This document shows, piece by piece, positions 1-52,968 of a stretch of DNA of 52,968 bases. The DNA lies in NCBI RefSeq assembly GCF_004959855.1, contig NZ_SPNT01000016.1:1-52968 (forward strand). The letters run 5' to 3'. Under the pieces are notes generated by a model. It saw only the letters and a list, made by a program, of their open reading frames with translations. It was not told the origin of the DNA and did not search any database. The position numbers were made by a program, and so were the translations under genes. The number at the start of each line of letters is the position of its first letter. Within the stretch, counting starts at the first letter, position 1. This stretch comes from Nitratireductor sp. XY-223 (GTDB lineage Bacteria > Pseudomonadota > Alphaproteobacteria > Rhizobiales > Rhizobiaceae).

Positions 1-463
1 AATCAAACGCACAAAGCGCAAAATCAAGAGAACAACAAGAGCAAACAAATCCGCCGCCAGCGGACAACCGCCCTCGTTGGTGTGCAGCTTATAAGGCCTA
101 TAATCAAAATCAGTCAACAGCAATTTCACAAAAAATACAAATTTTTTGCCGCTGCATTCCGGTCGGGAACAATGACTGAATTTTCCGTTAAAAAAACGGT
201 GTCGGACTCGACTGCGCCCATACCCATATAGGGATGCCGGACGGCCGTTTCAAAAGGCCGAACGTTAAATTTCGGTCAGGAAAAGACAGGCGGCCTCAAG
301 GTTCGACCGGGCCGCACCGCCCAAACGGCAAAGGCAATGTGCAGTTCCGTGATGTTGCCCGGCTGACGGCGCGCGATCGCGGCGCCGGTTCCCTTTGAGG
401 GCCGCCTTGTCCGGCGGCGTCTTTGGTGAAATCCTTGCCTTCAGGGCAACGGGAACAGCGACA
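1..463. other. Upstream region of the adenylate cyclase gene
   Basis: No convincing gene is seen here. The stretch is more AT-rich than its surroundings up to about position 200. A promoter-like pair reading rightward is present: TTGGTG at 77-82, 16 bp, TATAAT at 99-104. It lies 360 bp before the cyclase start, so a long leader would be implied. The part from 240 to 460 is GC-rich and holds only short frames without family features. Confidence 0.4.
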
Positions 464-1639
464 ATGACAAAGCACGGCGGACCGAACGCAAAAGCGATAA
501 ACGACTGGCTTGTCTCGGACGGCCGGCTTTCCGGGGACGGCGTCGCAATCGTCGGCGGATTTGCCGAACGCCTGATCAGTGCCGGCGTTCCCTTGTGGCG
601 CGCACGCGTCGCGCAGCAGTTTTCCAACCCGCTTTTATCGGCCTGGGGCGTCATCTGGACGCGGGAGGAAGCGCGCCTTTATACGGTCAAGCGCACGGTG
701 CTGAGCACCGACGCCTGGCACGGCAGCCCGTTCGAACATGTCATCTCCAACCGCACCACGCTCCACAAGCCGCTGGTCGATCTCGATCCGCGGCGCGACC
801 ACGGCGTCTACCTTGAACTGGCACAGGCCGGCGGCACCGACTTCTATGCCATGACACTGTCCTATGGCGACGGATCGGTTCAGGGCTGCAGCTTCGCCAC
901 CGACAGCGACCACGGCTTCAGCCAGGAGGATCTCGACCTCATCTTTGCCTGCCGGCACGCGCTCGCCTGCGCCATGGAACCTGTCGCCATGCGGCGCTCT
1001 TCCGTCAGCCTGCTGCGCACCTATCTCGGCGATGGCCCGGCCGACGCGGTCACCGGCGGCACCATCCGCCGCGGCGAACACACGCATATCGAGGCGGTCA
1101 TCATGTTCTGCGACCTGCGCGGCTTCACGACCATGTCGGCGCAATGGCCGGAAGCGGAACTCATGGAAGCACTCGACGGCTATTTCGAGCTGGTCGTCGA
1201 CGCGGTGCGCGAGCATGGCGGCGAAGTCCTGAAATTCATAGGCGACGGCGTCCTGTCGGTATTCCCGGTCGCCGACACGGCAAGCCGCGCGACAAGGTGT
1301 ATCGATGCGGTAGCCGCCGCAAAAAAGATGGCGGCTTCACTGGAAGAGTTGAACAGGGACCGGCAGCGGCGGAAACTTGAACCGTTGCGTATCGGCACCG
1401 GCATCAACATCGGCCATGTCACCCACGGCAATATCGGCAGCCCCGACCGCCTCGATTTCACCGTACTCGGCCAGGCCGTGAACCTCGCAAGCCGGGTCCA
1501 GGATCTATGCAAGGTCGTCGGTGAGCCGGTGCTGGCAACGGCGTCCGTTGCTGCCCTGGCCCCGGGTGCGTTCCGTTCGCAGGGTTCGCATTCCGTGAGG
1601 GGTCTTGATGCCCCCGTCGAGATACACAGCCTTGAATGA
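464..1639 (+). CDS. Class III adenylate cyclase
   Basis: Predicted to make cyclic AMP from ATP. The catalytic domain fills residues 208-385 of 391. It shows the metal-binding Asp217 (FCDLRGFT) and Asp261 (GDGVL), the adenine-selecting Lys257/Asp331 pair (LKFIGDG and RLDFTVLG), and the transition-state Asn340/Arg344 (NLASR). Lys/Asp at the purine site argues for adenylate rather than guanylate cyclase. The N-terminal 200 residues look like a soluble sensor domain of unclear type, and no membrane segment is seen. The frame is open from 395, but the ATG at 464, preceded by a weak GGGAA, matches the start of protein-like sequence. It is a lone gene, with a convergent gene 18 bp after its stop. 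Such N-terminal sensor/cyclase proteins are numerous in rhizobia. The family call is firm; the signal is unknown. Confidence 0.9.
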   Translation: MTKHGGPNAKAINDWLVSDGRLSGDGVAIVGGFAERLISAGVPLWRARVAQQFSNPLLSAWGVIWTREEARLYTVKRTVLSTDAWHGSPFEHVISNRTTLHKPLVDLDPRRDHGVYLELAQAGGTDFYAMTLSYGDGSVQGCSFATDSDHGFSQEDLDLIFACRHALACAMEPVAMRRSSVSLLRTYLGDGPADAVTGGTIRRGEHTHIEAVIMFCDLRGFTTMSAQWPEAELMEALDGYFELVVDAVREHGGEVLKFIGDGVLSVFPVADTASRATRCIDAVAAAKKMAASLEELNRDRQRRKLEPLRIGTGINIGHVTHGNIGSPDRLDFTVLGQAVNLASRVQDLCKVVGEPVLATASVAALAPGAFRSQGSHSVRGLDAPVEIHSLE

Positions 1640-1657
1640 AGTGCCGCTGCCGAACGG

Positions 1658-2182
1658 CTAGAGCTTCTTGTACATGATCGTCGTTGCATCGTATCGGTCG
1701 TCGATCGGATGCCTGGCAAATTCGGGAATGTCGCCGACACGCCGAAAACCCAGCGACAGGTAGAGCCGTTTGGCCGTTTCACTCGCCGTATCGAGCGTCA
1801 AGAGTGTCCGTCCGCGAGCGCGTGCGCTTTCTTCCAGGCTGAGCATCAGCGCCCTCGCAATACCCTGTCGGCGAAAGGAAGGATGAACGATCAGCTTCAG
1901 CACCTCGGCCCTGTGTGGCTGGTTGGGTGGCGTGTCGCAATCCAGTTGAACGGTGCCCGCCACAGCATCGCCGGACATTGCCGCAAGCAATGTCCGGCTG
2001 TCGGCCTTGAGCCCCGGTCTGACAACGTCGAGCCAGAACCGCCTGGAGTCGGCCATCGTGTGCGGCAGAACGAAACTGACACCGGCGCCCCCCAGAACAC
2101 CGGCGTTGAGGACGGCGGCAAGACCGTCAACATACCGGTCGAACGTTCCATCATTGATCCGGACGATCTCGAAACCGCTCAT
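1658..2182 (-). CDS. GNAT family N-acetyltransferase
   Basis: A 174-residue acyl-CoA-dependent N-acetyltransferase of the GNAT fold. The acetyl-CoA pyrophosphate-binding motif A is visible as RRQGIARAL, preceded by the strand LKLIVHPSF. The C-terminal strand and Tyr (LYLSLGFRRVG) follow as expected. The substrate cannot be read from sequence; a small amine or antibiotic-like compound is typical. It starts 6 nt after the stop of the XRE-cupin regulator, with a GAGGAA ribosome site inside the junction, so the two are co-transcribed and the regulator probably controls it. Length is normal for the family. Confidence 0.88.
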   Translation of the reverse strand: MSGFEIVRINDGTFDRYVDGLAAVLNAGVLGGAGVSFVLPHTMADSRRFWLDVVRPGLKADSRTLLAAMSGDAVAGTVQLDCDTPPNQPHRAEVLKLIVHPSFRRQGIARALMLSLEESARARGRTLLTLDTASETAKRLYLSLGFRRVGDIPEFARHPIDDRYDATTIMYKKL

Positions 2183-2188
2183 GCTTCC

Positions 2189-2761
2189 TCACACCATGGC
2201 AATAATGTAGCGGGCGGAGTGGTCCTTTTCCGTGTTGAAGGTGCTTGGTCCGCTCAGCCTGTAGCGCAGGCAGTCGCCCTTGCGCAATCGGTGGACCGAA
2301 TCCCCGACCTTCAGGGTCAAACGGCCTTCAAGCATATAAAGATGATGCTCGATCCCGGCATTCGGCGGCTCGGGATAGTCGATCGTCGTGTCCGCGGCGA
2401 GCCTGCATTCGATCATCTCGGCCGCAAGCGCCTGGGACGGCGGTGAAATGTTGCTGCGTTGGAAGCCGCCCTTCGGATCCTGCCAGACCTGTTGACTCTC
2501 GTGCTCGACCAGCGGAACGAAATCGGCTTCGACCAACGACATCAGACGTGACATGGTCAAACCGAAAGCCGAACAGAGCCTTCCGAGGACCGACGCCGTC
2601 GGGCTGACCTCGGCATTCTCAAGCCGCGACAGCGTCGCGCGGCTCACGCCGCAGCGCCCGGACAGCGCTTCCAGCGACCATCCGCGCTCCAGCCGCAACG
2701 TCTTCAATCGGTCCGCAATGTCGTGGTCGAGCGTATCGGCCGGATTGGAGGTGTTTCTCAT
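2189..2761 (-). CDS. XRE family regulator with cupin sensor domain
   Basis: A 190-residue DNA-binding regulator. Residues 15-70 form an XRE helix-turn-helix (SLEALSGRCGVSRATLSRLE). A C-terminal cupin (residues 110-188) contains a small-molecule pocket (HHLYMLEGRLTLKVGD). The frame is open further upstream, but the 90 extra codons lack domain-like sequence and would cross the promoter, so the ATG at 2761 is preferred. It is the first gene of a two-gene minus-strand operon with the GNAT gene. Family members usually repress or activate an adjacent metabolic gene in response to a ligand bound in the cupin. An inverted repeat overlapping its own -10 element suggests autoregulation. Confidence 0.87.
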   Translation of the reverse strand: MRNTSNPADTLDHDIADRLKTLRLERGWSLEALSGRCGVSRATLSRLENAEVSPTASVLGRLCSAFGLTMSRLMSLVEADFVPLVEHESQQVWQDPKGGFQRSNISPPSQALAAEMIECRLAADTTIDYPEPPNAGIEHHLYMLEGRLTLKVGDSVHRLRKGDCLRYRLSGPSTFNTEKDHSARYIIAMV

Positions 2762-2766
2762 ATACG

Positions 2767-2797
2767 GGAATTTATTCCAGTTATGGTCGAATGTAAA
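2767..2797 (-). promoter_or_regulatory. Promoter of the XRE-cupin/GNAT operon with overlapping palindrome
   Basis: Read on the minus strand: TTTACA (2797-2792), 17 bp, TAAATT (2774-2769). An inverted repeat GGAAT-TT-ATTCC at 2767-2778 covers the -10 element, a typical repressor position. The predicted transcription start falls at about 2762, next to the ATG at 2761, so the message may be leaderless. Confidence 0.5.
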
Positions 2798-3220
2798 CCA
2801 GTGCGTGCGCGGATTTCGGTTTCGCGCCGAAGCTTCTTTCAGTTGTGTGGGTATTGCCACAGAGTCGGACCGGCCCGGCAGTCTAAGAAAACACCCTGCG
2901 ACAGCGGACATCGAAACACCGGCCATACCGCGCGCCTGGGTGATCCGGTTTTGATGACCGCTGTCGTTGCCGTTTTCGGACGGGTCTGTTCCCCGTCCCT
3001 TCCCTCGCCATCTGCTACACGACCATGGCAACTGTCTCCCGAAGCGATCCGGAGCGGGAATTCAGAAATGCAGACCGGGGTCATCCATGACGGCGATCCG
3101 TGAAGCGGCGGTGAATCTGCGGCTGCGTCCCCTCGCCGGTATCCTGCCGATGCAGCGAACCCGCATAGCGTCCGAGATCATTGCCGGGTTTACGCCTGCT
3201 GCTCCCGCCACAAAGCGCAA
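2798..3220. other. Intergenic region between regulator and GST gene
   Basis: About 420 bp between divergent genes. Several short reading frames exist on both strands, but none has a ribosome site or family-like composition. No RNA gene or repeat was recognised. Confidence 0.4.
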
Positions 3221-3249
3221 TTGACCAATAAGTGGTACAATTGTATCAT
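3221..3249 (+). promoter_or_regulatory. Promoter of the GST gene with palindromic operator
   Basis: TTGACC at 3221-3226, 17 bp, TATCAT at 3244-3249: a near-consensus sigma-70 pair. The perfect palindrome TACAATTGTA (3236-3245) lies at the end of the spacer and overlaps the -10 element, and a second short palindrome TATCGCGATA follows at 3249-3258. This arrangement suggests repression by a dimeric regulator. Confidence 0.6.
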
Positions 3250-3312
3250 ATCGCGATACGCACAAATTGTCTGTTCCAGTCCCCTCCACCCGAGATGAAA
3301 GGCGGATTTCCC

Positions 3313-4107
3313 ATGCTCACGCTCTACCACAACGGAAACTCCGTCTGTTCCATAAAGGTCCGCATCGTGCTGGCGGAAAAAGCACTCGACTGGGACGGCG
3401 TCCATATCAGCCTTCCCGACGGTGAACAGCTCACGCCGGAATTTTTGAAGATCAATCCGAAGGGCGTCGTCCCGGTCCTCGAGCATGACGGGCGCCGCAT
3501 CTATGAATCCAGCATCATCTGTGAATATCTGGACGCGCTTTCAGATACCAACAAGCTGATGCCCGAGGATGCCTACCTGCAGTCGAAGACCCGTGTCTGG
3601 GGCGTCAACACCCTCGAATACCACGACCATGTCAACACGCTGACCTTTGCCAGCTATCAAAGAACCATGCTTCTCAAGAAGCCCGCCGAGGAACTCGAGG
3701 CGCGCTACGCCAAGCTGCCGAACCGGATCCGGGCGCGCAAGCTGCGCGACCTCATCGAGAACGGTCCGTCTTCGGACTATGTGCCGGTCGCCTTCGGCGG
3801 CCTTTCGAAAATGTGTGCCGGCATGGAGGCGGGTCTTGAACACGGCCCATGGCTCATGGGCGACGCTTTTTCGCTCGCCGACGCGCTGCCCGTTGCATAC
3901 ATGTACCGGCTGGAATGTCTCGGCCTGGAAAGCCTGTGGGAGGCACGCTTTCCGCGCGTCGCCGACTGGTACCGCCGCGTCACGGCGCGTCCTTCCATGG
4001 AGCAGGCGGTCGGCCCCTATCTCAACGAGACGCAGCTGGCCACGATCAAGGCCGAGGGACAGCAGGCGTTTCTTTCGACCGACCGGTTCTCCGCATACCT
4101 GGCCTGA
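3313..4107 (+). CDS. Glutathione S-transferase family protein
   Basis: A 264-residue soluble GST-like protein, expected to conjugate or reduce electrophiles with glutathione. The N-terminal thioredoxin fold (residues 1-80) shows the cis-Pro loop NPKGVVPVLEHDG and the glutathione gamma-glutamyl contact ESSIICEYLD. The helical domain carries the N-capping region GDAFSLADALP. The ATG at 3313 is preferred because it begins the first beta strand (MLTLYHN) and has AAAGGCGG 8-16 nt upstream; an ATG at 3295 is possible. It is a single gene with its own promoter. The subclass and substrate are unclear; the protein is longer than minimal bacterial GSTs because of an extended helical insert at 100-160. 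Confidence 0.88.
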   Translation: MLTLYHNGNSVCSIKVRIVLAEKALDWDGVHISLPDGEQLTPEFLKINPKGVVPVLEHDGRRIYESSIICEYLDALSDTNKLMPEDAYLQSKTRVWGVNTLEYHDHVNTLTFASYQRTMLLKKPAEELEARYAKLPNRIRARKLRDLIENGPSSDYVPVAFGGLSKMCAGMEAGLEHGPWLMGDAFSLADALPVAYMYRLECLGLESLWEARFPRVADWYRRVTARPSMEQAVGPYLNETQLATIKAEGQQAFLSTDRFSAYLA

Positions 4108-4121
4108 CGGGCGGTTAAAGC

Positions 4122-4151
4122 ACCCGCATCCGCATCTTTGCCGGTGCGGGT
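4122..4151 (+). other. Hairpin after the GST gene
   Basis: ACCCGCA (4122-4128) pairs with TGCGGGT (4145-4151) around a 16-nt loop. It is followed by no T run, so if it ends GST transcription it does so weakly. Its right arm runs into the TTGACA of the next promoter. Confidence 0.3.
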
Positions 4152-4187
4152 TGACAGGCTGCGCATTTTATATAACTAATAAGTTAT
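4151..4187 (+). promoter_or_regulatory. ArsR gene promoter and operator, start codon inside an inverted repeat
   Basis: TTGACA at 4151-4156 is followed by an AT-rich -10 zone (TATAAC 4171-4176, 14-bp spacer, or TAACTA 4173-4178, 16-bp spacer). A perfect inverted repeat ATAACT-AATA-AGTTAT (4172-4187) covers the -10 zone and the first two bases of the ATG at 4186. No ribosome site precedes the ATG, and the expected transcription start lies within a few bases of it, so the mRNA is probably leaderless and autorepressed. Confidence 0.5.
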
Positions 4188-4557
4188 GGAACAAATCGGT
4201 TATGAAACGCAACCACGGAACCTGGACGCCGTTTTCGCCGCCCTCGCCGATCCGACGCGCCGCGCAATCCTGACGCGCCTGTCGACTGGCGAGGCGTCGG
4301 TGGGCGAGCTCGCCGCACCGTTCGACATGAGCCAGCCGGCGATATCCAAACATCTGAAGGTCCTGGAACGGGCCGGTCTGGTCGTGCGCGACATTGACCG
4401 GCAGCGCCGTCCGGCACGGCTGAACGGCACCCCCATGGCGGCTGCCGTGGCCTGGCTTGAGGAGTTCAAACGGTTCTGGTCGTCGAGCTTTGACGAACTC
4501 GATGGCCTTCTCGAAGAATTGAAACGGGCCGAACCGAAGGGAGCCGGAGATGAGTGA
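4186..4557 (+). CDS. ArsR/SmtB-type winged-helix repressor
   Basis: A 123-residue winged-helix DNA-binding protein. The core is typical (DPTRRAILTRL, then ASVGELAAPFDMSQPAISKHLKVLERAGLV, then the wing VRDIDRQRRPARL). No metal-binding CxC motif is present. This fits the ArsR subgroup that sits next to SRPBCC (AHSA1) genes rather than the metal sensors. The downstream SRPBCC gene overlaps it by 8 bp, so the pair forms an operon in which the partner may sense or clear the inducing compound. The start is fixed by the domain boundary, not by a ribosome site. Confidence 0.9.
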   Translation: MEQIGYETQPRNLDAVFAALADPTRRAILTRLSTGEASVGELAAPFDMSQPAISKHLKVLERAGLVVRDIDRQRRPARLNGTPMAAAVAWLEEFKRFWSSSFDELDGLLEELKRAEPKGAGDE

Positions 4558-5044
4558 CATACCGACTTATGTGCTGGAGCGGGAGTTTGATGCGCCGCGG
4601 GAAATCGTCTGGCGCACCTGGACGGAACCCGAACTGCTTGCCCGCTGGTATGGCCCGAATGTCGAGACCATCGTCCATCACCTTGACGTCAGGCCGGGCG
4701 GCCTGTGGCTCAACGAAATGCGGTGGGACGGCAACTCGAACTACGAACGCGTCGAATACACCGAGGTAAACCCGCCCGAAAGGCTTGTCTGGCTGCATTC
4801 GGTTACCGACGCCGACTGGAACGTGGTTACCAATCCGATGATGCCCGACTGGCCGCGCGTGCTACTGACGACGGTCACGTTCGAGGAAGACGGCAGCCGC
4901 ACAAAACTGCGCCTGACCTGGGTGCCGCATGAAGCAAGCGAAGCCGAATTTGCCTGCTTCGCTGCCGCCATGGAAGGAATCGGCAAGGGCTGGGGCGCCG
5001 GCATGGATCTGCTTGCCGAGATTATCGCGGAACTGCAGTCTTAG
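4550..5044 (+). CDS. SRPBCC/AHSA1 domain protein
   Basis: A 164-residue START-like hydrophobic-cavity protein of the AHSA1 (Aha1 C-terminal-like) family. Typical features are REFDAPREIVWRTWTEPELLARWYGP at the N-terminus (family motif W..P..L..W.g) and GKGWGAGMDLLAEII in the final helix. No enzymatic residues can be assigned. It overlaps the ArsR gene by 8 bp and has a GGAG ribosome site within the ArsR coding end. ArsR-AHSA1 pairs are widespread, but their ligand is mostly unknown. About 240 bp without a gene follow; they contain an inverted repeat GTCCGG-ACAC-CCGGAC at 5241-5256. Confidence 0.88.
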   Translation: MSDIPTYVLEREFDAPREIVWRTWTEPELLARWYGPNVETIVHHLDVRPGGLWLNEMRWDGNSNYERVEYTEVNPPERLVWLHSVTDADWNVVTNPMMPDWPRVLLTTVTFEEDGSRTKLRLTWVPHEASEAEFACFAAAMEGIGKGWGAGMDLLAEIIAELQS

Positions 5045-5288
5045 GATCCCAAGCGCATCAAAAACAGTTCCGAACCCCTGGGCAACCGCCCGAAACGCAA
5101 GGCTCGCTCCAGCCCGGTGTGCGAGATTGCCCATGCCTGGCAGCAAGGGCGGATGCTGTCGGGCGGCGTATGCGGCGCGCCGGCGGCGCTGACCGGTGCG
5201 CCCTGACGGACCTGATTGCCGTTCGTTCGGACCGCCGCCTGTCCGGACACCCGGACGACGGACAATCATTTGGGACAGAACGACTGGA

Positions 5289-6287
5289 ATGCTGACAAAC
5301 GCCTCTATTCTCGTCACCGGCGGCACGGGCTCTTTTGGCAACACTTTCGTTCCGCTGACCTTGAAAAAATATGATCCCCGGCGTCTCGTCATTTTTTCCC
5401 GCGATGAAATGAAACAGTGGGAAATGGCCAGGAAGTTCGAGGGCGACAGGCGGCTGCGGTTCTTCATCGGCGACGTACGCGACAAGGACCGGCTCTACCG
5501 GGCGCTCGACGGCGTCGACTACGTGGTCCATGCCGCGGCCACGAAAATCGTTCCGACCGCCGAATACAATCCCTTCGAATGCGTCAAGACCAACGTCAAC
5601 GGCGCTATGAACCTGATCGATGCCTGCATAGACAAGGGCGTCAAGCGCGTCGTCGCACTGTCCACCGACAAGGCCTCGAGCCCGATCAACCTCTACGGCG
5701 CGTCGAAACTGGCCTCCGATAAGCTGTTCGTCGCCGGCAACTCCTATGCCGGCGAGCATGACACCCGCTTTGCGGTCGTTCGCTACGGCAATGTCATGGG
5801 TTCGCGCGGCTCCGTCATTCCGTTCTTCATGTCGGTGCGCGAAAAGGGCGTGCTGCCGATAACGGACCCGCGCATGACGCGCTTCATGATCTCGCTCGAA
5901 CAGGGCGTGGAACTCGTCTGGCACGCTTTCGAGGACATGGTCGGCGGCGAGATTTACGTCAAGAAGATCCCGTCCATGAAGGTCACGGACATTGCCCGCG
6001 TGATCGCCCCGGACGCCGAGCAGGAGATCATCGGCATCCGCCCCGGGGAAAAGGTGCACGAGCAGATGGTGGGCATCGAGGACGCGCCCTACACCTACGA
6101 GTATCCCGGGCATTTCAAGATCCTGCCGGCGATCAACAACTGGGCGTCCGATCCCTACCGCATAAAGGACGGGACCCGGGTGGCCGAGGGTTTCACCTAT
6201 GCCAGCGACAACAATTCCGAATGGATGTGCGACGCGGACCTCGACAACTGGATCGAAGTGAACCAGAACAGGATCGGCGCCATCTGA
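5289..6287 (+). CDS. pseB: UDP-N-acetylglucosamine 4,6-dehydratase (inverting)
   Basis: First step of pseudaminic acid synthesis: UDP-GlcNAc is dehydrated and epimerised at C5. The 332-residue extended SDR has the NAD(P) loop GGTGSFG (residues 11-17) and the PseB/FlaA1-type catalytic set Asp127-Lys128 with Tyr136 and Lys140 (STDKASSPINLYGASK). The frame is open from 5196, but the ATG at 5289 directly precedes the nucleotide-binding strand and matches the family length. It is the first gene of a compact operon; its stop overlaps the pseC start by one base. The assignment is strong because of the motif set and the gene order pseB-pseC-pseI-pseF. Confidence 0.93.
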   Translation: MLTNASILVTGGTGSFGNTFVPLTLKKYDPRRLVIFSRDEMKQWEMARKFEGDRRLRFFIGDVRDKDRLYRALDGVDYVVHAAATKIVPTAEYNPFECVKTNVNGAMNLIDACIDKGVKRVVALSTDKASSPINLYGASKLASDKLFVAGNSYAGEHDTRFAVVRYGNVMGSRGSVIPFFMSVREKGVLPITDPRMTRFMISLEQGVELVWHAFEDMVGGEIYVKKIPSMKVTDIARVIAPDAEQEIIGIRPGEKVHEQMVGIEDAPYTYEYPGHFKILPAINNWASDPYRIKDGTRVAEGFTYASDNNSEWMCDADLDNWIEVNQNRIGAI

Positions 6288-7435
6288 TGATCCCCTACGG
6301 CAGGCAGGATATCAGGCAGGATGACATCGATGCGGTTGTCGATGTGCTGCGGTCCGATTTCCTGACCCAGGGGCCGGCCGTCCAGCGCTTCGAGGTCGCG
6401 GTCGCTTCCGCCGCCGGCGCGACCCACGCCGTCGCGGTCAACAGCGCCACCTCCGCCCTGCATGTCGCCTGCATCGCCCTCGGCCTTGGCCCGGGTGATA
6501 TCCTGTGGACGTCGCCGGTCACCTTTGTCGCCTCGGCCAATTGCGCACGCTATTGCGGTGCCGGTGTCGACTTCGTCGACATCGATCCGGCGACCGGCAA
6601 TATGTGCCCGGCCCGGCTGGAGGAAAAGCTCGAGCGGGCCGCCCTTGCGGGCCGGCTGCCGAAAATCATCGTTCCGGTCCACCTCGGCGGCCTTTCCTGC
6701 GACATGGCCGCCATCGGCGCCCTCGCCAAGCGCCACGGTGTACGCATCATCGAGGACGCATCACACGCGATCGGCGGATCCCACCGGGGTGAGCCGGTCG
6801 GCAATTGCCGGTTCAGCGACATCACCGTGTTCAGCTTCCATCCGGTCAAGATCGTCACGACGGGTGAAGGCGGCGCTGCCGTCACCAACGATGCAGCCCT
6901 CGCGTCCCACATGGCGCGTCTGAGGAGCCACGGCATTACGCGCGACCCGGAACTGATGACGCATTCACCGGACGGGCCCTGGTACTATCAGCAGCGCGAG
7001 CTCGGCTGGAACTATCGGATGACGGATCTGCAGGCCGCGCTCGGCCACGCCCAGATCGCCCGGCTTACCGATTATGTGGCGCGGCGCAACGCGCTGGCGG
7101 AACGCTATGACAGCATCCTTGAGGCAATGCCCGTCGCCCGGCCGGGGCGCCACAAAGACAGCCGGTCGGCATTTCATCTCTATGTGGTTCGTGTTCCCGC
7201 CGGTCAGCATCGTCGGGTTTTCGAGGGACTTCGTGACGCCGGCATCGGCGTCAACCTCCACTACATTCCGGTGCACCTCCAGCCCTATTATCGCGATCTC
7301 GGGTTTTCCGGGGGCGAATTTCCGGAAGCCGAGCGCTATTACGCGGAAGCCATCAGCCTGCCCCTCTTCCCGACGATGACCGAGGCGACGCAGGACGAAG
7401 TTGCCGGTGTTCTGGCCGGGCTCCTGGACCGGTGA
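6287..7435 (+). CDS. pseC: UDP-4-keto-6-deoxy-sugar aminotransferase (PseC)
   Basis: Second pathway step: PLP-dependent amination at C4 of the PseB product. It is a 382-residue DegT/DnrJ/EryC1-family enzyme. The PLP-binding Lys188 lies in SFHPVKIVTTGEGG, and the preceding EDASHAIGG provides the pyridine-ring Asp157. The opening sequence MIPYGRQDI with LRSDFLTQGP is characteristic of PseC. The TGATG junction with pseB (stop 6285-6287, start 6287) implies translational coupling. Confidence 0.93.
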   Translation: MIPYGRQDIRQDDIDAVVDVLRSDFLTQGPAVQRFEVAVASAAGATHAVAVNSATSALHVACIALGLGPGDILWTSPVTFVASANCARYCGAGVDFVDIDPATGNMCPARLEEKLERAALAGRLPKIIVPVHLGGLSCDMAAIGALAKRHGVRIIEDASHAIGGSHRGEPVGNCRFSDITVFSFHPVKIVTTGEGGAAVTNDAALASHMARLRSHGITRDPELMTHSPDGPWYYQQRELGWNYRMTDLQAALGHAQIARLTDYVARRNALAERYDSILEAMPVARPGRHKDSRSAFHLYVVRVPAGQHRRVFEGLRDAGIGVNLHYIPVHLQPYYRDLGFSGGEFPEAERYYAEAISLPLFPTMTEATQDEVAGVLAGLLDR

Positions 7436-7457
7436 GGCAACGCGAGCGGAGATGTCG

Positions 7458-8528
7458 ATGAAACAGCCACGATCGATCGAAATCGCCGGCCGCCGGATCG
7501 GCCCCGACCAGCCTCCTTATGTCATTGCGGAAATGTCCGGCAATCACAACGGCGATCTTCAGCGGACGTTCCGGATCCTGGAAGAGGCGAAGCAAGCCGG
7601 CGCCGACGCCGTCAAGCTCCAGACCTACCGCCCGGATACGATCACCATCGACCACAACGCACCGGAATTCATCGTCGAGGGCGGTCTCTGGGACGGGCGC
7701 CGGCTCTTCGAACTCTACGAGGAGGCGCACACGCCCTGGGAATGGCACCCGGAGATCTTCGCCCGGGCGCATGAACTCGGCATCACGGTCTTTTCCTCTC
7801 CCTTCGATCCGACGGCGGTGGACTTTCTGGAAAGCCTGGATGCGCCCGCATTCAAGGTCGCCTCGCCCGAGATCATCGACCTGCACCTGATCCGCAAGAT
7901 CGCGGGCACCGGCAAGCCGATGATCATATCGACGGGCATGGCCACCGTCGAGGAGATTGACGAGGCCCTTTCTGCCGCGCGTGCCGGCGGCGCCGAGGAC
8001 ATCGTGCTCCTGCATTGCACCTCGGCCTATCCAACGCCGCCGCAAGAGGCGAACCTTGCGACAATTCCCGACCTTGCGGACCGCTTCGGCGTGATCACCG
8101 GACTTTCCGATCATACGCTGGGCACCACGGTTGCGACGACGGCCGTCGCGCTGGGCGCGGCGGTGATCGAAAAACACTTCACGCTCGCAAGATCGGAGGG
8201 CGGTGTCGACAGCGCCTTCTCACTGGAACCCGGGGAGCTTGCCGAACTTGTCGAGAACGCCAGGATCGCGCAGGCGGCAATGGGCAGGCCCATGTATCAA
8301 CCGACGCTGTCCGAGGCTTCGGTTCTGAAGAACCGGCGCTCGCTCTACATCATGAAACCCGTCAACGAGGGCGAGGCCTTCACCAGCGACAACGTGCGCT
8401 CGATCCGTCCGGGTCTTGGCCTCAAGCCGAAACATCTCGACGCGGTGCTTGGCCGCAAGGCCGCACGCGATCTGAAGTTCGGCGAGCCGCTCGACGTGTC
8501 GATGATCGCCGGCGGGCTGGACACGTGA
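7458..8528 (+). CDS. pseI: Pseudaminic acid synthase
   Basis: Condenses 2,4-diacetamido-2,4,6-trideoxy-L-altrose with phosphoenolpyruvate to give pseudaminic acid. The protein has a NeuB-type TIM barrel (residues 1-270; EMSGNHNGDL, GADAVKLQTY, SSPFDPTAVDFLE, GLSDHTLG, VIEKHFTL) and a C-terminal antifreeze-like SAF domain (about 285-356). The in-frame ATG at 7452 is only 0 nt from GGAG (7448-7451), while the ATG at 7458 is 6 nt away, so 7458 is chosen. PseI is favoured over NeuB or LegI because pseB and pseC lie directly upstream. The stop overlaps the next start by one base. Confidence 0.92.
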   Translation: MKQPRSIEIAGRRIGPDQPPYVIAEMSGNHNGDLQRTFRILEEAKQAGADAVKLQTYRPDTITIDHNAPEFIVEGGLWDGRRLFELYEEAHTPWEWHPEIFARAHELGITVFSSPFDPTAVDFLESLDAPAFKVASPEIIDLHLIRKIAGTGKPMIISTGMATVEEIDEALSAARAGGAEDIVLLHCTSAYPTPPQEANLATIPDLADRFGVITGLSDHTLGTTVATTAVALGAAVIEKHFTLARSEGGVDSAFSLEPGELAELVENARIAQAAMGRPMYQPTLSEASVLKNRRSLYIMKPVNEGEAFTSDNVRSIRPGLGLKPKHLDAVLGRKAARDLKFGEPLDVSMIAGGLDT

Positions 8529-9220
8529 TGGCAACAAGCGTCGCGATCATTCCCGCGCGCGGCGGCAGCAAGCGAATCCCGCGCAAGAACATCCGCAAAT
8601 TCCGCGGCCGGCCGATCATCGCCTGGTCGGTGGAGGCCGCCCTGGAATCAGGCGCCTTTGACGAGGTGATGGTCAGCACGGACGATGAGGAGATCGCATC
8701 GGTTGCCCGCTCGTGCGGCGCGAACGTTCCATTCATGCGCTCGCCACGAACCGCCGACGACACCGCAACCACCAGCGATGTCCTGTTCGAAGTCCTTGAA
8801 TGCTACGGAAAGGCGGGGCGTGAATTCGCTTTCGGCTGCTGCATCTACCCGACCGCACCCTTCATGCGCGCAAGCGATCTGGCCCACGGAAAACAACGCC
8901 TCGCCGACGATGGATTTGACGTGATCATGCCGATCGCCGCCTTCAGCTACCCTGTCTGGCGTTCGCTCAGGCGCGACGATGACGGAAGGTTGGAAATGAA
9001 CTTTCCGGAGAACCTCAACGCAAGATCGCAGGACCTGCCGCCGGCCTTCCACGACGCCGGCCAGTGGTACTGGTTCAGGACGGCCGCTTTCCTCAGCGAC
9101 CGGGTACTGTTGGGGCCGAACACCGGGTCGGTCATGCTGCCGTCCACACAGGTGCAGGACATAGACACCGAGGAGGACTGGACGATCGCCGAGTGGAAGC
9201 ACGAGAGGATATTCGGATGA
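8528..9220 (+). CDS. pseF: Pseudaminic acid cytidylyltransferase
   Basis: Activates pseudaminic acid as CMP-Pse for transfer. The 230-residue protein opens with the CMP-sugar synthetase P-loop IPARGGSKRIPRKN and contains VSTDDEEIA and the Mg-binding DIDTEEDW near the C-terminus. PseF is inferred from operon context; on motifs alone CMP-sialate or CMP-legionaminate synthetase would be possible. The start ATG overlaps the pseI stop (TGATG), and the stop overlaps the next gene by ATGA. Confidence 0.91.
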   Translation: MATSVAIIPARGGSKRIPRKNIRKFRGRPIIAWSVEAALESGAFDEVMVSTDDEEIASVARSCGANVPFMRSPRTADDTATTSDVLFEVLECYGKAGREFAFGCCIYPTAPFMRASDLAHGKQRLADDGFDVIMPIAAFSYPVWRSLRRDDDGRLEMNFPENLNARSQDLPPAFHDAGQWYWFRTAAFLSDRVLLGPNTGSVMLPSTQVQDIDTEEDWTIAEWKHERIFG

Positions 9221-10101
9221 ACGATCCGCGTCTTCGGCGTCATGAACTGGGCTTCCTGGAAGTTGCCGCCAAGCCTTCGGCGAGCGAGCTCGCCGCATAT
9301 TACAGGGAAGCCTATTTCCAGAACGAGAAAGGCAACTACCGCGCAGCCTATCCGCCCGAGGAGCACGAGGTCATCGGGCTTCGCATCGCGCACCGCCGCG
9401 AACGGGCGCTCGAGCTTCTGGATCGGGACGGGCCGGGGCGCCTGCTCGACGTCGGTTGTGGGGAAGGGTTCGTTCTTGCCGCCTTCGACCGGCTTGGCTG
9501 GCAGGTCGCCGGCGTCGATTTCAGCCGCGCCGGCGTGGAAGCGATGAATCCTGCCGTCGCGGATCGCGTCGAAGACGGCGATCTCTTCACCATCCTCCGC
9601 CGCCGCATCGCCGAAGACGACCGCCATGATCTGGTCTGGCTCGGCAATGTGCTCGAGCATGTTCTCGACCCGGTCGAACTGCTCGAGCTGCTGCACGCGC
9701 TCGTAAAGCCCGGCGGCCTGCTTGTCGTCACGGTTCCAAATGACGGAAACGCCTTTCACGACGCGCTTTATGAGCGCGGTTCGATCCCCGACCGGTTCTG
9801 GATCGCAATCCCCGACCACATGTCCTATTTCACGGCCGACAGCCTGAAACGCGCGGCCGCGGCGACCGGATGGGACTGCCGCGACATACAGGCCGATTTT
9901 CCGATCGATTTCTTTCTTGCGCATGACGGTTCCAACTATGCGCGCGACCGGTCAAAGGGGCCGGCAGCGCACCGCGCGCGCCTGCAGCTGGAGCGGATCA
10001 TCGGCGCCGCGGGCGTCGGTGCGGCAAACCGCTTCTATTCGGCCCTTGCTGATGTCGGCCTCGGCCGCAACATCACCGCATTCCTGTCGCCACGGAGCTG
10101 A
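9217..10101 (+). CDS. Class I SAM-dependent methyltransferase
   Basis: A 294-residue protein with a Rossmann methyltransferase fold. Motif I is LLDVGCGEGFVLAAF, the acidic end of strand 2 is VAGVDFS, and a VPNDGNAFHD segment follows strand 5. The N-terminal 75 residues lack Cys clusters. Lying in the pseudaminic acid operon (ATGA overlap with pseF, 2 nt before the acetyltransferase), it probably O- or N-methylates the sugar or the glycan; this is inferred from position only. Confidence 0.85.
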   Translation: MNDPRLRRHELGFLEVAAKPSASELAAYYREAYFQNEKGNYRAAYPPEEHEVIGLRIAHRRERALELLDRDGPGRLLDVGCGEGFVLAAFDRLGWQVAGVDFSRAGVEAMNPAVADRVEDGDLFTILRRRIAEDDRHDLVWLGNVLEHVLDPVELLELLHALVKPGGLLVVTVPNDGNAFHDALYERGSIPDRFWIAIPDHMSYFTADSLKRAAAATGWDCRDIQADFPIDFFLAHDGSNYARDRSKGPAAHRARLQLERIIGAAGVGAANRFYSALADVGLGRNITAFLSPRS

Positions 10102-10103
10102 CA

Positions 10104-10760
10104 ATGCGAGAAGCAAGCGTCCATGAAAACAGCCCGCTCAAGAACCAGGGGCAGAACGCCGGCCAGGGTGCCCCGGGCGATGGCCCCTACCGGTGCATGC
10201 CGCATGCCGAGCTGCGGGACGGCGCCTATGCGGTGCGGGCCGTTGAACCGGGCCATATCGATGCGATACGGCAATGGCGCAACGACCAGATCGACATCCT
10301 GCGCCAGCCGGCGCCGATCACGCGTGAAGAACAGCAGCGATACTTCGAGCGGACCATCTGGCCCGACAAGCAGGCCGAACGGCCACGCAATATCCTGCTG
10401 ATCTACCTGAACGAGCGCGAGCCCATCGGCTATGGAGGGCTCGTCCACATGGACTGGGAACAGGAGCGCGCAGAGCTCTCCTTCCTGCTCGATCCGCAAT
10501 ACGAACGCCCGAGCGAACGCCGCGCCGACCTGTTCGGCCGTTTTCTGCTGCTGTTGAAACGCCTCGCCTTCGAGGACCTGCGGCTGAACCGTCTATACAC
10601 CGAGACATTCGCGACCCGCCGGCGTCACATGGAAACGCTGGAGCAGGCCGGCTTTCGCCCAGAGGGTTGCCTGAGGCAGCACGTGCGCATCAACGGGACA
10701 CGCGTCGATTCCATCCTGCATGGATGCATCGCCGGCGATGAAGGGGAGCGCCATCCATGA
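10104..10760 (+). CDS. PseH-like GNAT acetyltransferase
   Basis: A 218-residue GNAT-fold protein. Its core (residues 42-212) resembles enzymes that acetylate the C4 amino group of UDP-4-amino-4,6-dideoxy-AltNAc: IRQWRNDQIDILRQPAPITREEQQRYF at the start and a late LNRLYTETFATRR...LEQAGF segment. In this operon the PseH step is otherwise unfilled, so it is the best candidate for pseH, though it could modify another position. The 35-residue N-terminal extension is low-complexity. It overlaps the next gene by 4 bp. Confidence 0.75.
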   Translation: MREASVHENSPLKNQGQNAGQGAPGDGPYRCMPHAELRDGAYAVRAVEPGHIDAIRQWRNDQIDILRQPAPITREEQQRYFERTIWPDKQAERPRNILLIYLNEREPIGYGGLVHMDWEQERAELSFLLDPQYERPSERRADLFGRFLLLLKRLAFEDLRLNRLYTETFATRRRHMETLEQAGFRPEGCLRQHVRINGTRVDSILHGCIAGDEGERHP

Positions 10761-12670
10761 GGGGTAAAAAGGTCTTCGTCAGCGGCGGCGCTGGCGTGAT
10801 CGGTGTGGAGCTGGTTTCCGGGCTCGTCGATCGCGGCGCCGAGGTGCTGGTCGGGGACCTGAAGCCGCGACCGCGGCAGTTTCCCGCCAGCGTTCAGTAC
10901 CGGCAGGGCGACCTGAACGGCATGACCTTGTCGGAACTGGATGCGTTCGCGCCCGACATCTTCATACACCTCGCGGCGACCTTCGAGCGCTCCTCCGAGT
11001 CCGCGGAATTCTGGGGCGAGAACTTCCGGCATAATGTCCGGCTCAGCCATCACCTGATGACCATCGCGCGCGATGTGGCGAGCCTCAGACGGGTCGTCTT
11101 CGCATCGTCATATCTCATCTACGACCCGGCTCTTTATCAGTTTGATGCCGCGCAGGAGACACCGGTCGGCCTCGCGGAAGACGATCCGGTCCGCCCGCGC
11201 AATCTTACCGGCATGGCGAAGCTCGCCCACGAGACAGAGTTGCAGTTTCTTGGCGGCTTCGATCGTTATCCCTTCACCACCGTGCTCGCGCGCATCTTTC
11301 GCGGATACGGCCGCAATTCGCGCGATGTCATCTCGCGCTGGATCCGCGCGCTGTTGCGCGATGAACCGATCGCCGTTTTCAGACCCGAGGGCCTGTTCGA
11401 CTATATCTACGCCAGAGATTCGGCCGAAGGCCTGATCCGGCTGGCAGACGCGGACCACGTGACCGGCGTCATCAATCTGGGAACCGGCCGCGCCCGCAGG
11501 GTCGCGGACGTGGTTTCGGCCCTGCGTGAACATTTTCCCGGCATGAACGCGCAAACCGAGCCGTCGGAGATTTCGTACGAGGCTTCGCAGGCGGACATTT
11601 CGCTGCTCGACACGGCGCTGGGCTGGTTGCCCCGGTACGACCTAGAGACTGCCATCCCGGAAATTATCGCCCATGAGCGGTCGCGGCTGGAAACCGCGGC
11701 TGACGAAGACACTGGCCAAAACGTCCTTGTGACCAGCGCATCACGAAAGGCGCCATTGGTCCGTGCAATGAAGGATGCCGCGGCGCGGATTTCACCCGGT
11801 GCCGCGGTGATCGCGGGAGATGTGGATCCCGGCGCACCGGCACGGCATGCTGCGGATGGTTTCTGGCTGATGCCGCGCCTCGATGCCGTGTCGCCGGAAG
11901 AGCTGATCGCAGCCTGCAGAGAGCGCGGCATCGGCACCGTCCTGCCGACACGCGACGGCGAACTCGTGTTCTGGGCGAAGGCGCGGGCCGCATTCGCGGC
12001 CATCGGGATCGACGTCATTATCTCGCCCTCCGAAAGCGTCGAGCGGTGCCTCGACAAGCTCGCATTCGCAAAGTTCGGTGTGGAAACAGGATTGCCGGTC
12101 ATTCCGGCGGCAACCGATCCGGATGCGCTCGACGCCGCCGCCTATGTGGTCAAGGAACGTTTCGGCGCCGGATCGCATGGCATCGGCCTGAACCTCGACC
12201 GGGAGGCGGCCATCGCGCACGCCGCCGGTCTCGACACACCGGTTTTCCAGCCGTTTGTTTCCGGTCCCGAGATCAGCATCGACGCATGGATGGACGGCAC
12301 CGGCGGGCCGTGCGGCCTCGTCCTGCGGCGCCGCGACAGGGTCGTCGCCGGGGAATCGCAGATCACGACGACCTTCCGCGACCCGTTGCTTGAGGAGAAG
12401 GCCGAGCATGTTTTGCGTGCGCTCAAGCTCCGCGGCCCGGCCGTGCTCCAGGCCATTGTCACGGAAAACGGCGAACTGAATGTCATCGAGTGCAACGCGC
12501 GCTTCGGCGGCGCGTCGACCGCTTCCATTGCCGCCGGTCTCGATCTTCTCTACTGGAGCCTTGCCGAAGGCCGCATGCCGGACGCACCGAGGCAATTCCG
12601 CCGCATTGCCGGCGAACTGCGCCAGGTGCGCATGCCGCAGGACATGATCCTCCATGATCCTGATCTTTGA
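10757..12670 (+). CDS. SDR epimerase/dehydratase-like domain fused to an ATP-grasp ligase domain
   Basis: A 637-residue two-domain protein. Residues 1-310 form an extended SDR with the NAD loop SGGAGVIG, but the catalytic YxxxK reads TGMAK, so Thr151 replaces the Tyr while Lys155 is kept. Residues 325-635 form a PurT/CarB-like ATP-grasp: a Rossmann pre-domain (NVLVTSASRKAPLV), then the nucleotide lid (YVVKERFGAGSHGIG) and the Mg-ATP site VIECNARFGGAST. ATP-grasp enzymes join a carboxylate to an amine or thiol through an acyl phosphate. In a nonulosonic-acid operon an amide-forming sugar decoration is a reasonable inference, not a demonstrated role. It overlaps the HAD gene by 17 bp. Confidence 0.85.
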   Translation: MRGKKVFVSGGAGVIGVELVSGLVDRGAEVLVGDLKPRPRQFPASVQYRQGDLNGMTLSELDAFAPDIFIHLAATFERSSESAEFWGENFRHNVRLSHHLMTIARDVASLRRVVFASSYLIYDPALYQFDAAQETPVGLAEDDPVRPRNLTGMAKLAHETELQFLGGFDRYPFTTVLARIFRGYGRNSRDVISRWIRALLRDEPIAVFRPEGLFDYIYARDSAEGLIRLADADHVTGVINLGTGRARRVADVVSALREHFPGMNAQTEPSEISYEASQADISLLDTALGWLPRYDLETAIPEIIAHERSRLETAADEDTGQNVLVTSASRKAPLVRAMKDAAARISPGAAVIAGDVDPGAPARHAADGFWLMPRLDAVSPEELIAACRERGIGTVLPTRDGELVFWAKARAAFAAIGIDVIISPSESVERCLDKLAFAKFGVETGLPVIPAATDPDALDAAAYVVKERFGAGSHGIGLNLDREAAIAHAAGLDTPVFQPFVSGPEISIDAWMDGTGGPCGLVLRRRDRVVAGESQITTTFRDPLLEEKAEHVLRALKLRGPAVLQAIVTENGELNVIECNARFGGASTASIAAGLDLLYWSLAEGRMPDAPRQFRRIAGELRQVRMPQDMILHDPDL

Positions 12671-13331
12671 CCTCGACGACACGCTCTACGACGAACGCAG
12701 TTTCGTGCTCGGCGGTTTGCGTGCGGTGGCGCAATACGGCGAGACCGAGTTCGGTTGGGATGCGGACCGGTCCCTGGCCTTCATGACGGAGCGTCTCGAT
12801 CGCCAGGGCCGCGGCCGTATTTTCGACGACTGGCTCGCAGCGCGCGGCAAGAACACGCGCGGGCGCGTTCGGGATTGCGTCAGGATCTACCGCCACCACC
12901 GCCCGGCGCTTTCCCTGTTTCCCGCCGCGAGGACGGTGCTTGACCGTTACGGGCCAGCCCACCCGCTCTATCTCGTCACCGATGGGCACAAGATCGTCCA
13001 GAAGAACAAGGTCGATGCGCTGGATCTGTGGGGGGAATTCCGTCGGGTGATGATCACCCATCGCTTCGGCCGGCGCAATGCCAAGCCTTCCACACACTGT
13101 TTCCAAAGGATTCGCGAGATCGAGGCCTGCGGCTGGCCCGACCTGATCTATGTCGGCGACAATCCGCAGAAGGATTTCGTCAACCTGAACAAAAAGGGTG
13201 CGAAGACCGTCAGGGTTTTGACCGGTATGCATCGCGGGCACAAGGCGGGCTCCGGTTACGATGCGCAACACACGATCGCCGACCTTCGTGCGTTGCCGGA
13301 TTTGCTCGACGGAATCGGCTGCCGGCACTGA
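12654..13331 (+). CDS. HAD superfamily hydrolase
   Basis: A 225-residue haloacid dehalogenase-fold phosphatase. Motif I is FDLDDTLYDE (nucleophile Asp6, acid/base Asp8), motif II is LVTDG, motif III Lys lies in NAKPSTHCF, and motif IV is YVGDNPQKDF. The cap is small and helical (residues 15-85). It is translationally coupled to the SDR/ATP-grasp gene (17-bp overlap) and is therefore likely to act on a phosphorylated intermediate or product of the same pathway. The substrate is unknown. Confidence 0.86.
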   Translation: MILIFDLDDTLYDERSFVLGGLRAVAQYGETEFGWDADRSLAFMTERLDRQGRGRIFDDWLAARGKNTRGRVRDCVRIYRHHRPALSLFPAARTVLDRYGPAHPLYLVTDGHKIVQKNKVDALDLWGEFRRVMITHRFGRRNAKPSTHCFQRIREIEACGWPDLIYVGDNPQKDFVNLNKKGAKTVRVLTGMHRGHKAGSGYDAQHTIADLRALPDLLDGIGCRH

Positions 13332-13473
13332 ACCGGCTGGCCCGGATCAGCCACGCGCAAGCCACGTCCACTAATCATACCCGTAGGACAGGCTCGGGAA
13401 TGCGGGCTTATCCCGGTCCGGAGCGACCTGTCCCCTTCGCGAAACGCGAGCAAACGACCGGCCCTTGCAAACC

Positions 13474-15426
13474 ATGACCAATCTTGCCCTCAAATCCGCT
13501 GCCCCGAAAGCGCCTCCGGCGAAGCTGCTGAAGAAGATCCATTCGCTCCAGAAGCGCGGCAAATTCGCTGAAAGCCGGCCGCTCTGCGACCGGCTCGCGT
13601 CCCAGGGCTACGTGAGCGCGGATCTTCTGCATTTTCACGGGCTGGCCCTGCGCGCCTGCAACGACCTGAACGGCGCCCTCGTCAAGATCTACGCGGCAAC
13701 GGAGCAGCAACCGGACAACGCGCTGATGCTGAATTCGCTCGGCGTCGTGTTGTTCCAGATGAACGAGGTCGAGCCGGCGATCGCGCAGTTCAAGCGCGCC
13801 ACCAAGGCAGACCAGAAACTTTACGATGCCTGGAAGAACCTCGGCATCGCACTGAGAAAGGCGGAACGCTACCAGGCCGCCTTCACGGCATTCGACTGCG
13901 CCCATCATCTCGACCGCACCCAGGTCGATCCGATGCTCAACATCGTCGAAATCCTGATCGACAACCGCCAGTACAAGCGCGCTGAGACCGCGATGGACAA
14001 GCTGCTGGCGGCCTGCAGCAGGATCACGCCCGGCCTCCTGCTCCAGAGGCTGCATATCGCGGAACGCCTCGAGGATTTCGACTACATCGTCGCGCATCTC
14101 GACACGATCGATCGGGAAATGCTGAGCGTCGACGAACAGGCCGAGCTCGACAGCGTCCAGGTCTCTTATCTGCGCATCAACGGCCGCATGGACGAGGCGA
14201 TCGCCATTTTGAGGAAATGGGTGGATGTCGAGACGTCACTCCAGGATCACTACATGATGCTGCTCGGGCTGTGCTACGCCGAGGCGGGGCGCCTCGGCGA
14301 CGGCATCGAATACCACAAGGCGCTGCTTGAGAAGAACCCCGGCCACACGATCGGGCGCTACAATCTCGGCCTTCTCCAGATCAAGAACGGCGACATTGCC
14401 GAAGGTTACGAGAACTACGAAACCCGCTGGCTGCGTCCCGAATTTCCCTCAAAGCGCCGCCAGTTCAGCGCAACGCGCTGGACGGGCGAGCCGCTGGACG
14501 GCAAGAAGCTGCTTGTCTGGCGCGAACAGGGCATCGGCGACGAGGTGCGATACGCTTCCCTGATCCCCGACCTGAAGGATCGCGGCGGTGACGTGACATT
14601 CGAGTGCTCGCCCAAGCTGTCGCCGGTCTGGGAACATTCATTTCCCTGGGCGGCAATCGCCCATGAGGGCCCGACGGAATGCCGCGGCGACGAGGCCTAT
14701 GCGCATTTCGACTATCAGATCCCTGTCGGCTCGCTCGGCGCGATCTTCCGCCCGGCGCTCGAGGACTTCGCAGAAAAACAGGCGCCGTGGATCCGGCGGC
14801 ATCAGCCCGTCGAGGAATTGCTGCGCGCCCAGCTCGGGATCGAACCCGGCGAGACGCTTGTCGGCGTGTGCTGGCGCTCGTCCCACCAGGCGACATCGCG
14901 CGACCGGTATTTCCTGCAGGCCAAGCAATTGCAGCCGCTCAAGGCGCTGCCCGATTGCCGGTGGGTCAACGTGCAGTATGACTGCAGCGACGAGGAGGTC
15001 GAGACGGTCCGCGGGCTCGGTCTTCCTTTGCACCACTACGCCAACCTCGACCAGAAGAACGATCTCGCCGGCGCCTGCGGCCTGCTCGGCGCCTGCGACA
15101 TTGTCATTTCCGTCGGGGTCTCGGTCTCGGACCTTGCGGCCGGTCTCGGCGTTCCGGTCATTCAGATCGCCCGGGAAAACGCCGAGGTGTTTCTCGGAAC
15201 CGACCATGTCCCCTGGTTCCCGACCTGCATGTCCATCCGCATGGAACCGCATGGCGGCGACGCGGCAATCGCCGAAATCGTCGAACGCTGGCCGTCGATC
15301 GTGGAATGGGCGAAGGGCGTGACGACCGCCGAGCGGCCGTGGTTGGATGCTGAGTCCGGGGCGGCCGTGCCGCGCGGGACCGCCACCGCGGCTCTCAATC
15401 TCGAATATGAGATGCAGGCCGCGTAA
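13474..15426 (+). CDS. TPR-glycosyltransferase, FlmG-like putative flagellin glycosyltransferase
   Basis: A 650-residue protein with N-terminal tetratricopeptide repeats (about residues 10-330; LNSLGVVLFQMNEVEPAIAQF, WKNLGIALRKAERYQAA, GRYNLGLLQIKNGDIAEGYENYETRW) and a C-terminal GT-B-like domain (about 345-640; VWREQGIGDEVRYASLIPDL, VISVGVSVSDLAAGLGVPV). The same order occurs in Caulobacter FlmG, where the TPR part binds flagellin and the C-terminal part transfers the nonulosonic acid. It lies 142 bp after a pseudaminic acid operon, which supports the same role. A TTG at 13465 is an alternative start; no good ribosome site precedes either. The acceptor is inferred. Confidence 0.8.
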   Translation: MTNLALKSAAPKAPPAKLLKKIHSLQKRGKFAESRPLCDRLASQGYVSADLLHFHGLALRACNDLNGALVKIYAATEQQPDNALMLNSLGVVLFQMNEVEPAIAQFKRATKADQKLYDAWKNLGIALRKAERYQAAFTAFDCAHHLDRTQVDPMLNIVEILIDNRQYKRAETAMDKLLAACSRITPGLLLQRLHIAERLEDFDYIVAHLDTIDREMLSVDEQAELDSVQVSYLRINGRMDEAIAILRKWVDVETSLQDHYMMLLGLCYAEAGRLGDGIEYHKALLEKNPGHTIGRYNLGLLQIKNGDIAEGYENYETRWLRPEFPSKRRQFSATRWTGEPLDGKKLLVWREQGIGDEVRYASLIPDLKDRGGDVTFECSPKLSPVWEHSFPWAAIAHEGPTECRGDEAYAHFDYQIPVGSLGAIFRPALEDFAEKQAPWIRRHQPVEELLRAQLGIEPGETLVGVCWRSSHQATSRDRYFLQAKQLQPLKALPDCRWVNVQYDCSDEEVETVRGLGLPLHHYANLDQKNDLAGACGLLGACDIVISVGVSVSDLAAGLGVPVIQIARENAEVFLGTDHVPWFPTCMSIRMEPHGGDAAIAEIVERWPSIVEWAKGVTTAERPWLDAESGAAVPRGTATAALNLEYEMQAA

Positions 15427-15503
15427 CCGGGGATAAACGCCCGAAATCGCGCCGCTTCTTTGCATTTCCCGCATTTTTCGACGCCCTGACGAAAATCGAC
15501 TGC

Positions 15504-15532
15504 TTGACATTATTGGAACGTTCCAGTAATTC
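15504..15532 (+). promoter_or_regulatory. Promoter of the catabolic operon
   Basis: TTGACA (15504-15509), 17 bp, TAATTC (15527-15532). The expected transcription start is near 15539. A consensus GGGAGG ribosome site (15568-15573) sits 5 nt before the ATG at 15579. It drives the Gfo/Idh gene and probably the whole run of genes to 32385. Confidence 0.75.
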
Positions 15533-15557
15533 AGATTTAACAATTGGAACGATCCAA
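15514..15557. promoter_or_regulatory. Pair of LacI-type operators
   Basis: Two palindromes with a central CG: TGGAACGTTCCA (15514-15525, perfect) and TTGGAACGATCCAA (15544-15557, one mismatched pair). Their centres are 31 bp apart, about three helical turns, so two dimers would bind on the same face. The first lies in the promoter spacer and the second just after the predicted start, the classical repression layout. The LacI-family gene at 30103-31119 is the obvious cognate regulator (inference). Confidence 0.75.
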
Positions 15558-15578
15558 ATACCAAACCGGGAGGATTTT

Positions 15579-16580
15579 ATGCGTTGGGGCCTCGTTGGCG
15601 CGAGCAGAATTGCGTCCGGTTTCATGATCGATGCGATCCGGGCGCAGGCGGATACGGAAATCCTGTCGGTCCTCAGTTCCAGCGCGGCACGCGGCCGGGA
15701 ATTCGCTGAAGAAAACAACATCGCGCGAAGCCATACCGATCTCGATGCGCTGCTTGCCGATCCCGACCTGGACGCCGTCTACATCTCCACGACCAATGAG
15801 AAGCACCACCCGCAGGCGCTTGCCGCCATAGCGGCGGGCAAGCATGTCCTGTGTGAGAAGCCGCTGGCAATGAGCCTGAACGAGGCGATCGAGATGGTTC
15901 GCACCGCTTCGGAAAAGGGCGTCGTGTTTGCCACCAACCACCACCTGCGCAACGCGGGTTCGCACCTTGCGATAAAGGAACTGATCGCAACGGGCCGTAT
16001 TGGTGACGTTCTGAGCGCCCGTGTTTTCCACGCGGTCAACCTGCCCGAACAATTGCGGGGCTGGCGGATCAACGACGCCGCCGCGGGCGGCGGTGTGATC
16101 CCGGACATCGTTGTCCATGACGCCGACACGATCCGCTTCCATCTCGACGAGGATCCCGCAATGGTCGTCGCGCAAGCAGGCATCTCCGGAATGGGCGAGG
16201 GTGTGGAAGACAGCGTCATGTCCGTCTGGACAATGCCCTCCGGTATCATGGTCGAGACCCACGAGAGCTTCACCCACCGTTTTGCCGGGACCGGGGTCGA
16301 GTTCCATGGAACCGAAGGATCCGTCATTGCACGCGATGTCATGACCCAGCAGCCGGTGGGCGAGATCCGGCTCGTCGACGGGGCCGGCCAGCATGAAATA
16401 CCGTTTGAGACGCACAACCTGTACATCCGCTCGCTCGGGCTTTTCCAGGCGGCCGTCGAAGGCCGGGGGCGCCCCTCTGCGGACGGGGTCGACGGCATAA
16501 AGTCGCTGGCGGTTGCGCTGGCCGTTCGAGAAGCGGCGAGAACAGGCAGGGCCGTCGACGTCGATTACGGGGGCTTCTAG
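15579..16580 (+). CDS. Gfo/Idh/MocA family oxidoreductase
   Basis: A 333-residue NAD(P)-dependent sugar or polyol dehydrogenase-like enzyme. The Rossmann loop is GLVGASRIASGF, the family motif CEKPLAMS carries Glu93-Lys94, and the catalytic region around IPDIVVHDADTIRF supplies His and Asp. The C-terminal domain is the usual open beta-sheet. Members oxidise or reduce secondary alcohols of sugars, inositols and glycosides. It is the first gene behind the LacI-type operators and is followed 3 bp later by the CoA-transferase gene. The substrate is not predictable. Confidence 0.9.
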   Translation: MRWGLVGASRIASGFMIDAIRAQADTEILSVLSSSAARGREFAEENNIARSHTDLDALLADPDLDAVYISTTNEKHHPQALAAIAAGKHVLCEKPLAMSLNEAIEMVRTASEKGVVFATNHHLRNAGSHLAIKELIATGRIGDVLSARVFHAVNLPEQLRGWRINDAAAGGGVIPDIVVHDADTIRFHLDEDPAMVVAQAGISGMGEGVEDSVMSVWTMPSGIMVETHESFTHRFAGTGVEFHGTEGSVIARDVMTQQPVGEIRLVDGAGQHEIPFETHNLYIRSLGLFQAAVEGRGRPSADGVDGIKSLAVALAVREAARTGRAVDVDYGGF

Positions 16581-16583
16581 CCG

Positions 16584-18158
16584 ATGGTCGCCAAAGTCGT
16601 CTCTGCCGGGCAAGCAGCAAGCCGCATCGCGGACGGTGCGGTGGTGACCGTGTCGTCTTCGTCTGGGCTCGGATGCCCGGACAAGGTTCTGCAGGCGATC
16701 GGCGACCGTTTCGAGCGGGAGGGACATCCGAGGAACATTACGACGCTCCACCCGATCGCGGCCGGCGACATGTACGGCATCAAGGGCATCGATCATATCG
16801 CCCGGGACGGTTTGCTCTCCACCATCATTGCCGGCTCTTATCCGTCGGGGCCGTCCTCGCTGCCGATGCCCGAGATCTGGCGGATGCTCGTCGAGGAGCG
16901 CGTCGCCGCCTACAATGTGCCCTCCGGCATTCTCTTCGACATGCACCGCGACGTCGCGGCCAGGCGCCCCGGCGTCATGACGCAGGTCGGCATCGACACA
17001 TTTGTCGATCCCGTTCGCCAGGGATGCGCCATGAACGAGACGGCGGCGCAAAGGCCGATCGTCGCGCGGGTGGAAATGGGCGGAGAGACTTGGCTTCACT
17101 TCCCCAATATCGTCCCCGACGTCGCGATCATTAGGGCGACCACGGCGGACGAGCGCGGCAACCTGACCTACGAGCACGAGGGCGCCTATCTCGGCGGCCT
17201 GGAACAGGCGATAGCCGTGCGCAATCACGGCGGCCTGGTCATCGCGCAGGTCAAGCGGGTCACGGCCTGCGGCTCGCTGCGCCCCCATGATGTGCGTGTG
17301 CCCGGTCATCTCGTCGACCTGATCGTCGTCGATCCGCATCAGCTCCAGACGACGGAGACCGCCTATGATCCGGCGATCGCCGGCGAGATCATGCGGCCCT
17401 GGTCGAGTTTCACCCTCGCCGAACACGGCGTCGAGAGCGTCGTGGCGCGGCGTGCGGCAATGGAATTGAAAACCGGACAGACCGCCAATCTCGGTTTCGG
17501 CATATCGGCCATGGTGCCGCGCATCCTCTTGCAGGCGGGCAAGGAACAGGCTGTGACCTGGGCCATCGAACAAGGCGCCACCGGCGGCATGCCGCTGACC
17601 GGTTTCGCCTTCGGCTGCGCATCCAATGCCGACGCCTATGTGCCCTCCCCGCAACAGTTCACCTACTTCCAGGGCGGCGGTTTCGACGTCTCGTTCCTGT
17701 CGTTTCTCGAAATTGACCGCGAAGGCAATGTCAACGTCTCCAAGCTGGGCAAGAAGCCGTACCTTACGGCCGGCTGCGGCGGATTTGTCGACATCACCGC
17801 CAACGCGAGGAAGATCGTCTTTTCCGGCCTTTTCGAAGCAGGCGCGGACCTGCACCTGGCCGACGACGGCATGACCGTCAGGTCCCCCGGGAAATTCACC
17901 AAGATGGTGGACGAGGTGGAGCATGTCACGTTTTCCGGCCGGCGGGCCCGGGAGACCGGACAGGACGTCCTTTACGTGACGGAACGTTGCGTTATCCGGC
18001 TGACGGAGAACGGGCTGGTCGCCACCGAGATCATGCCCGGCATCAATCCTGACAAGGACATTGTCGATGCATCGAAGGGCCGCGTGCGGCTCGCCGCCGA
18101 CCCGATCGAGATGCCGAAGGCGCTGCTCGGCAGCGCGCCCATGGAGCTGAACCTGTGA
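16584..18158 (+). CDS. Fused-subunit family I CoA-transferase
   Basis: A 524-residue acyl-CoA:carboxylate CoA-transferase with the alpha and beta halves in one chain, as in propionate CoA-transferase and YdiF. The catalytic Glu329 lies in AIEQGATGGMPLTG, equivalent to the E-x-G-x-x-G-G motif that forms the glutamyl-CoA thioester. The N-terminal half carries the glycine-rich CoA loop (SSSSGLGCPDKV). It activates an organic acid by taking CoA from a donor such as acetyl-CoA. Context places it with an enoyl-CoA hydratase and an aldehyde dehydrogenase. Its stop overlaps the GTG start of the hydratase gene. Confidence 0.9.
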   Translation: MVAKVVSAGQAASRIADGAVVTVSSSSGLGCPDKVLQAIGDRFEREGHPRNITTLHPIAAGDMYGIKGIDHIARDGLLSTIIAGSYPSGPSSLPMPEIWRMLVEERVAAYNVPSGILFDMHRDVAARRPGVMTQVGIDTFVDPVRQGCAMNETAAQRPIVARVEMGGETWLHFPNIVPDVAIIRATTADERGNLTYEHEGAYLGGLEQAIAVRNHGGLVIAQVKRVTACGSLRPHDVRVPGHLVDLIVVDPHQLQTTETAYDPAIAGEIMRPWSSFTLAEHGVESVVARRAAMELKTGQTANLGFGISAMVPRILLQAGKEQAVTWAIEQGATGGMPLTGFAFGCASNADAYVPSPQQFTYFQGGGFDVSFLSFLEIDREGNVNVSKLGKKPYLTAGCGGFVDITANARKIVFSGLFEAGADLHLADDGMTVRSPGKFTKMVDEVEHVTFSGRRARETGQDVLYVTERCVIRLTENGLVATEIMPGINPDKDIVDASKGRVRLAADPIEMPKALLGSAPMELNL

Positions 18159-18922
18159 GCGCGCTGCATCTCATCCGGCACGGCGCCGTCGCCGAACTGC
18201 GCCTCGACAATCCGGCGAAACTCAACGCATTCACCGTCGAAATGCTGGAGGCGCTGGATAATCATTGTGCGGAACTGGAGAGAGACGGCGCCGTCCGGGC
18301 GGTGGTGATCTCCGCCGAAAAGAGCCGGGCGTTTTGCGCCGGCGCCGACATAACTGCCTGGTCGGAACTGGAGCCGTGGGATTTCGCCAGGCATTGGGTC
18401 CGCGACGGCCACCGGGTGTTCGACCGCCTCGCGCGCCTGTCCCGGCCGACCATCGCCGCAATCGCGGGACACGCTTTCGGCGGCGGACTGGAATTCGCCG
18501 CGACCGCCGACATCCGCATCATGGCGCCTGATGCAACGCTTGCGCTCCCCGAAGCTGGGGTCGGGATCGTTCCGGGCTGGTCGGGCACCCAGCGCCTAAT
18601 TCGCCTGCTGGGCGAACCTCTCGTGAAAGAGATGGCGCTGATGGGCCGCCGCCTGTCCGCTGAGCGCGCCCTTGCGTCGGGTTTCGTGGCCGAACTGTCG
18701 GACGATCCGCGCACGGCGGCAATGGCCATGGCGGAAAGCCTCACCGACAAGTCGCCCCGGTCCATCGAGGTTGCGAAATACATGATCCACGCGGCGGCCG
18801 GCGAGGATCGCGGCGCGATGATCGAGACACTGGGGGCGGGCATGATTTCCCCGACCGACGATCGCGATGAGGGCGTCACTGCCTTCCGCGAGAAACGCAA
18901 ACCGGATTTTTCGGGCAAATGA
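18155..18922 (+). CDS. Enoyl-CoA hydratase/isomerase family protein
   Basis: A 255-residue crotonase-fold enzyme. The oxyanion-hole segments are CAGADITAWSEL and IAGHAFGGGLEFA. The second catalytic Glu position falls in LPEAGVGIVPGWSGTQRL. Crotonase members hydrate enoyl-CoA, isomerise, or cleave C-C bonds, so the exact reaction is open. The GTG start at 18155 overlaps the CoA-transferase stop (GTGA), and the stop overlaps the aldehyde dehydrogenase start by ATGA, so all three are coupled. Confidence 0.9.
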   Translation: MSALHLIRHGAVAELRLDNPAKLNAFTVEMLEALDNHCAELERDGAVRAVVISAEKSRAFCAGADITAWSELEPWDFARHWVRDGHRVFDRLARLSRPTIAAIAGHAFGGGLEFAATADIRIMAPDATLALPEAGVGIVPGWSGTQRLIRLLGEPLVKEMALMGRRLSAERALASGFVAELSDDPRTAAMAMAESLTDKSPRSIEVAKYMIHAAAGEDRGAMIETLGAGMISPTDDRDEGVTAFREKRKPDFSGK

Positions 18923-20457
18923 GCATGACGGATTTCAATGTTGTCGCCGCCGGCGACAGGGCCATTCCAGCGCAGCCATTCGTCGCACGGCATCTCATCG
19001 ACGGCGAGTGGCGCACGAGCGCGGACGGCGCGACGTTCGAGCGCGTTTCGCCTTCGCACGGATCGGTGGTCACGCTGGCAAGCAAGGGTGGCTCCGAGGA
19101 TGTTGAAAGGGCTGTATCCGCCGCACGATCCACCTTCGACAAGGGCACCTGGTCCAGCACCAGCGGCAAGGAGCGCGCAACTCTGCTGTTGCGGGTCGCC
19201 GACCTGATCGACCGGGAGCGCGACCGGATCGCGCTGATGGAGACGCTGGAGTCCGGAAAACCGATCAGCCAGGCGAAATCGGAAATCGAGGGCGCCGCGG
19301 ACCTGTGGCGCTACGCGGCCTCTCTGGCGCGCACGATGCACGGTGAGAGCCACAATTCGCTCGGAAGCGACATGCTCGGCCTGGTTCTGAGGGAACCGGT
19401 CGGCGTGGCCGCCATCATCACGCCGTGGAACTTTCCGTTCCTCATCGTTTCGCAGAAGCTGCCCTTTGCACTCGCTGCCGGTTGCACCGCGGTCATAAAA
19501 CCCTCCGAGATGACGCCGGCCACCACGGTGATCCTCGGCGAACTGATTGTCGAGGCCGGGGTGCCCGCCGGCGTCGTCAATATTGTCCTGGGCCATGGCG
19601 ATCCCGTCGGCATGGCCATGACGGCGGACCCGCGGGTGGACATGGTGACCTTCACCGGCTCCACCGGCGTCGGCAAGGCGATCGTGACGGCGGCGGCCGG
19701 AACGCTCAAGAAGGTCTCGCTGGAGCTCGGCGGCAAGAACCCGCAGGTCATTTTTCCCGATGCCGATTTGCAGGATGCGCTCGACGCGGTGGTCTTCGGC
19801 GTCTATTTCAACGCCGGTGAATGCTGCAACTCCGGATCGCGCATCATCGTCCATGAGGATATTGCCGACGAATTCGTCGCCCGCACCGTGGACCTGTCGC
19901 GCCGGGTACCGTTCGGCGACCCGCTGGATCCCGCGACCAAGGTCGGCGCGATCATAACCCCCGAGCACCACGCAAAGATCGACCGCCATGTCCGCGATGC
20001 GGCGGCCGGCGGCGCGGACATCCGGCTCGGTGGAAGCGGCCTTCCCGTTCCCGGCTTGAACGGCCAGTTCTACCAGCCGACCGTCGTCGCTAATGTCAGT
20101 GGCAACATGTCGATCGCGCGCGAAGAGGTGTTCGGGCCGGTCCTGTCGGTATTGACATTCAACACGCTCGATGAAGCAATTGCACTGGTCAACGATGCCG
20201 AATACGGTTTGTCGGCCGGCGTCTGGAGCGACAACGTCCACACGTGCCTCGAATTTGCGCGACGTGCGCATGCCGGCACCGTCTGGACCAACACATGGAT
20301 GGACGGCTTTGCCGAAATGCCTTTCGGCGGCGTCAAGGAAAGCGGCCAGGGCCGGGAGCTTGGCCGCTACGGACTGGAAGAGTTTCTCGAGGCGAAAACA
20401 GTCGCAATGCGGATCGGCCGCACGCGCGCGCCTTGGATCGAACCGCAGACAGCATGA
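18919..20457 (+). CDS. NAD(P)-dependent aldehyde dehydrogenase
   Basis: A 512-residue ALDH superfamily enzyme that oxidises an aldehyde to the acid. The NAD loop is FTGSTGVGKAI, the general base is Glu269 (LELGGKNP) and the catalytic thiol is Cys303 (GECCNSGSR). The C-terminal EMPFGGVKESGQGRE is also present. Its likely place is upstream of the CoA-transferase step, giving a carboxylate for CoA activation (inference). It overlaps the hydratase gene by 4 bp and is followed by a 46-bp gap before the transporter genes. Confidence 0.93.
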   Translation: MSMTDFNVVAAGDRAIPAQPFVARHLIDGEWRTSADGATFERVSPSHGSVVTLASKGGSEDVERAVSAARSTFDKGTWSSTSGKERATLLLRVADLIDRERDRIALMETLESGKPISQAKSEIEGAADLWRYAASLARTMHGESHNSLGSDMLGLVLREPVGVAAIITPWNFPFLIVSQKLPFALAAGCTAVIKPSEMTPATTVILGELIVEAGVPAGVVNIVLGHGDPVGMAMTADPRVDMVTFTGSTGVGKAIVTAAAGTLKKVSLELGGKNPQVIFPDADLQDALDAVVFGVYFNAGECCNSGSRIIVHEDIADEFVARTVDLSRRVPFGDPLDPATKVGAIITPEHHAKIDRHVRDAAAGGADIRLGGSGLPVPGLNGQFYQPTVVANVSGNMSIAREEVFGPVLSVLTFNTLDEAIALVNDAEYGLSAGVWSDNVHTCLEFARRAHAGTVWTNTWMDGFAEMPFGGVKESGQGRELGRYGLEEFLEAKTVAMRIGRTRAPWIEPQTA

Positions 20458-20503
20458 TGGTCTGCGGTGGACATAAAGATTGCGCAAACCAGGGAGGTAT
20501 TCC

Positions 20504-21748
20504 ATGCGTATTTTGACAACGACACTAACTGCCGCCACTGCTCTCGCGGCTGCCACCTGCGCCCAGGCGGCGGACGTGGAGGTTCTGCACTGGTGGACAT
20601 CGGGCGGTGAGGCCGCTGCTCTCAACGTTCTGAAAGACGACCTTTCCGGCCAGGGCATCGGCTGGCAGGATATGCCCGTTGCCGGCGGCGGCGGCACGCA
20701 GGCCATGACCGTCCTGCGGGCACGCGTAACCTCCGGCAACGCGCCGACGGCGGTGCAGATGCTCGGCTTCGACATCACCGACTGGGCCAAGGAAGGCGCC
20801 CTGGCGGACTTGAATGCCCTTGCCGACCAGAACAAGTGGGGCGACGTCATCCCCGCCGCCCTGCAGAAATTCGCCACCCATGACGGCAAGTGGGTCGCCG
20901 CGCCGGTGAATGTCCACTCGACGAACTGGGTCTGGGCCAACAAGGCGATCATGGACGAGCTCGGCATATCCCAGCCGCAAAGCTGGGACGAATTCGTCGC
21001 GGCGATGCAGAAAGCCAAGGACGCGGGCTACACCGCGCTGGCCCATGGCGGCCAGCCCTGGCAGGAAGCAACCATCTTCGACGCCGTCGCCATGGCCGCG
21101 GGCGGTCCGGAATTCTACCAGAAGGCCTTTGTCGAACTCGACGAGGACACGCTGGGTTCCGACACCATGAAGGAGGCTTTCGACCGCATGGCCACGTTGC
21201 GCGGCTTTGTCGATGACAACTTCTCCGGACGCGACTGGAACCTCGCCACGGCCATGGTGATCAATGGCGATGCCGCATTCCAGCTGATGGGCGACTGGGC
21301 CAAGGGCGAGTTCCTCAATGCCGGCAAGACGCCGGGCCAGGACTTCCTGTGCTATCGCTTCCCCGGCACCCAGCAGCAGGTGACCTTCAACTCCGACCAG
21401 TTCGCCATGTTCGATCAGGAAGGCAAGGTCTCCGATCAGCAGGCGGCCCTCGCATCGGCAATCCTGTCTCCGGGCTTCCAGATCGCCTTCAACAAGGTCA
21501 AGGGCTCCGTTCCGGCGCGCACCGACCTTGATGTTGCCGAGCTCGATGCCTGCGGACAGCAGGGCTACGAGGAATTCAAGGCGGCTGCCGCGAGCGGCAA
21601 CCTGTACGGTTCCTTCGCTCACGGCCATGCCAATCCGGCTGCGATCAAGAACGCCATGTACGATGTCATCACCGCGCACTTCAACGGTGAATACGACAGC
21701 GCGACGGCGGTCGAGGAACTCGTAACCGCAGTCCAGATCAACAAGTGA
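20504..21748 (+). CDS. ABC transporter sugar-binding protein
   Basis: A 414-residue family 1 extracellular solute-binding protein for a MalFGK-type importer, acting in the periplasm. A Sec signal peptide is clear: MRIL, hydrophobic [14 protein letters not shown], cleavage before ADVEVLHWW. The mature part has the typical [18 protein letters not shown] start and the hinge region GDWAKGEF. An AGGGAGG ribosome site precedes the ATG at 20504. The binding protein is often the most strongly expressed gene of such operons, which fits the stable hairpin directly downstream. Ligand unknown; a sugar, polyol or glycoside is expected. Confidence 0.92.
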
Positions 21749-21762
21749 TCTTAGAGTACCGG

Positions 21763-21786
21763 GAGGCGGCCGGGTTTGGCCGCCTC
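21763..21786 (+). promoter_or_regulatory. Intercistronic hairpin between binding protein and permease genes
   Basis: A perfect 9-bp stem GAGGCGGCC/GGCCGCCTC with a 6-nt loop, lying 15 nt after the binding-protein stop and lacking a T run. Such hairpins protect the 5' binding-protein mRNA from 3' exonucleases or attenuate downstream expression, as known for malE-malF type operons. Confidence 0.75.
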
Positions 21787-21806
21787 TCACCCCCGGGAGA
21801 TCCAAG

Positions 21807-22709
21807 ATGGCCTTTACAGAGACGGCAACACGCCCCGGTCCCGTTGACCGGCTGCGCGACGCCCTGCCCAAGCTGGTTCTGAGCCCGACGGTGGCGATCG
21901 TCGCCATCTTCGTCTACGGCTTCATTGTCTTCACGTTCTACCTGTCCTTCACCAACAGCCGCATCCTGCCGCAATTCGGCTGGGTCGGGTGGCAGAACTA
22001 CGAGAACCTGTTTCGCATTCGCGCCTGGGATACGGCGGTCACGAATCTCATCATCTTCGGATCGCTCTACATCATCATCTGCTGTGCGCTCGGCCTTTTG
22101 CTGGCGATCCTGCTCGACCAGCGCATCCGCGCCGAGGGCTTCATCCGCACCATCTATCTCTACCCGATGGCCCTGAGCTTCATCGTGACCGGCGTCGCCT
22201 GGAAATGGTTCCTCGATCCCGGCATCGGCCTGGAGGCCGTCGTTCGGGGCTGGGGCTGGGAGAGCTTCACCTTCGGCTGGATCAAGGACCGCGAGATGGC
22301 GATCTACACCATCGTCATTGCCGCCGTCTGGCAGACCTCCGGTTTCGTCATGGCGATGTTCCTCGCCGGCCTGCGCGGCATTGACAGCGAAATGATGAAG
22401 GCCGCCCAGATCGACGGCGCATCGACATTCGCGCTCTACCGGCGGATCGTCATACCGCAGCTTCGCCCCGCATTCATGTCGGCGTTCGTCGTGCTCGCCC
22501 ACATGGCCATCAAGTCCTACGACCTGGTGATTGCCCTGACGGGAGGCGGGCCGGGAACGGCCACCGAGTTGCCGGCGACCTTCATGTATTCCTACACATT
22601 CACCCGCAACCAGATGGGCATCGGCGCGGCGTCTGCTGTCATCATGCTGATGACCATCGCGGCGATCATCGTTCCCTATCTGTGGTCGGAACTGAGGGAG
22701 AAGAGATAA
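21807..22709 (+). CDS. ABC transporter permease, MalF type
   Basis: A 300-residue inner-membrane permease with six predicted hydrophobic segments, from VAIVAIFVYGFIVFTFYLSF to the C-terminal VIMLMTIAAIIVPYLW. The EAA loop that docks on the ATPase reads MMKAAQIDGASTFALYRRIVIPQ. A GGGAG ribosome site precedes the ATG. Its stop overlaps the next permease start (TAATG). Confidence 0.92.
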   Translation: MAFTETATRPGPVDRLRDALPKLVLSPTVAIVAIFVYGFIVFTFYLSFTNSRILPQFGWVGWQNYENLFRIRAWDTAVTNLIIFGSLYIIICCALGLLLAILLDQRIRAEGFIRTIYLYPMALSFIVTGVAWKWFLDPGIGLEAVVRGWGWESFTFGWIKDREMAIYTIVIAAVWQTSGFVMAMFLAGLRGIDSEMMKAAQIDGASTFALYRRIVIPQLRPAFMSAFVVLAHMAIKSYDLVIALTGGGPGTATELPATFMYSYTFTRNQMGIGAASAVIMLMTIAAIIVPYLWSELREKR

Positions 22710-23629
22710 TGTCAACGGCTCCCTCCGTCGAAACTGGCGCCACGGCCGCCCCCGCCGTCGAGAACCGCAGCCGGCTCTTTCAGTTCAGCCCGGCGCGGAT
22801 CGTCCTTTATGCGATCCTGGCGATCTTCTGCATCTACTATCTCTTGCCGCTCTACGTGATGGTGGTGAATTCCCTCAAGCCGCTGTCGGAGATTACCGCC
22901 GGCGGCATGATGGCGCTGCCGCAGCAATGGACGCTGGCCCCCTGGGGAAGCGCCTGGTCGACGGCGCAGGTCGGCGTCGAGGCGACGGGCCTTCGCCCCT
23001 ATTTCATCAATTCCATCCTGATGGTGGTCCCGGCGGTCGCGATTTCGACCCTGCTCGGCGCGCTCAACGGATACGTGCTGACCAAATGGGCATTCCGCGG
23101 CTCGACGATCCTCTTCGGCCTGCTGCTCTTCGGCTGTTTCATCCCCTTCCAGATGGTGCTCATCCCGATGGCGCGGATGCTCGGCCTGATGGGGCTTGCC
23201 GGCTCGGTCCCGGGCCTCGTCTTCGTCCACCTCGTCTACGGCATCGGTTTCTCGACGCTCTATTTCCGCAATTACTACGCCGCCTTCCCGACCGAACTGG
23301 TGCGTGCCGCCCAGATCGACGGCGCCGGCTTCTTCACGATCTTCTGGCGCATCCTGCTGCCGTCTTCCGGCCCCATTGCGGTCGTCTGCATCATCTGGCA
23401 GTTCACCAACATCTGGAACGACTTCCTGTTCGGCGCATCCTTCTCCGATTTCGACAGTCAGCCGATGACCGTCGCGCTGAACAATCTGGTCCAGTCGTCG
23501 ACCGGCGTGAAGGAATACAACGTTCACTTCGCCGGAGCGATCATGGCCGCACTGCCGACACTCCTCGTCTACATCGTCGCCGGACGCTTCTTTGTCCGCG
23601 GCCTGATGGCTGGCTCCGTAAAAGGATAG
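22709..23629 (+). CDS. ABC transporter permease, MalG type
   Basis: A 306-residue second inner-membrane permease, pairing with the preceding gene product. The EAA loop is LVRAAQIDGAGFFTIFWRILLPS. Hydrophobic segments begin with IVLYAILAIFCIYYLLPLYV. The first 35 residues are hydrophilic and cytoplasmic. The TAATG overlap at 22707-22711 indicates coupled synthesis in equal amounts with the MalF-type protein. Confidence 0.92.
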   Translation: MSTAPSVETGATAAPAVENRSRLFQFSPARIVLYAILAIFCIYYLLPLYVMVVNSLKPLSEITAGGMMALPQQWTLAPWGSAWSTAQVGVEATGLRPYFINSILMVVPAVAISTLLGALNGYVLTKWAFRGSTILFGLLLFGCFIPFQMVLIPMARMLGLMGLAGSVPGLVFVHLVYGIGFSTLYFRNYYAAFPTELVRAAQIDGAGFFTIFWRILLPSSGPIAVVCIIWQFTNIWNDFLFGASFSDFDSQPMTVALNNLVQSSTGVKEYNVHFAGAIMAALPTLLVYIVAGRFFVRGLMAGSVKG

Positions 23630-23633
23630 AAAA

Positions 23634-24743
23634 ATGGGCTTTCTCGATATCAAACAGGCGACGAAGACCTACGGTTCCGTCAAGGTCCTTCACGAAACGA
23701 ACATCGCCGTCGAGGAGGGCGAGTTCCTGGTTCTCGTCGGCCCTTCCGGTTGCGGCAAATCAACCCTGCTCAACATGATCGCCGGCCTGGAGGCCATCAC
23801 CTCGGGCGAGATCGCCATCCGCGGCAGAAGCATGAACGGCGTCAAGCCGGCGGACCGCAACATTGCCATGGTGTTCCAGTCCTACGCGCTCTACCCGAAC
23901 ATGACGGTGAAGGGGAACATCGCCTTCGGCATGGAGATGCACGGCATCGCCAAGCCCGAGCGCGAGAAGCGGATCGGCCAGGTGGCGGACCTGTTGCAGA
24001 TCAGCCACCTGCTCGACCGCAAGCCCGGTCAGCTCTCCGGCGGCCAGCGCCAGCGCGTCGCGATGGGCCGCGCTCTGGTGCGCGAGCCTGACGTTTTCCT
24101 GTTCGACGAGCCGCTGTCGAATCTCGACGCCAAGCTGCGTGTCGACATGCGCACGGAAATCAAGAAGCTGCATCAGAAACTGGGAACGACGATCGTCTAT
24201 GTCACCCACGACCAGATCGAGGCCCTGACGCTGTCGACCCGCATCGCGGTGATGTTCGGCGGCTACGTGCAGCAGCTTGGAACGCCCAAGGAGATCTACG
24301 ACAACCCGGCCAACATGTTCGTCGCCGGCTTTATGGGTTCGCCCTCGATGAACCTGTTTCCGGCGAAGGTCGTGTCGGCCAACGGCGCCGCGGCAGCCGA
24401 AATCAGCCTGGCGAACGGCAGTGCCGCGACCATTCCGTTTGCCGGCGATCGCATGTCGGCAAGTGTCGGGCGTGATATCGTCCTCGGCATCCGCCCGGAA
24501 GCGATAACCGACCGCGACGGCGCGGACCGCAATTCCAAGGCAATCCATATCGTCGAGGCGCCGGTCGAGGTCACCGAACCCGCCGGGTCCGATACCTTCG
24601 TCGTCAGCCAGATCGGCGGAAAGGACGTAACCGGGCGCTTCCGCGCCGATGTCGCGGTCAAGGCCGGCGACGTCTTCCCGTTCGCCTTCAACATGGAAAA
24701 GGCCGTCGCCTTCGATCCCGAAAGCGAGCAGCGGATCGCCTGA
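23634..24743 (+). CDS. ABC transporter ATPase, UgpC/MsmK type
   Basis: A 369-residue cytoplasmic ATPase powering the importer. It has Walker A GPSGCGKST, Q-loop VFQSYALYPNM, signature LSGGQRQRVAMG, Walker B VFLFDEPLSNLD and H-loop VTHDQIEA. The C-terminal 130 residues form the MalK-like regulatory/TOBE region (IRPEAI). An AAAGGA ribosome site overlaps the end of the MalG-type gene. Together with the three preceding genes it completes the transporter. Confidence 0.94.
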   Translation: MGFLDIKQATKTYGSVKVLHETNIAVEEGEFLVLVGPSGCGKSTLLNMIAGLEAITSGEIAIRGRSMNGVKPADRNIAMVFQSYALYPNMTVKGNIAFGMEMHGIAKPEREKRIGQVADLLQISHLLDRKPGQLSGGQRQRVAMGRALVREPDVFLFDEPLSNLDAKLRVDMRTEIKKLHQKLGTTIVYVTHDQIEALTLSTRIAVMFGGYVQQLGTPKEIYDNPANMFVAGFMGSPSMNLFPAKVVSANGAAAAEISLANGSAATIPFAGDRMSASVGRDIVLGIRPEAITDRDGADRNSKAIHIVEAPVEVTEPAGSDTFVVSQIGGKDVTGRFRADVAVKAGDVFPFAFNMEKAVAFDPESEQRIA

Positions 24744-24746
24744 CCG

Positions 24747-26231
24747 ATGAGCAATGCGCCCGATATCGTGATCATTGGCAGCGGCATGGGCGGCGCGACG
24801 CTCGCCGCCGGCCTTGCGCCGTCCGGCGCGCGCATTGCAATCCTTGAGCGTGGCCACCGGATTCCGGACAGCGCGCCGGCGCGCGATCCCTGGCGCATCT
24901 ACACCAACAGCGCCTTCCGCTCCCGCGAGACATGGCTGGACGAGGAGGAGCGCCCGTTCGAACCCGGCAACTACTACAATGTCGGTGGCAATTCGAAGCT
25001 CTACGGCGCCGTGCTCATCCGCTACCGCGAGGCGGATTTCGACGAAATGGAGCACTATGACGGCGTTTCCCCGGCCTGGCCTTTTCGCTACGATGAAATG
25101 GCGCCCTGGTATGACGCCGCCGAGCGGCTCTACGAGGTCCGTGGCGATGCGCAATCCGATGCGACGGAGCCGCCGCACGGCGCGCCCTACCCTTTTCCGC
25201 CGGTGCCGGACGAACCGGCGGTCAAAGGGGCAAGGGAGCGCCTGGAAAACGCCGGGGTGCGGCCGTTCTGCCTTCCGCTGGGAGTCGATATCGATCGCTG
25301 GCTTGCCGCCGGCAATACCGGCTGGGACGGTTATCCCGACCAGAGATGCGGGAAAATGGACGCCGAGACCTGCGGCCTGGCGGCGGCGCTCGCCCACGAC
25401 AATGTCGAATTGATCACCGGCGCGCGTGTGACCGGTCTCAGGATCGGCTCCGACAACCGGCGGATCGGCGAGGTCGTCTACGAAAAGGACGGCGAAGAGC
25501 ACACGCTGCGCCCCGGGGTCGTGGCCCTGTGTGCCGGCGCCGTCCAGTCGGCCGCCCTGCTGCTGCGGTCCGGGATCGCTAACAGTTCCGACCATGTCGG
25601 GCGCTGCTTCATGAACCACAACGCAACGGCGGCCATCGCCATCGATCCCGGGTTCCGGAACGACGCGGTCTACCAGAAGACCTTCGGCATCAACGACTGG
25701 TACCTGTCTGACGGCAATGGCGGAAAGCCGCTCGGAAACGTGCAGTTGCTCGGAAGGGTGACGCCCGACATTCTGAAGATACAGGTTCCGCAACTGCCGA
25801 TGATCGCCGCGCGCTGGATTTCCGGACACGCGCTCGACCTCTACCTCATTTCGGAGGATCTGCCCGATCCCGAAAACCGCGTGGTTCTGAAGAACGGCTC
25901 TGTCCAGCTGATCTGGCGCCGCTCCAACATGGCGGCGCATGAAAAACTGCTCGCCAAGACGAAAAAGGCCTTGAAGGCCGCGGGCTTTCCGTTTGTCCTG
26001 TCGCGCCTGTTTGACGGCCGGGTTCCGTCCCACCAGTGCGGCACGGTCCGTCTCGGCGATGATCCGGCGACATCCGTGCTCGATCCCGAGTGCCGGTCCT
26101 GGGATCATCCGAACCTCTTCGTGACCGATGCCGGCGCCCTTCCGACATCGGCCGCCGTCAACCCCGCCCTCACGGTCGCCGCGCTGTCGCTCCGGGCCGC
26201 TGAGACCATCAAGCAGGAGCTCGCGCAATGA
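24747..26231 (+). CDS. GMC-family FAD oxidoreductase (short type)
   Basis: A 494-residue FAD-dependent oxidoreductase. The dinucleotide loop is IIGSGMGGATLA, the FAD-contact region is YNVGGNSKLYGAV, and the C-terminal GMC segment contains His429 (SHQCGTVRLGDDP) and the VTDAGALPTSAAVNPALT ending. Members oxidise sugar or polyol alcohols, often at C3, passing electrons to cytochromes or quinones. No signal peptide is seen, so it is probably cytoplasmic. It follows the ATPase by 3 bp and overlaps the SDR gene by ATGA. Confidence 0.88.
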   Translation: MSNAPDIVIIGSGMGGATLAAGLAPSGARIAILERGHRIPDSAPARDPWRIYTNSAFRSRETWLDEEERPFEPGNYYNVGGNSKLYGAVLIRYREADFDEMEHYDGVSPAWPFRYDEMAPWYDAAERLYEVRGDAQSDATEPPHGAPYPFPPVPDEPAVKGARERLENAGVRPFCLPLGVDIDRWLAAGNTGWDGYPDQRCGKMDAETCGLAAALAHDNVELITGARVTGLRIGSDNRRIGEVVYEKDGEEHTLRPGVVALCAGAVQSAALLLRSGIANSSDHVGRCFMNHNATAAIAIDPGFRNDAVYQKTFGINDWYLSDGNGGKPLGNVQLLGRVTPDILKIQVPQLPMIAARWISGHALDLYLISEDLPDPENRVVLKNGSVQLIWRRSNMAAHEKLLAKTKKALKAAGFPFVLSRLFDGRVPSHQCGTVRLGDDPATSVLDPECRSWDHPNLFVTDAGALPTSAAVNPALTVAALSLRAAETIKQELAQ

Positions 26232-26986
26232 GCAGGATTGCCCTCGTGACCGGAGGACAGAAAGGCATCGGGCTCGGCATTGCCGAGGCGCTGATCGGCG
26301 CCGGATACAAGGTCGCGCTCGCGGCGCGCAGCAAGGAGACGGCGCCCGAGGTCGAGGAAGCGCTGTCGCACCTTGGGGCCGATGCGGCCTATTTTTCGCA
26401 CGACCTGCAGGACGTCGACCGCCACGCCGGGCTTCTCGACAAGGTGGAGTCACATTTCGGTCCGGTATCGACGCTGGTTTCCAATGCCGGCGTTCCGGCC
26501 AGGGTTCGCGGCGACATGCTCGACCTTCAGCAGGACAGCTTCGACTTCGTGCTCGGCGTTAACCTGCGCGGCGCATTCTTCCTGGCCCAGGAAGCGGCCC
26601 GGCGCATGCTGGACCTGCCGGACGATCCCTACCGTTCCATCACCTTCGTGACCTCCGTCAGTGCCACGATGGTGTCCATCGAGCGCGCCGAATACTGCAT
26701 CTCGAAGGCGGGCGCGGCGATGATGGCTGAGCTGTTCGCCGTTCGCCTCGCGCCGCACGGCATCGGCGTCTTCGAACTGCGGCCCGGCATCATCGAAACC
26801 GGCATGACGGCGAGCGTGAAGGACAAATACACCGCAAGGATCGAGGGCGGGCTGGTCCCCGCCGCACGCTGGGGCAAGCCCGCGGATATCGGCGCCAGCG
26901 TCGTTCCCATCGCCAATGGCGAGATGGCCTTTGCCACCGGATCATCGATCGCCGTCGACGGCGGTCTCTCGATCGCGCGCCTCTGA
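26228..26986 (+). CDS. Short-chain dehydrogenase/reductase
   Basis: A 252-residue classical SDR. It has the cofactor loop TGGQKGIGLGIA, the NAG motif (SNAGVP), and the catalytic Ser143, Tyr156 and Lys160 (YCISKAG). The C-terminus carries FATGSSIAVDGGLS. It resembles the 3-oxoacyl-ACP reductase/glucose dehydrogenase group by architecture only. The substrate is a hydroxy or keto intermediate of the operon's pathway. Confidence 0.9.
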   Translation: MSRIALVTGGQKGIGLGIAEALIGAGYKVALAARSKETAPEVEEALSHLGADAAYFSHDLQDVDRHAGLLDKVESHFGPVSTLVSNAGVPARVRGDMLDLQQDSFDFVLGVNLRGAFFLAQEAARRMLDLPDDPYRSITFVTSVSATMVSIERAEYCISKAGAAMMAELFAVRLAPHGIGVFELRPGIIETGMTASVKDKYTARIEGGLVPAARWGKPADIGASVVPIANGEMAFATGSSIAVDGGLSIARL

Positions 26987-26995
26987 GAAACCGTC

Positions 26996-28588
26996 ATGGA
27001 CAAGGGTTACGACTTCATCATCATCGGTGGCGGCAGCGCGGGTTCCGTGCTCGCGGCACGGCTGTCGGAGAATCCGGCCGTCAGTGTCCTGCTTCTCGAG
27101 GCCGGCGGCCGGGACTGGCATCCGTTTTATCATCTGCCCGCGGGCTTTGCCAAAATGACCAAGGGAATCGGCTCCTGGGGATGGCACACCGTTCCTCAAA
27201 CGCATATGAAAAACAAGGTTTTCCGCTATACGCAGGCGAAGGTCATCGGTGGCGGCTCTTCCATCAACGCGCAGATCTACACGCGCGGCAACGCGCGCGA
27301 CTACGACGAATGGCGCCAAATGGGCTGCGAGGGCTGGGGCTACGAGGACGTGCTGCCCTATTACAAAAAGGCCGAGGACAACGACACGTTCGACAATGCG
27401 TATCACGCAAAGGGCGGACCGCTCGGCGTATCGCAGCCGCGTGCGCCGCTGCCGATCTGCGAGGCCTATTTCGAGGCTGCCGGCGAACTCGATATCCCGC
27501 GCAACCATGACCTGACCGGCGAAATCCAGGATGGCGTCGGCTACTATCAGCTGACCCAGCGCGATGCCCGCCGATCCTCCGCGTCGATCGCCTATCTCTC
27601 GCCGAACCGGAAACGCAGGAACCTGCATGTCCGCACCGGCGTCCAGGTCCGGCGCATTTCCGTTGAAAAGGGTCGCGCAACCGGCGTTGAGCTTGCAGAC
27701 GGCTCATGGCTTGCGGCAAATGCGGAAGTCGTCCTGTCCTGCGGCGCCATCGGCTCGCCCCGTCTGCTCCAGCTTTCCGGGGTCGGTCCGTCGGAACATC
27801 TGGCTTCGGTCGGGATCGCGACCGTCTACGATCAGCCCGGAATCGGCGCCAACCTGCAGGACCATCTCGATCTTTACTGCATCTGCGAGGTCAGCGGTCC
27901 GCACACCTATGACCGGTATGCCAAACCGCACATGTCGGCCCTCGCCGGCCTGCAATATCTGCTCGCCAAAACCGGACCCGTCGCCTCCAGCCTCTTCGAA
28001 ACGGGCGGCTTCTGGTATGCCGACAGGGAAGCGCGCTCGCCCGACCTTCAGTTCCATCTCGGTCTTGGAACCGGCATCGAATCGGGCGTCGCGGCAATGC
28101 CCGACGGCGGCGTGACACTCAATTCCTGCTACCTGCGTCCAAGATCGCGCGGAACCGTGCGGCTGCAGAGCGACGATCCCGCAAAGGCGCCGCTGATCGA
28201 TCCCAACTATCTCGAGGATCCGCGGGACCGGGAGATGTCTATCCGTGGCCTGAAGCTGACGCAGGAGATCCTCGCGCAGTCGCCCCTCAAGCCGTTCATC
28301 AAGGCCGAACGGCTGCCGGGGCCGGATGTCAGGACCGATGACGACTATTTCGCCTTCATCTGCGAGCACTCAAAGACGTCCCACCATCCGGCGGGGACGT
28401 GCCGCATGGGATCGGATCCGGCGGCCGTCGTCGATCCCCGGCTTCGCTTCAACGGCATCGAAAAGCTGCGCATAGCGGACGCCTCGATCATGCCGAACGT
28501 CATCTCCTCCAACACCAACGCGGCGGCAATCATGATCGGCGAGAAGGCCGCCGACATGATCCGCCATGACAACGGGATATCCGCATGA
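26996..28588 (+). CDS. GMC-family oxidoreductase (choline dehydrogenase-like)
   Basis: A 530-residue full-length GMC flavoprotein. FAD-binding motifs are IIGGGSAGSVLAARLSE and VIGGGSSINAQIYTRGN; the catalytic region HHPAGTCRMG (His464) and the C-terminal SSNTNAAAIMIGEKAADMI are intact. It differs clearly from the other GMC protein of the operon, so two distinct alcohol positions or steps are likely oxidised. It overlaps the Dabb gene by 4 bp (ATGA). Confidence 0.92.
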   Translation: MDKGYDFIIIGGGSAGSVLAARLSENPAVSVLLLEAGGRDWHPFYHLPAGFAKMTKGIGSWGWHTVPQTHMKNKVFRYTQAKVIGGGSSINAQIYTRGNARDYDEWRQMGCEGWGYEDVLPYYKKAEDNDTFDNAYHAKGGPLGVSQPRAPLPICEAYFEAAGELDIPRNHDLTGEIQDGVGYYQLTQRDARRSSASIAYLSPNRKRRNLHVRTGVQVRRISVEKGRATGVELADGSWLAANAEVVLSCGAIGSPRLLQLSGVGPSEHLASVGIATVYDQPGIGANLQDHLDLYCICEVSGPHTYDRYAKPHMSALAGLQYLLAKTGPVASSLFETGGFWYADREARSPDLQFHLGLGTGIESGVAAMPDGGVTLNSCYLRPRSRGTVRLQSDDPAKAPLIDPNYLEDPRDREMSIRGLKLTQEILAQSPLKPFIKAERLPGPDVRTDDDYFAFICEHSKTSHHPAGTCRMGSDPAAVVDPRLRFNGIEKLRIADASIMPNVISSNTNAAAIMIGEKAADMIRHDNGISA

Positions 28589-28908
28589 TCCGCCATATCG
28601 TCCTCATCCGCTTTCGCAAGGATGTGCCCGAGGAAACCGTCTCGCGCCTCTTCGACGAGCTCCGCGCCATAAAGGACAAGGTCCCCGGCCTGATCGCGAT
28701 CACCGCCGGGCGCAGCGAAAGCCCGGAGAAGATCGAGCGCGGCTATATGCACGGATTTGTCGTCGATTTCGAAGACTGGGACGCCCTGGCGGCCTATCAG
28801 GCGCATCCGGACCACAAGACCCTCGGCGCGAAACTGGTCGCCCATGCGACCGGCGGGATCGACGGCATCCTGGTGCTTGATATCCCCGTCGACGCGCAAC
28901 CGGCCTGA
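28585..28908 (+). CDS. Dabb (stress-responsive A/B barrel) domain protein
   Basis: A 107-residue dimeric alpha/beta-barrel protein. The family pattern is clear: IRHIVLIRFRKDV at the start, LFDELRAIKDKVPGL, and the late YQAHPDHKTL. Dabb proteins range from stress proteins to small cyclases. Here tight coupling to the GMC gene points to a pathway role, perhaps handling an unstable keto intermediate (inference). Confidence 0.88.
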   Translation: MIRHIVLIRFRKDVPEETVSRLFDELRAIKDKVPGLIAITAGRSESPEKIERGYMHGFVVDFEDWDALAAYQAHPDHKTLGAKLVAHATGGIDGILVLDIPVDAQPA

Positions 28909-28932
28909 CGCCGTAAACAACCGGAGCCACGC

Positions 28933-30096
28933 ATGCTGAACCTGCCTACGCACGACAACCGGCTGGAGGCCTACTCCCTCCGCGGCAACCCGCTGGAGCC
29001 GCGGGCGCCCGAGATACCCCTGACCCGCACCGCATTCGCGGCGGCGCACGTGGTATCGGATCCGATCGCCGAGCGCGATCCTTGGATGGCGCCGCCCGCC
29101 GTCGACTGGGACAACACCATGCGGTTTCGCCACTGGCTCTGGGACCAGGGGCTTGGGCTCGCCGAGGCGATGGACACGGCCCAGCGCGGCATGGGCGTCG
29201 ACTGGCCGACCGCGAAGGAACTGATCGAACGCACGATGAAGGAAGCCAAGGCGCATCCGCTGAAGCCGCGCGTCGCCTGCGGCGCCGGAACCGATCAGAT
29301 CATCCTTTCCGAATTGAAATCGGCGGACGAAATCCGGGCAGCCTACGAGGAACAGATCGGGGCCATCGAGGCCGCGGGAGGCCAGGTGATCATCATGGCC
29401 TCGCGGGCGTTTCCGGCCATCGGCGCGGATGCGAAAACCTATGCGGAAGTCTATGGCCGTCTGCTGCAACAGGTTTCGGAACCCGCCATCCTGCACTGGC
29501 TCGGCGACATGTTCGACCCGGCGCTTACCGGCTATTGGGGCGGCGAGACCGTGGATGCGGCCTCGGATGCGGTGCTGTCGATCATAGAAAGCAACGTCGA
29601 GAAGGTGGACGGCATCAAGATATCGCTTTTGGACAAGGCACATGAGGAGGCTTTCCGGGCGCGGCTGCCCGACGGCGTTCGCCTCTATACCGGCGATGAT
29701 TTCAACTATGCCGATCTCATCGCCGGAGACGGAGAGCGGCACTCGCATGCTCTTCTCGGGGCCTTTGCCGCGATCGCGCCCGCTGCCAGCCAGGCGCTGG
29801 AAGCGCTGGCGGTGAACGACATGGAGACCTATCACGCCCTGTTCGAGCCGACCGTTCCCCTCAGCCGCGAGATCTTCAAGGCGCCGACGCAGTTCTATAA
29901 GGCGGGGATAGCGTTCCTTGCCTGGTTGAACGATGCGCAGAGCCATTTCATCATGCCCGCGGGTTTCCAGTCCTCACGGGAAATCACGCACTATGCCGAG
30001 GTTTTCCGGCTCGCTGACCGGGCCCGGCTCCTGTCCCGTCCTGACATCGCCGAGGAACGCATGGGCCTGCTCTTGAAACTGCACGGAATCGGCTGA
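28933..30096 (+). CDS. DUF993 protein, dihydrodipicolinate synthase-like TIM barrel
   Basis: A 387-residue protein of the DUF993 family, related to the DapA/NAL class I aldolases. A lysine in the expected Schiff-base context is visible: Lys229 in VDGIKISLLD. The region GGQVIIMASRAFPA may correspond to the substrate-carboxylate loop. The chain is about 90 residues longer than DapA. An aldol or retro-aldol cleavage step is the natural inference, with a three-carbon product that could feed the glycerate kinase. A GGAG ribosome site precedes the ATG, and the gene ends 6 bp before the LacI gene. Confidence 0.8.
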   Translation: MLNLPTHDNRLEAYSLRGNPLEPRAPEIPLTRTAFAAAHVVSDPIAERDPWMAPPAVDWDNTMRFRHWLWDQGLGLAEAMDTAQRGMGVDWPTAKELIERTMKEAKAHPLKPRVACGAGTDQIILSELKSADEIRAAYEEQIGAIEAAGGQVIIMASRAFPAIGADAKTYAEVYGRLLQQVSEPAILHWLGDMFDPALTGYWGGETVDAASDAVLSIIESNVEKVDGIKISLLDKAHEEAFRARLPDGVRLYTGDDFNYADLIAGDGERHSHALLGAFAAIAPAASQALEALAVNDMETYHALFEPTVPLSREIFKAPTQFYKAGIAFLAWLNDAQSHFIMPAGFQSSREITHYAEVFRLADRARLLSRPDIAEERMGLLLKLHGIG

Positions 30097-30102
30097 TCCG
30101 AA

Positions 30103-31119
30103 ATGGGCAAACGACCGACCATCCTTGATGTTGCCAGGCACGCGGGCGTATCAAAGTCGACGGTCTCGCTGGTCCTGCAGAATTCTCCGCTGGTCAAGGA
30201 ATCCACGCGCAAGGACGTCGAGAAATCGATGGCCGACCTGAACTATGTCTACAACCGGTCCGCGGCCGGCTTGCGCGGTGCTTCGACCGGTCTGATCGGT
30301 CTGATCATCAACGATCTTCGCAACCCGTTTTTCACCGAATTCGCCGCCAGCGCCCAGATGACCTTCGCAAGCAAGGGCTATTCGACAGTCATTGCCAACA
30401 CGGACGAGGATCCCGACATCCAGGCGCAGGTCATCGATTCGATGATCGAGCACGGCGTTTCCGCCTTCGTCATTTCGCCGGCCTATGGCGGCGACTGCCG
30501 CGCATTCGACCGCATTCGGATGGCGGCAATTCCGACGCTGCAGGTGTTGCGGCAGCTCGATGAAAGAACCGATATCTTCCCGTTCGCCTCGCTCGACTAT
30601 GCCTCGGGCGGCGCCATGGCGGCGGAGCATCTCATCGGCCTTGGATGCCGCAGCATCGCCTTTGTCGGCGGGCTGCAGGACCGGCCGATAACGTTGGAAA
30701 GAATGTCCGGTTACGATGCGGTCATGAGGTCCCGGGGATTTGAACCGAGATCGTTTTTCGGCCGGCCCTCCAGGGCATTCGGACGGGAAATCGCGCGCAG
30801 GATCGTGAAGGACGAGAACCGGATCGACGCCGCAGTGTGCTTCAGTGACCTGGTCGCCCTCGGCATGTTGAGCGGGTTTGCGGAGATCGGCATCGAGGCC
30901 GGAAGGGATTTCCGTCTGGTCGGCTTTGACGACATCGAGGAGTGCTCGCTCGTCTATCCGCGTCTGAGTTCCGTGCGCTGCAATACGTCGCAGTTTGGCA
31001 GAAACGCGGCGGAGGCTATGCTGGACTGGATGGTCGAGGGCAAACGCCCGCCTGACACAAAACGCTACACCGTCGAGCTGATTGCCCGGCAGTCGAGCCT
31101 TGGAGCGCAAGAGGCCTGA
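30103..31119 (+). CDS. LacI family transcriptional regulator
   Basis: A 338-residue regulator with an N-terminal LacI helix-turn-helix and hinge (TILDVARHAGVSKSTVSLVL) and a periplasmic-binding-protein-like effector domain (residues 60-335; TGLIGLIINDLRNPFF, LVGFDDIEECS). It is the likely repressor acting at the two operators near 15514-15557. Being inside the operon it would regulate its own supply. Its stop is immediately followed by the glycerate kinase ATG. Confidence 0.92.
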   Translation: MGKRPTILDVARHAGVSKSTVSLVLQNSPLVKESTRKDVEKSMADLNYVYNRSAAGLRGASTGLIGLIINDLRNPFFTEFAASAQMTFASKGYSTVIANTDEDPDIQAQVIDSMIEHGVSAFVISPAYGGDCRAFDRIRMAAIPTLQVLRQLDERTDIFPFASLDYASGGAMAAEHLIGLGCRSIAFVGGLQDRPITLERMSGYDAVMRSRGFEPRSFFGRPSRAFGREIARRIVKDENRIDAAVCFSDLVALGMLSGFAEIGIEAGRDFRLVGFDDIEECSLVYPRLSSVRCNTSQFGRNAAEAMLDWMVEGKRPPDTKRYTVELIARQSSLGAQEA

Positions 31120-32385
31120 ATGAGCATCGGCGATCCCGAAAAACTGTTGCGGCAGCTCTTCGACCGCGCCGTTGCGGCGGCTGATCCAATGCTCTGCGTT
31201 CCGCCCCATCTGCCCGACAAGCCCGCTGGTCGTACCCTGGTTGTCGGCGCCGGAAAGGCGTCTGCGCGGATGGCCGAAGCGGTCGAGAGCGTCTGGGGCC
31301 CCTGCGAAGGGCTTGTCATCACACGCGACGGATATGCCCGCCCCTGCACCGGCATCGAGGTGGTCGAGGCTTCGCATCCGGTTCCCGATGCGCGCGGCCT
31401 GTCGGCGACCGGCCGGCTCCTCTCAATGCTACGGGACCTGGGCGAGGATGACCACGTTCTGGCGCTGATATCCGGCGGCGCTTCCGCCTTGCTGGTCCGG
31501 CCGGCCGGCAACATATCGCTAGAGGAAAAGCGCCTGATCAACGAGCGTCTTCTTGCCTCCGGTGCGCCGATTGACGAGATGAACACGGTCCGCAAGCACC
31601 TGAGCCTGGTCAAGGGCGGGCAGTTCGCCGCCGCGGCCTACCCGGCGCGGATGACATCGCTGATCATCTCGGACGTCGCCGGCGACGATCTCGCCTTCAT
31701 CGCGTCGGGGCCGACGGTCGGCGACCGCAGCAAACCCTCGGATGCGGCGACGATCCTCGCGCGCCACGGCATCGAGGTGCCGGCATCGGTGAAGGATGTC
31801 CTGGCGTCCGCCGGCGGCGTTCTCGCGCCGGATTCCGAGTTGTTGTCGCGGACCAGCAACATTCTGATCGCCGCACCCTCGAAATCGCTCGAGGCGGCAG
31901 CCGGGCAGGCCCGGGGCCGGGGAATTGAAACGGTTCTGCTTGGCGACGCGATTGAAGGCGAGGCACGGGACGTCGCCGCTGAGCACGCGCGGCTTGCCCT
32001 GGACGCACAGGCCAAGCGCGGCGCCGGCGATCCGCCTTGCCTGCTGCTTTCCGGCGGCGAATGCACGGTCACGCGGCGCGGCAGCGGCATCGGCGGTCCG
32101 AATGCCGAATACGCCCTGGCACTTGCCCTGGCCCTCGATGGCGCTCCGGGCATTCATGCCATCGCCTGCGATACTGACGGTGTGGACGGCGCGGCCGATG
32201 TCGCCGGCGCGACCGTCGGCCCCGACACCCTGCCGAAAGCCGCAGCACAGGGTCTGGATGCCAAGGCAATGCTTGCCGACAATGACAGCCACGGCTTCTT
32301 CGAACGGATCGGCGATCAGGTGGTGACAGGCCCGACCCTGACCAACGTCAACGATTTCCGGGCTATCCTGGTGAATAGCGTCTGA
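31120..32385 (+). CDS. Glycerate 2-kinase, MOFRL family
   Basis: A 421-residue kinase of the GckA/TtuD family, converting D-glycerate to 2-phosphoglycerate with ATP. Features are VVGAGKASARMAEAVE at the N-terminus, LISGGASALLVRP, LIISDVAGDDLAFIASGPT, and the MOFRL motif LSGGECTVTRRGSGIGGPN. It is the only sugar-acid kinase in the operon, so the pathway likely ends in glycerate entering lower glycolysis. It begins directly after the LacI stop and ends exactly where the lipase gene on the other strand ends. Confidence 0.92.
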   Translation: MSIGDPEKLLRQLFDRAVAAADPMLCVPPHLPDKPAGRTLVVGAGKASARMAEAVESVWGPCEGLVITRDGYARPCTGIEVVEASHPVPDARGLSATGRLLSMLRDLGEDDHVLALISGGASALLVRPAGNISLEEKRLINERLLASGAPIDEMNTVRKHLSLVKGGQFAAAAYPARMTSLIISDVAGDDLAFIASGPTVGDRSKPSDAATILARHGIEVPASVKDVLASAGGVLAPDSELLSRTSNILIAAPSKSLEAAAGQARGRGIETVLLGDAIEGEARDVAAEHARLALDAQAKRGAGDPPCLLLSGGECTVTRRGSGIGGPNAEYALALALALDGAPGIHAIACDTDGVDGAADVAGATVGPDTLPKAAAQGLDAKAMLADNDSHGFFERIGDQVVTGPTLTNVNDFRAILVNSV

Positions 32386-34089
32386 TCAATCCGCCGAATT
32401 CAACAAGCCGTCGAGGAAGCTGTTGAACAGGCGCACCCGCCGTTCATAGACCCGCTTGCTGAAATGCGGATTGTTTGCCAGCCGGTAGTCCAGCATCTCG
32501 GTTTCGACCGCCGCCAATTCGGTATCGCCCCCGGGCCGGCTTTTGATGCCTCCCGTTGGCGCCGCGCCGAAGGCGTAATAGCGCCAGGCGACCGGCGGAA
32601 TGGCCGGATCGTCCAGCCTGGCGATCATCGTGTCGCGGATGACCTCCGGATCGTGGGACTTCGGACTGTAGGGCCTGACCAGTGACAGCGGCCCGATGCG
32701 GTCGACATAGACGGTTGTGCCGACCGGATAGCGGGCGGGGCCGGGAAAGGCGCCCGTCGTTATCGCATCGTTCGAAATCAGGACACGGTATCCGGCCGGC
32801 ATGTCTGCATCCACCAGCCTTGTCGCAATGCGCGGATCGTCGACGCTCAGCGCCTGCAGGTCGACGGGCAGCGGACCGCCGGCATCGTAATCGGATTCCA
32901 GCCACTTGGTGGTCAGCGTATCGGCCCACAGGCCGTTGCCCACGCGCGGTGCGCCATAGGTGATCAGCTTGACCTGCCGCCACGGCCAGTCGCGCAAGCT
33001 GCGCGGCATGGCGGCGCCGGCTGCAGAGGGGCCGTAACGGTCGCCCATGAATACCGCGCTCAAAAAGTGCTGCGCAAGACCGCCGCCGAGACTGTGCCCG
33101 GTGACATAGATGTTTTCCGGCGGACGTCCCGATGAAAGCGCTGCCGCCGTCTCAAGACACTTGAACAGGCGCGGAAGCGTCTCCTCCGTGCTGTGGGCGA
33201 TGCCGCGGTGGACCGTGCCGATGGTCGTGATCGCGCTCACCCCGTCCTGCGGCGGAACAAGGCGGTATCCAAGGTCCGATATCCAGTCCGGATTGCCGGA
33301 TGCATGGGAGGTGCTCGCACCGCGCAGGATCGAGTGCACGACGGAGCCGCCGCGGCTGCCCCGGAAAGCGATATGGATGTCGTAACGGCCGCTCGTGTCC
33401 AGGCGGCGCATCAGGACAAAGCCCATCAGGCTTTGCGACGCCGGCTGGTCCGCCTCGCCCTTGTTGCCCGTTCCGCCCTCGAACGCGAGCAGTATGTCGC
33501 GTGCCCCGGAAGCGCGGGCCGCGGGGTTGGACACGACGTGCCGAACGGCAATGTCGCCCGCGGGACGGCCGGTCCGCCGGTAGCACATGTGCACGGACGC
33601 AATCCGCGAGGTGATTTCGGAGGGCGTCTTGTAATCGACCCATTTTCCGCCGGTATTGTTCAGCGTGTCCTGCCAGGGGTAGAGCCCGTCATACCGGTAG
33701 ACGATCGGATCGTGCAGCGGATTGTCGGAAAAGCCGCTCAACAGGCCCGGGCCGCGGTAACCGCCGAGAAACGGTTTTTGTCTGATTTGCCGGCGCCCCG
33801 TGGCGGCCGCCCACTGCCGGACCCTGTCGGTCAGCTCGGTTGCGGGTGCGCCCGCATCTTCCGCTTCCTCGTAGTAGGGATCGAACGGCCACACCAGCGT
33901 TTGCCCGTAGAGCTGATAGGCGAGGATCGAAAGGTCGAGATGGTAGACCACCGGGTTATAGGGGAACTGCGAATGTGCGGGCCCTTCGGCAATGGTCGTT
34001 TGTTGCGATTCGTTGAAATGCGTGGTGCAGGCGGAAAGGGTTATCAGCGCGGCGAACAGGACAGTCGCGGACAATCGAGATCTGCGCAT
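32386..34089 (-). CDS. Lipase (class 3)-like lipoprotein
   Basis: A 567-residue secreted lipoprotein: the signal peptide ends in the lipobox LSAC with Cys21. An alpha/beta-hydrolase core carries the nucleophile Ser333 in TGHSLGGGLAQ, followed by LITYGAPRVGN as in fungal-type class 3 lipases; the His is probably within the C-terminal third. The N-terminal 200 residues and a long C-terminal tail have no recognised domain. It probably acts as an esterase or phospholipase anchored to a membrane. It stops at 32386, abutting the glycerate kinase stop with no spacer. Confidence 0.85.
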   Translation of the reverse strand: MRRSRLSATVLFAALITLSACTTHFNESQQTTIAEGPAHSQFPYNPVVYHLDLSILAYQLYGQTLVWPFDPYYEEAEDAGAPATELTDRVRQWAAATGRRQIRQKPFLGGYRGPGLLSGFSDNPLHDPIVYRYDGLYPWQDTLNNTGGKWVDYKTPSEITSRIASVHMCYRRTGRPAGDIAVRHVVSNPAARASGARDILLAFEGGTGNKGEADQPASQSLMGFVLMRRLDTSGRYDIHIAFRGSRGGSVVHSILRGASTSHASGNPDWISDLGYRLVPPQDGVSAITTIGTVHRGIAHSTEETLPRLFKCLETAAALSSGRPPENIYVTGHSLGGGLAQHFLSAVFMGDRYGPSAAGAAMPRSLRDWPWRQVKLITYGAPRVGNGLWADTLTTKWLESDYDAGGPLPVDLQALSVDDPRIATRLVDADMPAGYRVLISNDAITTGAFPGPARYPVGTTVYVDRIGPLSLVRPYSPKSHDPEVIRDTMIARLDDPAIPPVAWRYYAFGAAPTGGIKSRPGGDTELAAVETEMLDYRLANNPHFSKRVYERRVRLFNSFLDGLLNSAD

Positions 34090-34164
34090 CGGGTCCTCAA
34101 TACGTCTGAAATTCTCACGATCGCGGCTGAAATACGCAGCCCCTGGGACGATGAAATCAACGGT

Positions 34165-35949
34165 TCAAGCAATACTGTCGCAGGTGTAGCAGATCGCACG
34201 CACCGGCGGCAATCCGGCAGCCGGTCCAATCCACTGCGCCACCTGCTGAATTGCGGAGGAGAAAACCTGCGGCACAAAAAAACCGCCCTTGCGGGCGGTT
34301 GTTGTTTGGTTGCGGGGGCCCGCAATGTCTTTTGTTATAACTTCGACTTGATGGTGCCTCCGCCGTTCCGCAACGAAGTCGAGAATGCCCATCAGCTTAC
34401 CGCGTAGCACTGCATTGACCGCGCCGCGCCTCGGGCCAGGCGACATCACCACCTCGCCCACGAGCGAACGGATCGCGTCAGCGGCCTCCGTTCGAAATTC
34501 CGGATCCTCAAGCGCTTCCGTGAGGCGGACAACCTTCGCCTTGTAGACCTCGGCAACGTTGGGATGGATATCGGGAACGTCTTCCGGTGCTTCCTCCATC
34601 CGCGCCAAGACTTCGGTCTTCTGGCGTTCGAGGTCTTCCATCCGCGCCTTCATGACTGGCTGGTACATGCCGTCTTCGATTGCCGCCATGATCCCGGCAA
34701 TGGCCCGTTCGGTCTTGTCGAGCGTTTTGCGGTCGAGTTCCACCTGCGCCCGGCGTTCGCGGTTCTGTTTGTTGAGTTCCTCGGAATAGGCGCGCACGGC
34801 CTCGGCGACCCTGTCGGCGGAAACCAGCTTTTCCGTAAGGCCGGAAAGAATGCGCTCTTCGATGACATCGCGCCGGATTGTGTGGCCATTGTCGCAGGTC
34901 CCGCGCCGGTAACGGTTGAGACAACCATAACGATCGCGGGTGATGATGCCGTAATTCCCCCCGCAGCAGCCGCATGTGAGCAGCCCGGAGAACAGAAAGG
35001 CAGGACGGCGCAGTTCGTTGACATGCCTGGCGCGGTAGGCGCGCACGCCCTTGGTGACATTTTCGAACTGTCTGGAGATTTCCTCTTGCCGTTGTCGTGC
35101 AGCCTGCCACAGTTCATCGTCGACAATGCGCAGTTCCGGAACCTCGGCCCTGATCCATTCGGACTGCGGATTGACCCGCGAGACGCGTTTGCCGGTTTCA
35201 GGATTCTTGATGTAGCGCAGCCGGTTCCACACCAGCACCCCGGCATAGAGTTCGTTGTTGACAATGCCGGTGCCGCGGCAGACATGGCCCCTTATGGTGG
35301 TGTCGCCCCAGGCCCTGCCATTGGGACCGGCAATGTTGTCGAGGTTGAGATCCGTTGCGATGGCCCTGGGGCTCTTGCCGGCGGCGAACTCACGGAATAT
35401 GCGGCGCACGATGGCGGCTTCTGCCTCGTTGATCCTGCGCTCGCCGGTAACCGACTCGCCATTATCGTTGAGACGCCTGACCACTTCGTAGCCATAGCAC
35501 AGGCCGCCGCCGGACTTGCCGTTTTCGACCCGGCCGCGCAAGCCGCGATGGGTCTTGGCGGCGAGATCCTTCAGGAACAGGGCGTTCATCGTGCCCTTGA
35601 GGCCGACATGCAGTTCGGAGATTTCGCCCTCGGCGAGCGTCATGAGCGTCACGCCGGCAAACTTGAAATGTTTGTAGAGAATGGCGACATCGGCCTGGTC
35701 GCGGCTGATGCGGTCGAGCGCCTCGGCCAGCACCATGTCGAATTTGCCCGCCTGCGCGTCCTGCAGCAGCGCCTGGATGCCCGGCCGCAGGGTGACGCTG
35801 GCGCCCGAGATGGCGGCATCCTTGTAGGCGCCCACCACCTTCCACTTCTCCCGCGCCGCCTGGTCCCGGCAGATGCGGAACTGGTCCTCGATGGAGGAAA
35901 CGCTCTGGTTGTCCGAGGAATAGCGGGCATACAGCGCAACGCGGGTCAT
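34165..35949 (-). CDS. Large serine recombinase
   Basis: A 594-residue site-specific recombinase that would integrate and excise the element. It has a resolvase domain (residues 1-150; catalytic Ser11 in YARYSSDNQ, then LAEALDRISRDQADV), a recombinase domain (160-300; GYEVVRRLN), a zinc ribbon (LTCGCCGGNYG...YGCLNRYRRGTCDN) and a coiled-coil (about 405-470). A strong AAAGGAAG ribosome site precedes the ATG. The last 45 codons run through an intrinsic terminator and lack family character, so the original C-terminus may have been replaced at the integration junction. No integrase or excisionase partner is adjacent except the small upstream gene. Confidence 0.92.
   Translation of the reverse strand: MTRVALYARYSSDNQSVSSIEDQFRICRDQAAREKWKVVGAYKDAAISGASVTLRPGIQALLQDAQAGKFDMVLAEALDRISRDQADVAILYKHFKFAGVTLMTLAEGEISELHVGLKGTMNALFLKDLAAKTHRGLRGRVENGKSGGGLCYGYEVVRRLNDNGESVTGERRINEAEAAIVRRIFREFAAGKSPRAIATDLNLDNIAGPNGRAWGDTTIRGHVCRGTGIVNNELYAGVLVWNRLRYIKNPETGKRVSRVNPQSEWIRAEVPELRIVDDELWQAARQRQEEISRQFENVTKGVRAYRARHVNELRRPAFLFSGLLTCGCCGGNYGIITRDRYGCLNRYRRGTCDNGHTIRRDVIEERILSGLTEKLVSADRVAEAVRAYSEELNKQNRERRAQVELDRKTLDKTERAIAGIMAAIEDGMYQPVMKARMEDLERQKTEVLARMEEAPEDVPDIHPNVAEVYKAKVVRLTEALEDPEFRTEAADAIRSLVGEVVMSPGPRRGAVNAVLRGKLMGILDFVAERRRHHQVEVITKDIAGPRNQTTTARKGGFFVPQVFSSAIQQVAQWIGPAAGLPPVRAICYTCDSIA
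34281..34300 (-). terminator. Intrinsic terminator for the recombinase transcript
   Basis: Perfect 8-bp stem AACCGCCC/GGGCGGTT with a 4-nt loop. On the minus strand it is followed by a run of seven T (two within the stem). It lies 116 bp before the recombinase stop codon, inside the reading frame. Confidence 0.8.
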
Positions 35950-35977
35950 GGGACTTCCTTTCTTTCACACACAAATT

Positions 35978-36259
35978 TCATCCGTCCGGGTCCGGCCCCT
36001 CTCGCTCTGGCTTTCGGGCCTCCAAACGTCCCGCCGGAGCGTTTCGCCCGCCGTTGGCGGACCGGTCCTTACTGTCGTTGGCCGCCCACTTCCGTCGTTC
36101 CCGCTCCCGGATCCTGACCTGTTCGCGGGCGATATGGCGGCCGATGGCTCGGGCGATGGTGTTGAGATGCCGCTCAGCCTCTTGCACCGCCTCCCGTCCA
36201 GGGCCGTTGTCATTCGCCGGCGATGGAGCAGCCGTCGCGCGGTCGTCTTTCTCCTTCAT
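35978..36259 (-). CDS. Small hypothetical protein upstream of the recombinase
   Basis: A 93-residue, highly charged protein (central IGRHIAREQVRIRERERRKW, Gly/Pro-rich tail). No domain is recognised. The helical basic centre would suit a small DNA-binding or directionality factor, but this is only a guess. The ATG at 36259 has AAAGG about 10 nt upstream. Its gene lies 28 bp before the recombinase start and in the same direction, so the two are probably one operon. Confidence 0.6.
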   Translation of the reverse strand: MKEKDDRATAAPSPANDNGPGREAVQEAERHLNTIARAIGRHIAREQVRIRERERRKWAANDSKDRSANGGRNAPAGRLEARKPEREGPDPDG

Positions 36260-36563
36260 AGGCAGGACCTTTCCAACTTAGGCACATACCGGGAAAGGAT
36301 TACCCAAGGCGAGATATACTCTTATAGCCCTTGTGTACGCTCACCCGACATTTTCGTCGTCCATCCTTCTGTTGGTTGCCAGTTCTGCGCGAACGACTTT
36401 CCACATGCCACCGCAATTGTCGTCGACATGACGAACCTTGCGATCTCCCCACGACACCGGCCTAGTTGAATGCAAGGCGTTAGGCACACCTGAATTCGAG
36501 CTGTTCCGCATAGTCGGCAAGGCTGATGAACTGCGCTGCTTTCTCAAGAGCAGACAATTGCGT
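36260..36563. other. Intergenic region between small ORF and AbiE operon
   Basis: About 300 bp between the start of the small gene and the end of the toxin gene, both on the minus strand. On the minus strand an AT-rich TATAAG/TATATC stretch at about 36311-36325 could serve as a -10 region for the recombinase operon; no good -35 is seen. No gene is recognised. Confidence 0.4.
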
Positions 36564-38030
36564 TCAGTATTTCGTATCGACCAGAAATCCTGTCCGTCCG
36601 CTGCACTGGAAACCGCTGGGTGCCTTGTGTTTGTTCAGACGACCATCCATTTTCTTACGGTTGAATTTCTTGCCGCACATCCCGCATTGATAGACGTAAG
36701 TCGGCCCGAAAGAAGAAATCGAGCGCCTTGCGGGGCGGCGCCGGAGCCTTTCGCGCCGCACAGGCGCGCGCATCGATCCAAACCCGCCACTTGGTGAACC
36801 TGAAGACGAGCGATCGGTCTGCGGAATCGACACTGGCCCACTCGGCGTCAATTCGATGGCATAGCGAGGGGTAAAGCTACGGTTCGTTGTCCGCGCGCCC
36901 TGTATCCGGTCGACACGGTAGCTGCGGTGTTGGTCCCGGTCGACATTCCAGGCATGCAGGATGATTTTTTCATCCTGGGTACGCCGAAGTGAATAGGGCT
37001 CGATAAGGCGTGTGCTGCGGCGTCCACTTTCGTCGGTGTAATCGAGTTCGACACAGAGCCGGTTCGCAGCTGCAAAACGGATGACTTCCAGGTCAGACTG
37101 GGCGCGCCCGCTGACCGGCAAGCGCAATGTACGCTCCCGGAGAACGGTTTCACCGGCAGCCATTGTGTAGGCCGCCGGGATTGCCGGTGCTGCTGCGCCG
37201 CCAAGCCACGCGAAAAATTCCGGCAGCGCATTCCAGAACGAGTCTACCGGCGGCAACTCCGGAAGCTGGTGCGCCAGCATGTTGGCCCAGGATCCTTCAA
37301 GATCGCCTCTGTGCCCGTCGAGATCACCGTCTTGCGGTAGGGAGATGCCCTTGAATTCGCATTTCTGGGCCAGGACATCGAGCAGAACGGCAGGAGCAGG
37401 ACGGGCTTCTTCATTGCGGAAAAGGTTGATTACATCATAGAGGTCACGCGGCCGTGCCCGCTCGGCGAGCGCCCGCACCTTTTCGCCGAAGGCTTCTTCG
37501 TAGGCGTATGAAAGCACTTCGATGCCGCCATCGGGCGCATCGCTGTATGGATGAAAGATCGGTATCCTGACGGGCGCGAGCACAAGGCGCTCATCGGCGG
37601 TAAGATCGAGCTTGATGCGGGGTAGTCCGCCGGAGCTTGGAGAAACCGGGCCGCGATAACTGAGCTTGCCTTGGCAACTCGGGTTGCCGCGCGGGTTTTC
37701 AAAAATGTCGAAGTCCTGCAGGTCGGCGGGGAATTCGAGTCCGCTCTGTTCGTATGTCCAGTCCGCGATTTCCGCAAAGACACGCTTCAAGAATGCCTCA
37801 TCGAAGTGCGAGCCGCCCTTAAGTGTGAAGTCCAGATCTTCGGAGAACCGGTACGTTTCGAAGTAGCACTTCTTCAGGCATGTACCACCTTTAAAGACCC
37901 AGCTATCGCTAAGCTCTTTATGAGCAAAGATACCGGCAAGCGCCCAGCCGAGCGCATAGTCCTTTTCAACAACATGTGGCGTAAGCCGTAGCACCCTGGC
38001 GATGCCGAGTAATTCGGACTTACCGATCAT
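36564..38030 (-). CDS. AbiEii-type nucleotidyltransferase toxin fused to WYL and zinc-finger domains
   Basis: A 488-residue toxin candidate. Residues 1-270 are an AbiEii/AbiGii-type nucleotidyltransferase: KGGT (47-50), RFSEDLDF (61-68) with the metal-binding Asp65/Asp67, a later KLDL strand, and KVRALAERARPRDLYDV. Residues about 310-395 form a WYL-like domain (ELDYTDESGRRSTRLIEPYSL, YRVDRIQGA), where KIILHAWN replaces the usual WYL strand. The C-terminal 50 residues hold a C-X2-C-X15-H-X7-C zinc-finger-like motif. AbiEii toxins are GTP-dependent nucleotidyltransferases neutralised by the AbiEi partner; the extensions suggest nucleic-acid sensing. It overlaps the antitoxin gene by 11 bp, with AAAGG before the ATG. 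Confidence 0.85.
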   Translation of the reverse strand: MIGKSELLGIARVLRLTPHVVEKDYALGWALAGIFAHKELSDSWVFKGGTCLKKCYFETYRFSEDLDFTLKGGSHFDEAFLKRVFAEIADWTYEQSGLEFPADLQDFDIFENPRGNPSCQGKLSYRGPVSPSSGGLPRIKLDLTADERLVLAPVRIPIFHPYSDAPDGGIEVLSYAYEEAFGEKVRALAERARPRDLYDVINLFRNEEARPAPAVLLDVLAQKCEFKGISLPQDGDLDGHRGDLEGSWANMLAHQLPELPPVDSFWNALPEFFAWLGGAAAPAIPAAYTMAAGETVLRERTLRLPVSGRAQSDLEVIRFAAANRLCVELDYTDESGRRSTRLIEPYSLRRTQDEKIILHAWNVDRDQHRSYRVDRIQGARTTNRSFTPRYAIELTPSGPVSIPQTDRSSSGSPSGGFGSMRAPVRRERLRRRPARRSISSFGPTYVYQCGMCGKKFNRKKMDGRLNKHKAPSGFQCSGRTGFLVDTKY

Positions 38031-38829
38031 GGGTACCGCCTTTCAGCCAGCTTGACGGCACGCGCAACCGCCAGCGCGTGACCAGTCGGTCGCACGCCAG
38101 CGTGGGATCGAGCTTGGCATGGCCCTTGGTCAAGCGGGTCTTGGCCTGCTTGACCAATACCTGCCCGTCCGGATGTCGCTCGGCCAGAAAGCCGAGTCGC
38201 TTGAATATCGCGCCGTTGCCGTGACGGTCTGCGTATTCGATCAGTTTTTCCGGATCACGGTCGTTGCGTTTCATGTACTGCGAAAAACAATCTTCGACGT
38301 GCTGAATGCCGCCGCCGACGGCGGGACCGTCGAGCATGTCCACGATCGTGCGGTGAATGTCAGAAACGGCAATGCGGGTCTGGCCGCGCCAGACGGTCTT
38401 TGTGCCGAAGATCAGCTCTTCACGGACATATTTAAGCGTAAATGCAGCGCTTTGCCGCTCCACCGTTTTTTGCCTTACAGGGCGCGCGGTGAAGACAACG
38501 ATGTCACGGAATATCTGCTCGGTCAGGTCCCAATGTTCGGCAGCGGTGCGGCCACCGATATAGGCGGGTGCAAACAGGGCCGGAACAAGTATCCACGGGT
38601 CCTGCAGAACCTGCTCCGAATCCAGCAGTTCAAGCTGTACCGGCACATAGATTCCGGTGCCAACGCGGCGCAGCCAGCCCTGCTCGGTCCAGCGCGCGAG
38701 CAGCTTTGCCGCCCTTTTTCTCGAAACACCAAGTGCCTGCGCCGCATTTTCGATGCGCACGACATCGCCTGCCGCCTGTATCACAGCGGCAAGCCGGGCT
38801 CTTCCTCGTGGCAGGTTCGAATCGCTCAT
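38020..38829 (-). CDS. AbiEi-type antitoxin/regulator
   Basis: A 269-residue antitoxin partner. The N-terminal winged helix (residues 5-60; ALGVSRKRAAKLLARWTEQGWLRRVGTGIY) should bind its own promoter. The remainder resembles the AbiEi antitoxin domain (WILVPALFAPAYIGGRTAAEHWDLT, SDIHRTIVDMLDGPAVGGGI). The frame opens at 38874, but the ATG at 38829 begins the conserved part; no strong ribosome site precedes it. It is first in a two-gene operon with the toxin, the usual antitoxin-toxin order of abiE loci. Confidence 0.85.
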   Translation of the reverse strand: MSDSNLPRGRARLAAVIQAAGDVVRIENAAQALGVSRKRAAKLLARWTEQGWLRRVGTGIYVPVQLELLDSEQVLQDPWILVPALFAPAYIGGRTAAEHWDLTEQIFRDIVVFTARPVRQKTVERQSAAFTLKYVREELIFGTKTVWRGQTRIAVSDIHRTIVDMLDGPAVGGGIQHVEDCFSQYMKRNDRDPEKLIEYADRHGNGAIFKRLGFLAERHPDGQVLVKQAKTRLTKGHAKLDPTLACDRLVTRWRLRVPSSWLKGGTHDR

Positions 38830-38876
38830 GGTATATAATTCTGTTATAAATTTCTTTTTTTCGGGAAATTCCAAGA

Positions 38877-38893
38877 ATACTATATACTAGTAT
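38877..38893. promoter_or_regulatory. Candidate AbiEi operator
   Basis: ATACT repeated at 38877-38881 and 38884-38888, with the inverse AGTAT at 38889-38893; 38884-38893 is a perfect 10-bp palindrome (ATACTAGTAT). It lies about 50 bp before the antitoxin ATG in an AT-rich zone containing TTATAACA (about 38844-38851, read on the minus strand). AbiEi proteins are known to bind inverted repeats upstream of their own genes. Confidence 0.4.
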
Positions 38894-39353
38894 GTCAAAA
38901 ATGCAAAATTTTCCCTTTTTCGTGAACAAGCACCAGAATGATGTACTACTGCCGAAACACGAAAGTCCGGTTTCGTGCTATAGCAAAAAAGCGGACATCG
39001 GAAGGAAAGAAAGCGAATGTCGGCCTTGGGAGGATTGCGGTCTTTCGCTGCGGATGCGAAAGGCCGATCACAGTTTTCCAATGGCGGACGTTCAATTGAG
39101 CCCACTTGTGTTCGGAACACTGGAATCCGGACGGTGCAAATACACATTAATTTGTACCCGCAGATTACGACAAGCTTGCCGAGTATTGCGTTAAGTATTT
39201 GCCACTAAGATTTGTGTTCGATGCAGCCAAATGGTGACAGTGAATGATGGCGCACACCTGCAACTATAGGCTATATGGGACATCACTCGTCCGTGCCCAA
39301 GTTCGAATCAGTGTATCTAGATTGCACGGCCAATACGGAAAAATTGACGGGAC
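38894..39353. other. Intergenic region between AbiE and ietAS-like loci
   Basis: About 460 bp without a credible gene. It contains AAAGCGGACATC (38988-38999), repeated at 46321-46332, within a longer stretch of repeat-like character (tandem short words around GCGGAC and AATGTCGG). The end before 39354 should hold the ietAS promoter; no near-consensus pair is evident. Confidence 0.45.
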
Positions 39354-40331
39354 ATGACGGCCTCGAAGCATCTCATAGCACTCCTCAAGAGCCACATCGC
39401 ACGTGACGACGATCGGTTTCTATCGATCGCCATGCAAGTGGCTGCACATGAGGCACGGAAAGGCCATGGTCAGGTTGCGCAGCAGGTGCGCGAACTGGTG
39501 GACCAGGCACGCAGCGGAAAGGTGGAACGCTCAAGGCAGCCTGTTCCGATCGCACAGCCCAAAGGTGAACTGGCTTCTTTGGTCGCGGTTAGCTTTTCAG
39601 AGACCCGTCTGAAAAGCATGGCACTGACCGATGAACTGGAGCAGCAGCTCAAGCGCGTCATCGTCGAACAACGTCAACAACACAAGATTCTTGAGCGCGG
39701 ATTACAACCGCGACGGAAGCTGCTCCTTGTCGGACCGCCTGGCTCCGGCAAAACGATGACTGCATCTGCGTTAGCAGGAGAACTTCACCTTCCGCTTTTC
39801 ACGGTGGTCTTCGATACTCTGATTACTCGGTTCATGGGCGAGACGGCGTCAAAGCTTCGCGTCATTTTTGAGGCGATGACTGAAACGCGCGGCGTGTACT
39901 TCTTTGATGAATTCGATGCAATTGGTGCCAGACGCTCTGAACGAAATGATGTGGGTGAAATACGACGCGTCTTGAATTCTTATCTCCAGTTCCTTGAGAA
40001 AGATGAGAGTGATAGCCTGATTATCGCGGCGACCAATCATGTCGAGTTGCTCGATCCCGCTCTTTTCCGCCGTTTCGATGACGTCATTCAGTACAATCTT
40101 CCGGACAAAGAGGTCACGCTGAAGATTTTGCAGACACGTCTGGTGGGATTCGAGACAGGTGAGATTGATTGGCAGGTATCCGCCGAGATGACAGCGGGTC
40201 TCAGCCAGGCCGAGATTTCGCGTGCTGCTGATGAAGCAGCAAAGAGAGCGATCCTCACTGATCGCACAAACATCACCAATGACGACCTGTCGGTTTCCAT
40301 ACAGGAGCGGCGTTCGGCAACACACAAGTAG
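39354..40331 (+). CDS. ietA: AAA+ ATPase, IetA-like
   Basis: A 325-residue FtsH/katanin-group AAA+ ATPase. Walker A is GPPGSGKT (127-134), Walker B VYFFDEFD (181-188), sensor 1 ATN (226-228), and the arginine-finger pair RR (239-240). A short N-terminal helical region precedes the ATPase core. The next gene, 9 bp downstream, encodes a subtilisin-like protease; this AAA/subtilase pairing matches IetA-IetS, first reported as a plasmid stability/incompatibility toxin-antitoxin pair in Agrobacterium and later as anti-phage. The symbol is assigned from this architecture, not from an alignment. Confidence 0.8.
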   Translation: MTASKHLIALLKSHIARDDDRFLSIAMQVAAHEARKGHGQVAQQVRELVDQARSGKVERSRQPVPIAQPKGELASLVAVSFSETRLKSMALTDELEQQLKRVIVEQRQQHKILERGLQPRRKLLLVGPPGSGKTMTASALAGELHLPLFTVVFDTLITRFMGETASKLRVIFEAMTETRGVYFFDEFDAIGARRSERNDVGEIRRVLNSYLQFLEKDESDSLIIAATNHVELLDPALFRRFDDVIQYNLPDKEVTLKILQTRLVGFETGEIDWQVSAEMTAGLSQAEISRAADEAAKRAILTDRTNITNDDLSVSIQERRSATHK

Positions 40332-40340
40332 AGGCCGACA

Positions 40341-42827
40341 ATGCCGAACGGGGAACAGCGCAATCTAAGGCATATCTATTTTTCGGGTCATGGAAACCGT
40401 GAACCGTTCACGTGGCCAACTGGCGGCGGCGGGAAAGTAACGATTCCGGAACGAAACCGAGCGCAACATGCTGCGCGTTTGGAACAGGCCCTTGTCGAAG
40501 CAATTGCTGCAGCCGATGAGCAATTCGCTGCCCGAAACACTGAAATTGCAGGAGGTGCACCCGGCTTCTATCTGGAGTTTGATATCGGCTGGGAACAGAG
40601 CGCGATACTGGACAGGCTCGAAGACAAGCGCGGCCAATATCATATCGAACTTGTGGCCGTGAGGGCCGCTGACGCCGATCCCGAGAACAAGCTGTCTGCC
40701 ACAGTGTTTGTGCCCGAAGCCAAGCGCGAGCTTTACCTGAAAAAGGTCGAGGACTACCGCACTAAGGAAACTCGGACTGGAAAGCCCCAGAACCAGCCTT
40801 TGGTTGCGTCAATGGAAGAAGTCCGCCTCGCTCATGCGCGGTCGCTTTTCACCGATGTTCCCGAGTCCTTTCCCGTAGCGGGTCAGCAAACCTGGTGGGA
40901 AGTTTGGCTTCGTACCGATGCACGCCCCGTCCTCGAACATGCGGTAAATGGACTGGGCATGGTGTTGCGCGATCACTTTGTCCGCTTTCCTGAACGCGAG
41001 GTGATGCTAGCACTTGCGACGCCCGAGCAAATCGGGAGCGTTGTCGCGAACACCGACGCCATCGCCGAACTGCGGATCGCAAGAGACACGCCTGCCGTGT
41101 TCATGGAAATGGATGCGCACAAGCAGCGCGATTGGAACGATGAGATTGCGGAAAGGGTTCAGGCGCCTGAAGGCGATGCGCCGTCGGTCTGCATCCTTGA
41201 TTCCGGCTCGACAAGGCCGCATCCGCTTATTGAACCTGCCCTTGATGCGGCAGACCAGCAATCATGGAATGGGCTCTGGCTGGTCGACGACACCAGCCTG
41301 ACATGGCGCGGTCACGGAACAAAGATGAGTGGGTTGGCGCTTTATGGCGATCTCGTTGAACCGCTAACTGGCGACGATCCCGTCGTTTTGAGTCACATTC
41401 TTGAGTCGGTCAAGGTACTGCCCGATCAAGGTGCGAATGACCCTGACCTTTACGGATACATCACCGCGGAGGCGATGAGCCGAGCGGAAATTCAAGCGCC
41501 GGAGAGGCCTCGGGTGTTTTGTCTCGCAACCACCAGCGAAGGTGATCATTGGAAAGGACGCCCCTCGTCCTGGTCTGCTGCGTTAGATGAACTTGCATAT
41601 GGCGATGGTGAGTTGCAGCGTTTTGCAGCGGTATCGGCTGGCAATATCGGGGCATTGTATCCAGCAGGCGAATACCTCGACCAGAATGATGCATCGCCAA
41701 TCGAAAGCCCGGCGCAGGCATGGAATGTGCTGACCGTCAGTGCTGTCACCGAGAAGTGTGTAATCACAGACCCTACCTTTACGGGATGGAGTGCTCTTGC
41801 ACCCGCCGGCGATCTTTCACCGCTCAGCCGCACATCCATCACGTGGCAACACGAATGGCCGATAAAGCCAGACATCGTCTTTGAAGGCGGCAATTATGGT
41901 GTTAATCCAGCGAATGATGACAGCGATCATCTCGATGATCTCGCACTCCTGACGACGAATAACCATCTTCAAAACGGCTATTTCAGCGTCATTTCAGATA
42001 CGAGTGCCGCCACCGCACTAGCTTCGCGAATGGCGGCGCAGATTCTGGCTGATCGACAGGAACTGTGGCCGGAGACAGTCAGAGGTCTAGTCGTTCACTC
42101 GGCTGACTGGACACAAGCAATGCGCGGACATCTGCCGATTAATCCAACGCAAAACGACAAGCGACTCTTGTTGCGACGCTACGGCTACGGTGTCCCCAAC
42201 CTGGAAAGGGCGACACGCAGCCTGAGCAATGATGTCACGCTCGTGATCGAGAACAGTATGCAGCCCTTCTATCTGGATGGCTCGAAAATCAAGACCCAGG
42301 ACATGATCTTCCATGATCTGCCGTGGCCTGCCGAGAAGTTAGAAGCGCTCGGCGAAGAGCACGTCCAGCTGCGCGTAACGCTGAGCTACTTTATCGAGCC
42401 TAATCCCGGCGAGCGGGGGTGGACCAAGCGTCATAAATACGCCTCGCACGGTTTGCGCTTTGCAGTAAAACGGCCCGAGGAAGACGTGGCCACTTTCCGC
42501 GGTCGAATAAACGCCGCCGCGCGGGATGAAGAGGAAGGTGATTACACTGGCGGTCAGGAAGACGGTTGGGTTCTCGGGCCGCGTCTTCGCAATCGGGGCT
42601 CTTTGCATTCGGATATCTGGGATGGAACAGCCACCGATCTTGCGAACCGTCACAGCATCGCAGTCTACCCGACAGGTGGTTGGTGGCGTGAGAAGCGCAG
42701 CCTGGAGCGCTACGATCGGGAGGTTCGATACGCACTTCTCCTGACGCTTCGCGCACAAACCACTATTGATCTTTACACTGAGATCGAAAATGCGATCGCC
42801 GTTGAGGTCGAAATTGGCTCAGGGTGA
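40341..42827 (+). CDS. ietS: S8 subtilisin-like protease, IetS-like
   Basis: An 828-residue intracellular serine protease (no signal peptide). The catalytic triad is Asp287 (VCILDSG), His325 (WRGHGTKMSG) and Ser555 (SDTSAATA); the oxyanion Asn435 is in SAGNIG. About 270 residues precede the catalytic domain and 260 follow, which is long for a subtilase and typical for proteases regulated by a partner. All key residues are intact, so it should be active and needs control by the upstream ATPase. GAGG serves as a short ribosome site. Confidence 0.85.
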   Translation: MPNGEQRNLRHIYFSGHGNREPFTWPTGGGGKVTIPERNRAQHAARLEQALVEAIAAADEQFAARNTEIAGGAPGFYLEFDIGWEQSAILDRLEDKRGQYHIELVAVRAADADPENKLSATVFVPEAKRELYLKKVEDYRTKETRTGKPQNQPLVASMEEVRLAHARSLFTDVPESFPVAGQQTWWEVWLRTDARPVLEHAVNGLGMVLRDHFVRFPEREVMLALATPEQIGSVVANTDAIAELRIARDTPAVFMEMDAHKQRDWNDEIAERVQAPEGDAPSVCILDSGSTRPHPLIEPALDAADQQSWNGLWLVDDTSLTWRGHGTKMSGLALYGDLVEPLTGDDPVVLSHILESVKVLPDQGANDPDLYGYITAEAMSRAEIQAPERPRVFCLATTSEGDHWKGRPSSWSAALDELAYGDGELQRFAAVSAGNIGALYPAGEYLDQNDASPIESPAQAWNVLTVSAVTEKCVITDPTFTGWSALAPAGDLSPLSRTSITWQHEWPIKPDIVFEGGNYGVNPANDDSDHLDDLALLTTNNHLQNGYFSVISDTSAATALASRMAAQILADRQELWPETVRGLVVHSADWTQAMRGHLPINPTQNDKRLLLRRYGYGVPNLERATRSLSNDVTLVIENSMQPFYLDGSKIKTQDMIFHDLPWPAEKLEALGEEHVQLRVTLSYFIEPNPGERGWTKRHKYASHGLRFAVKRPEEDVATFRGRINAAARDEEEGDYTGGQEDGWVLGPRLRNRGSLHSDIWDGTATDLANRHSIAVYPTGGWWREKRSLERYDREVRYALLLTLRAQTTIDLYTEIENAIAVEVEIGSG

Positions 42828-42900
42828 TATCAGCTGCGATTCCCGGATTAAGTCCGCTTGGCTGGATTGCATCGCAACGACCAGAAGCGCTTACGAATGA

Positions 42901-42913
42901 CCGCAATGGGCCG
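42901..42913. repeat. Short dispersed intergenic word
   Basis: CCGCAATGGGCCG here recurs at 46272-46284, in each case followed by GAGC- or GAAGC-like sequence. Both copies lie in non-coding gaps of the island, in the 247-bp gap after ietS and in the gap before the pseudogene. They look like relics of a dispersed intergenic repeat. Confidence 0.45.
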
Positions 42914-43074
42914 GAAGCAGTCTCCATACTTTGAGACCTTCGCCCAAAACGCTGCATCGGGAAATAGGGCGTACAGTTGACCATCGTTGTAGGGTTTAGA
43001 GATGTCGGAAAAATCCCGAAAGCAGACTTGGGTTGAGATATCCGTTTGGGCTGAACGGTAAACGGTAAGATGCT

Positions 43075-46047
43075 CTAGTCTTCGAACTTCAGTATTTCGC
43101 GTACTTCCAAGCCACGACCCTTTGAGTCAGGAACAACCATTGCGGTGAATTTGTCTCCTACACTTATCAACCGATTAGTAGCGTTCTCTAAAACAGAAAT
43201 CCGAAAATAGGCGTCCGCTGCGTTCTCGCTGAGAGAAGCGAAGCCATAACCCCTATCTCTAAAGAACTTGACTATCTGACATTCTGCCTTGCGAGCATCT
43301 GGCGAGTGTTCTTCGATCTCGTGAATCTTGGAAACAAAGATACCTTTCGACCCAGTTGATAAATCACACAAGATTGTATCGCCCTCGGACAATGACACCA
43401 ACCCTGCCTGCCGCACCTGTTCCATGTGAATGAACACCGAATCCTCGAGTGTTTCTTCACTATCCACTTCGACGAACCCGTAGCCCTTTTCGAGATCGAA
43501 CCAGTCGACTGTTCCGACCACCCCCGCCCTGGAAAAACCAACCGCAGATTCAGGCACACCCGCTGAAGATTGTGATGAATGATCCATACCTCGAGCGCTG
43601 CTTTTCGAACCAAATCGCATCAGTTTTGAGATTAACTCAGATTGGTTTGCGTATTGCTCCGACTTCACGTCCTGATTCACATAATTTGCATCTTCCTCAA
43701 TCAAGTACTTACAAAACGCTGATCGCACTCGATCTGCTCGACTCTTATAAGGGCCAGTTCCCTTGATTGAGCTTGAGATCTGATTAGCAACGTCTGAGCT
43801 CGAAATTCGAGTTGTCAGTGCCAGCTGTTCGAAAAACACGTAATTCTCCGTCGCCAGCAATAGATGAATTCTGCCTGCGTTTGTGATTGCAAATTTTTGG
43901 TTTGTATCCACGCTCCGATTGGACATATCGTATGGCTCTATCAATCGAGCCTCCATCAGCGTTAAAAGCGCATTATCAACGGCAGCTTCATTGCATCCAA
44001 TACCATCAAAAAAGTCGACAATGGATTGAACAGTTAAGTGCTGCTTGTCAATTTCAGAGTGTGCCTTGTAAGCGGCCTCCAGCAAGGCAAGTATCCTCAG
44101 ATACAATAGTGGAGAACGGGGTAACTCGGGATCGCTCGAAAAGACAGGAAATATCTCGTGCTGGTCGCTTTGCCTAAAGTACTCGTAGTTTCCCTTCATT
44201 AAGGCTTGCAGAAACTTCTGGAAATTAGGTGCAACAGCCGTCCCCGTTATATAGCTTTTCAATAAGTCTTCGACTTTCAGGATCGATGATGTCATCACTC
44301 GCTGAGACAGTCTTAGCGTCCTGCGAATGTTATAGTTGGTCAGCTGTCCGAGGGTCTTAGCGGTGTATTCTTGCTCTACGAATACCTCCTCAATTGCCTT
44401 TGCAAATGCTCTGATATCTGGGATCGATACCTTGATGCCTTTTCCCGCAAAATAGCTTCTTGCTGATTCCTCGTCTTGCTCGGCGTTCACTCTTTTCTGG
44501 ATAAAATCGATGCGCTTGCGGAACACTTCTCTAGGCGAAGGCGTCGGCAGAAAAAACGATTTCGATTGGTAAATACCGTAGATGTCGGTTTTGGAAAACG
44601 ACCACGCCGACTTATCAGTGACTGGGAAGATCAGTAGACAGTGATTTGCATGTCTACGAAGCGCTTGTGCGAATTGAAAAGTGTTTTGTTTGATACGTTC
44701 TGAAAACTCATCGGTGTTGTCCACCACAATTATGGGTAGCTTTTTGCGATTTTTTACGACGTCGGCAAGAAGCTTCCGCAGGTAATCCTCTCGATTCTCC
44801 TGCACCTCTCTTTCGAGGATTATGCTAAACTTACTATAAAACGCATCTTTATCTCGCTCATAGAGTTTTGCGTCAACACCTCGCGATCGTTTCTGATACT
44901 CGTCGAAGTACAAACCACGCAACTCTTCCCACGATGGCGATCCACCATCGTAGCAACGGGATTCTAATCCTCTGATTAGCTGTTCGGTGATCCAACTATG
45001 TAACGTGTCTCCGTTTCCGGTGGCGTCCAAAAAATTGATTCTCAACATGACGCATTGTCGACGCACGGCTTCCGATAATGTCTTCCGAAAAAACCTGTTT
45101 AGAAAAGTCGTTTTTCCCGCCCCAGTAGGGCCGACGATGAATATGGTCTGTCCGCTTTCGGCTGCTGATTTATCCGTCTCACCTAAATTAGCTTGAATTA
45201 GCGTCGCGAGTTCGACATCGATATCCAGAAGTTTGGGGTCTAAATTCCCGAGGACACCGGCTGTGATTTTTTCCATCGAGAAATCAGCTATGCGACTTTC
45301 CCTAGTTTCGACGAAACACTCGACCAGCATTTCGTCGTCCTGATCGCCTGATAGTCGATCGAAAAAGGCCTTAAACACCGCGTCTAAGTCGAAGGCGAGT
45401 GGGCTCTTTGGTAATAGCTTTATATGGTCCTCTTCGATTGGCGCCACCAGTGGATTAGTCAACAGCAGTCTGGTGTTGTGAATCTTATCAAAGACTGCGT
45501 TGTATGTTTTTCGACCGAACTCTGATCGCGATAGAATTTCATAAAATTCTTCAAAACTATCGATCAAGGCATTTAGACTTGGAAAAACTACCGCTTGTTT
45601 TTCTTTGTACGGATCACCCGATGTGAATGTTTTGAAGACTATCCAGGCGTCTCCGTCCGTTACCACGGATATCGGAATTCCATTCGCAGCTGAGTATGAG
45701 AACGCCTGATCGATCCCTTGCATTGCTTCCTTTAATGCAGGGCCGGAGATTTTCCAGTATTTCCGCTTTGAAGTGTCGGACGTGTTCAATCCCACTCTTC
45801 CGATTCTCTTGGCCTCGATCAAAAGCGCGGGACGATCTTCGATCAACAAAATGTAATCGGAGTAACCGTTTTCGTGGTGCGTTTCCGCTCGAATGGACTC
45901 GAATTCCCAACCCAAACTGTCGGTCAGAATTCGATTAATGATCCGGATTTTGGCATCTTCCTCGCTGAGGATGGATTCTCCATGCTCTACAAAATCATCG
46001 TAGATTGTCTTCGCGGCAGAGAATGCGTCATCCAAGCTTCTGGTCAC
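43075..46047 (-). CDS. HsdR-like nuclease/P-loop NTPase with tandem cold-shock domains
   Basis: A 990-residue protein not recognised as a known defence family. Residues 25-140 resemble the type I restriction HsdR N-terminal nuclease: acidic Asp64 (GYSDYIL) and Glu78-x-Lys80 (LLIEAKRIG), the PD-(D/E)XK pattern. A P-loop NTPase follows, with Walker A GPTGAGKT (306-313) and Walker B PIIVVDNTDEF (438-448), STAND/KAP-like. The middle is helical. Two cold-shock domains close the chain (842-908 and 921-987), each with the RNP1-type GYGF and a paired RNP2-like motif (VFIH, AYFRI). The start is GTG, fixed by CAAGGAGG 5 nt upstream. The gene is distinctly AT-rich. Nucleic-acid sensing by the cold-shock pair with nuclease output is inferred. 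Confidence 0.85.
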   Translation of the reverse strand: MTRSLDDAFSAAKTIYDDFVEHGESILSEEDAKIRIINRILTDSLGWEFESIRAETHHENGYSDYILLIEDRPALLIEAKRIGRVGLNTSDTSKRKYWKISGPALKEAMQGIDQAFSYSAANGIPISVVTDGDAWIVFKTFTSGDPYKEKQAVVFPSLNALIDSFEEFYEILSRSEFGRKTYNAVFDKIHNTRLLLTNPLVAPIEEDHIKLLPKSPLAFDLDAVFKAFFDRLSGDQDDEMLVECFVETRESRIADFSMEKITAGVLGNLDPKLLDIDVELATLIQANLGETDKSAAESGQTIFIVGPTGAGKTTFLNRFFRKTLSEAVRRQCVMLRINFLDATGNGDTLHSWITEQLIRGLESRCYDGGSPSWEELRGLYFDEYQKRSRGVDAKLYERDKDAFYSKFSIILEREVQENREDYLRKLLADVVKNRKKLPIIVVDNTDEFSERIKQNTFQFAQALRRHANHCLLIFPVTDKSAWSFSKTDIYGIYQSKSFFLPTPSPREVFRKRIDFIQKRVNAEQDEESARSYFAGKGIKVSIPDIRAFAKAIEEVFVEQEYTAKTLGQLTNYNIRRTLRLSQRVMTSSILKVEDLLKSYITGTAVAPNFQKFLQALMKGNYEYFRQSDQHEIFPVFSSDPELPRSPLLYLRILALLEAAYKAHSEIDKQHLTVQSIVDFFDGIGCNEAAVDNALLTLMEARLIEPYDMSNRSVDTNQKFAITNAGRIHLLLATENYVFFEQLALTTRISSSDVANQISSSIKGTGPYKSRADRVRSAFCKYLIEEDANYVNQDVKSEQYANQSELISKLMRFGSKSSARGMDHSSQSSAGVPESAVGFSRAGVVGTVDWFDLEKGYGFVEVDSEETLEDSVFIHMEQVRQAGLVSLSEGDTILCDLSTGSKGIFVSKIHEIEEHSPDARKAECQIVKFFRDRGYGFASLSENAADAYFRISVLENATNRLISVGDKFTAMVVPDSKGRGLEVREILKFED

Positions 46048-46484
46048 TCGCGCCTCCTTGTTTAGTCGGCCCTCGGGGGTGAGACTAATCAGAAACGGCG
46101 ATCATTGGAAGAAACTCCGGTCCGTAACCAATGTCTGATTTTGTGCCGAATGTCGTCATTGCTAACCAGTGCGTTTAACGCCTGCTTAGGGCCGGCTCAG
46201 CAAGAAGCTGGCAGAATTCCAAGGTCTCAAACGGGCTCGATCCGGCCGTTCACCACGAAACGCACCAACGGCCGCAATGGGCCGAGAGCGGACGGGTCGC
46301 TTTCAGGTCAGAGTATCGTGAAAGCGGACATCTGCGCATTATCGGCGGGCACGGCCGGTTTCGGCCTGGCACCTACTGGCGCTCGAAGGTAGCAGCCTTA
46401 ATCTTCCGCAGATAGCCACGTTGCAGATTTGGCCAGTTCCGACAATATATTGGGCGACACTATATCTTGAAGGGGCGCGCGCAA
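46048..46484. other. Divergent intergenic region with repeat relics and a promoter-like pair
   Basis: About 440 bp between divergent genes. It contains the shared words CCGCAATGGGCCG (46272-46284) and AAAGCGGACATC (46321-46332). TTGCAG (46421-46426), 17 bp, AATATA (46444-46449) could drive the rightward nuclease-NTPase remnant. Short frames here have no family features. Confidence 0.4.
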
Positions 46485-49400
46485 TTGGCTAGCGAAACGG
46501 CACCGACATCTAGAATGAACGCGGGTGGGCGGGCAACCGAAGCCGGGATGGACTTCCAAGCCGAGGTCGGTACTTGGCTTGCTGCCCATCTGCTAGCGCG
46601 GATGCCGGTCGGTGGGCGTTTCGGCCTTGCCAACACCGCCTTGCCGGTCTCGATCCAGCTCGAAACCGGCGATGGGCTCGATGACATCCGCCTAGAACAG
46701 GACGACGCCAGCCGCATCGACCTGCAGAGCAAGACCAGCGCGGGTCTTGCGAGAAGTCCCAAGAGCCCGCTCGGCAAAACCATCAGCCAGCTCGCGCGGC
46801 TGATGATCGACGCGCGCGATGCCGGCGTCGCGATCGATCCGGCGAAGGCACGCGCCGTGCTGGCGGTCGCGGCAGATGCGCCGCGCACGCTCGACGCGCT
46901 GGAACGCGGTTGTCGCGCTTTCGACCTTGGCGGAAGCTGGGACACCACCAAGGCCGGGCGGTCGTCGGCGGAGCGCGACGCGCTCGATCTGTTCGAGATG
47001 CACGCCCGGATCGCATGGGCTTCGATGTCTGCGACGCCACCGACCGACGATGATCTCGTGATGATGGCGGGGCTGTTCCGCATAGCTCGCTTCTCGATGA
47101 ACGAGTGTGAGGAGAATTGGCGCGAGGCTTCGCGGCTGATCGGTGGGAGGCTCTACGGCTCGCAAGCGTCCGGCGACGCGCCGCTGCGCGATCTGAAGGG
47201 CATTATCCGTAGCATGATTGGCAACGGCGCGCCTGCGGATCGTGCCGGATTGCTGCGCGAGCTTCGCCGGCTCGGCCACAAGGATGTGGGCGCGGCTGAC
47301 TATACCGCTGATCTTGGCCGATTGTCGGCGACGACCGGCGCCGAGCTTGCGCGCCTCGCCGGGCACACCCGCCTGCCAATCGCGGGTGGCATCTCTATAG
47401 CCCGGGCCAGCGACGGTCCGCTTCGCGCAGCGGTCGCTTCCGGTTCGCTGATTGTCATTGGCGAACCTGGGGCCGGCAAGACCGGTGCGCTGGTGACGCT
47501 AGCCGAAACGCGACGCGCGGCCGGCGATACGGTTGTGTTCCTTTCGGTCGACCGCTTTCCCGGCGTCGGCATCGCGGCAAATCTTCAGTCCGAACTGGGG
47601 TTGGAGCACCCGCTGGTCGACGTACTGAGCGCGGCGCCGGGTTTGGGCGCAAAGCTATTAATCATCGAAGCGCTCGATGCCGCGCGAGGTGGTCCGGCCG
47701 AGGGCGTGTTCGCGCAGCTGATCGAGACGCTTGGCGCTTCGGCAACAGACTGGACCATCATCGCGTCGATCCGCAGTTTCGACCTGTGCAATGGACGCCG
47801 GTTTCGAGACGCGATGCCGGGATCGCCACCCGATCAGGCCTTTGCGGAACCGGGTCTGGCCAACGTACGGCATTTTCAGGTGCCGCGACTGGCAGAGGAG
47901 GATCTCGATGCCGCAGGCGCCGCTGCAGCCGATCTCGGCAGCTTGCTCGCCGCCGCGCCTGAGAAGCTACACGACCTGCTGCGCAATGTCTTCAACCTCT
48001 CGCTCGCTGCGCAACTGCTGTCCGATGGCGCCAAGCCCGACAGCATTCGTACGGTCGCCACTCAGTCCGATTTGATTGATGCCTATGAGGATGGCCGACT
48101 CATAGGCACATCATTGCATGAGGCCGCGGCAGCGACCGTCGGCGCGATGGTTTCTCGGCGCAGGCTCGCGGTGCGCAAGGTCGTTGTCGGGCACGGCCAG
48201 CTCGACACTGTGATCCAGACTGGCGTCCTCACTGACTCCGGCGATCTCGTGAGCTTTGCCCATCATGTGCTGTTCGATCACGTCGCCGGCCGCTTCTTTC
48301 TTGAATGGGATGATCCAACCCGGCTGATCGGACAGTTGGGCGGCGATAGCTCGATCGCGCTGATGCTGGCGCCAGCGCTGCGCTTCGCTATCGAGCGGCT
48401 GTGGCGCCACGATGCCGACGGTAAGGCGCAAGTCTGGTGCCTGGTCGCAGAAATCTATGCCGACGCGGCTGTCGATCCGGTGCTGGCCAATGTCGCTCTC
48501 CGCACCGCGATCGAGCGCGTGGCAACGCCGTCCGATGTCGCTGGTCTGGTCGCGTTGATTGCGGCCCGCCCGAATGACGAAGCGCTGGTGACGATGCTCT
48601 CGCGGCTGGCACGCTTTGTAGGGCTTGCGGTCGATACGGCCGGCACTATCGTAGCGAGCGAGGCGATTGCCTGGGCACAAGTAGCTGATGCCGCGATTGC
48701 AACGGGATCGCGCGGCCTCTCCGACGCGACGCGCGTCCTGCTCCACACGATGTTTGACAAGGGCGATCTCACCGAGGCCGAGCTGCTCGATGTCTTCGGC
48801 CGCGCGGCGCCGGCGCTGCTTGCCTTTGCCTGGGCTGCCGATCCGCCAATGCAGCAGACCGCCACCAACTCCATCCGTTTCGTCGGCAAGAGCTTCGCGT
48901 CCGATCCCGCCGCATCACGCACGCTGCTCGACCGCATGCTTCGCGACCCGCATTTTTCGGCGCATGTGCCGATCGGGAAGCCACCTGGCTTTCCGAGCAG
49001 ATCATGCCGATCGCGCGGGTCGACCCCGACTTCACGATCGAAATCTACCGCGTCCTATATTCGCGCGACATCACCGACAACAGTACCTCTCATTTCGGCG
49101 GGCAGGCGAGCCGGATCATGCCGCTCTCGTCAAGCCGCAGTCAGGATTACCGCCATTGCCGCTATAAACTCGGCCGGTGCGTGACGCAGCTGCTCGAACT
49201 GTCGGTGCCGCTCGGCACGCGCGCGATCGTCGAAGCGGCGCTTGGTGAGACCGATCGTGCGATGCCGCTCGGCGATGATCGCAAGCGGGTGGCGATTGGA
49301 GGGCGAGCGCCATTCGATCTGCTGGGTCGCGATTACACGTTCAAGGCGTGGGACGATAGCGAGGCGCACCACGGCACGCAGGATGACGATGTCCTCGCGC

Positions 49401-49915
49401 GGTTGGTTGCGCATCTGCGTGCCTGCTCGCCAGAGGGGTTCGCCGCGACGGTCGAGGCAGCCGCGAGCGACTATGCCGGGCCGGCCGTATGGGCGCGAAT
49501 TCTAGGCGTCGGCGCCGAGCGCGTCTGTGAGGTCAGCAACTTGCTCTGGCCGTTCGCCAGCAATGTCACGATCCTGGTGCATGCAGACATTGTTCGGGAC
49601 GCGGTGCGGTTCCTGGCTGCCGTTTATCCCTCTCGTTCGATAGAAGAGCGCGTGGCGTTCGAAGTCGAGGCGTTGCGGCCCGATCTGTTTACCAACGAGG
49701 CGGAGCAATGCTGGTGGCGGCGCACACTCAGCCGGATTCTGTCGCTGATCGATGCGGATGCCATCGAGAGTGACCCGATGCGCGCGCTTCGCGATGAGCT
49801 GGTCGCGGCGGACGAACTCTTGGGCAATCCGCCGACCCGTTCGATGACTGTGCGCCGGGGCTCGGCCCGCAGCTTCACTCGCGGCCTGCTCGCCAGCGAG
49901 GGTGTGGACGTCGAT
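46485..49915 (+). pseudogene. Frameshifted, 3'-truncated nuclease/NTPase (Avs-like) gene
   Basis: A long defence-type ATPase gene broken twice. The N-terminus has a restriction-nuclease-like pattern (LDDIRLEQDD...IDLQSKT), then a P-loop at 47455-47484 (VIGEPGAGKT) and a long helical part, recalling nuclease-STAND proteins such as Avs. The frame read from 46485 fails near 48970: the residues HVP switch into the -1-deleted frame DREATWLSEQIMPIARVDPDF, which stays protein-like to about 49900. There the sequence joins antisense to the next gene. The start is uncertain: TTG at 46485 has AAGGGG 9 nt upstream; an ATG at 46515 is possible. The frame then runs out at 48984-49184 in shadow sequence. 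Confidence 0.75.
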
Positions 49916-50569
49916 GATGGCATCGATAAGGATCGCCGCCTCGCGCAGCTCCGGGCTCAGCCCCGGCAGCCTCTTGCGTAGTGCTTCGGCCCGCTCCCGG
50001 CCGAAGAGGTCGTCCATATGCTGGGCTACGAACTGGTTGCCGATGCCCGCATTAATGCGATTGTAGTTGAAGAAGAAAACGCAGTCGCACCCCCAATCCT
50101 TGATCACGCCCTTGATGATGTTCAGAGAAAGCCCCTTGTATCCGAACGGGTCAATGAACGAGAAGGAAGGAATGAGTTTCGTCTCGTTGAAGTACCGGGC
50201 AGCTTCATCGTCGACCTCGCCGCAGGTTACGATCGGCCTGTAGGTGAACTTCTCGATACCCGGCAGCTTGTTTATCTCCTCTTGAAGGGTCGCCGTATTC
50301 TCGTTCCTGGCGTCGTTAAAGTAGGAGACGAGCATCCGCGCCATACGGACGTCGTCGAGCGCAGTCTGAAGGACGAGAAGAGGTGTCGAAGCGGCACCAT
50401 CCCTGTAGCGCCCAGGCCCCGCATAAAGGTCGATGTAAGCGATTTTGCCGCCATGTTTGGCGGCGGTCGGCATTATCACTCGCGCCCAAGCGAAGAAATA
50501 TTTCGTGACAATTCGCGCCTTTACCTCGGACTGGTCCGAGCGTTCCTCGAAGAAATTCTTTGCCTTCAT
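49502..50569 (-). CDS. tcmP: Three-Cys-motif partner protein (TcmP), 3' end replaced
   Basis: A gene for a TcmP-family protein of unknown function, related to a Rossmann-type fold. Family motifs are KIAYIDLYAGPGRYRDG, FIDPFGYKGLSLN and LRKRLPGLSPELREAAIL. Only residues 1-217 (50569 to about 49918) are TcmP-like; from there the frame reads the antisense strand of the broken NTPase gene to the stop at 49502, giving a chimeric tail of about 138 residues. TcmP genes normally neighbour a three-Cys-motif (Gp37/Gp68-like) gene, which is absent here. A GGGGAGG ribosome site lies 10 nt before the ATG. Confidence 0.72.
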   Translation of the reverse strand: MKAKNFFEERSDQSEVKARIVTKYFFAWARVIMPTAAKHGGKIAYIDLYAGPGRYRDGAASTPLLVLQTALDDVRMARMLVSYFNDARNENTATLQEEINKLPGIEKFTYRPIVTCGEVDDEAARYFNETKLIPSFSFIDPFGYKGLSLNIIKGVIKDWGCDCVFFFNYNRINAGIGNQFVAQHMDDLFGRERAEALRKRLPGLSPELREAAILIDAIIDVHTLAGEQAASEAAGRAPAHSHRTGRRIAQEFVRRDQLIAKRAHRVTLDGIRIDQRQNPAECAPPPALLRLVGKQIGPQRLDFERHALFYRTRGINGSQEPHRVPNNVCMHQDRDIAGERPEQVADLTDALGADA

Positions 50570-50724
50570 CTGCGACCAACCTCCCCGTGCTGTCGCCCCG
50601 GCATTACGGCAGAATGGAACAAAAAGAGAACAATTTCAACATCTGTAGGCGTGGAATGAGCAGAAACTGAAAACCGCAAGCCATATGAGGCATCCTCCAT
50701 GTGATCGTGCGAACCAGCAACGCC

Positions 50725-51645
50725 TCATCTCCACGGACCGCCCGCGTTCCATGTCCCATCGAAGGCCTTGCCAGCCACAAGAGCATGGGTGGGCAGCAGC
50801 ACGAACGCGGCCACATTGTCTTGCAATTCTGCAAACGGGCCGGGCGCCATGGCAATCGCAGTTCGGCGCAGGAACCCCCGCCATTGCGCCTGCTTCGCGG
50901 CATCTTCGGCGAAGGCTGGCGTCAGGGCGACAGGCGTGTCTGTGGGGATATCCGTATGGCGACGCTCGAAGGTTGCAGCGATAGCGTCGGCAAGGACACC
51001 GCCGTCGAATGAGAACGTCTGGGAGATAGCCCAGAGGTCGAAGAAGTCCTTCATCCGGCTGTTGAGCATGCCGAGCGCGACCAGCGCCTGGAACTTCTCA
51101 GCCACGACCGTCTCGGGTGGATAGGCCCGGAGCCGCGGCGCCGGCATGTTGAGCAGAGAAGGATAGTCGATCTCCAGCACGTCCGGCGTCACCGCGTCAC
51201 CAAAGCCAATGTCAACCTGGATCGGCAGGCGTGCGCCAGCAATCTCGGCGATCATCGTGAGCCGAACGCCGCTATATTCGTCCTCGGCCCGAGCCATCTC
51301 GGCCCGCAGCGTCTCCGGCTTGAAGACGACGCCGTCATCCGCGAAGTCGATGCTGCAGATCTCCTGGAAGGTTGTGGCGATACGCTCCGGCGCGGCGTCA
51401 CCATATCCCAGAAGGTCGAGGTCGCCGGTCGCCCGATAGGGCGTGGGTGCCCAAAGGCTGAACAGCATGGCACCTTTGAGGACGAATTGCCCGCTATAGG
51501 CCGAGACGCTCAGCCGGTAGAGAAGCCGCTCTATGGCATAGCGCGTGAGCGCAAGCTGGACGTTTTCCTTGCGTTCGCTCGCGCGCCGGGTGAGGCGTGC
51601 CCTGACCGAGGCACCGACATTCTTGAGGGGAGGTTTCGGGTTCAT
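50725..51645 (-). CDS. AbiEii/AbiGii-type nucleotidyltransferase toxin
   Basis: A 306-residue toxin candidate of the second AbiE pair. The nucleotidyltransferase core shows VLKGAMLF (Lys57-Gly58), the catalytic Asp75/Asp77 in TGDLDLLG, a later LPIQVDIGFGD strand, and AEKFQALVALG with RMKDFFDLWAI. Unlike the toxin at 36564-38030 it lacks WYL and zinc-finger extensions. The frame opens at 51708, but the ATG at 51645 overlaps the antitoxin stop by ATGA, the usual coupled arrangement, so it is chosen. Confidence 0.87.
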   Translation of the reverse strand: MNPKPPLKNVGASVRARLTRRASERKENVQLALTRYAIERLLYRLSVSAYSGQFVLKGAMLFSLWAPTPYRATGDLDLLGYGDAAPERIATTFQEICSIDFADDGVVFKPETLRAEMARAEDEYSGVRLTMIAEIAGARLPIQVDIGFGDAVTPDVLEIDYPSLLNMPAPRLRAYPPETVVAEKFQALVALGMLNSRMKDFFDLWAISQTFSFDGGVLADAIAATFERRHTDIPTDTPVALTPAFAEDAAKQAQWRGFLRRTAIAMAPGPFAELQDNVAAFVLLPTHALVAGKAFDGTWNAGGPWR

Positions 51646-52256
51646 GCCGTGGCCTCGATATAGGGCCGCATCACGTTCTGCACACGGTCGATGGCGGCGA
51701 AATGCCAAATGTCATCGACCGTGGCGCGGCGGCTTCGGAGACAGTCTCTGAGTGCCTCAATGGCGACATCGAGACCGACCTGGCTGCGGTATTTGAAGCA
51801 GTCGGCGACCGTCTTGGCGGGAATGGTGATAGGTACTTCCACCTGCTCGATTGTGTGCCGGTCCACCCCGACGGTCAGGGCATCGCCGGTGGCGCGGATG
51901 ATGCGCAGGGACACCGGCGGGTTTTTCGGCTCCCACTTCTTGTGACCGATCAGCATCCACACCTGATGTGGCAGTTGCGTCGTGAGTTCGTGGAATCTGA
52001 GCGCGGAGAGCAGGCAGATAACACCGTGGGGCACGGCCCGGGCGGCTTCGGCAAGGCTGTGGGACTCGGACCATTCCGCATCGGCAAGCTGATAGAGGCC
52101 GCGCCCCATGCGGACTAGGAGGCCTTCATCTTGAAGCCTCCGCAGGTAGGCGCGCGGAATGCCCGCCGCATCGAAGTCGCGCGCGCGCGCGATACCGCGC
52201 TCCCTGGCGACGGTAATCGCACGATCCTTCAGCGTTCCTTGAGCCGTTCCTGCCAT
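51642..52256 (-). CDS. AbiEi-type antitoxin/regulator
   Basis: A 204-residue antitoxin of the second pair. The N-terminal winged helix (residues 8-55; GIARARDFDAAGIPRAYLRRLQDEGLLVRMGRGLYQL) is followed by the AbiEi core (AVPHGVICLLSALRFHELTTQ, VPITIPAKTVADCFKYRSQVGLDVAIEAL). The ATG at 52256 follows an inverted repeat suited to autoregulation. Upstream in-frame codons back to 52334 cross that operator and are not needed. Confidence 0.87.
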   Translation of the reverse strand: MAGTAQGTLKDRAITVARERGIARARDFDAAGIPRAYLRRLQDEGLLVRMGRGLYQLADAEWSESHSLAEAARAVPHGVICLLSALRFHELTTQLPHQVWMLIGHKKWEPKNPPVSLRIIRATGDALTVGVDRHTIEQVEVPITIPAKTVADCFKYRSQVGLDVAIEALRDCLRSRRATVDDIWHFAAIDRVQNVMRPYIEATA

Positions 52257-52266
52257 GTTCCGTATG

Positions 52267-52292
52267 CTCGGCAATAACACATAAATGCCGAG
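52267..52292. promoter_or_regulatory. Inverted repeat upstream of the second AbiE operon
   Basis: CTCGGCA (52267-52273) and TGCCGAG (52286-52292) face each other around a 12-nt AT-rich centre, 11 bp before the antitoxin ATG. AbiEi proteins bind two inverted half-sites here in characterised loci, so this is the likely operator. A -10-like TGTTAT lies within the centre on the minus strand. Confidence 0.6.
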
Positions 52293-52366
52293 ACTTTGTA
52301 TCACGCCCTCCTGATCCCCTGCAACCGGAACCAAACAGCTCGACCACGAGTGCGACGCTCATGCTG

Positions 52367-52684
52367 CTACTGTTCCCGCCGCCTGTTCCAGACGAGTTGC
52401 GCCCGATCACCCTCCTCGGAAGGGAACAGGGCGGCGGTGAAAGGCCCGGGAAGGCTCGGGTCGTCGAGACGGACGCGAAGATAGTATTTCGGGTGATCGC
52501 CCGTCGTCCGGGCATCCCAGGCGTCACCGATGCGGGCGTTGCCGACGAGGACGCGGAATGCCGGGGCGTTGTCATGGGTTCGGTCGTCGTTGGGGACGAG
52601 CCGGACCTTGGCGTCGATAGTAAGCGTGCGAATGGAACCGGTCCAGCCGCCGTCATTGGACAAAGTGAAGTTGCCGATTTGCAT
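52367..52684 (-). CDS. DUF736 family protein
   Basis: A 105-residue protein of DUF736. The opening IGNFTLSNDGGWTGSIRTLTID and the close YYLRVRLDDPSLPGPFTAALF are diagnostic. Function is unknown, but the family is a regular cargo of conjugative and integrative elements in alphaproteobacteria. AAGGAG, overlapping the upstream gene's stop region, precedes the ATG, so the two are co-transcribed. Confidence 0.85.
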   Translation of the reverse strand: MQIGNFTLSNDGGWTGSIRTLTIDAKVRLVPNDDRTHDNAPAFRVLVGNARIGDAWDARTTGDHPKYYLRVRLDDPSLPGPFTAALFPSEEGDRAQLVWNRRREQ

Positions 52685-52687
52685 GGG

Positions 52688-52963
52688 TCACTCCTTAAAT
52701 TGCGATGTGGATGAGACAGCGGGCGACGCCGCTTCGGTATTGCCTGCGCGGGCCGAGCGGGCGCGGCGGGCCGGTCTGTCGGTGTCCGTTTCCGGCAACC
52801 CATCCTTGCGCGCTTTTGCAAAAGTGCGGTCGCTGTCGAGGAACGCTTCGAGCATGAAGGGGATGAGATCGGCGACGGATTCGGTTTCGCCGTAGGTGGC
52901 GCGGTAAAGGGCGGCATTATCCGGACTCTTTGTACCTGTCTCATCATGGCGCGGCGTTTCCAC
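52688..52963 (-). CDS. Small hypothetical protein (possibly cut by the window edge)
   Basis: A 91-residue protein of unknown function, rich in charged residues with a central ADLIPFMLEAFLDSDRTFAKAR helix. The GTG at 52963 is only a provisional start, because the frame may continue beyond the window. It ends 3 bp before the DUF736 gene and is probably part of the same operon, so it likely belongs to the element's maintenance or transfer functions. Confidence 0.5.
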   Translation of the reverse strand: METPRHDETGTKSPDNAALYRATYGETESVADLIPFMLEAFLDSDRTFAKARKDGLPETDTDRPARRARSARAGNTEAASPAVSSTSQFKE

Positions 52964-52968
52964 GACTG

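What the first reader, a model, noticed from the sequence alone, without database searches (positions are those of the whole stretch)
43075..46047. Nuclease-NTPase protein ending in two tandem cold-shock domains
One chain joins an HsdR-like PD-(D/E)XK domain (Asp64, Glu78-x-Lys80), a P-loop NTPase and two cold-shock domains with intact RNP-like motifs. I do not know a named anti-phage system with this order. Cold-shock domains bind single-stranded RNA or DNA, so they could act as the trigger for a nuclease licensed by NTP hydrolysis. The gene lies between ietAS-like genes and an Avs-like remnant, has its own strong ribosome site, and is markedly AT-rich, a sign of recent transfer.
Basis: partly seen in the sequence, partly recalled or inferred. 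Interest (0 to 1): 0.85.

Follow-up and report, generated by a model that had tools for sequence, protein, structure and literature searches.

The report
Nuclease-ATPase with tandem cold-shock domains
A single bacterial protein joins a DNA-cutting domain, an ATP-driven switch domain and two RNA/DNA-binding cold-shock domains; it belongs to an uncharacterised family found on plasmids and in prophages and looks like a self-contained antiviral sensor-and-cutter, which nobody is known to have tested.

Summary

The CSDs are an add-on: 18 rows have two, 2 have one, 36 none, 1 is cut by its contig end. No partner gene recurs at a fixed place. The family is rare (3 of 385 class genomes) and occurs on plasmids and as prophage cargo. 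No PADLOC, Pfam or NCBIfam match spans the protein; PHROGs holds the core as unknown function.

Best explanation: a one-gene accessory defence protein, nuclease effector - NTPase switch - nucleic-acid sensor, ordered like Avs/NLR proteins with CSDs in the sensor position. Defence and CSD triggering are inferred; enrichment of defence genes beside homologs was not shown. CSDs are known in other, multi-gene defence systems (CoCoNuTs, TALON, KKP). I call it a new variant of a known kind.

The parts
43075..46047 (-). the gene: 990 aa, GTG start, TAG stop
   Evidence: purifying selection in relatives (dN/dS 0.017-0.088 in the 4 of 6 pairs tested that were not saturated)
46053..46059 (-). AAGGAGG, Shine-Dalgarno-like, 5 bases before the GTG
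   Evidence: read directly
45478..46047 (-). residues 1-190, HsdR-type PD-(D/E)XK nuclease domain
45856..45858 (-). Asp64, catalytic position
   Evidence: 57 of 57
45808..45816 (-). Glu78-Ala-Lys80, ExK
   Evidence: 57 of 57 at each position
45694..45708 (-). Gln114-x3-Tyr118 (QxxxY; motif name recalled)
   Evidence: 57 of 57
45283..45318 (-). residues 244-255, CFVExxESxxAD family signature between nuclease and NTPase
   Evidence: C244, F245, V246, S251 57 of 57; E247 55 of 57; E250, A254 53 of 57
44548..45162 (-). residues 296-500, P-loop NTPase core of ORC/Cdc6/STAND kind
45109..45132 (-). Walker A GPTGAGKT, residues 306-313
   Evidence: K312 57 of 57
44710..44727 (-). Walker B VVDNTD, residues 441-446
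   Evidence: D443, N444, D446 57 of 57
43843..44130 (-). residues 640-735, winged-helix-like region
   Evidence: predicted secondary structure; some Cdc6/Orc alignments run to 735-739 at rmsd 5.6-8.4; reading as winged helix is mine
43312..43524 (-). residues 842-912, cold-shock domain 1 (RNP1 KGYGFV, RNP2 VFIH)
43084..43296 (-). residues 918-988, cold-shock domain 2, RNP1 kept, RNP2 altered

Best explanation
A one-gene, horizontally moved defence protein. The N-terminal HsdR-like nuclease is the effector, held inactive in the resting protein. The central ORC/Cdc6/STAND-like NTPase with winged helix is the switch that assembles or changes shape when it binds or hydrolyses ATP. The C-terminal tandem CSDs, on a flexible tether, read exposed single-stranded RNA or DNA made during phage or plasmid invasion and shift the switch to its active state, so that the nuclease cuts DNA (the invader's alone, or the host's too, as in abortive infection). 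Shown here: the domains, invariance of catalytic residues, selection in relatives, modular presence of CSDs, absence of a recurring partner, plasmid and prophage copies. Inferred: defence, autoinhibition, oligomerisation, CSDs as trigger, DNA as substrate.
For: Nuclease fold and intact active site. NTPase matches ORC/Cdc6, TnsC and the RdrA ring; Foldseek also lists plant NLR resistosomes. Asn444 next to Walker B Asp443 and Asp446 are invariant, which I read as a switch rather than a processive motor. RNP1 kept in both CSDs; in the one CSD-bearing pair that can be measured (L038/L039) dN/dS is 0.246 for CSD1 and 0.149 for CSD2 against 0.065 for the NTPase: kept, but looser. Solitary gene: no neighbour family recurs at a fixed position. 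This copy lies near a serine recombinase, IetAS, two AbiEii-like proteins (one with AbiEi), PDC-M54A and a TcmP match. A two-CSD member sits between tail-completion and baseplate genes of a contig that I read as P2-like (L095); another beside a tail-fibre gene (L088). Patchy: core-length relatives in 3 of 151 relatives' genomes, own included, and in 3 of 385 class genomes, own included.
Confidence: 0.5

Rival explanations
1. Targeting, not triggering: the CSDs dock the protein on single-stranded nucleic acid (R-loops, replication forks, entering ssDNA) and so choose the place of cutting, while activation comes from another signal read by the 500-815 helical/winged-helix part shared by the family.
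For: The 501-740 part is common to CSD-bearing and CSD-less rows and about as conserved as the nuclease among the 18 two-CSD rows (mean identity 0.45 each); 36 of 57 rows have no CSD.
Against: Nothing here separates docking from triggering; the low-confidence tether (pLDDT under 50 at 816-837) fits both.
Confidence: 0.22
2. Defence mainly against plasmids or competing mobile elements, carried by the element for its own persistence, rather than against phage.
For: Seven plasmid records cover at least 80% of the query, one of them on a plasmid typed as conjugative; prophage copies.
Against: Prophage and chromosomal defence-island copies are at least as easily explained by phage defence.
Confidence: 0.13
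3. Cellular function: a DNA repair or cold/stress-responsive nuclease rather than immunity.
For: CSDs occur in stress proteins; some homologs lie in ordinary surroundings, e.g. beside guaA/guaB-like genes (L037, my reading of the ORFs); four cyanobacterial loci share chromosomal neighbours.
Against: Very patchy occurrence (3 of 385 class genomes; no core match in the 7 other members of the genus), plasmid and prophage carriage, broken copies (L024, L025, L085).
Confidence: 0.08
4. Degenerate or silent island gene in this copy, family functional elsewhere.
For: Neighbouring PDC-M54A is broken, CSD2 has lost the RNP2 His, no promoter-like site in 42700-46600.
Against: Uninterrupted 990-codon frame, catalytic residues intact, strong ribosome site.
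Confidence: 0.07

Closest known systems
HsdR / type IIG (BpuSI, DrdV) PD-(D/E)XK nuclease domains
   Same: fold and active site of residues 1-190
   Different: no helicase motor or methylase part; joined to an ORC/STAND-like NTPase
Avs / bacterial NLR-like STAND nucleases
   Same: order effector nuclease - NTPase switch - C-terminal sensor; Foldseek lists plant NLR resistosomes. The Avs architecture is recalled
   Different: no PADLOC Avs hit; CSDs in the sensor position; NTPase nearest to ORC/Cdc6
CoCoNuTs (type IV restriction, McrBC kin), PMC11090510, passages read
   Same: combine CSD-like OB-folds, an NTPase and a PD-(D/E)XK nuclease; predicted to target RNA
   Different: several genes; McrB-type GTPase, coiled coils, McrC with DUF2357; CSD at the N-terminus of CnuB or in CnuC; here one chain with C-terminal CSDs
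TALON and TOTE-family systems, PMC12458937, one passage read
   Same: TALON operons pair a TPR-CSD fusion protein with a PD-(D/E)XK (NERD) nuclease and a YprA-like helicase
   Different: separate genes, other nuclease subtype, no ORC/STAND-like NTPase fused to the CSD
KKP kinase-kinase-phosphatase module, PMC11341870, passage read
   Same: a prophage-encoded defence module in which PfkA carries a C-terminal CSD
   Different: kinases, no nuclease
Retron effectors with a cold-shock protein (PADLOC CSD_V, NCBIfam retron Se72)
   Same: a CSD in a defence setting (cold shock proteins among retron effectors, PMC10568477, passage)
   Different: no reverse transcriptase hit among scanned neighbours; match confined to the CSD and far below NCBIfam's cut-off
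RADAR RdrA
   Different: no deaminase partner seen; a nuclease is fused instead
phrog_14719 (unknown function)
   Same: matches residues 1-813 of the L095 member at E 3.3e-228: the core is already catalogued
   Different: its 833 positions do not cover the CSDs, and it has no function

Membership tests
HsdR-type PD-(D/E)XK nuclease domain | D ... ExK active site and QxxxY | tested here: met
   57 of 57 at each position
HsdR-type PD-(D/E)XK nuclease domain | restriction-endonuclease fold | tested here: met
HsdR-type PD-(D/E)XK nuclease domain | Pfam HSDR_N gathering score | tested here: not met
   23.2 against 25.1 bits; HSDR_N at E<=0.01 in 15 of 57 rows
Type I restriction-modification | HsdR helicase motor with HsdM and HsdS beside it | tested here: not met
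   no helicase domain above cut-off in P0001; no type I MTase in the printed hits of the 8 neighbouring proteins scanned
STAND NTPases | P-loop NTPase, STAND-type Walker B, winged helix, C-terminal sensor | tested here: inconclusive
   DNTD Walker B; weak nSTAND_NTPase5 hits in 19 of 57 rows; structure matches ORC/Cdc6 best; a paper treats STAND/ORC-Cdc6 as one family (PMC12839542, passage)
Avs | match to an Avs profile | tested here: not met
   none at E<=0.01 in PADLOC for P0001 (4 families) or over 57 rows (25 families, all printed)
Avs | activation by phage terminase or portal (recalled) | not testable with these tools
   needs experiment
CoCoNuT / McrBC | McrB GTPase plus McrC with DUF2357 | tested here: not met
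   neither among the 25 best of 35 Pfam families of P0001 at E<=1; the unprinted ten are no stronger than E 0.087
Retron with CSD effector | reverse transcriptase and ncRNA beside the gene | tested here: not met
   no RT in the printed hits of 8 neighbours; no Rfam match at gathering score in the window
Cold-shock domain | RNP1/RNP2 on a five-stranded OB fold, CSD1 | tested here: met
Cold-shock domain | same for CSD2 | tested here: met
   profile matches, Pfam in 15 of 18 segments; this copy alone has no Pfam hit and lacks the RNP2 His

The most novel reading that the evidence does not exclude
A class of single-chain immune proteins in which tandem cold-shock domains are the pathogen sensor: they detect exposed single-stranded RNA or DNA of the invader and, through an ORC/STAND-like NTPase, release an HsdR-like nuclease. 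CSDs were added (perhaps twice, as a pair in Pseudomonadota and as a single domain in Planctomycetota) to an older CSD-less nuclease-NTPase core.
Probability: 0.35. Interest if true: 0.75.

Novelty: new variant of a known kind. Interest (0 to 1): 0.57.

Why it matters
If the CSDs are the trigger, this would be a nucleic-acid sensor fused to its own nuclease in one gene, a compact counterpart of multi-gene CSD-bearing systems such as CoCoNuTs and TALON. CSD-bearing and CSD-less relatives with the same core exist in nature, so what the CSDs do can be tested directly by deletion and comparison. It would also suggest a function for a catalogued family of unknown function (phrog_14719).

Tried and rejected
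Partner gene: clustering of 1145 neighbour ORFs from 69 loci found no family with a fixed place beside the gene; by my reading of the sequences the largest clusters are ABC transporters, LysR regulators, oxidoreductases and integrases at scattered distances (only clusters in three or more loci printed). Conserved DNA or RNA beside the gene: 600-base flanks match only between close relatives, and Rfam finds nothing in the window at gathering score. Defence enrichment: PADLOC at E<=1e-8 on the 213 nearest ORFs of 61 loci (two per side, 100 aa or more, under 3600 bases) gave scattered hits such as type I R and M, ThsB, SoFic, DruM2-like MTase and PDC families; 146 of 163 distant ORFs also gave AbiE, IetA and type II R/M hits. 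Only 25 families are printed of 127 and of 61 and members are not named, so no per-locus count was possible; I do not claim enrichment. My ORF caller has no coding model, so some ORFs are spurious. Integrase enrichment: suggestive only. The HamA hit at 670-770 (E 0.0045) and the lipocalin hits I judge to be chance. Sequence profiles against PDB were weak: nuclease part 3h1t E 0.069, whole profile P-loop matches, ORC4 at 0.0025. The first genome scan with P0001 alone found nothing; alignment A1 then worked. Origin of the CSDs from the host's own tandem-CSD protein was not tested. In this version I corrected the statement that CoCoNuTs is the only CSD-bearing nuclease system in print: TALON and KKP also carry CSDs.
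Full report
What is there. The ORF is on the minus strand, 46047 down to 43075: 990 codons, GTG start, TAG stop. AAGGAGG stands five bases before the GTG. It is convergent with ietS (ends 42827) and divergent from the PDC-M54A frame (starts 46467), so it is probably transcribed alone (inference). No sigma-70-like promoter was found in 42700-46600, where shuffles give 4.0 on average. GC is 46.4% against 61.3% for the window and 63.2% for bases 1-36500; GC3 is 0.50 against 0.82 and 0.81 in two left-hand genes.

Domains by profile. Pfam gives AAA_22 at 299-465 (1.8e-8), CSD at 844-902 (2.6e-12) and HSDR_N at 57-142 (7e-5, just below its cut-off). NCBIfam gives only CSD and P-loop matches, all below cut-off. 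Over 57 rows, AAA_16 and AAA_22 are found in 56, CSD in 20, HSDR_N in 15 and HSDR_N_2 in 4. No PADLOC match spans the protein; the best for P0001 is a P-loop match to mad8 (2.2e-5).

The second cold-shock domain. Pfam does not see it in this copy. Three tests say it is one in the family: Pfam CSD in 15 of 18 C-terminal segments, profile-profile probability 98.8% against the CSD1 alignment, and a profile search whose best Csp structures come at 5e-14 to 1.6e-13. In this copy RNP1 is RGYGFA, but Arg949 replaces the RNP2 His found in 13 of 18 two-CSD rows. CSD2 of the window may bind more weakly (inference).

Relatives. Plasmid records: 40 with a match, 7 covering at least 80% of the query, in Pseudoalteromonas, Phaeobacter, two Acinetobacter, Rhizobium, Rhodobacteraceae and Robbsia. 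Of these, L024 is interrupted by an ISAba1 element, L025 is split over two frames, and the Robbsia copy has no CSD. Genome contigs: 60 loci from 343 candidate stretches, one of them (L087) matching only by a CSD. Phage records: none. Whole genomes: core-length matches in 3 of 151 relatives including the window's own, and none in the 7 other members of the genus, whose best matches are cold-shock domains; 3 of 385 genomes of the class including its own, one of them partial near a contig end. In one search, 148 of 151 genomes pass E<=0.001; apart from those three, the places printed lie in or run up to the cold-shock part.

Alignment A2 has 57 rows: the window, 53 of the 60 genome loci and 3 viral loci. 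I left out partial or broken loci (L075, L079, L083, L084, L085), L081 (start unclear) and L087; the plasmid loci were left out because the structure tool does not accept them. E29, E55, D64, E78, A79, K80, Q114, Y118, G132, W135, C244, F245, V246, S251, G306, G311, K312, D443, N444, D446, D478, W482, P503 and R512 are invariant. The stretch CFVE[ST]xESRxAD between nuclease and NTPase is a family signature that I cannot assign to a known motif. The invariant Asn444 beside Asp443 and the invariant Asp446 resemble a STAND-type rather than a classical AAA+ Walker B (motif knowledge recalled); I infer a switch.

CSDs are modular. Eighteen rows have two CSDs, two Planctomycetota rows (L071, L077) have one, and 37 were labelled as having none, of which L030 is merely cut off by its contig end inside CSD1, leaving 36. 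On a quick tree built without the CSD columns, 17 of the 18 two-CSD rows and L030 form one branch (support 98); L043 lies apart with weak support; the two one-CSD rows are sisters (99). So the pair arose or was kept in one lineage of Pseudomonadota and the single CSD looks separate, though deep branches are unsure. Gain versus loss is not decided.

Selection. Six pairs were tried. dN/dS over the compared length is 0.088 (L038/L039), 0.044 (L061/L066), 0.037 (L067/L078) and 0.017 (L080/L090); L031/L044 and L037/L088 were saturated. In L038/L039, the only measurable CSD-bearing pair, it is 0.065 for the NTPase, 0.246 for CSD1, 0.149 for CSD2 and 0.312 for the tether. Mean identity among the 18 two-CSD rows is 0.51 for the NTPase, 0.45 for the nuclease and 0.33 and 0.30 for the CSDs. 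The CSDs are kept but change faster, as expected of a sensor and equally of a peripheral domain.

Surroundings. The genes I scanned in the left part of the window are mostly metabolic. From about 34 kb there is a serine recombinase (34165-35949), an AbiEii-like protein with a WYL match (36564-38030), IetA and IetS (39354-42827), this gene, a PDC-M54A gene broken into two frames (46467-49184 and 49004-49981), a TcmP match (49502-50569) and an AbiEi/AbiEii pair (50725-52334). Elsewhere: an integrase-like gene lies within 3 kb in 7 of 69 loci (L029, L041, L044, L060, L068, L076, L090), against 5 hits at 3-6 kb and 4 (one weak) at 6-10 kb, over 358, 317 and 384 kb of flank. L095 has, in order, holin, endolysin, Rz-like spanin, tail terminator, tail completion, then the two-CSD gene, then baseplate assembly, wedge and baseplate proteins, which I read as a P2-like prophage. 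L088 has it beside a tail-fibre gene. P2-like phages carry anti-phage genes at a hotspot next to cos (PMC9122126, passages); the L095 site is a different one. PADLOC scans of near and far neighbours did not show a clear difference.

How it most likely works. The order effector - NTPase - variable C-terminus on a tether is that of NLR-like immune proteins. I propose that the CSDs bind single-stranded nucleic acid exposed in infection and tip the NTPase to assemble and free the nuclease. Each functional step is inferred. The main rival is that the CSDs only dock the enzyme on its substrate and another part senses.

What is known. Full-text searches for CSD with nuclease, NTPase/ATPase and defence terms listed no paper that I recognised as describing this domain order; I saw listings, and opened passages of a few. 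CSDs in defence systems are not new: CoCoNuTs combine CSD-like folds, an NTPase and PD-(D/E)XK nucleases over several genes (PMC11090510, passages); TALON operons pair a TPR-CSD protein with a PD-(D/E)XK nuclease (PMC12458937, one passage); the KKP kinase PfkA carries a C-terminal CSD (PMC11341870, passage); cold-shock proteins are among retron effectors (PMC10568477, passage); a 2020 survey mentions CSDs in NTP-dependent conflict systems (PMC7159879, passage). [quoted passage not shown] its supplements could not be read, so a CSD-less cousin among them is not excluded. Hachiman (PMC12278908, abstract and outline) is an example of a nuclease held by a DNA-state sensor. Passages of PMC11890865, PMC12169576 and PMC12657230 bore on other matters. 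The library holds open-licence papers only. The core is catalogued as phrog_14719, function unknown.

Verdict. Anatomy confirmed with small corrections; family real, rare, mobile and under selection; function unproven. A new variant of a known kind (single-chain nuclease-NTPase-sensor immunity) with CSDs as the unusual part.

Noticed in passing
46467-49981 (+): PDC-M54A candidate-defence gene lies in two overlapping frames (46467-49184 and 49004-49981) and reaches only profile position 1123 of 1621: a broken copy.
   Followed up: partly
36564-38030 (-) and 50725-52334 (-): Two AbiEii-like proteins lie on either side of the gene; the second has an AbiEi partner, the first also has a WYL match at 310-394. 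The ORF 38020-38874 next to the first may be its AbiEi partner; it was not scanned.
   Followed up: partly
49502-50569 (-): TcmP (three-Cys-motif partner) match that covers profile 2-210 of 263 in the first 213 residues; the rest of the 355-aa frame is unmatched, so the gene may be truncated.
   Followed up: no
34165-35949 (-): Large serine recombinase at the left edge of the defence genes, a possible integration module for the island.
   Followed up: no
45283-45318 (-), residues 244-255: CFVE[ST]xESRxAD motif between nuclease and NTPase, invariant at four positions in 57 rows, of unknown role.
   Followed up: partly
L095:2703-5630: A two-CSD relative sits between tail-completion and baseplate genes of a P2-like viral contig, a cargo site other than the cos-proximal hotspot of PMC9122126.
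   Followed up: partly
L024, L025, L085: Broken copies of the family (IS insertion, split frames), as expected of a gene that is easily lost.
   Followed up: no
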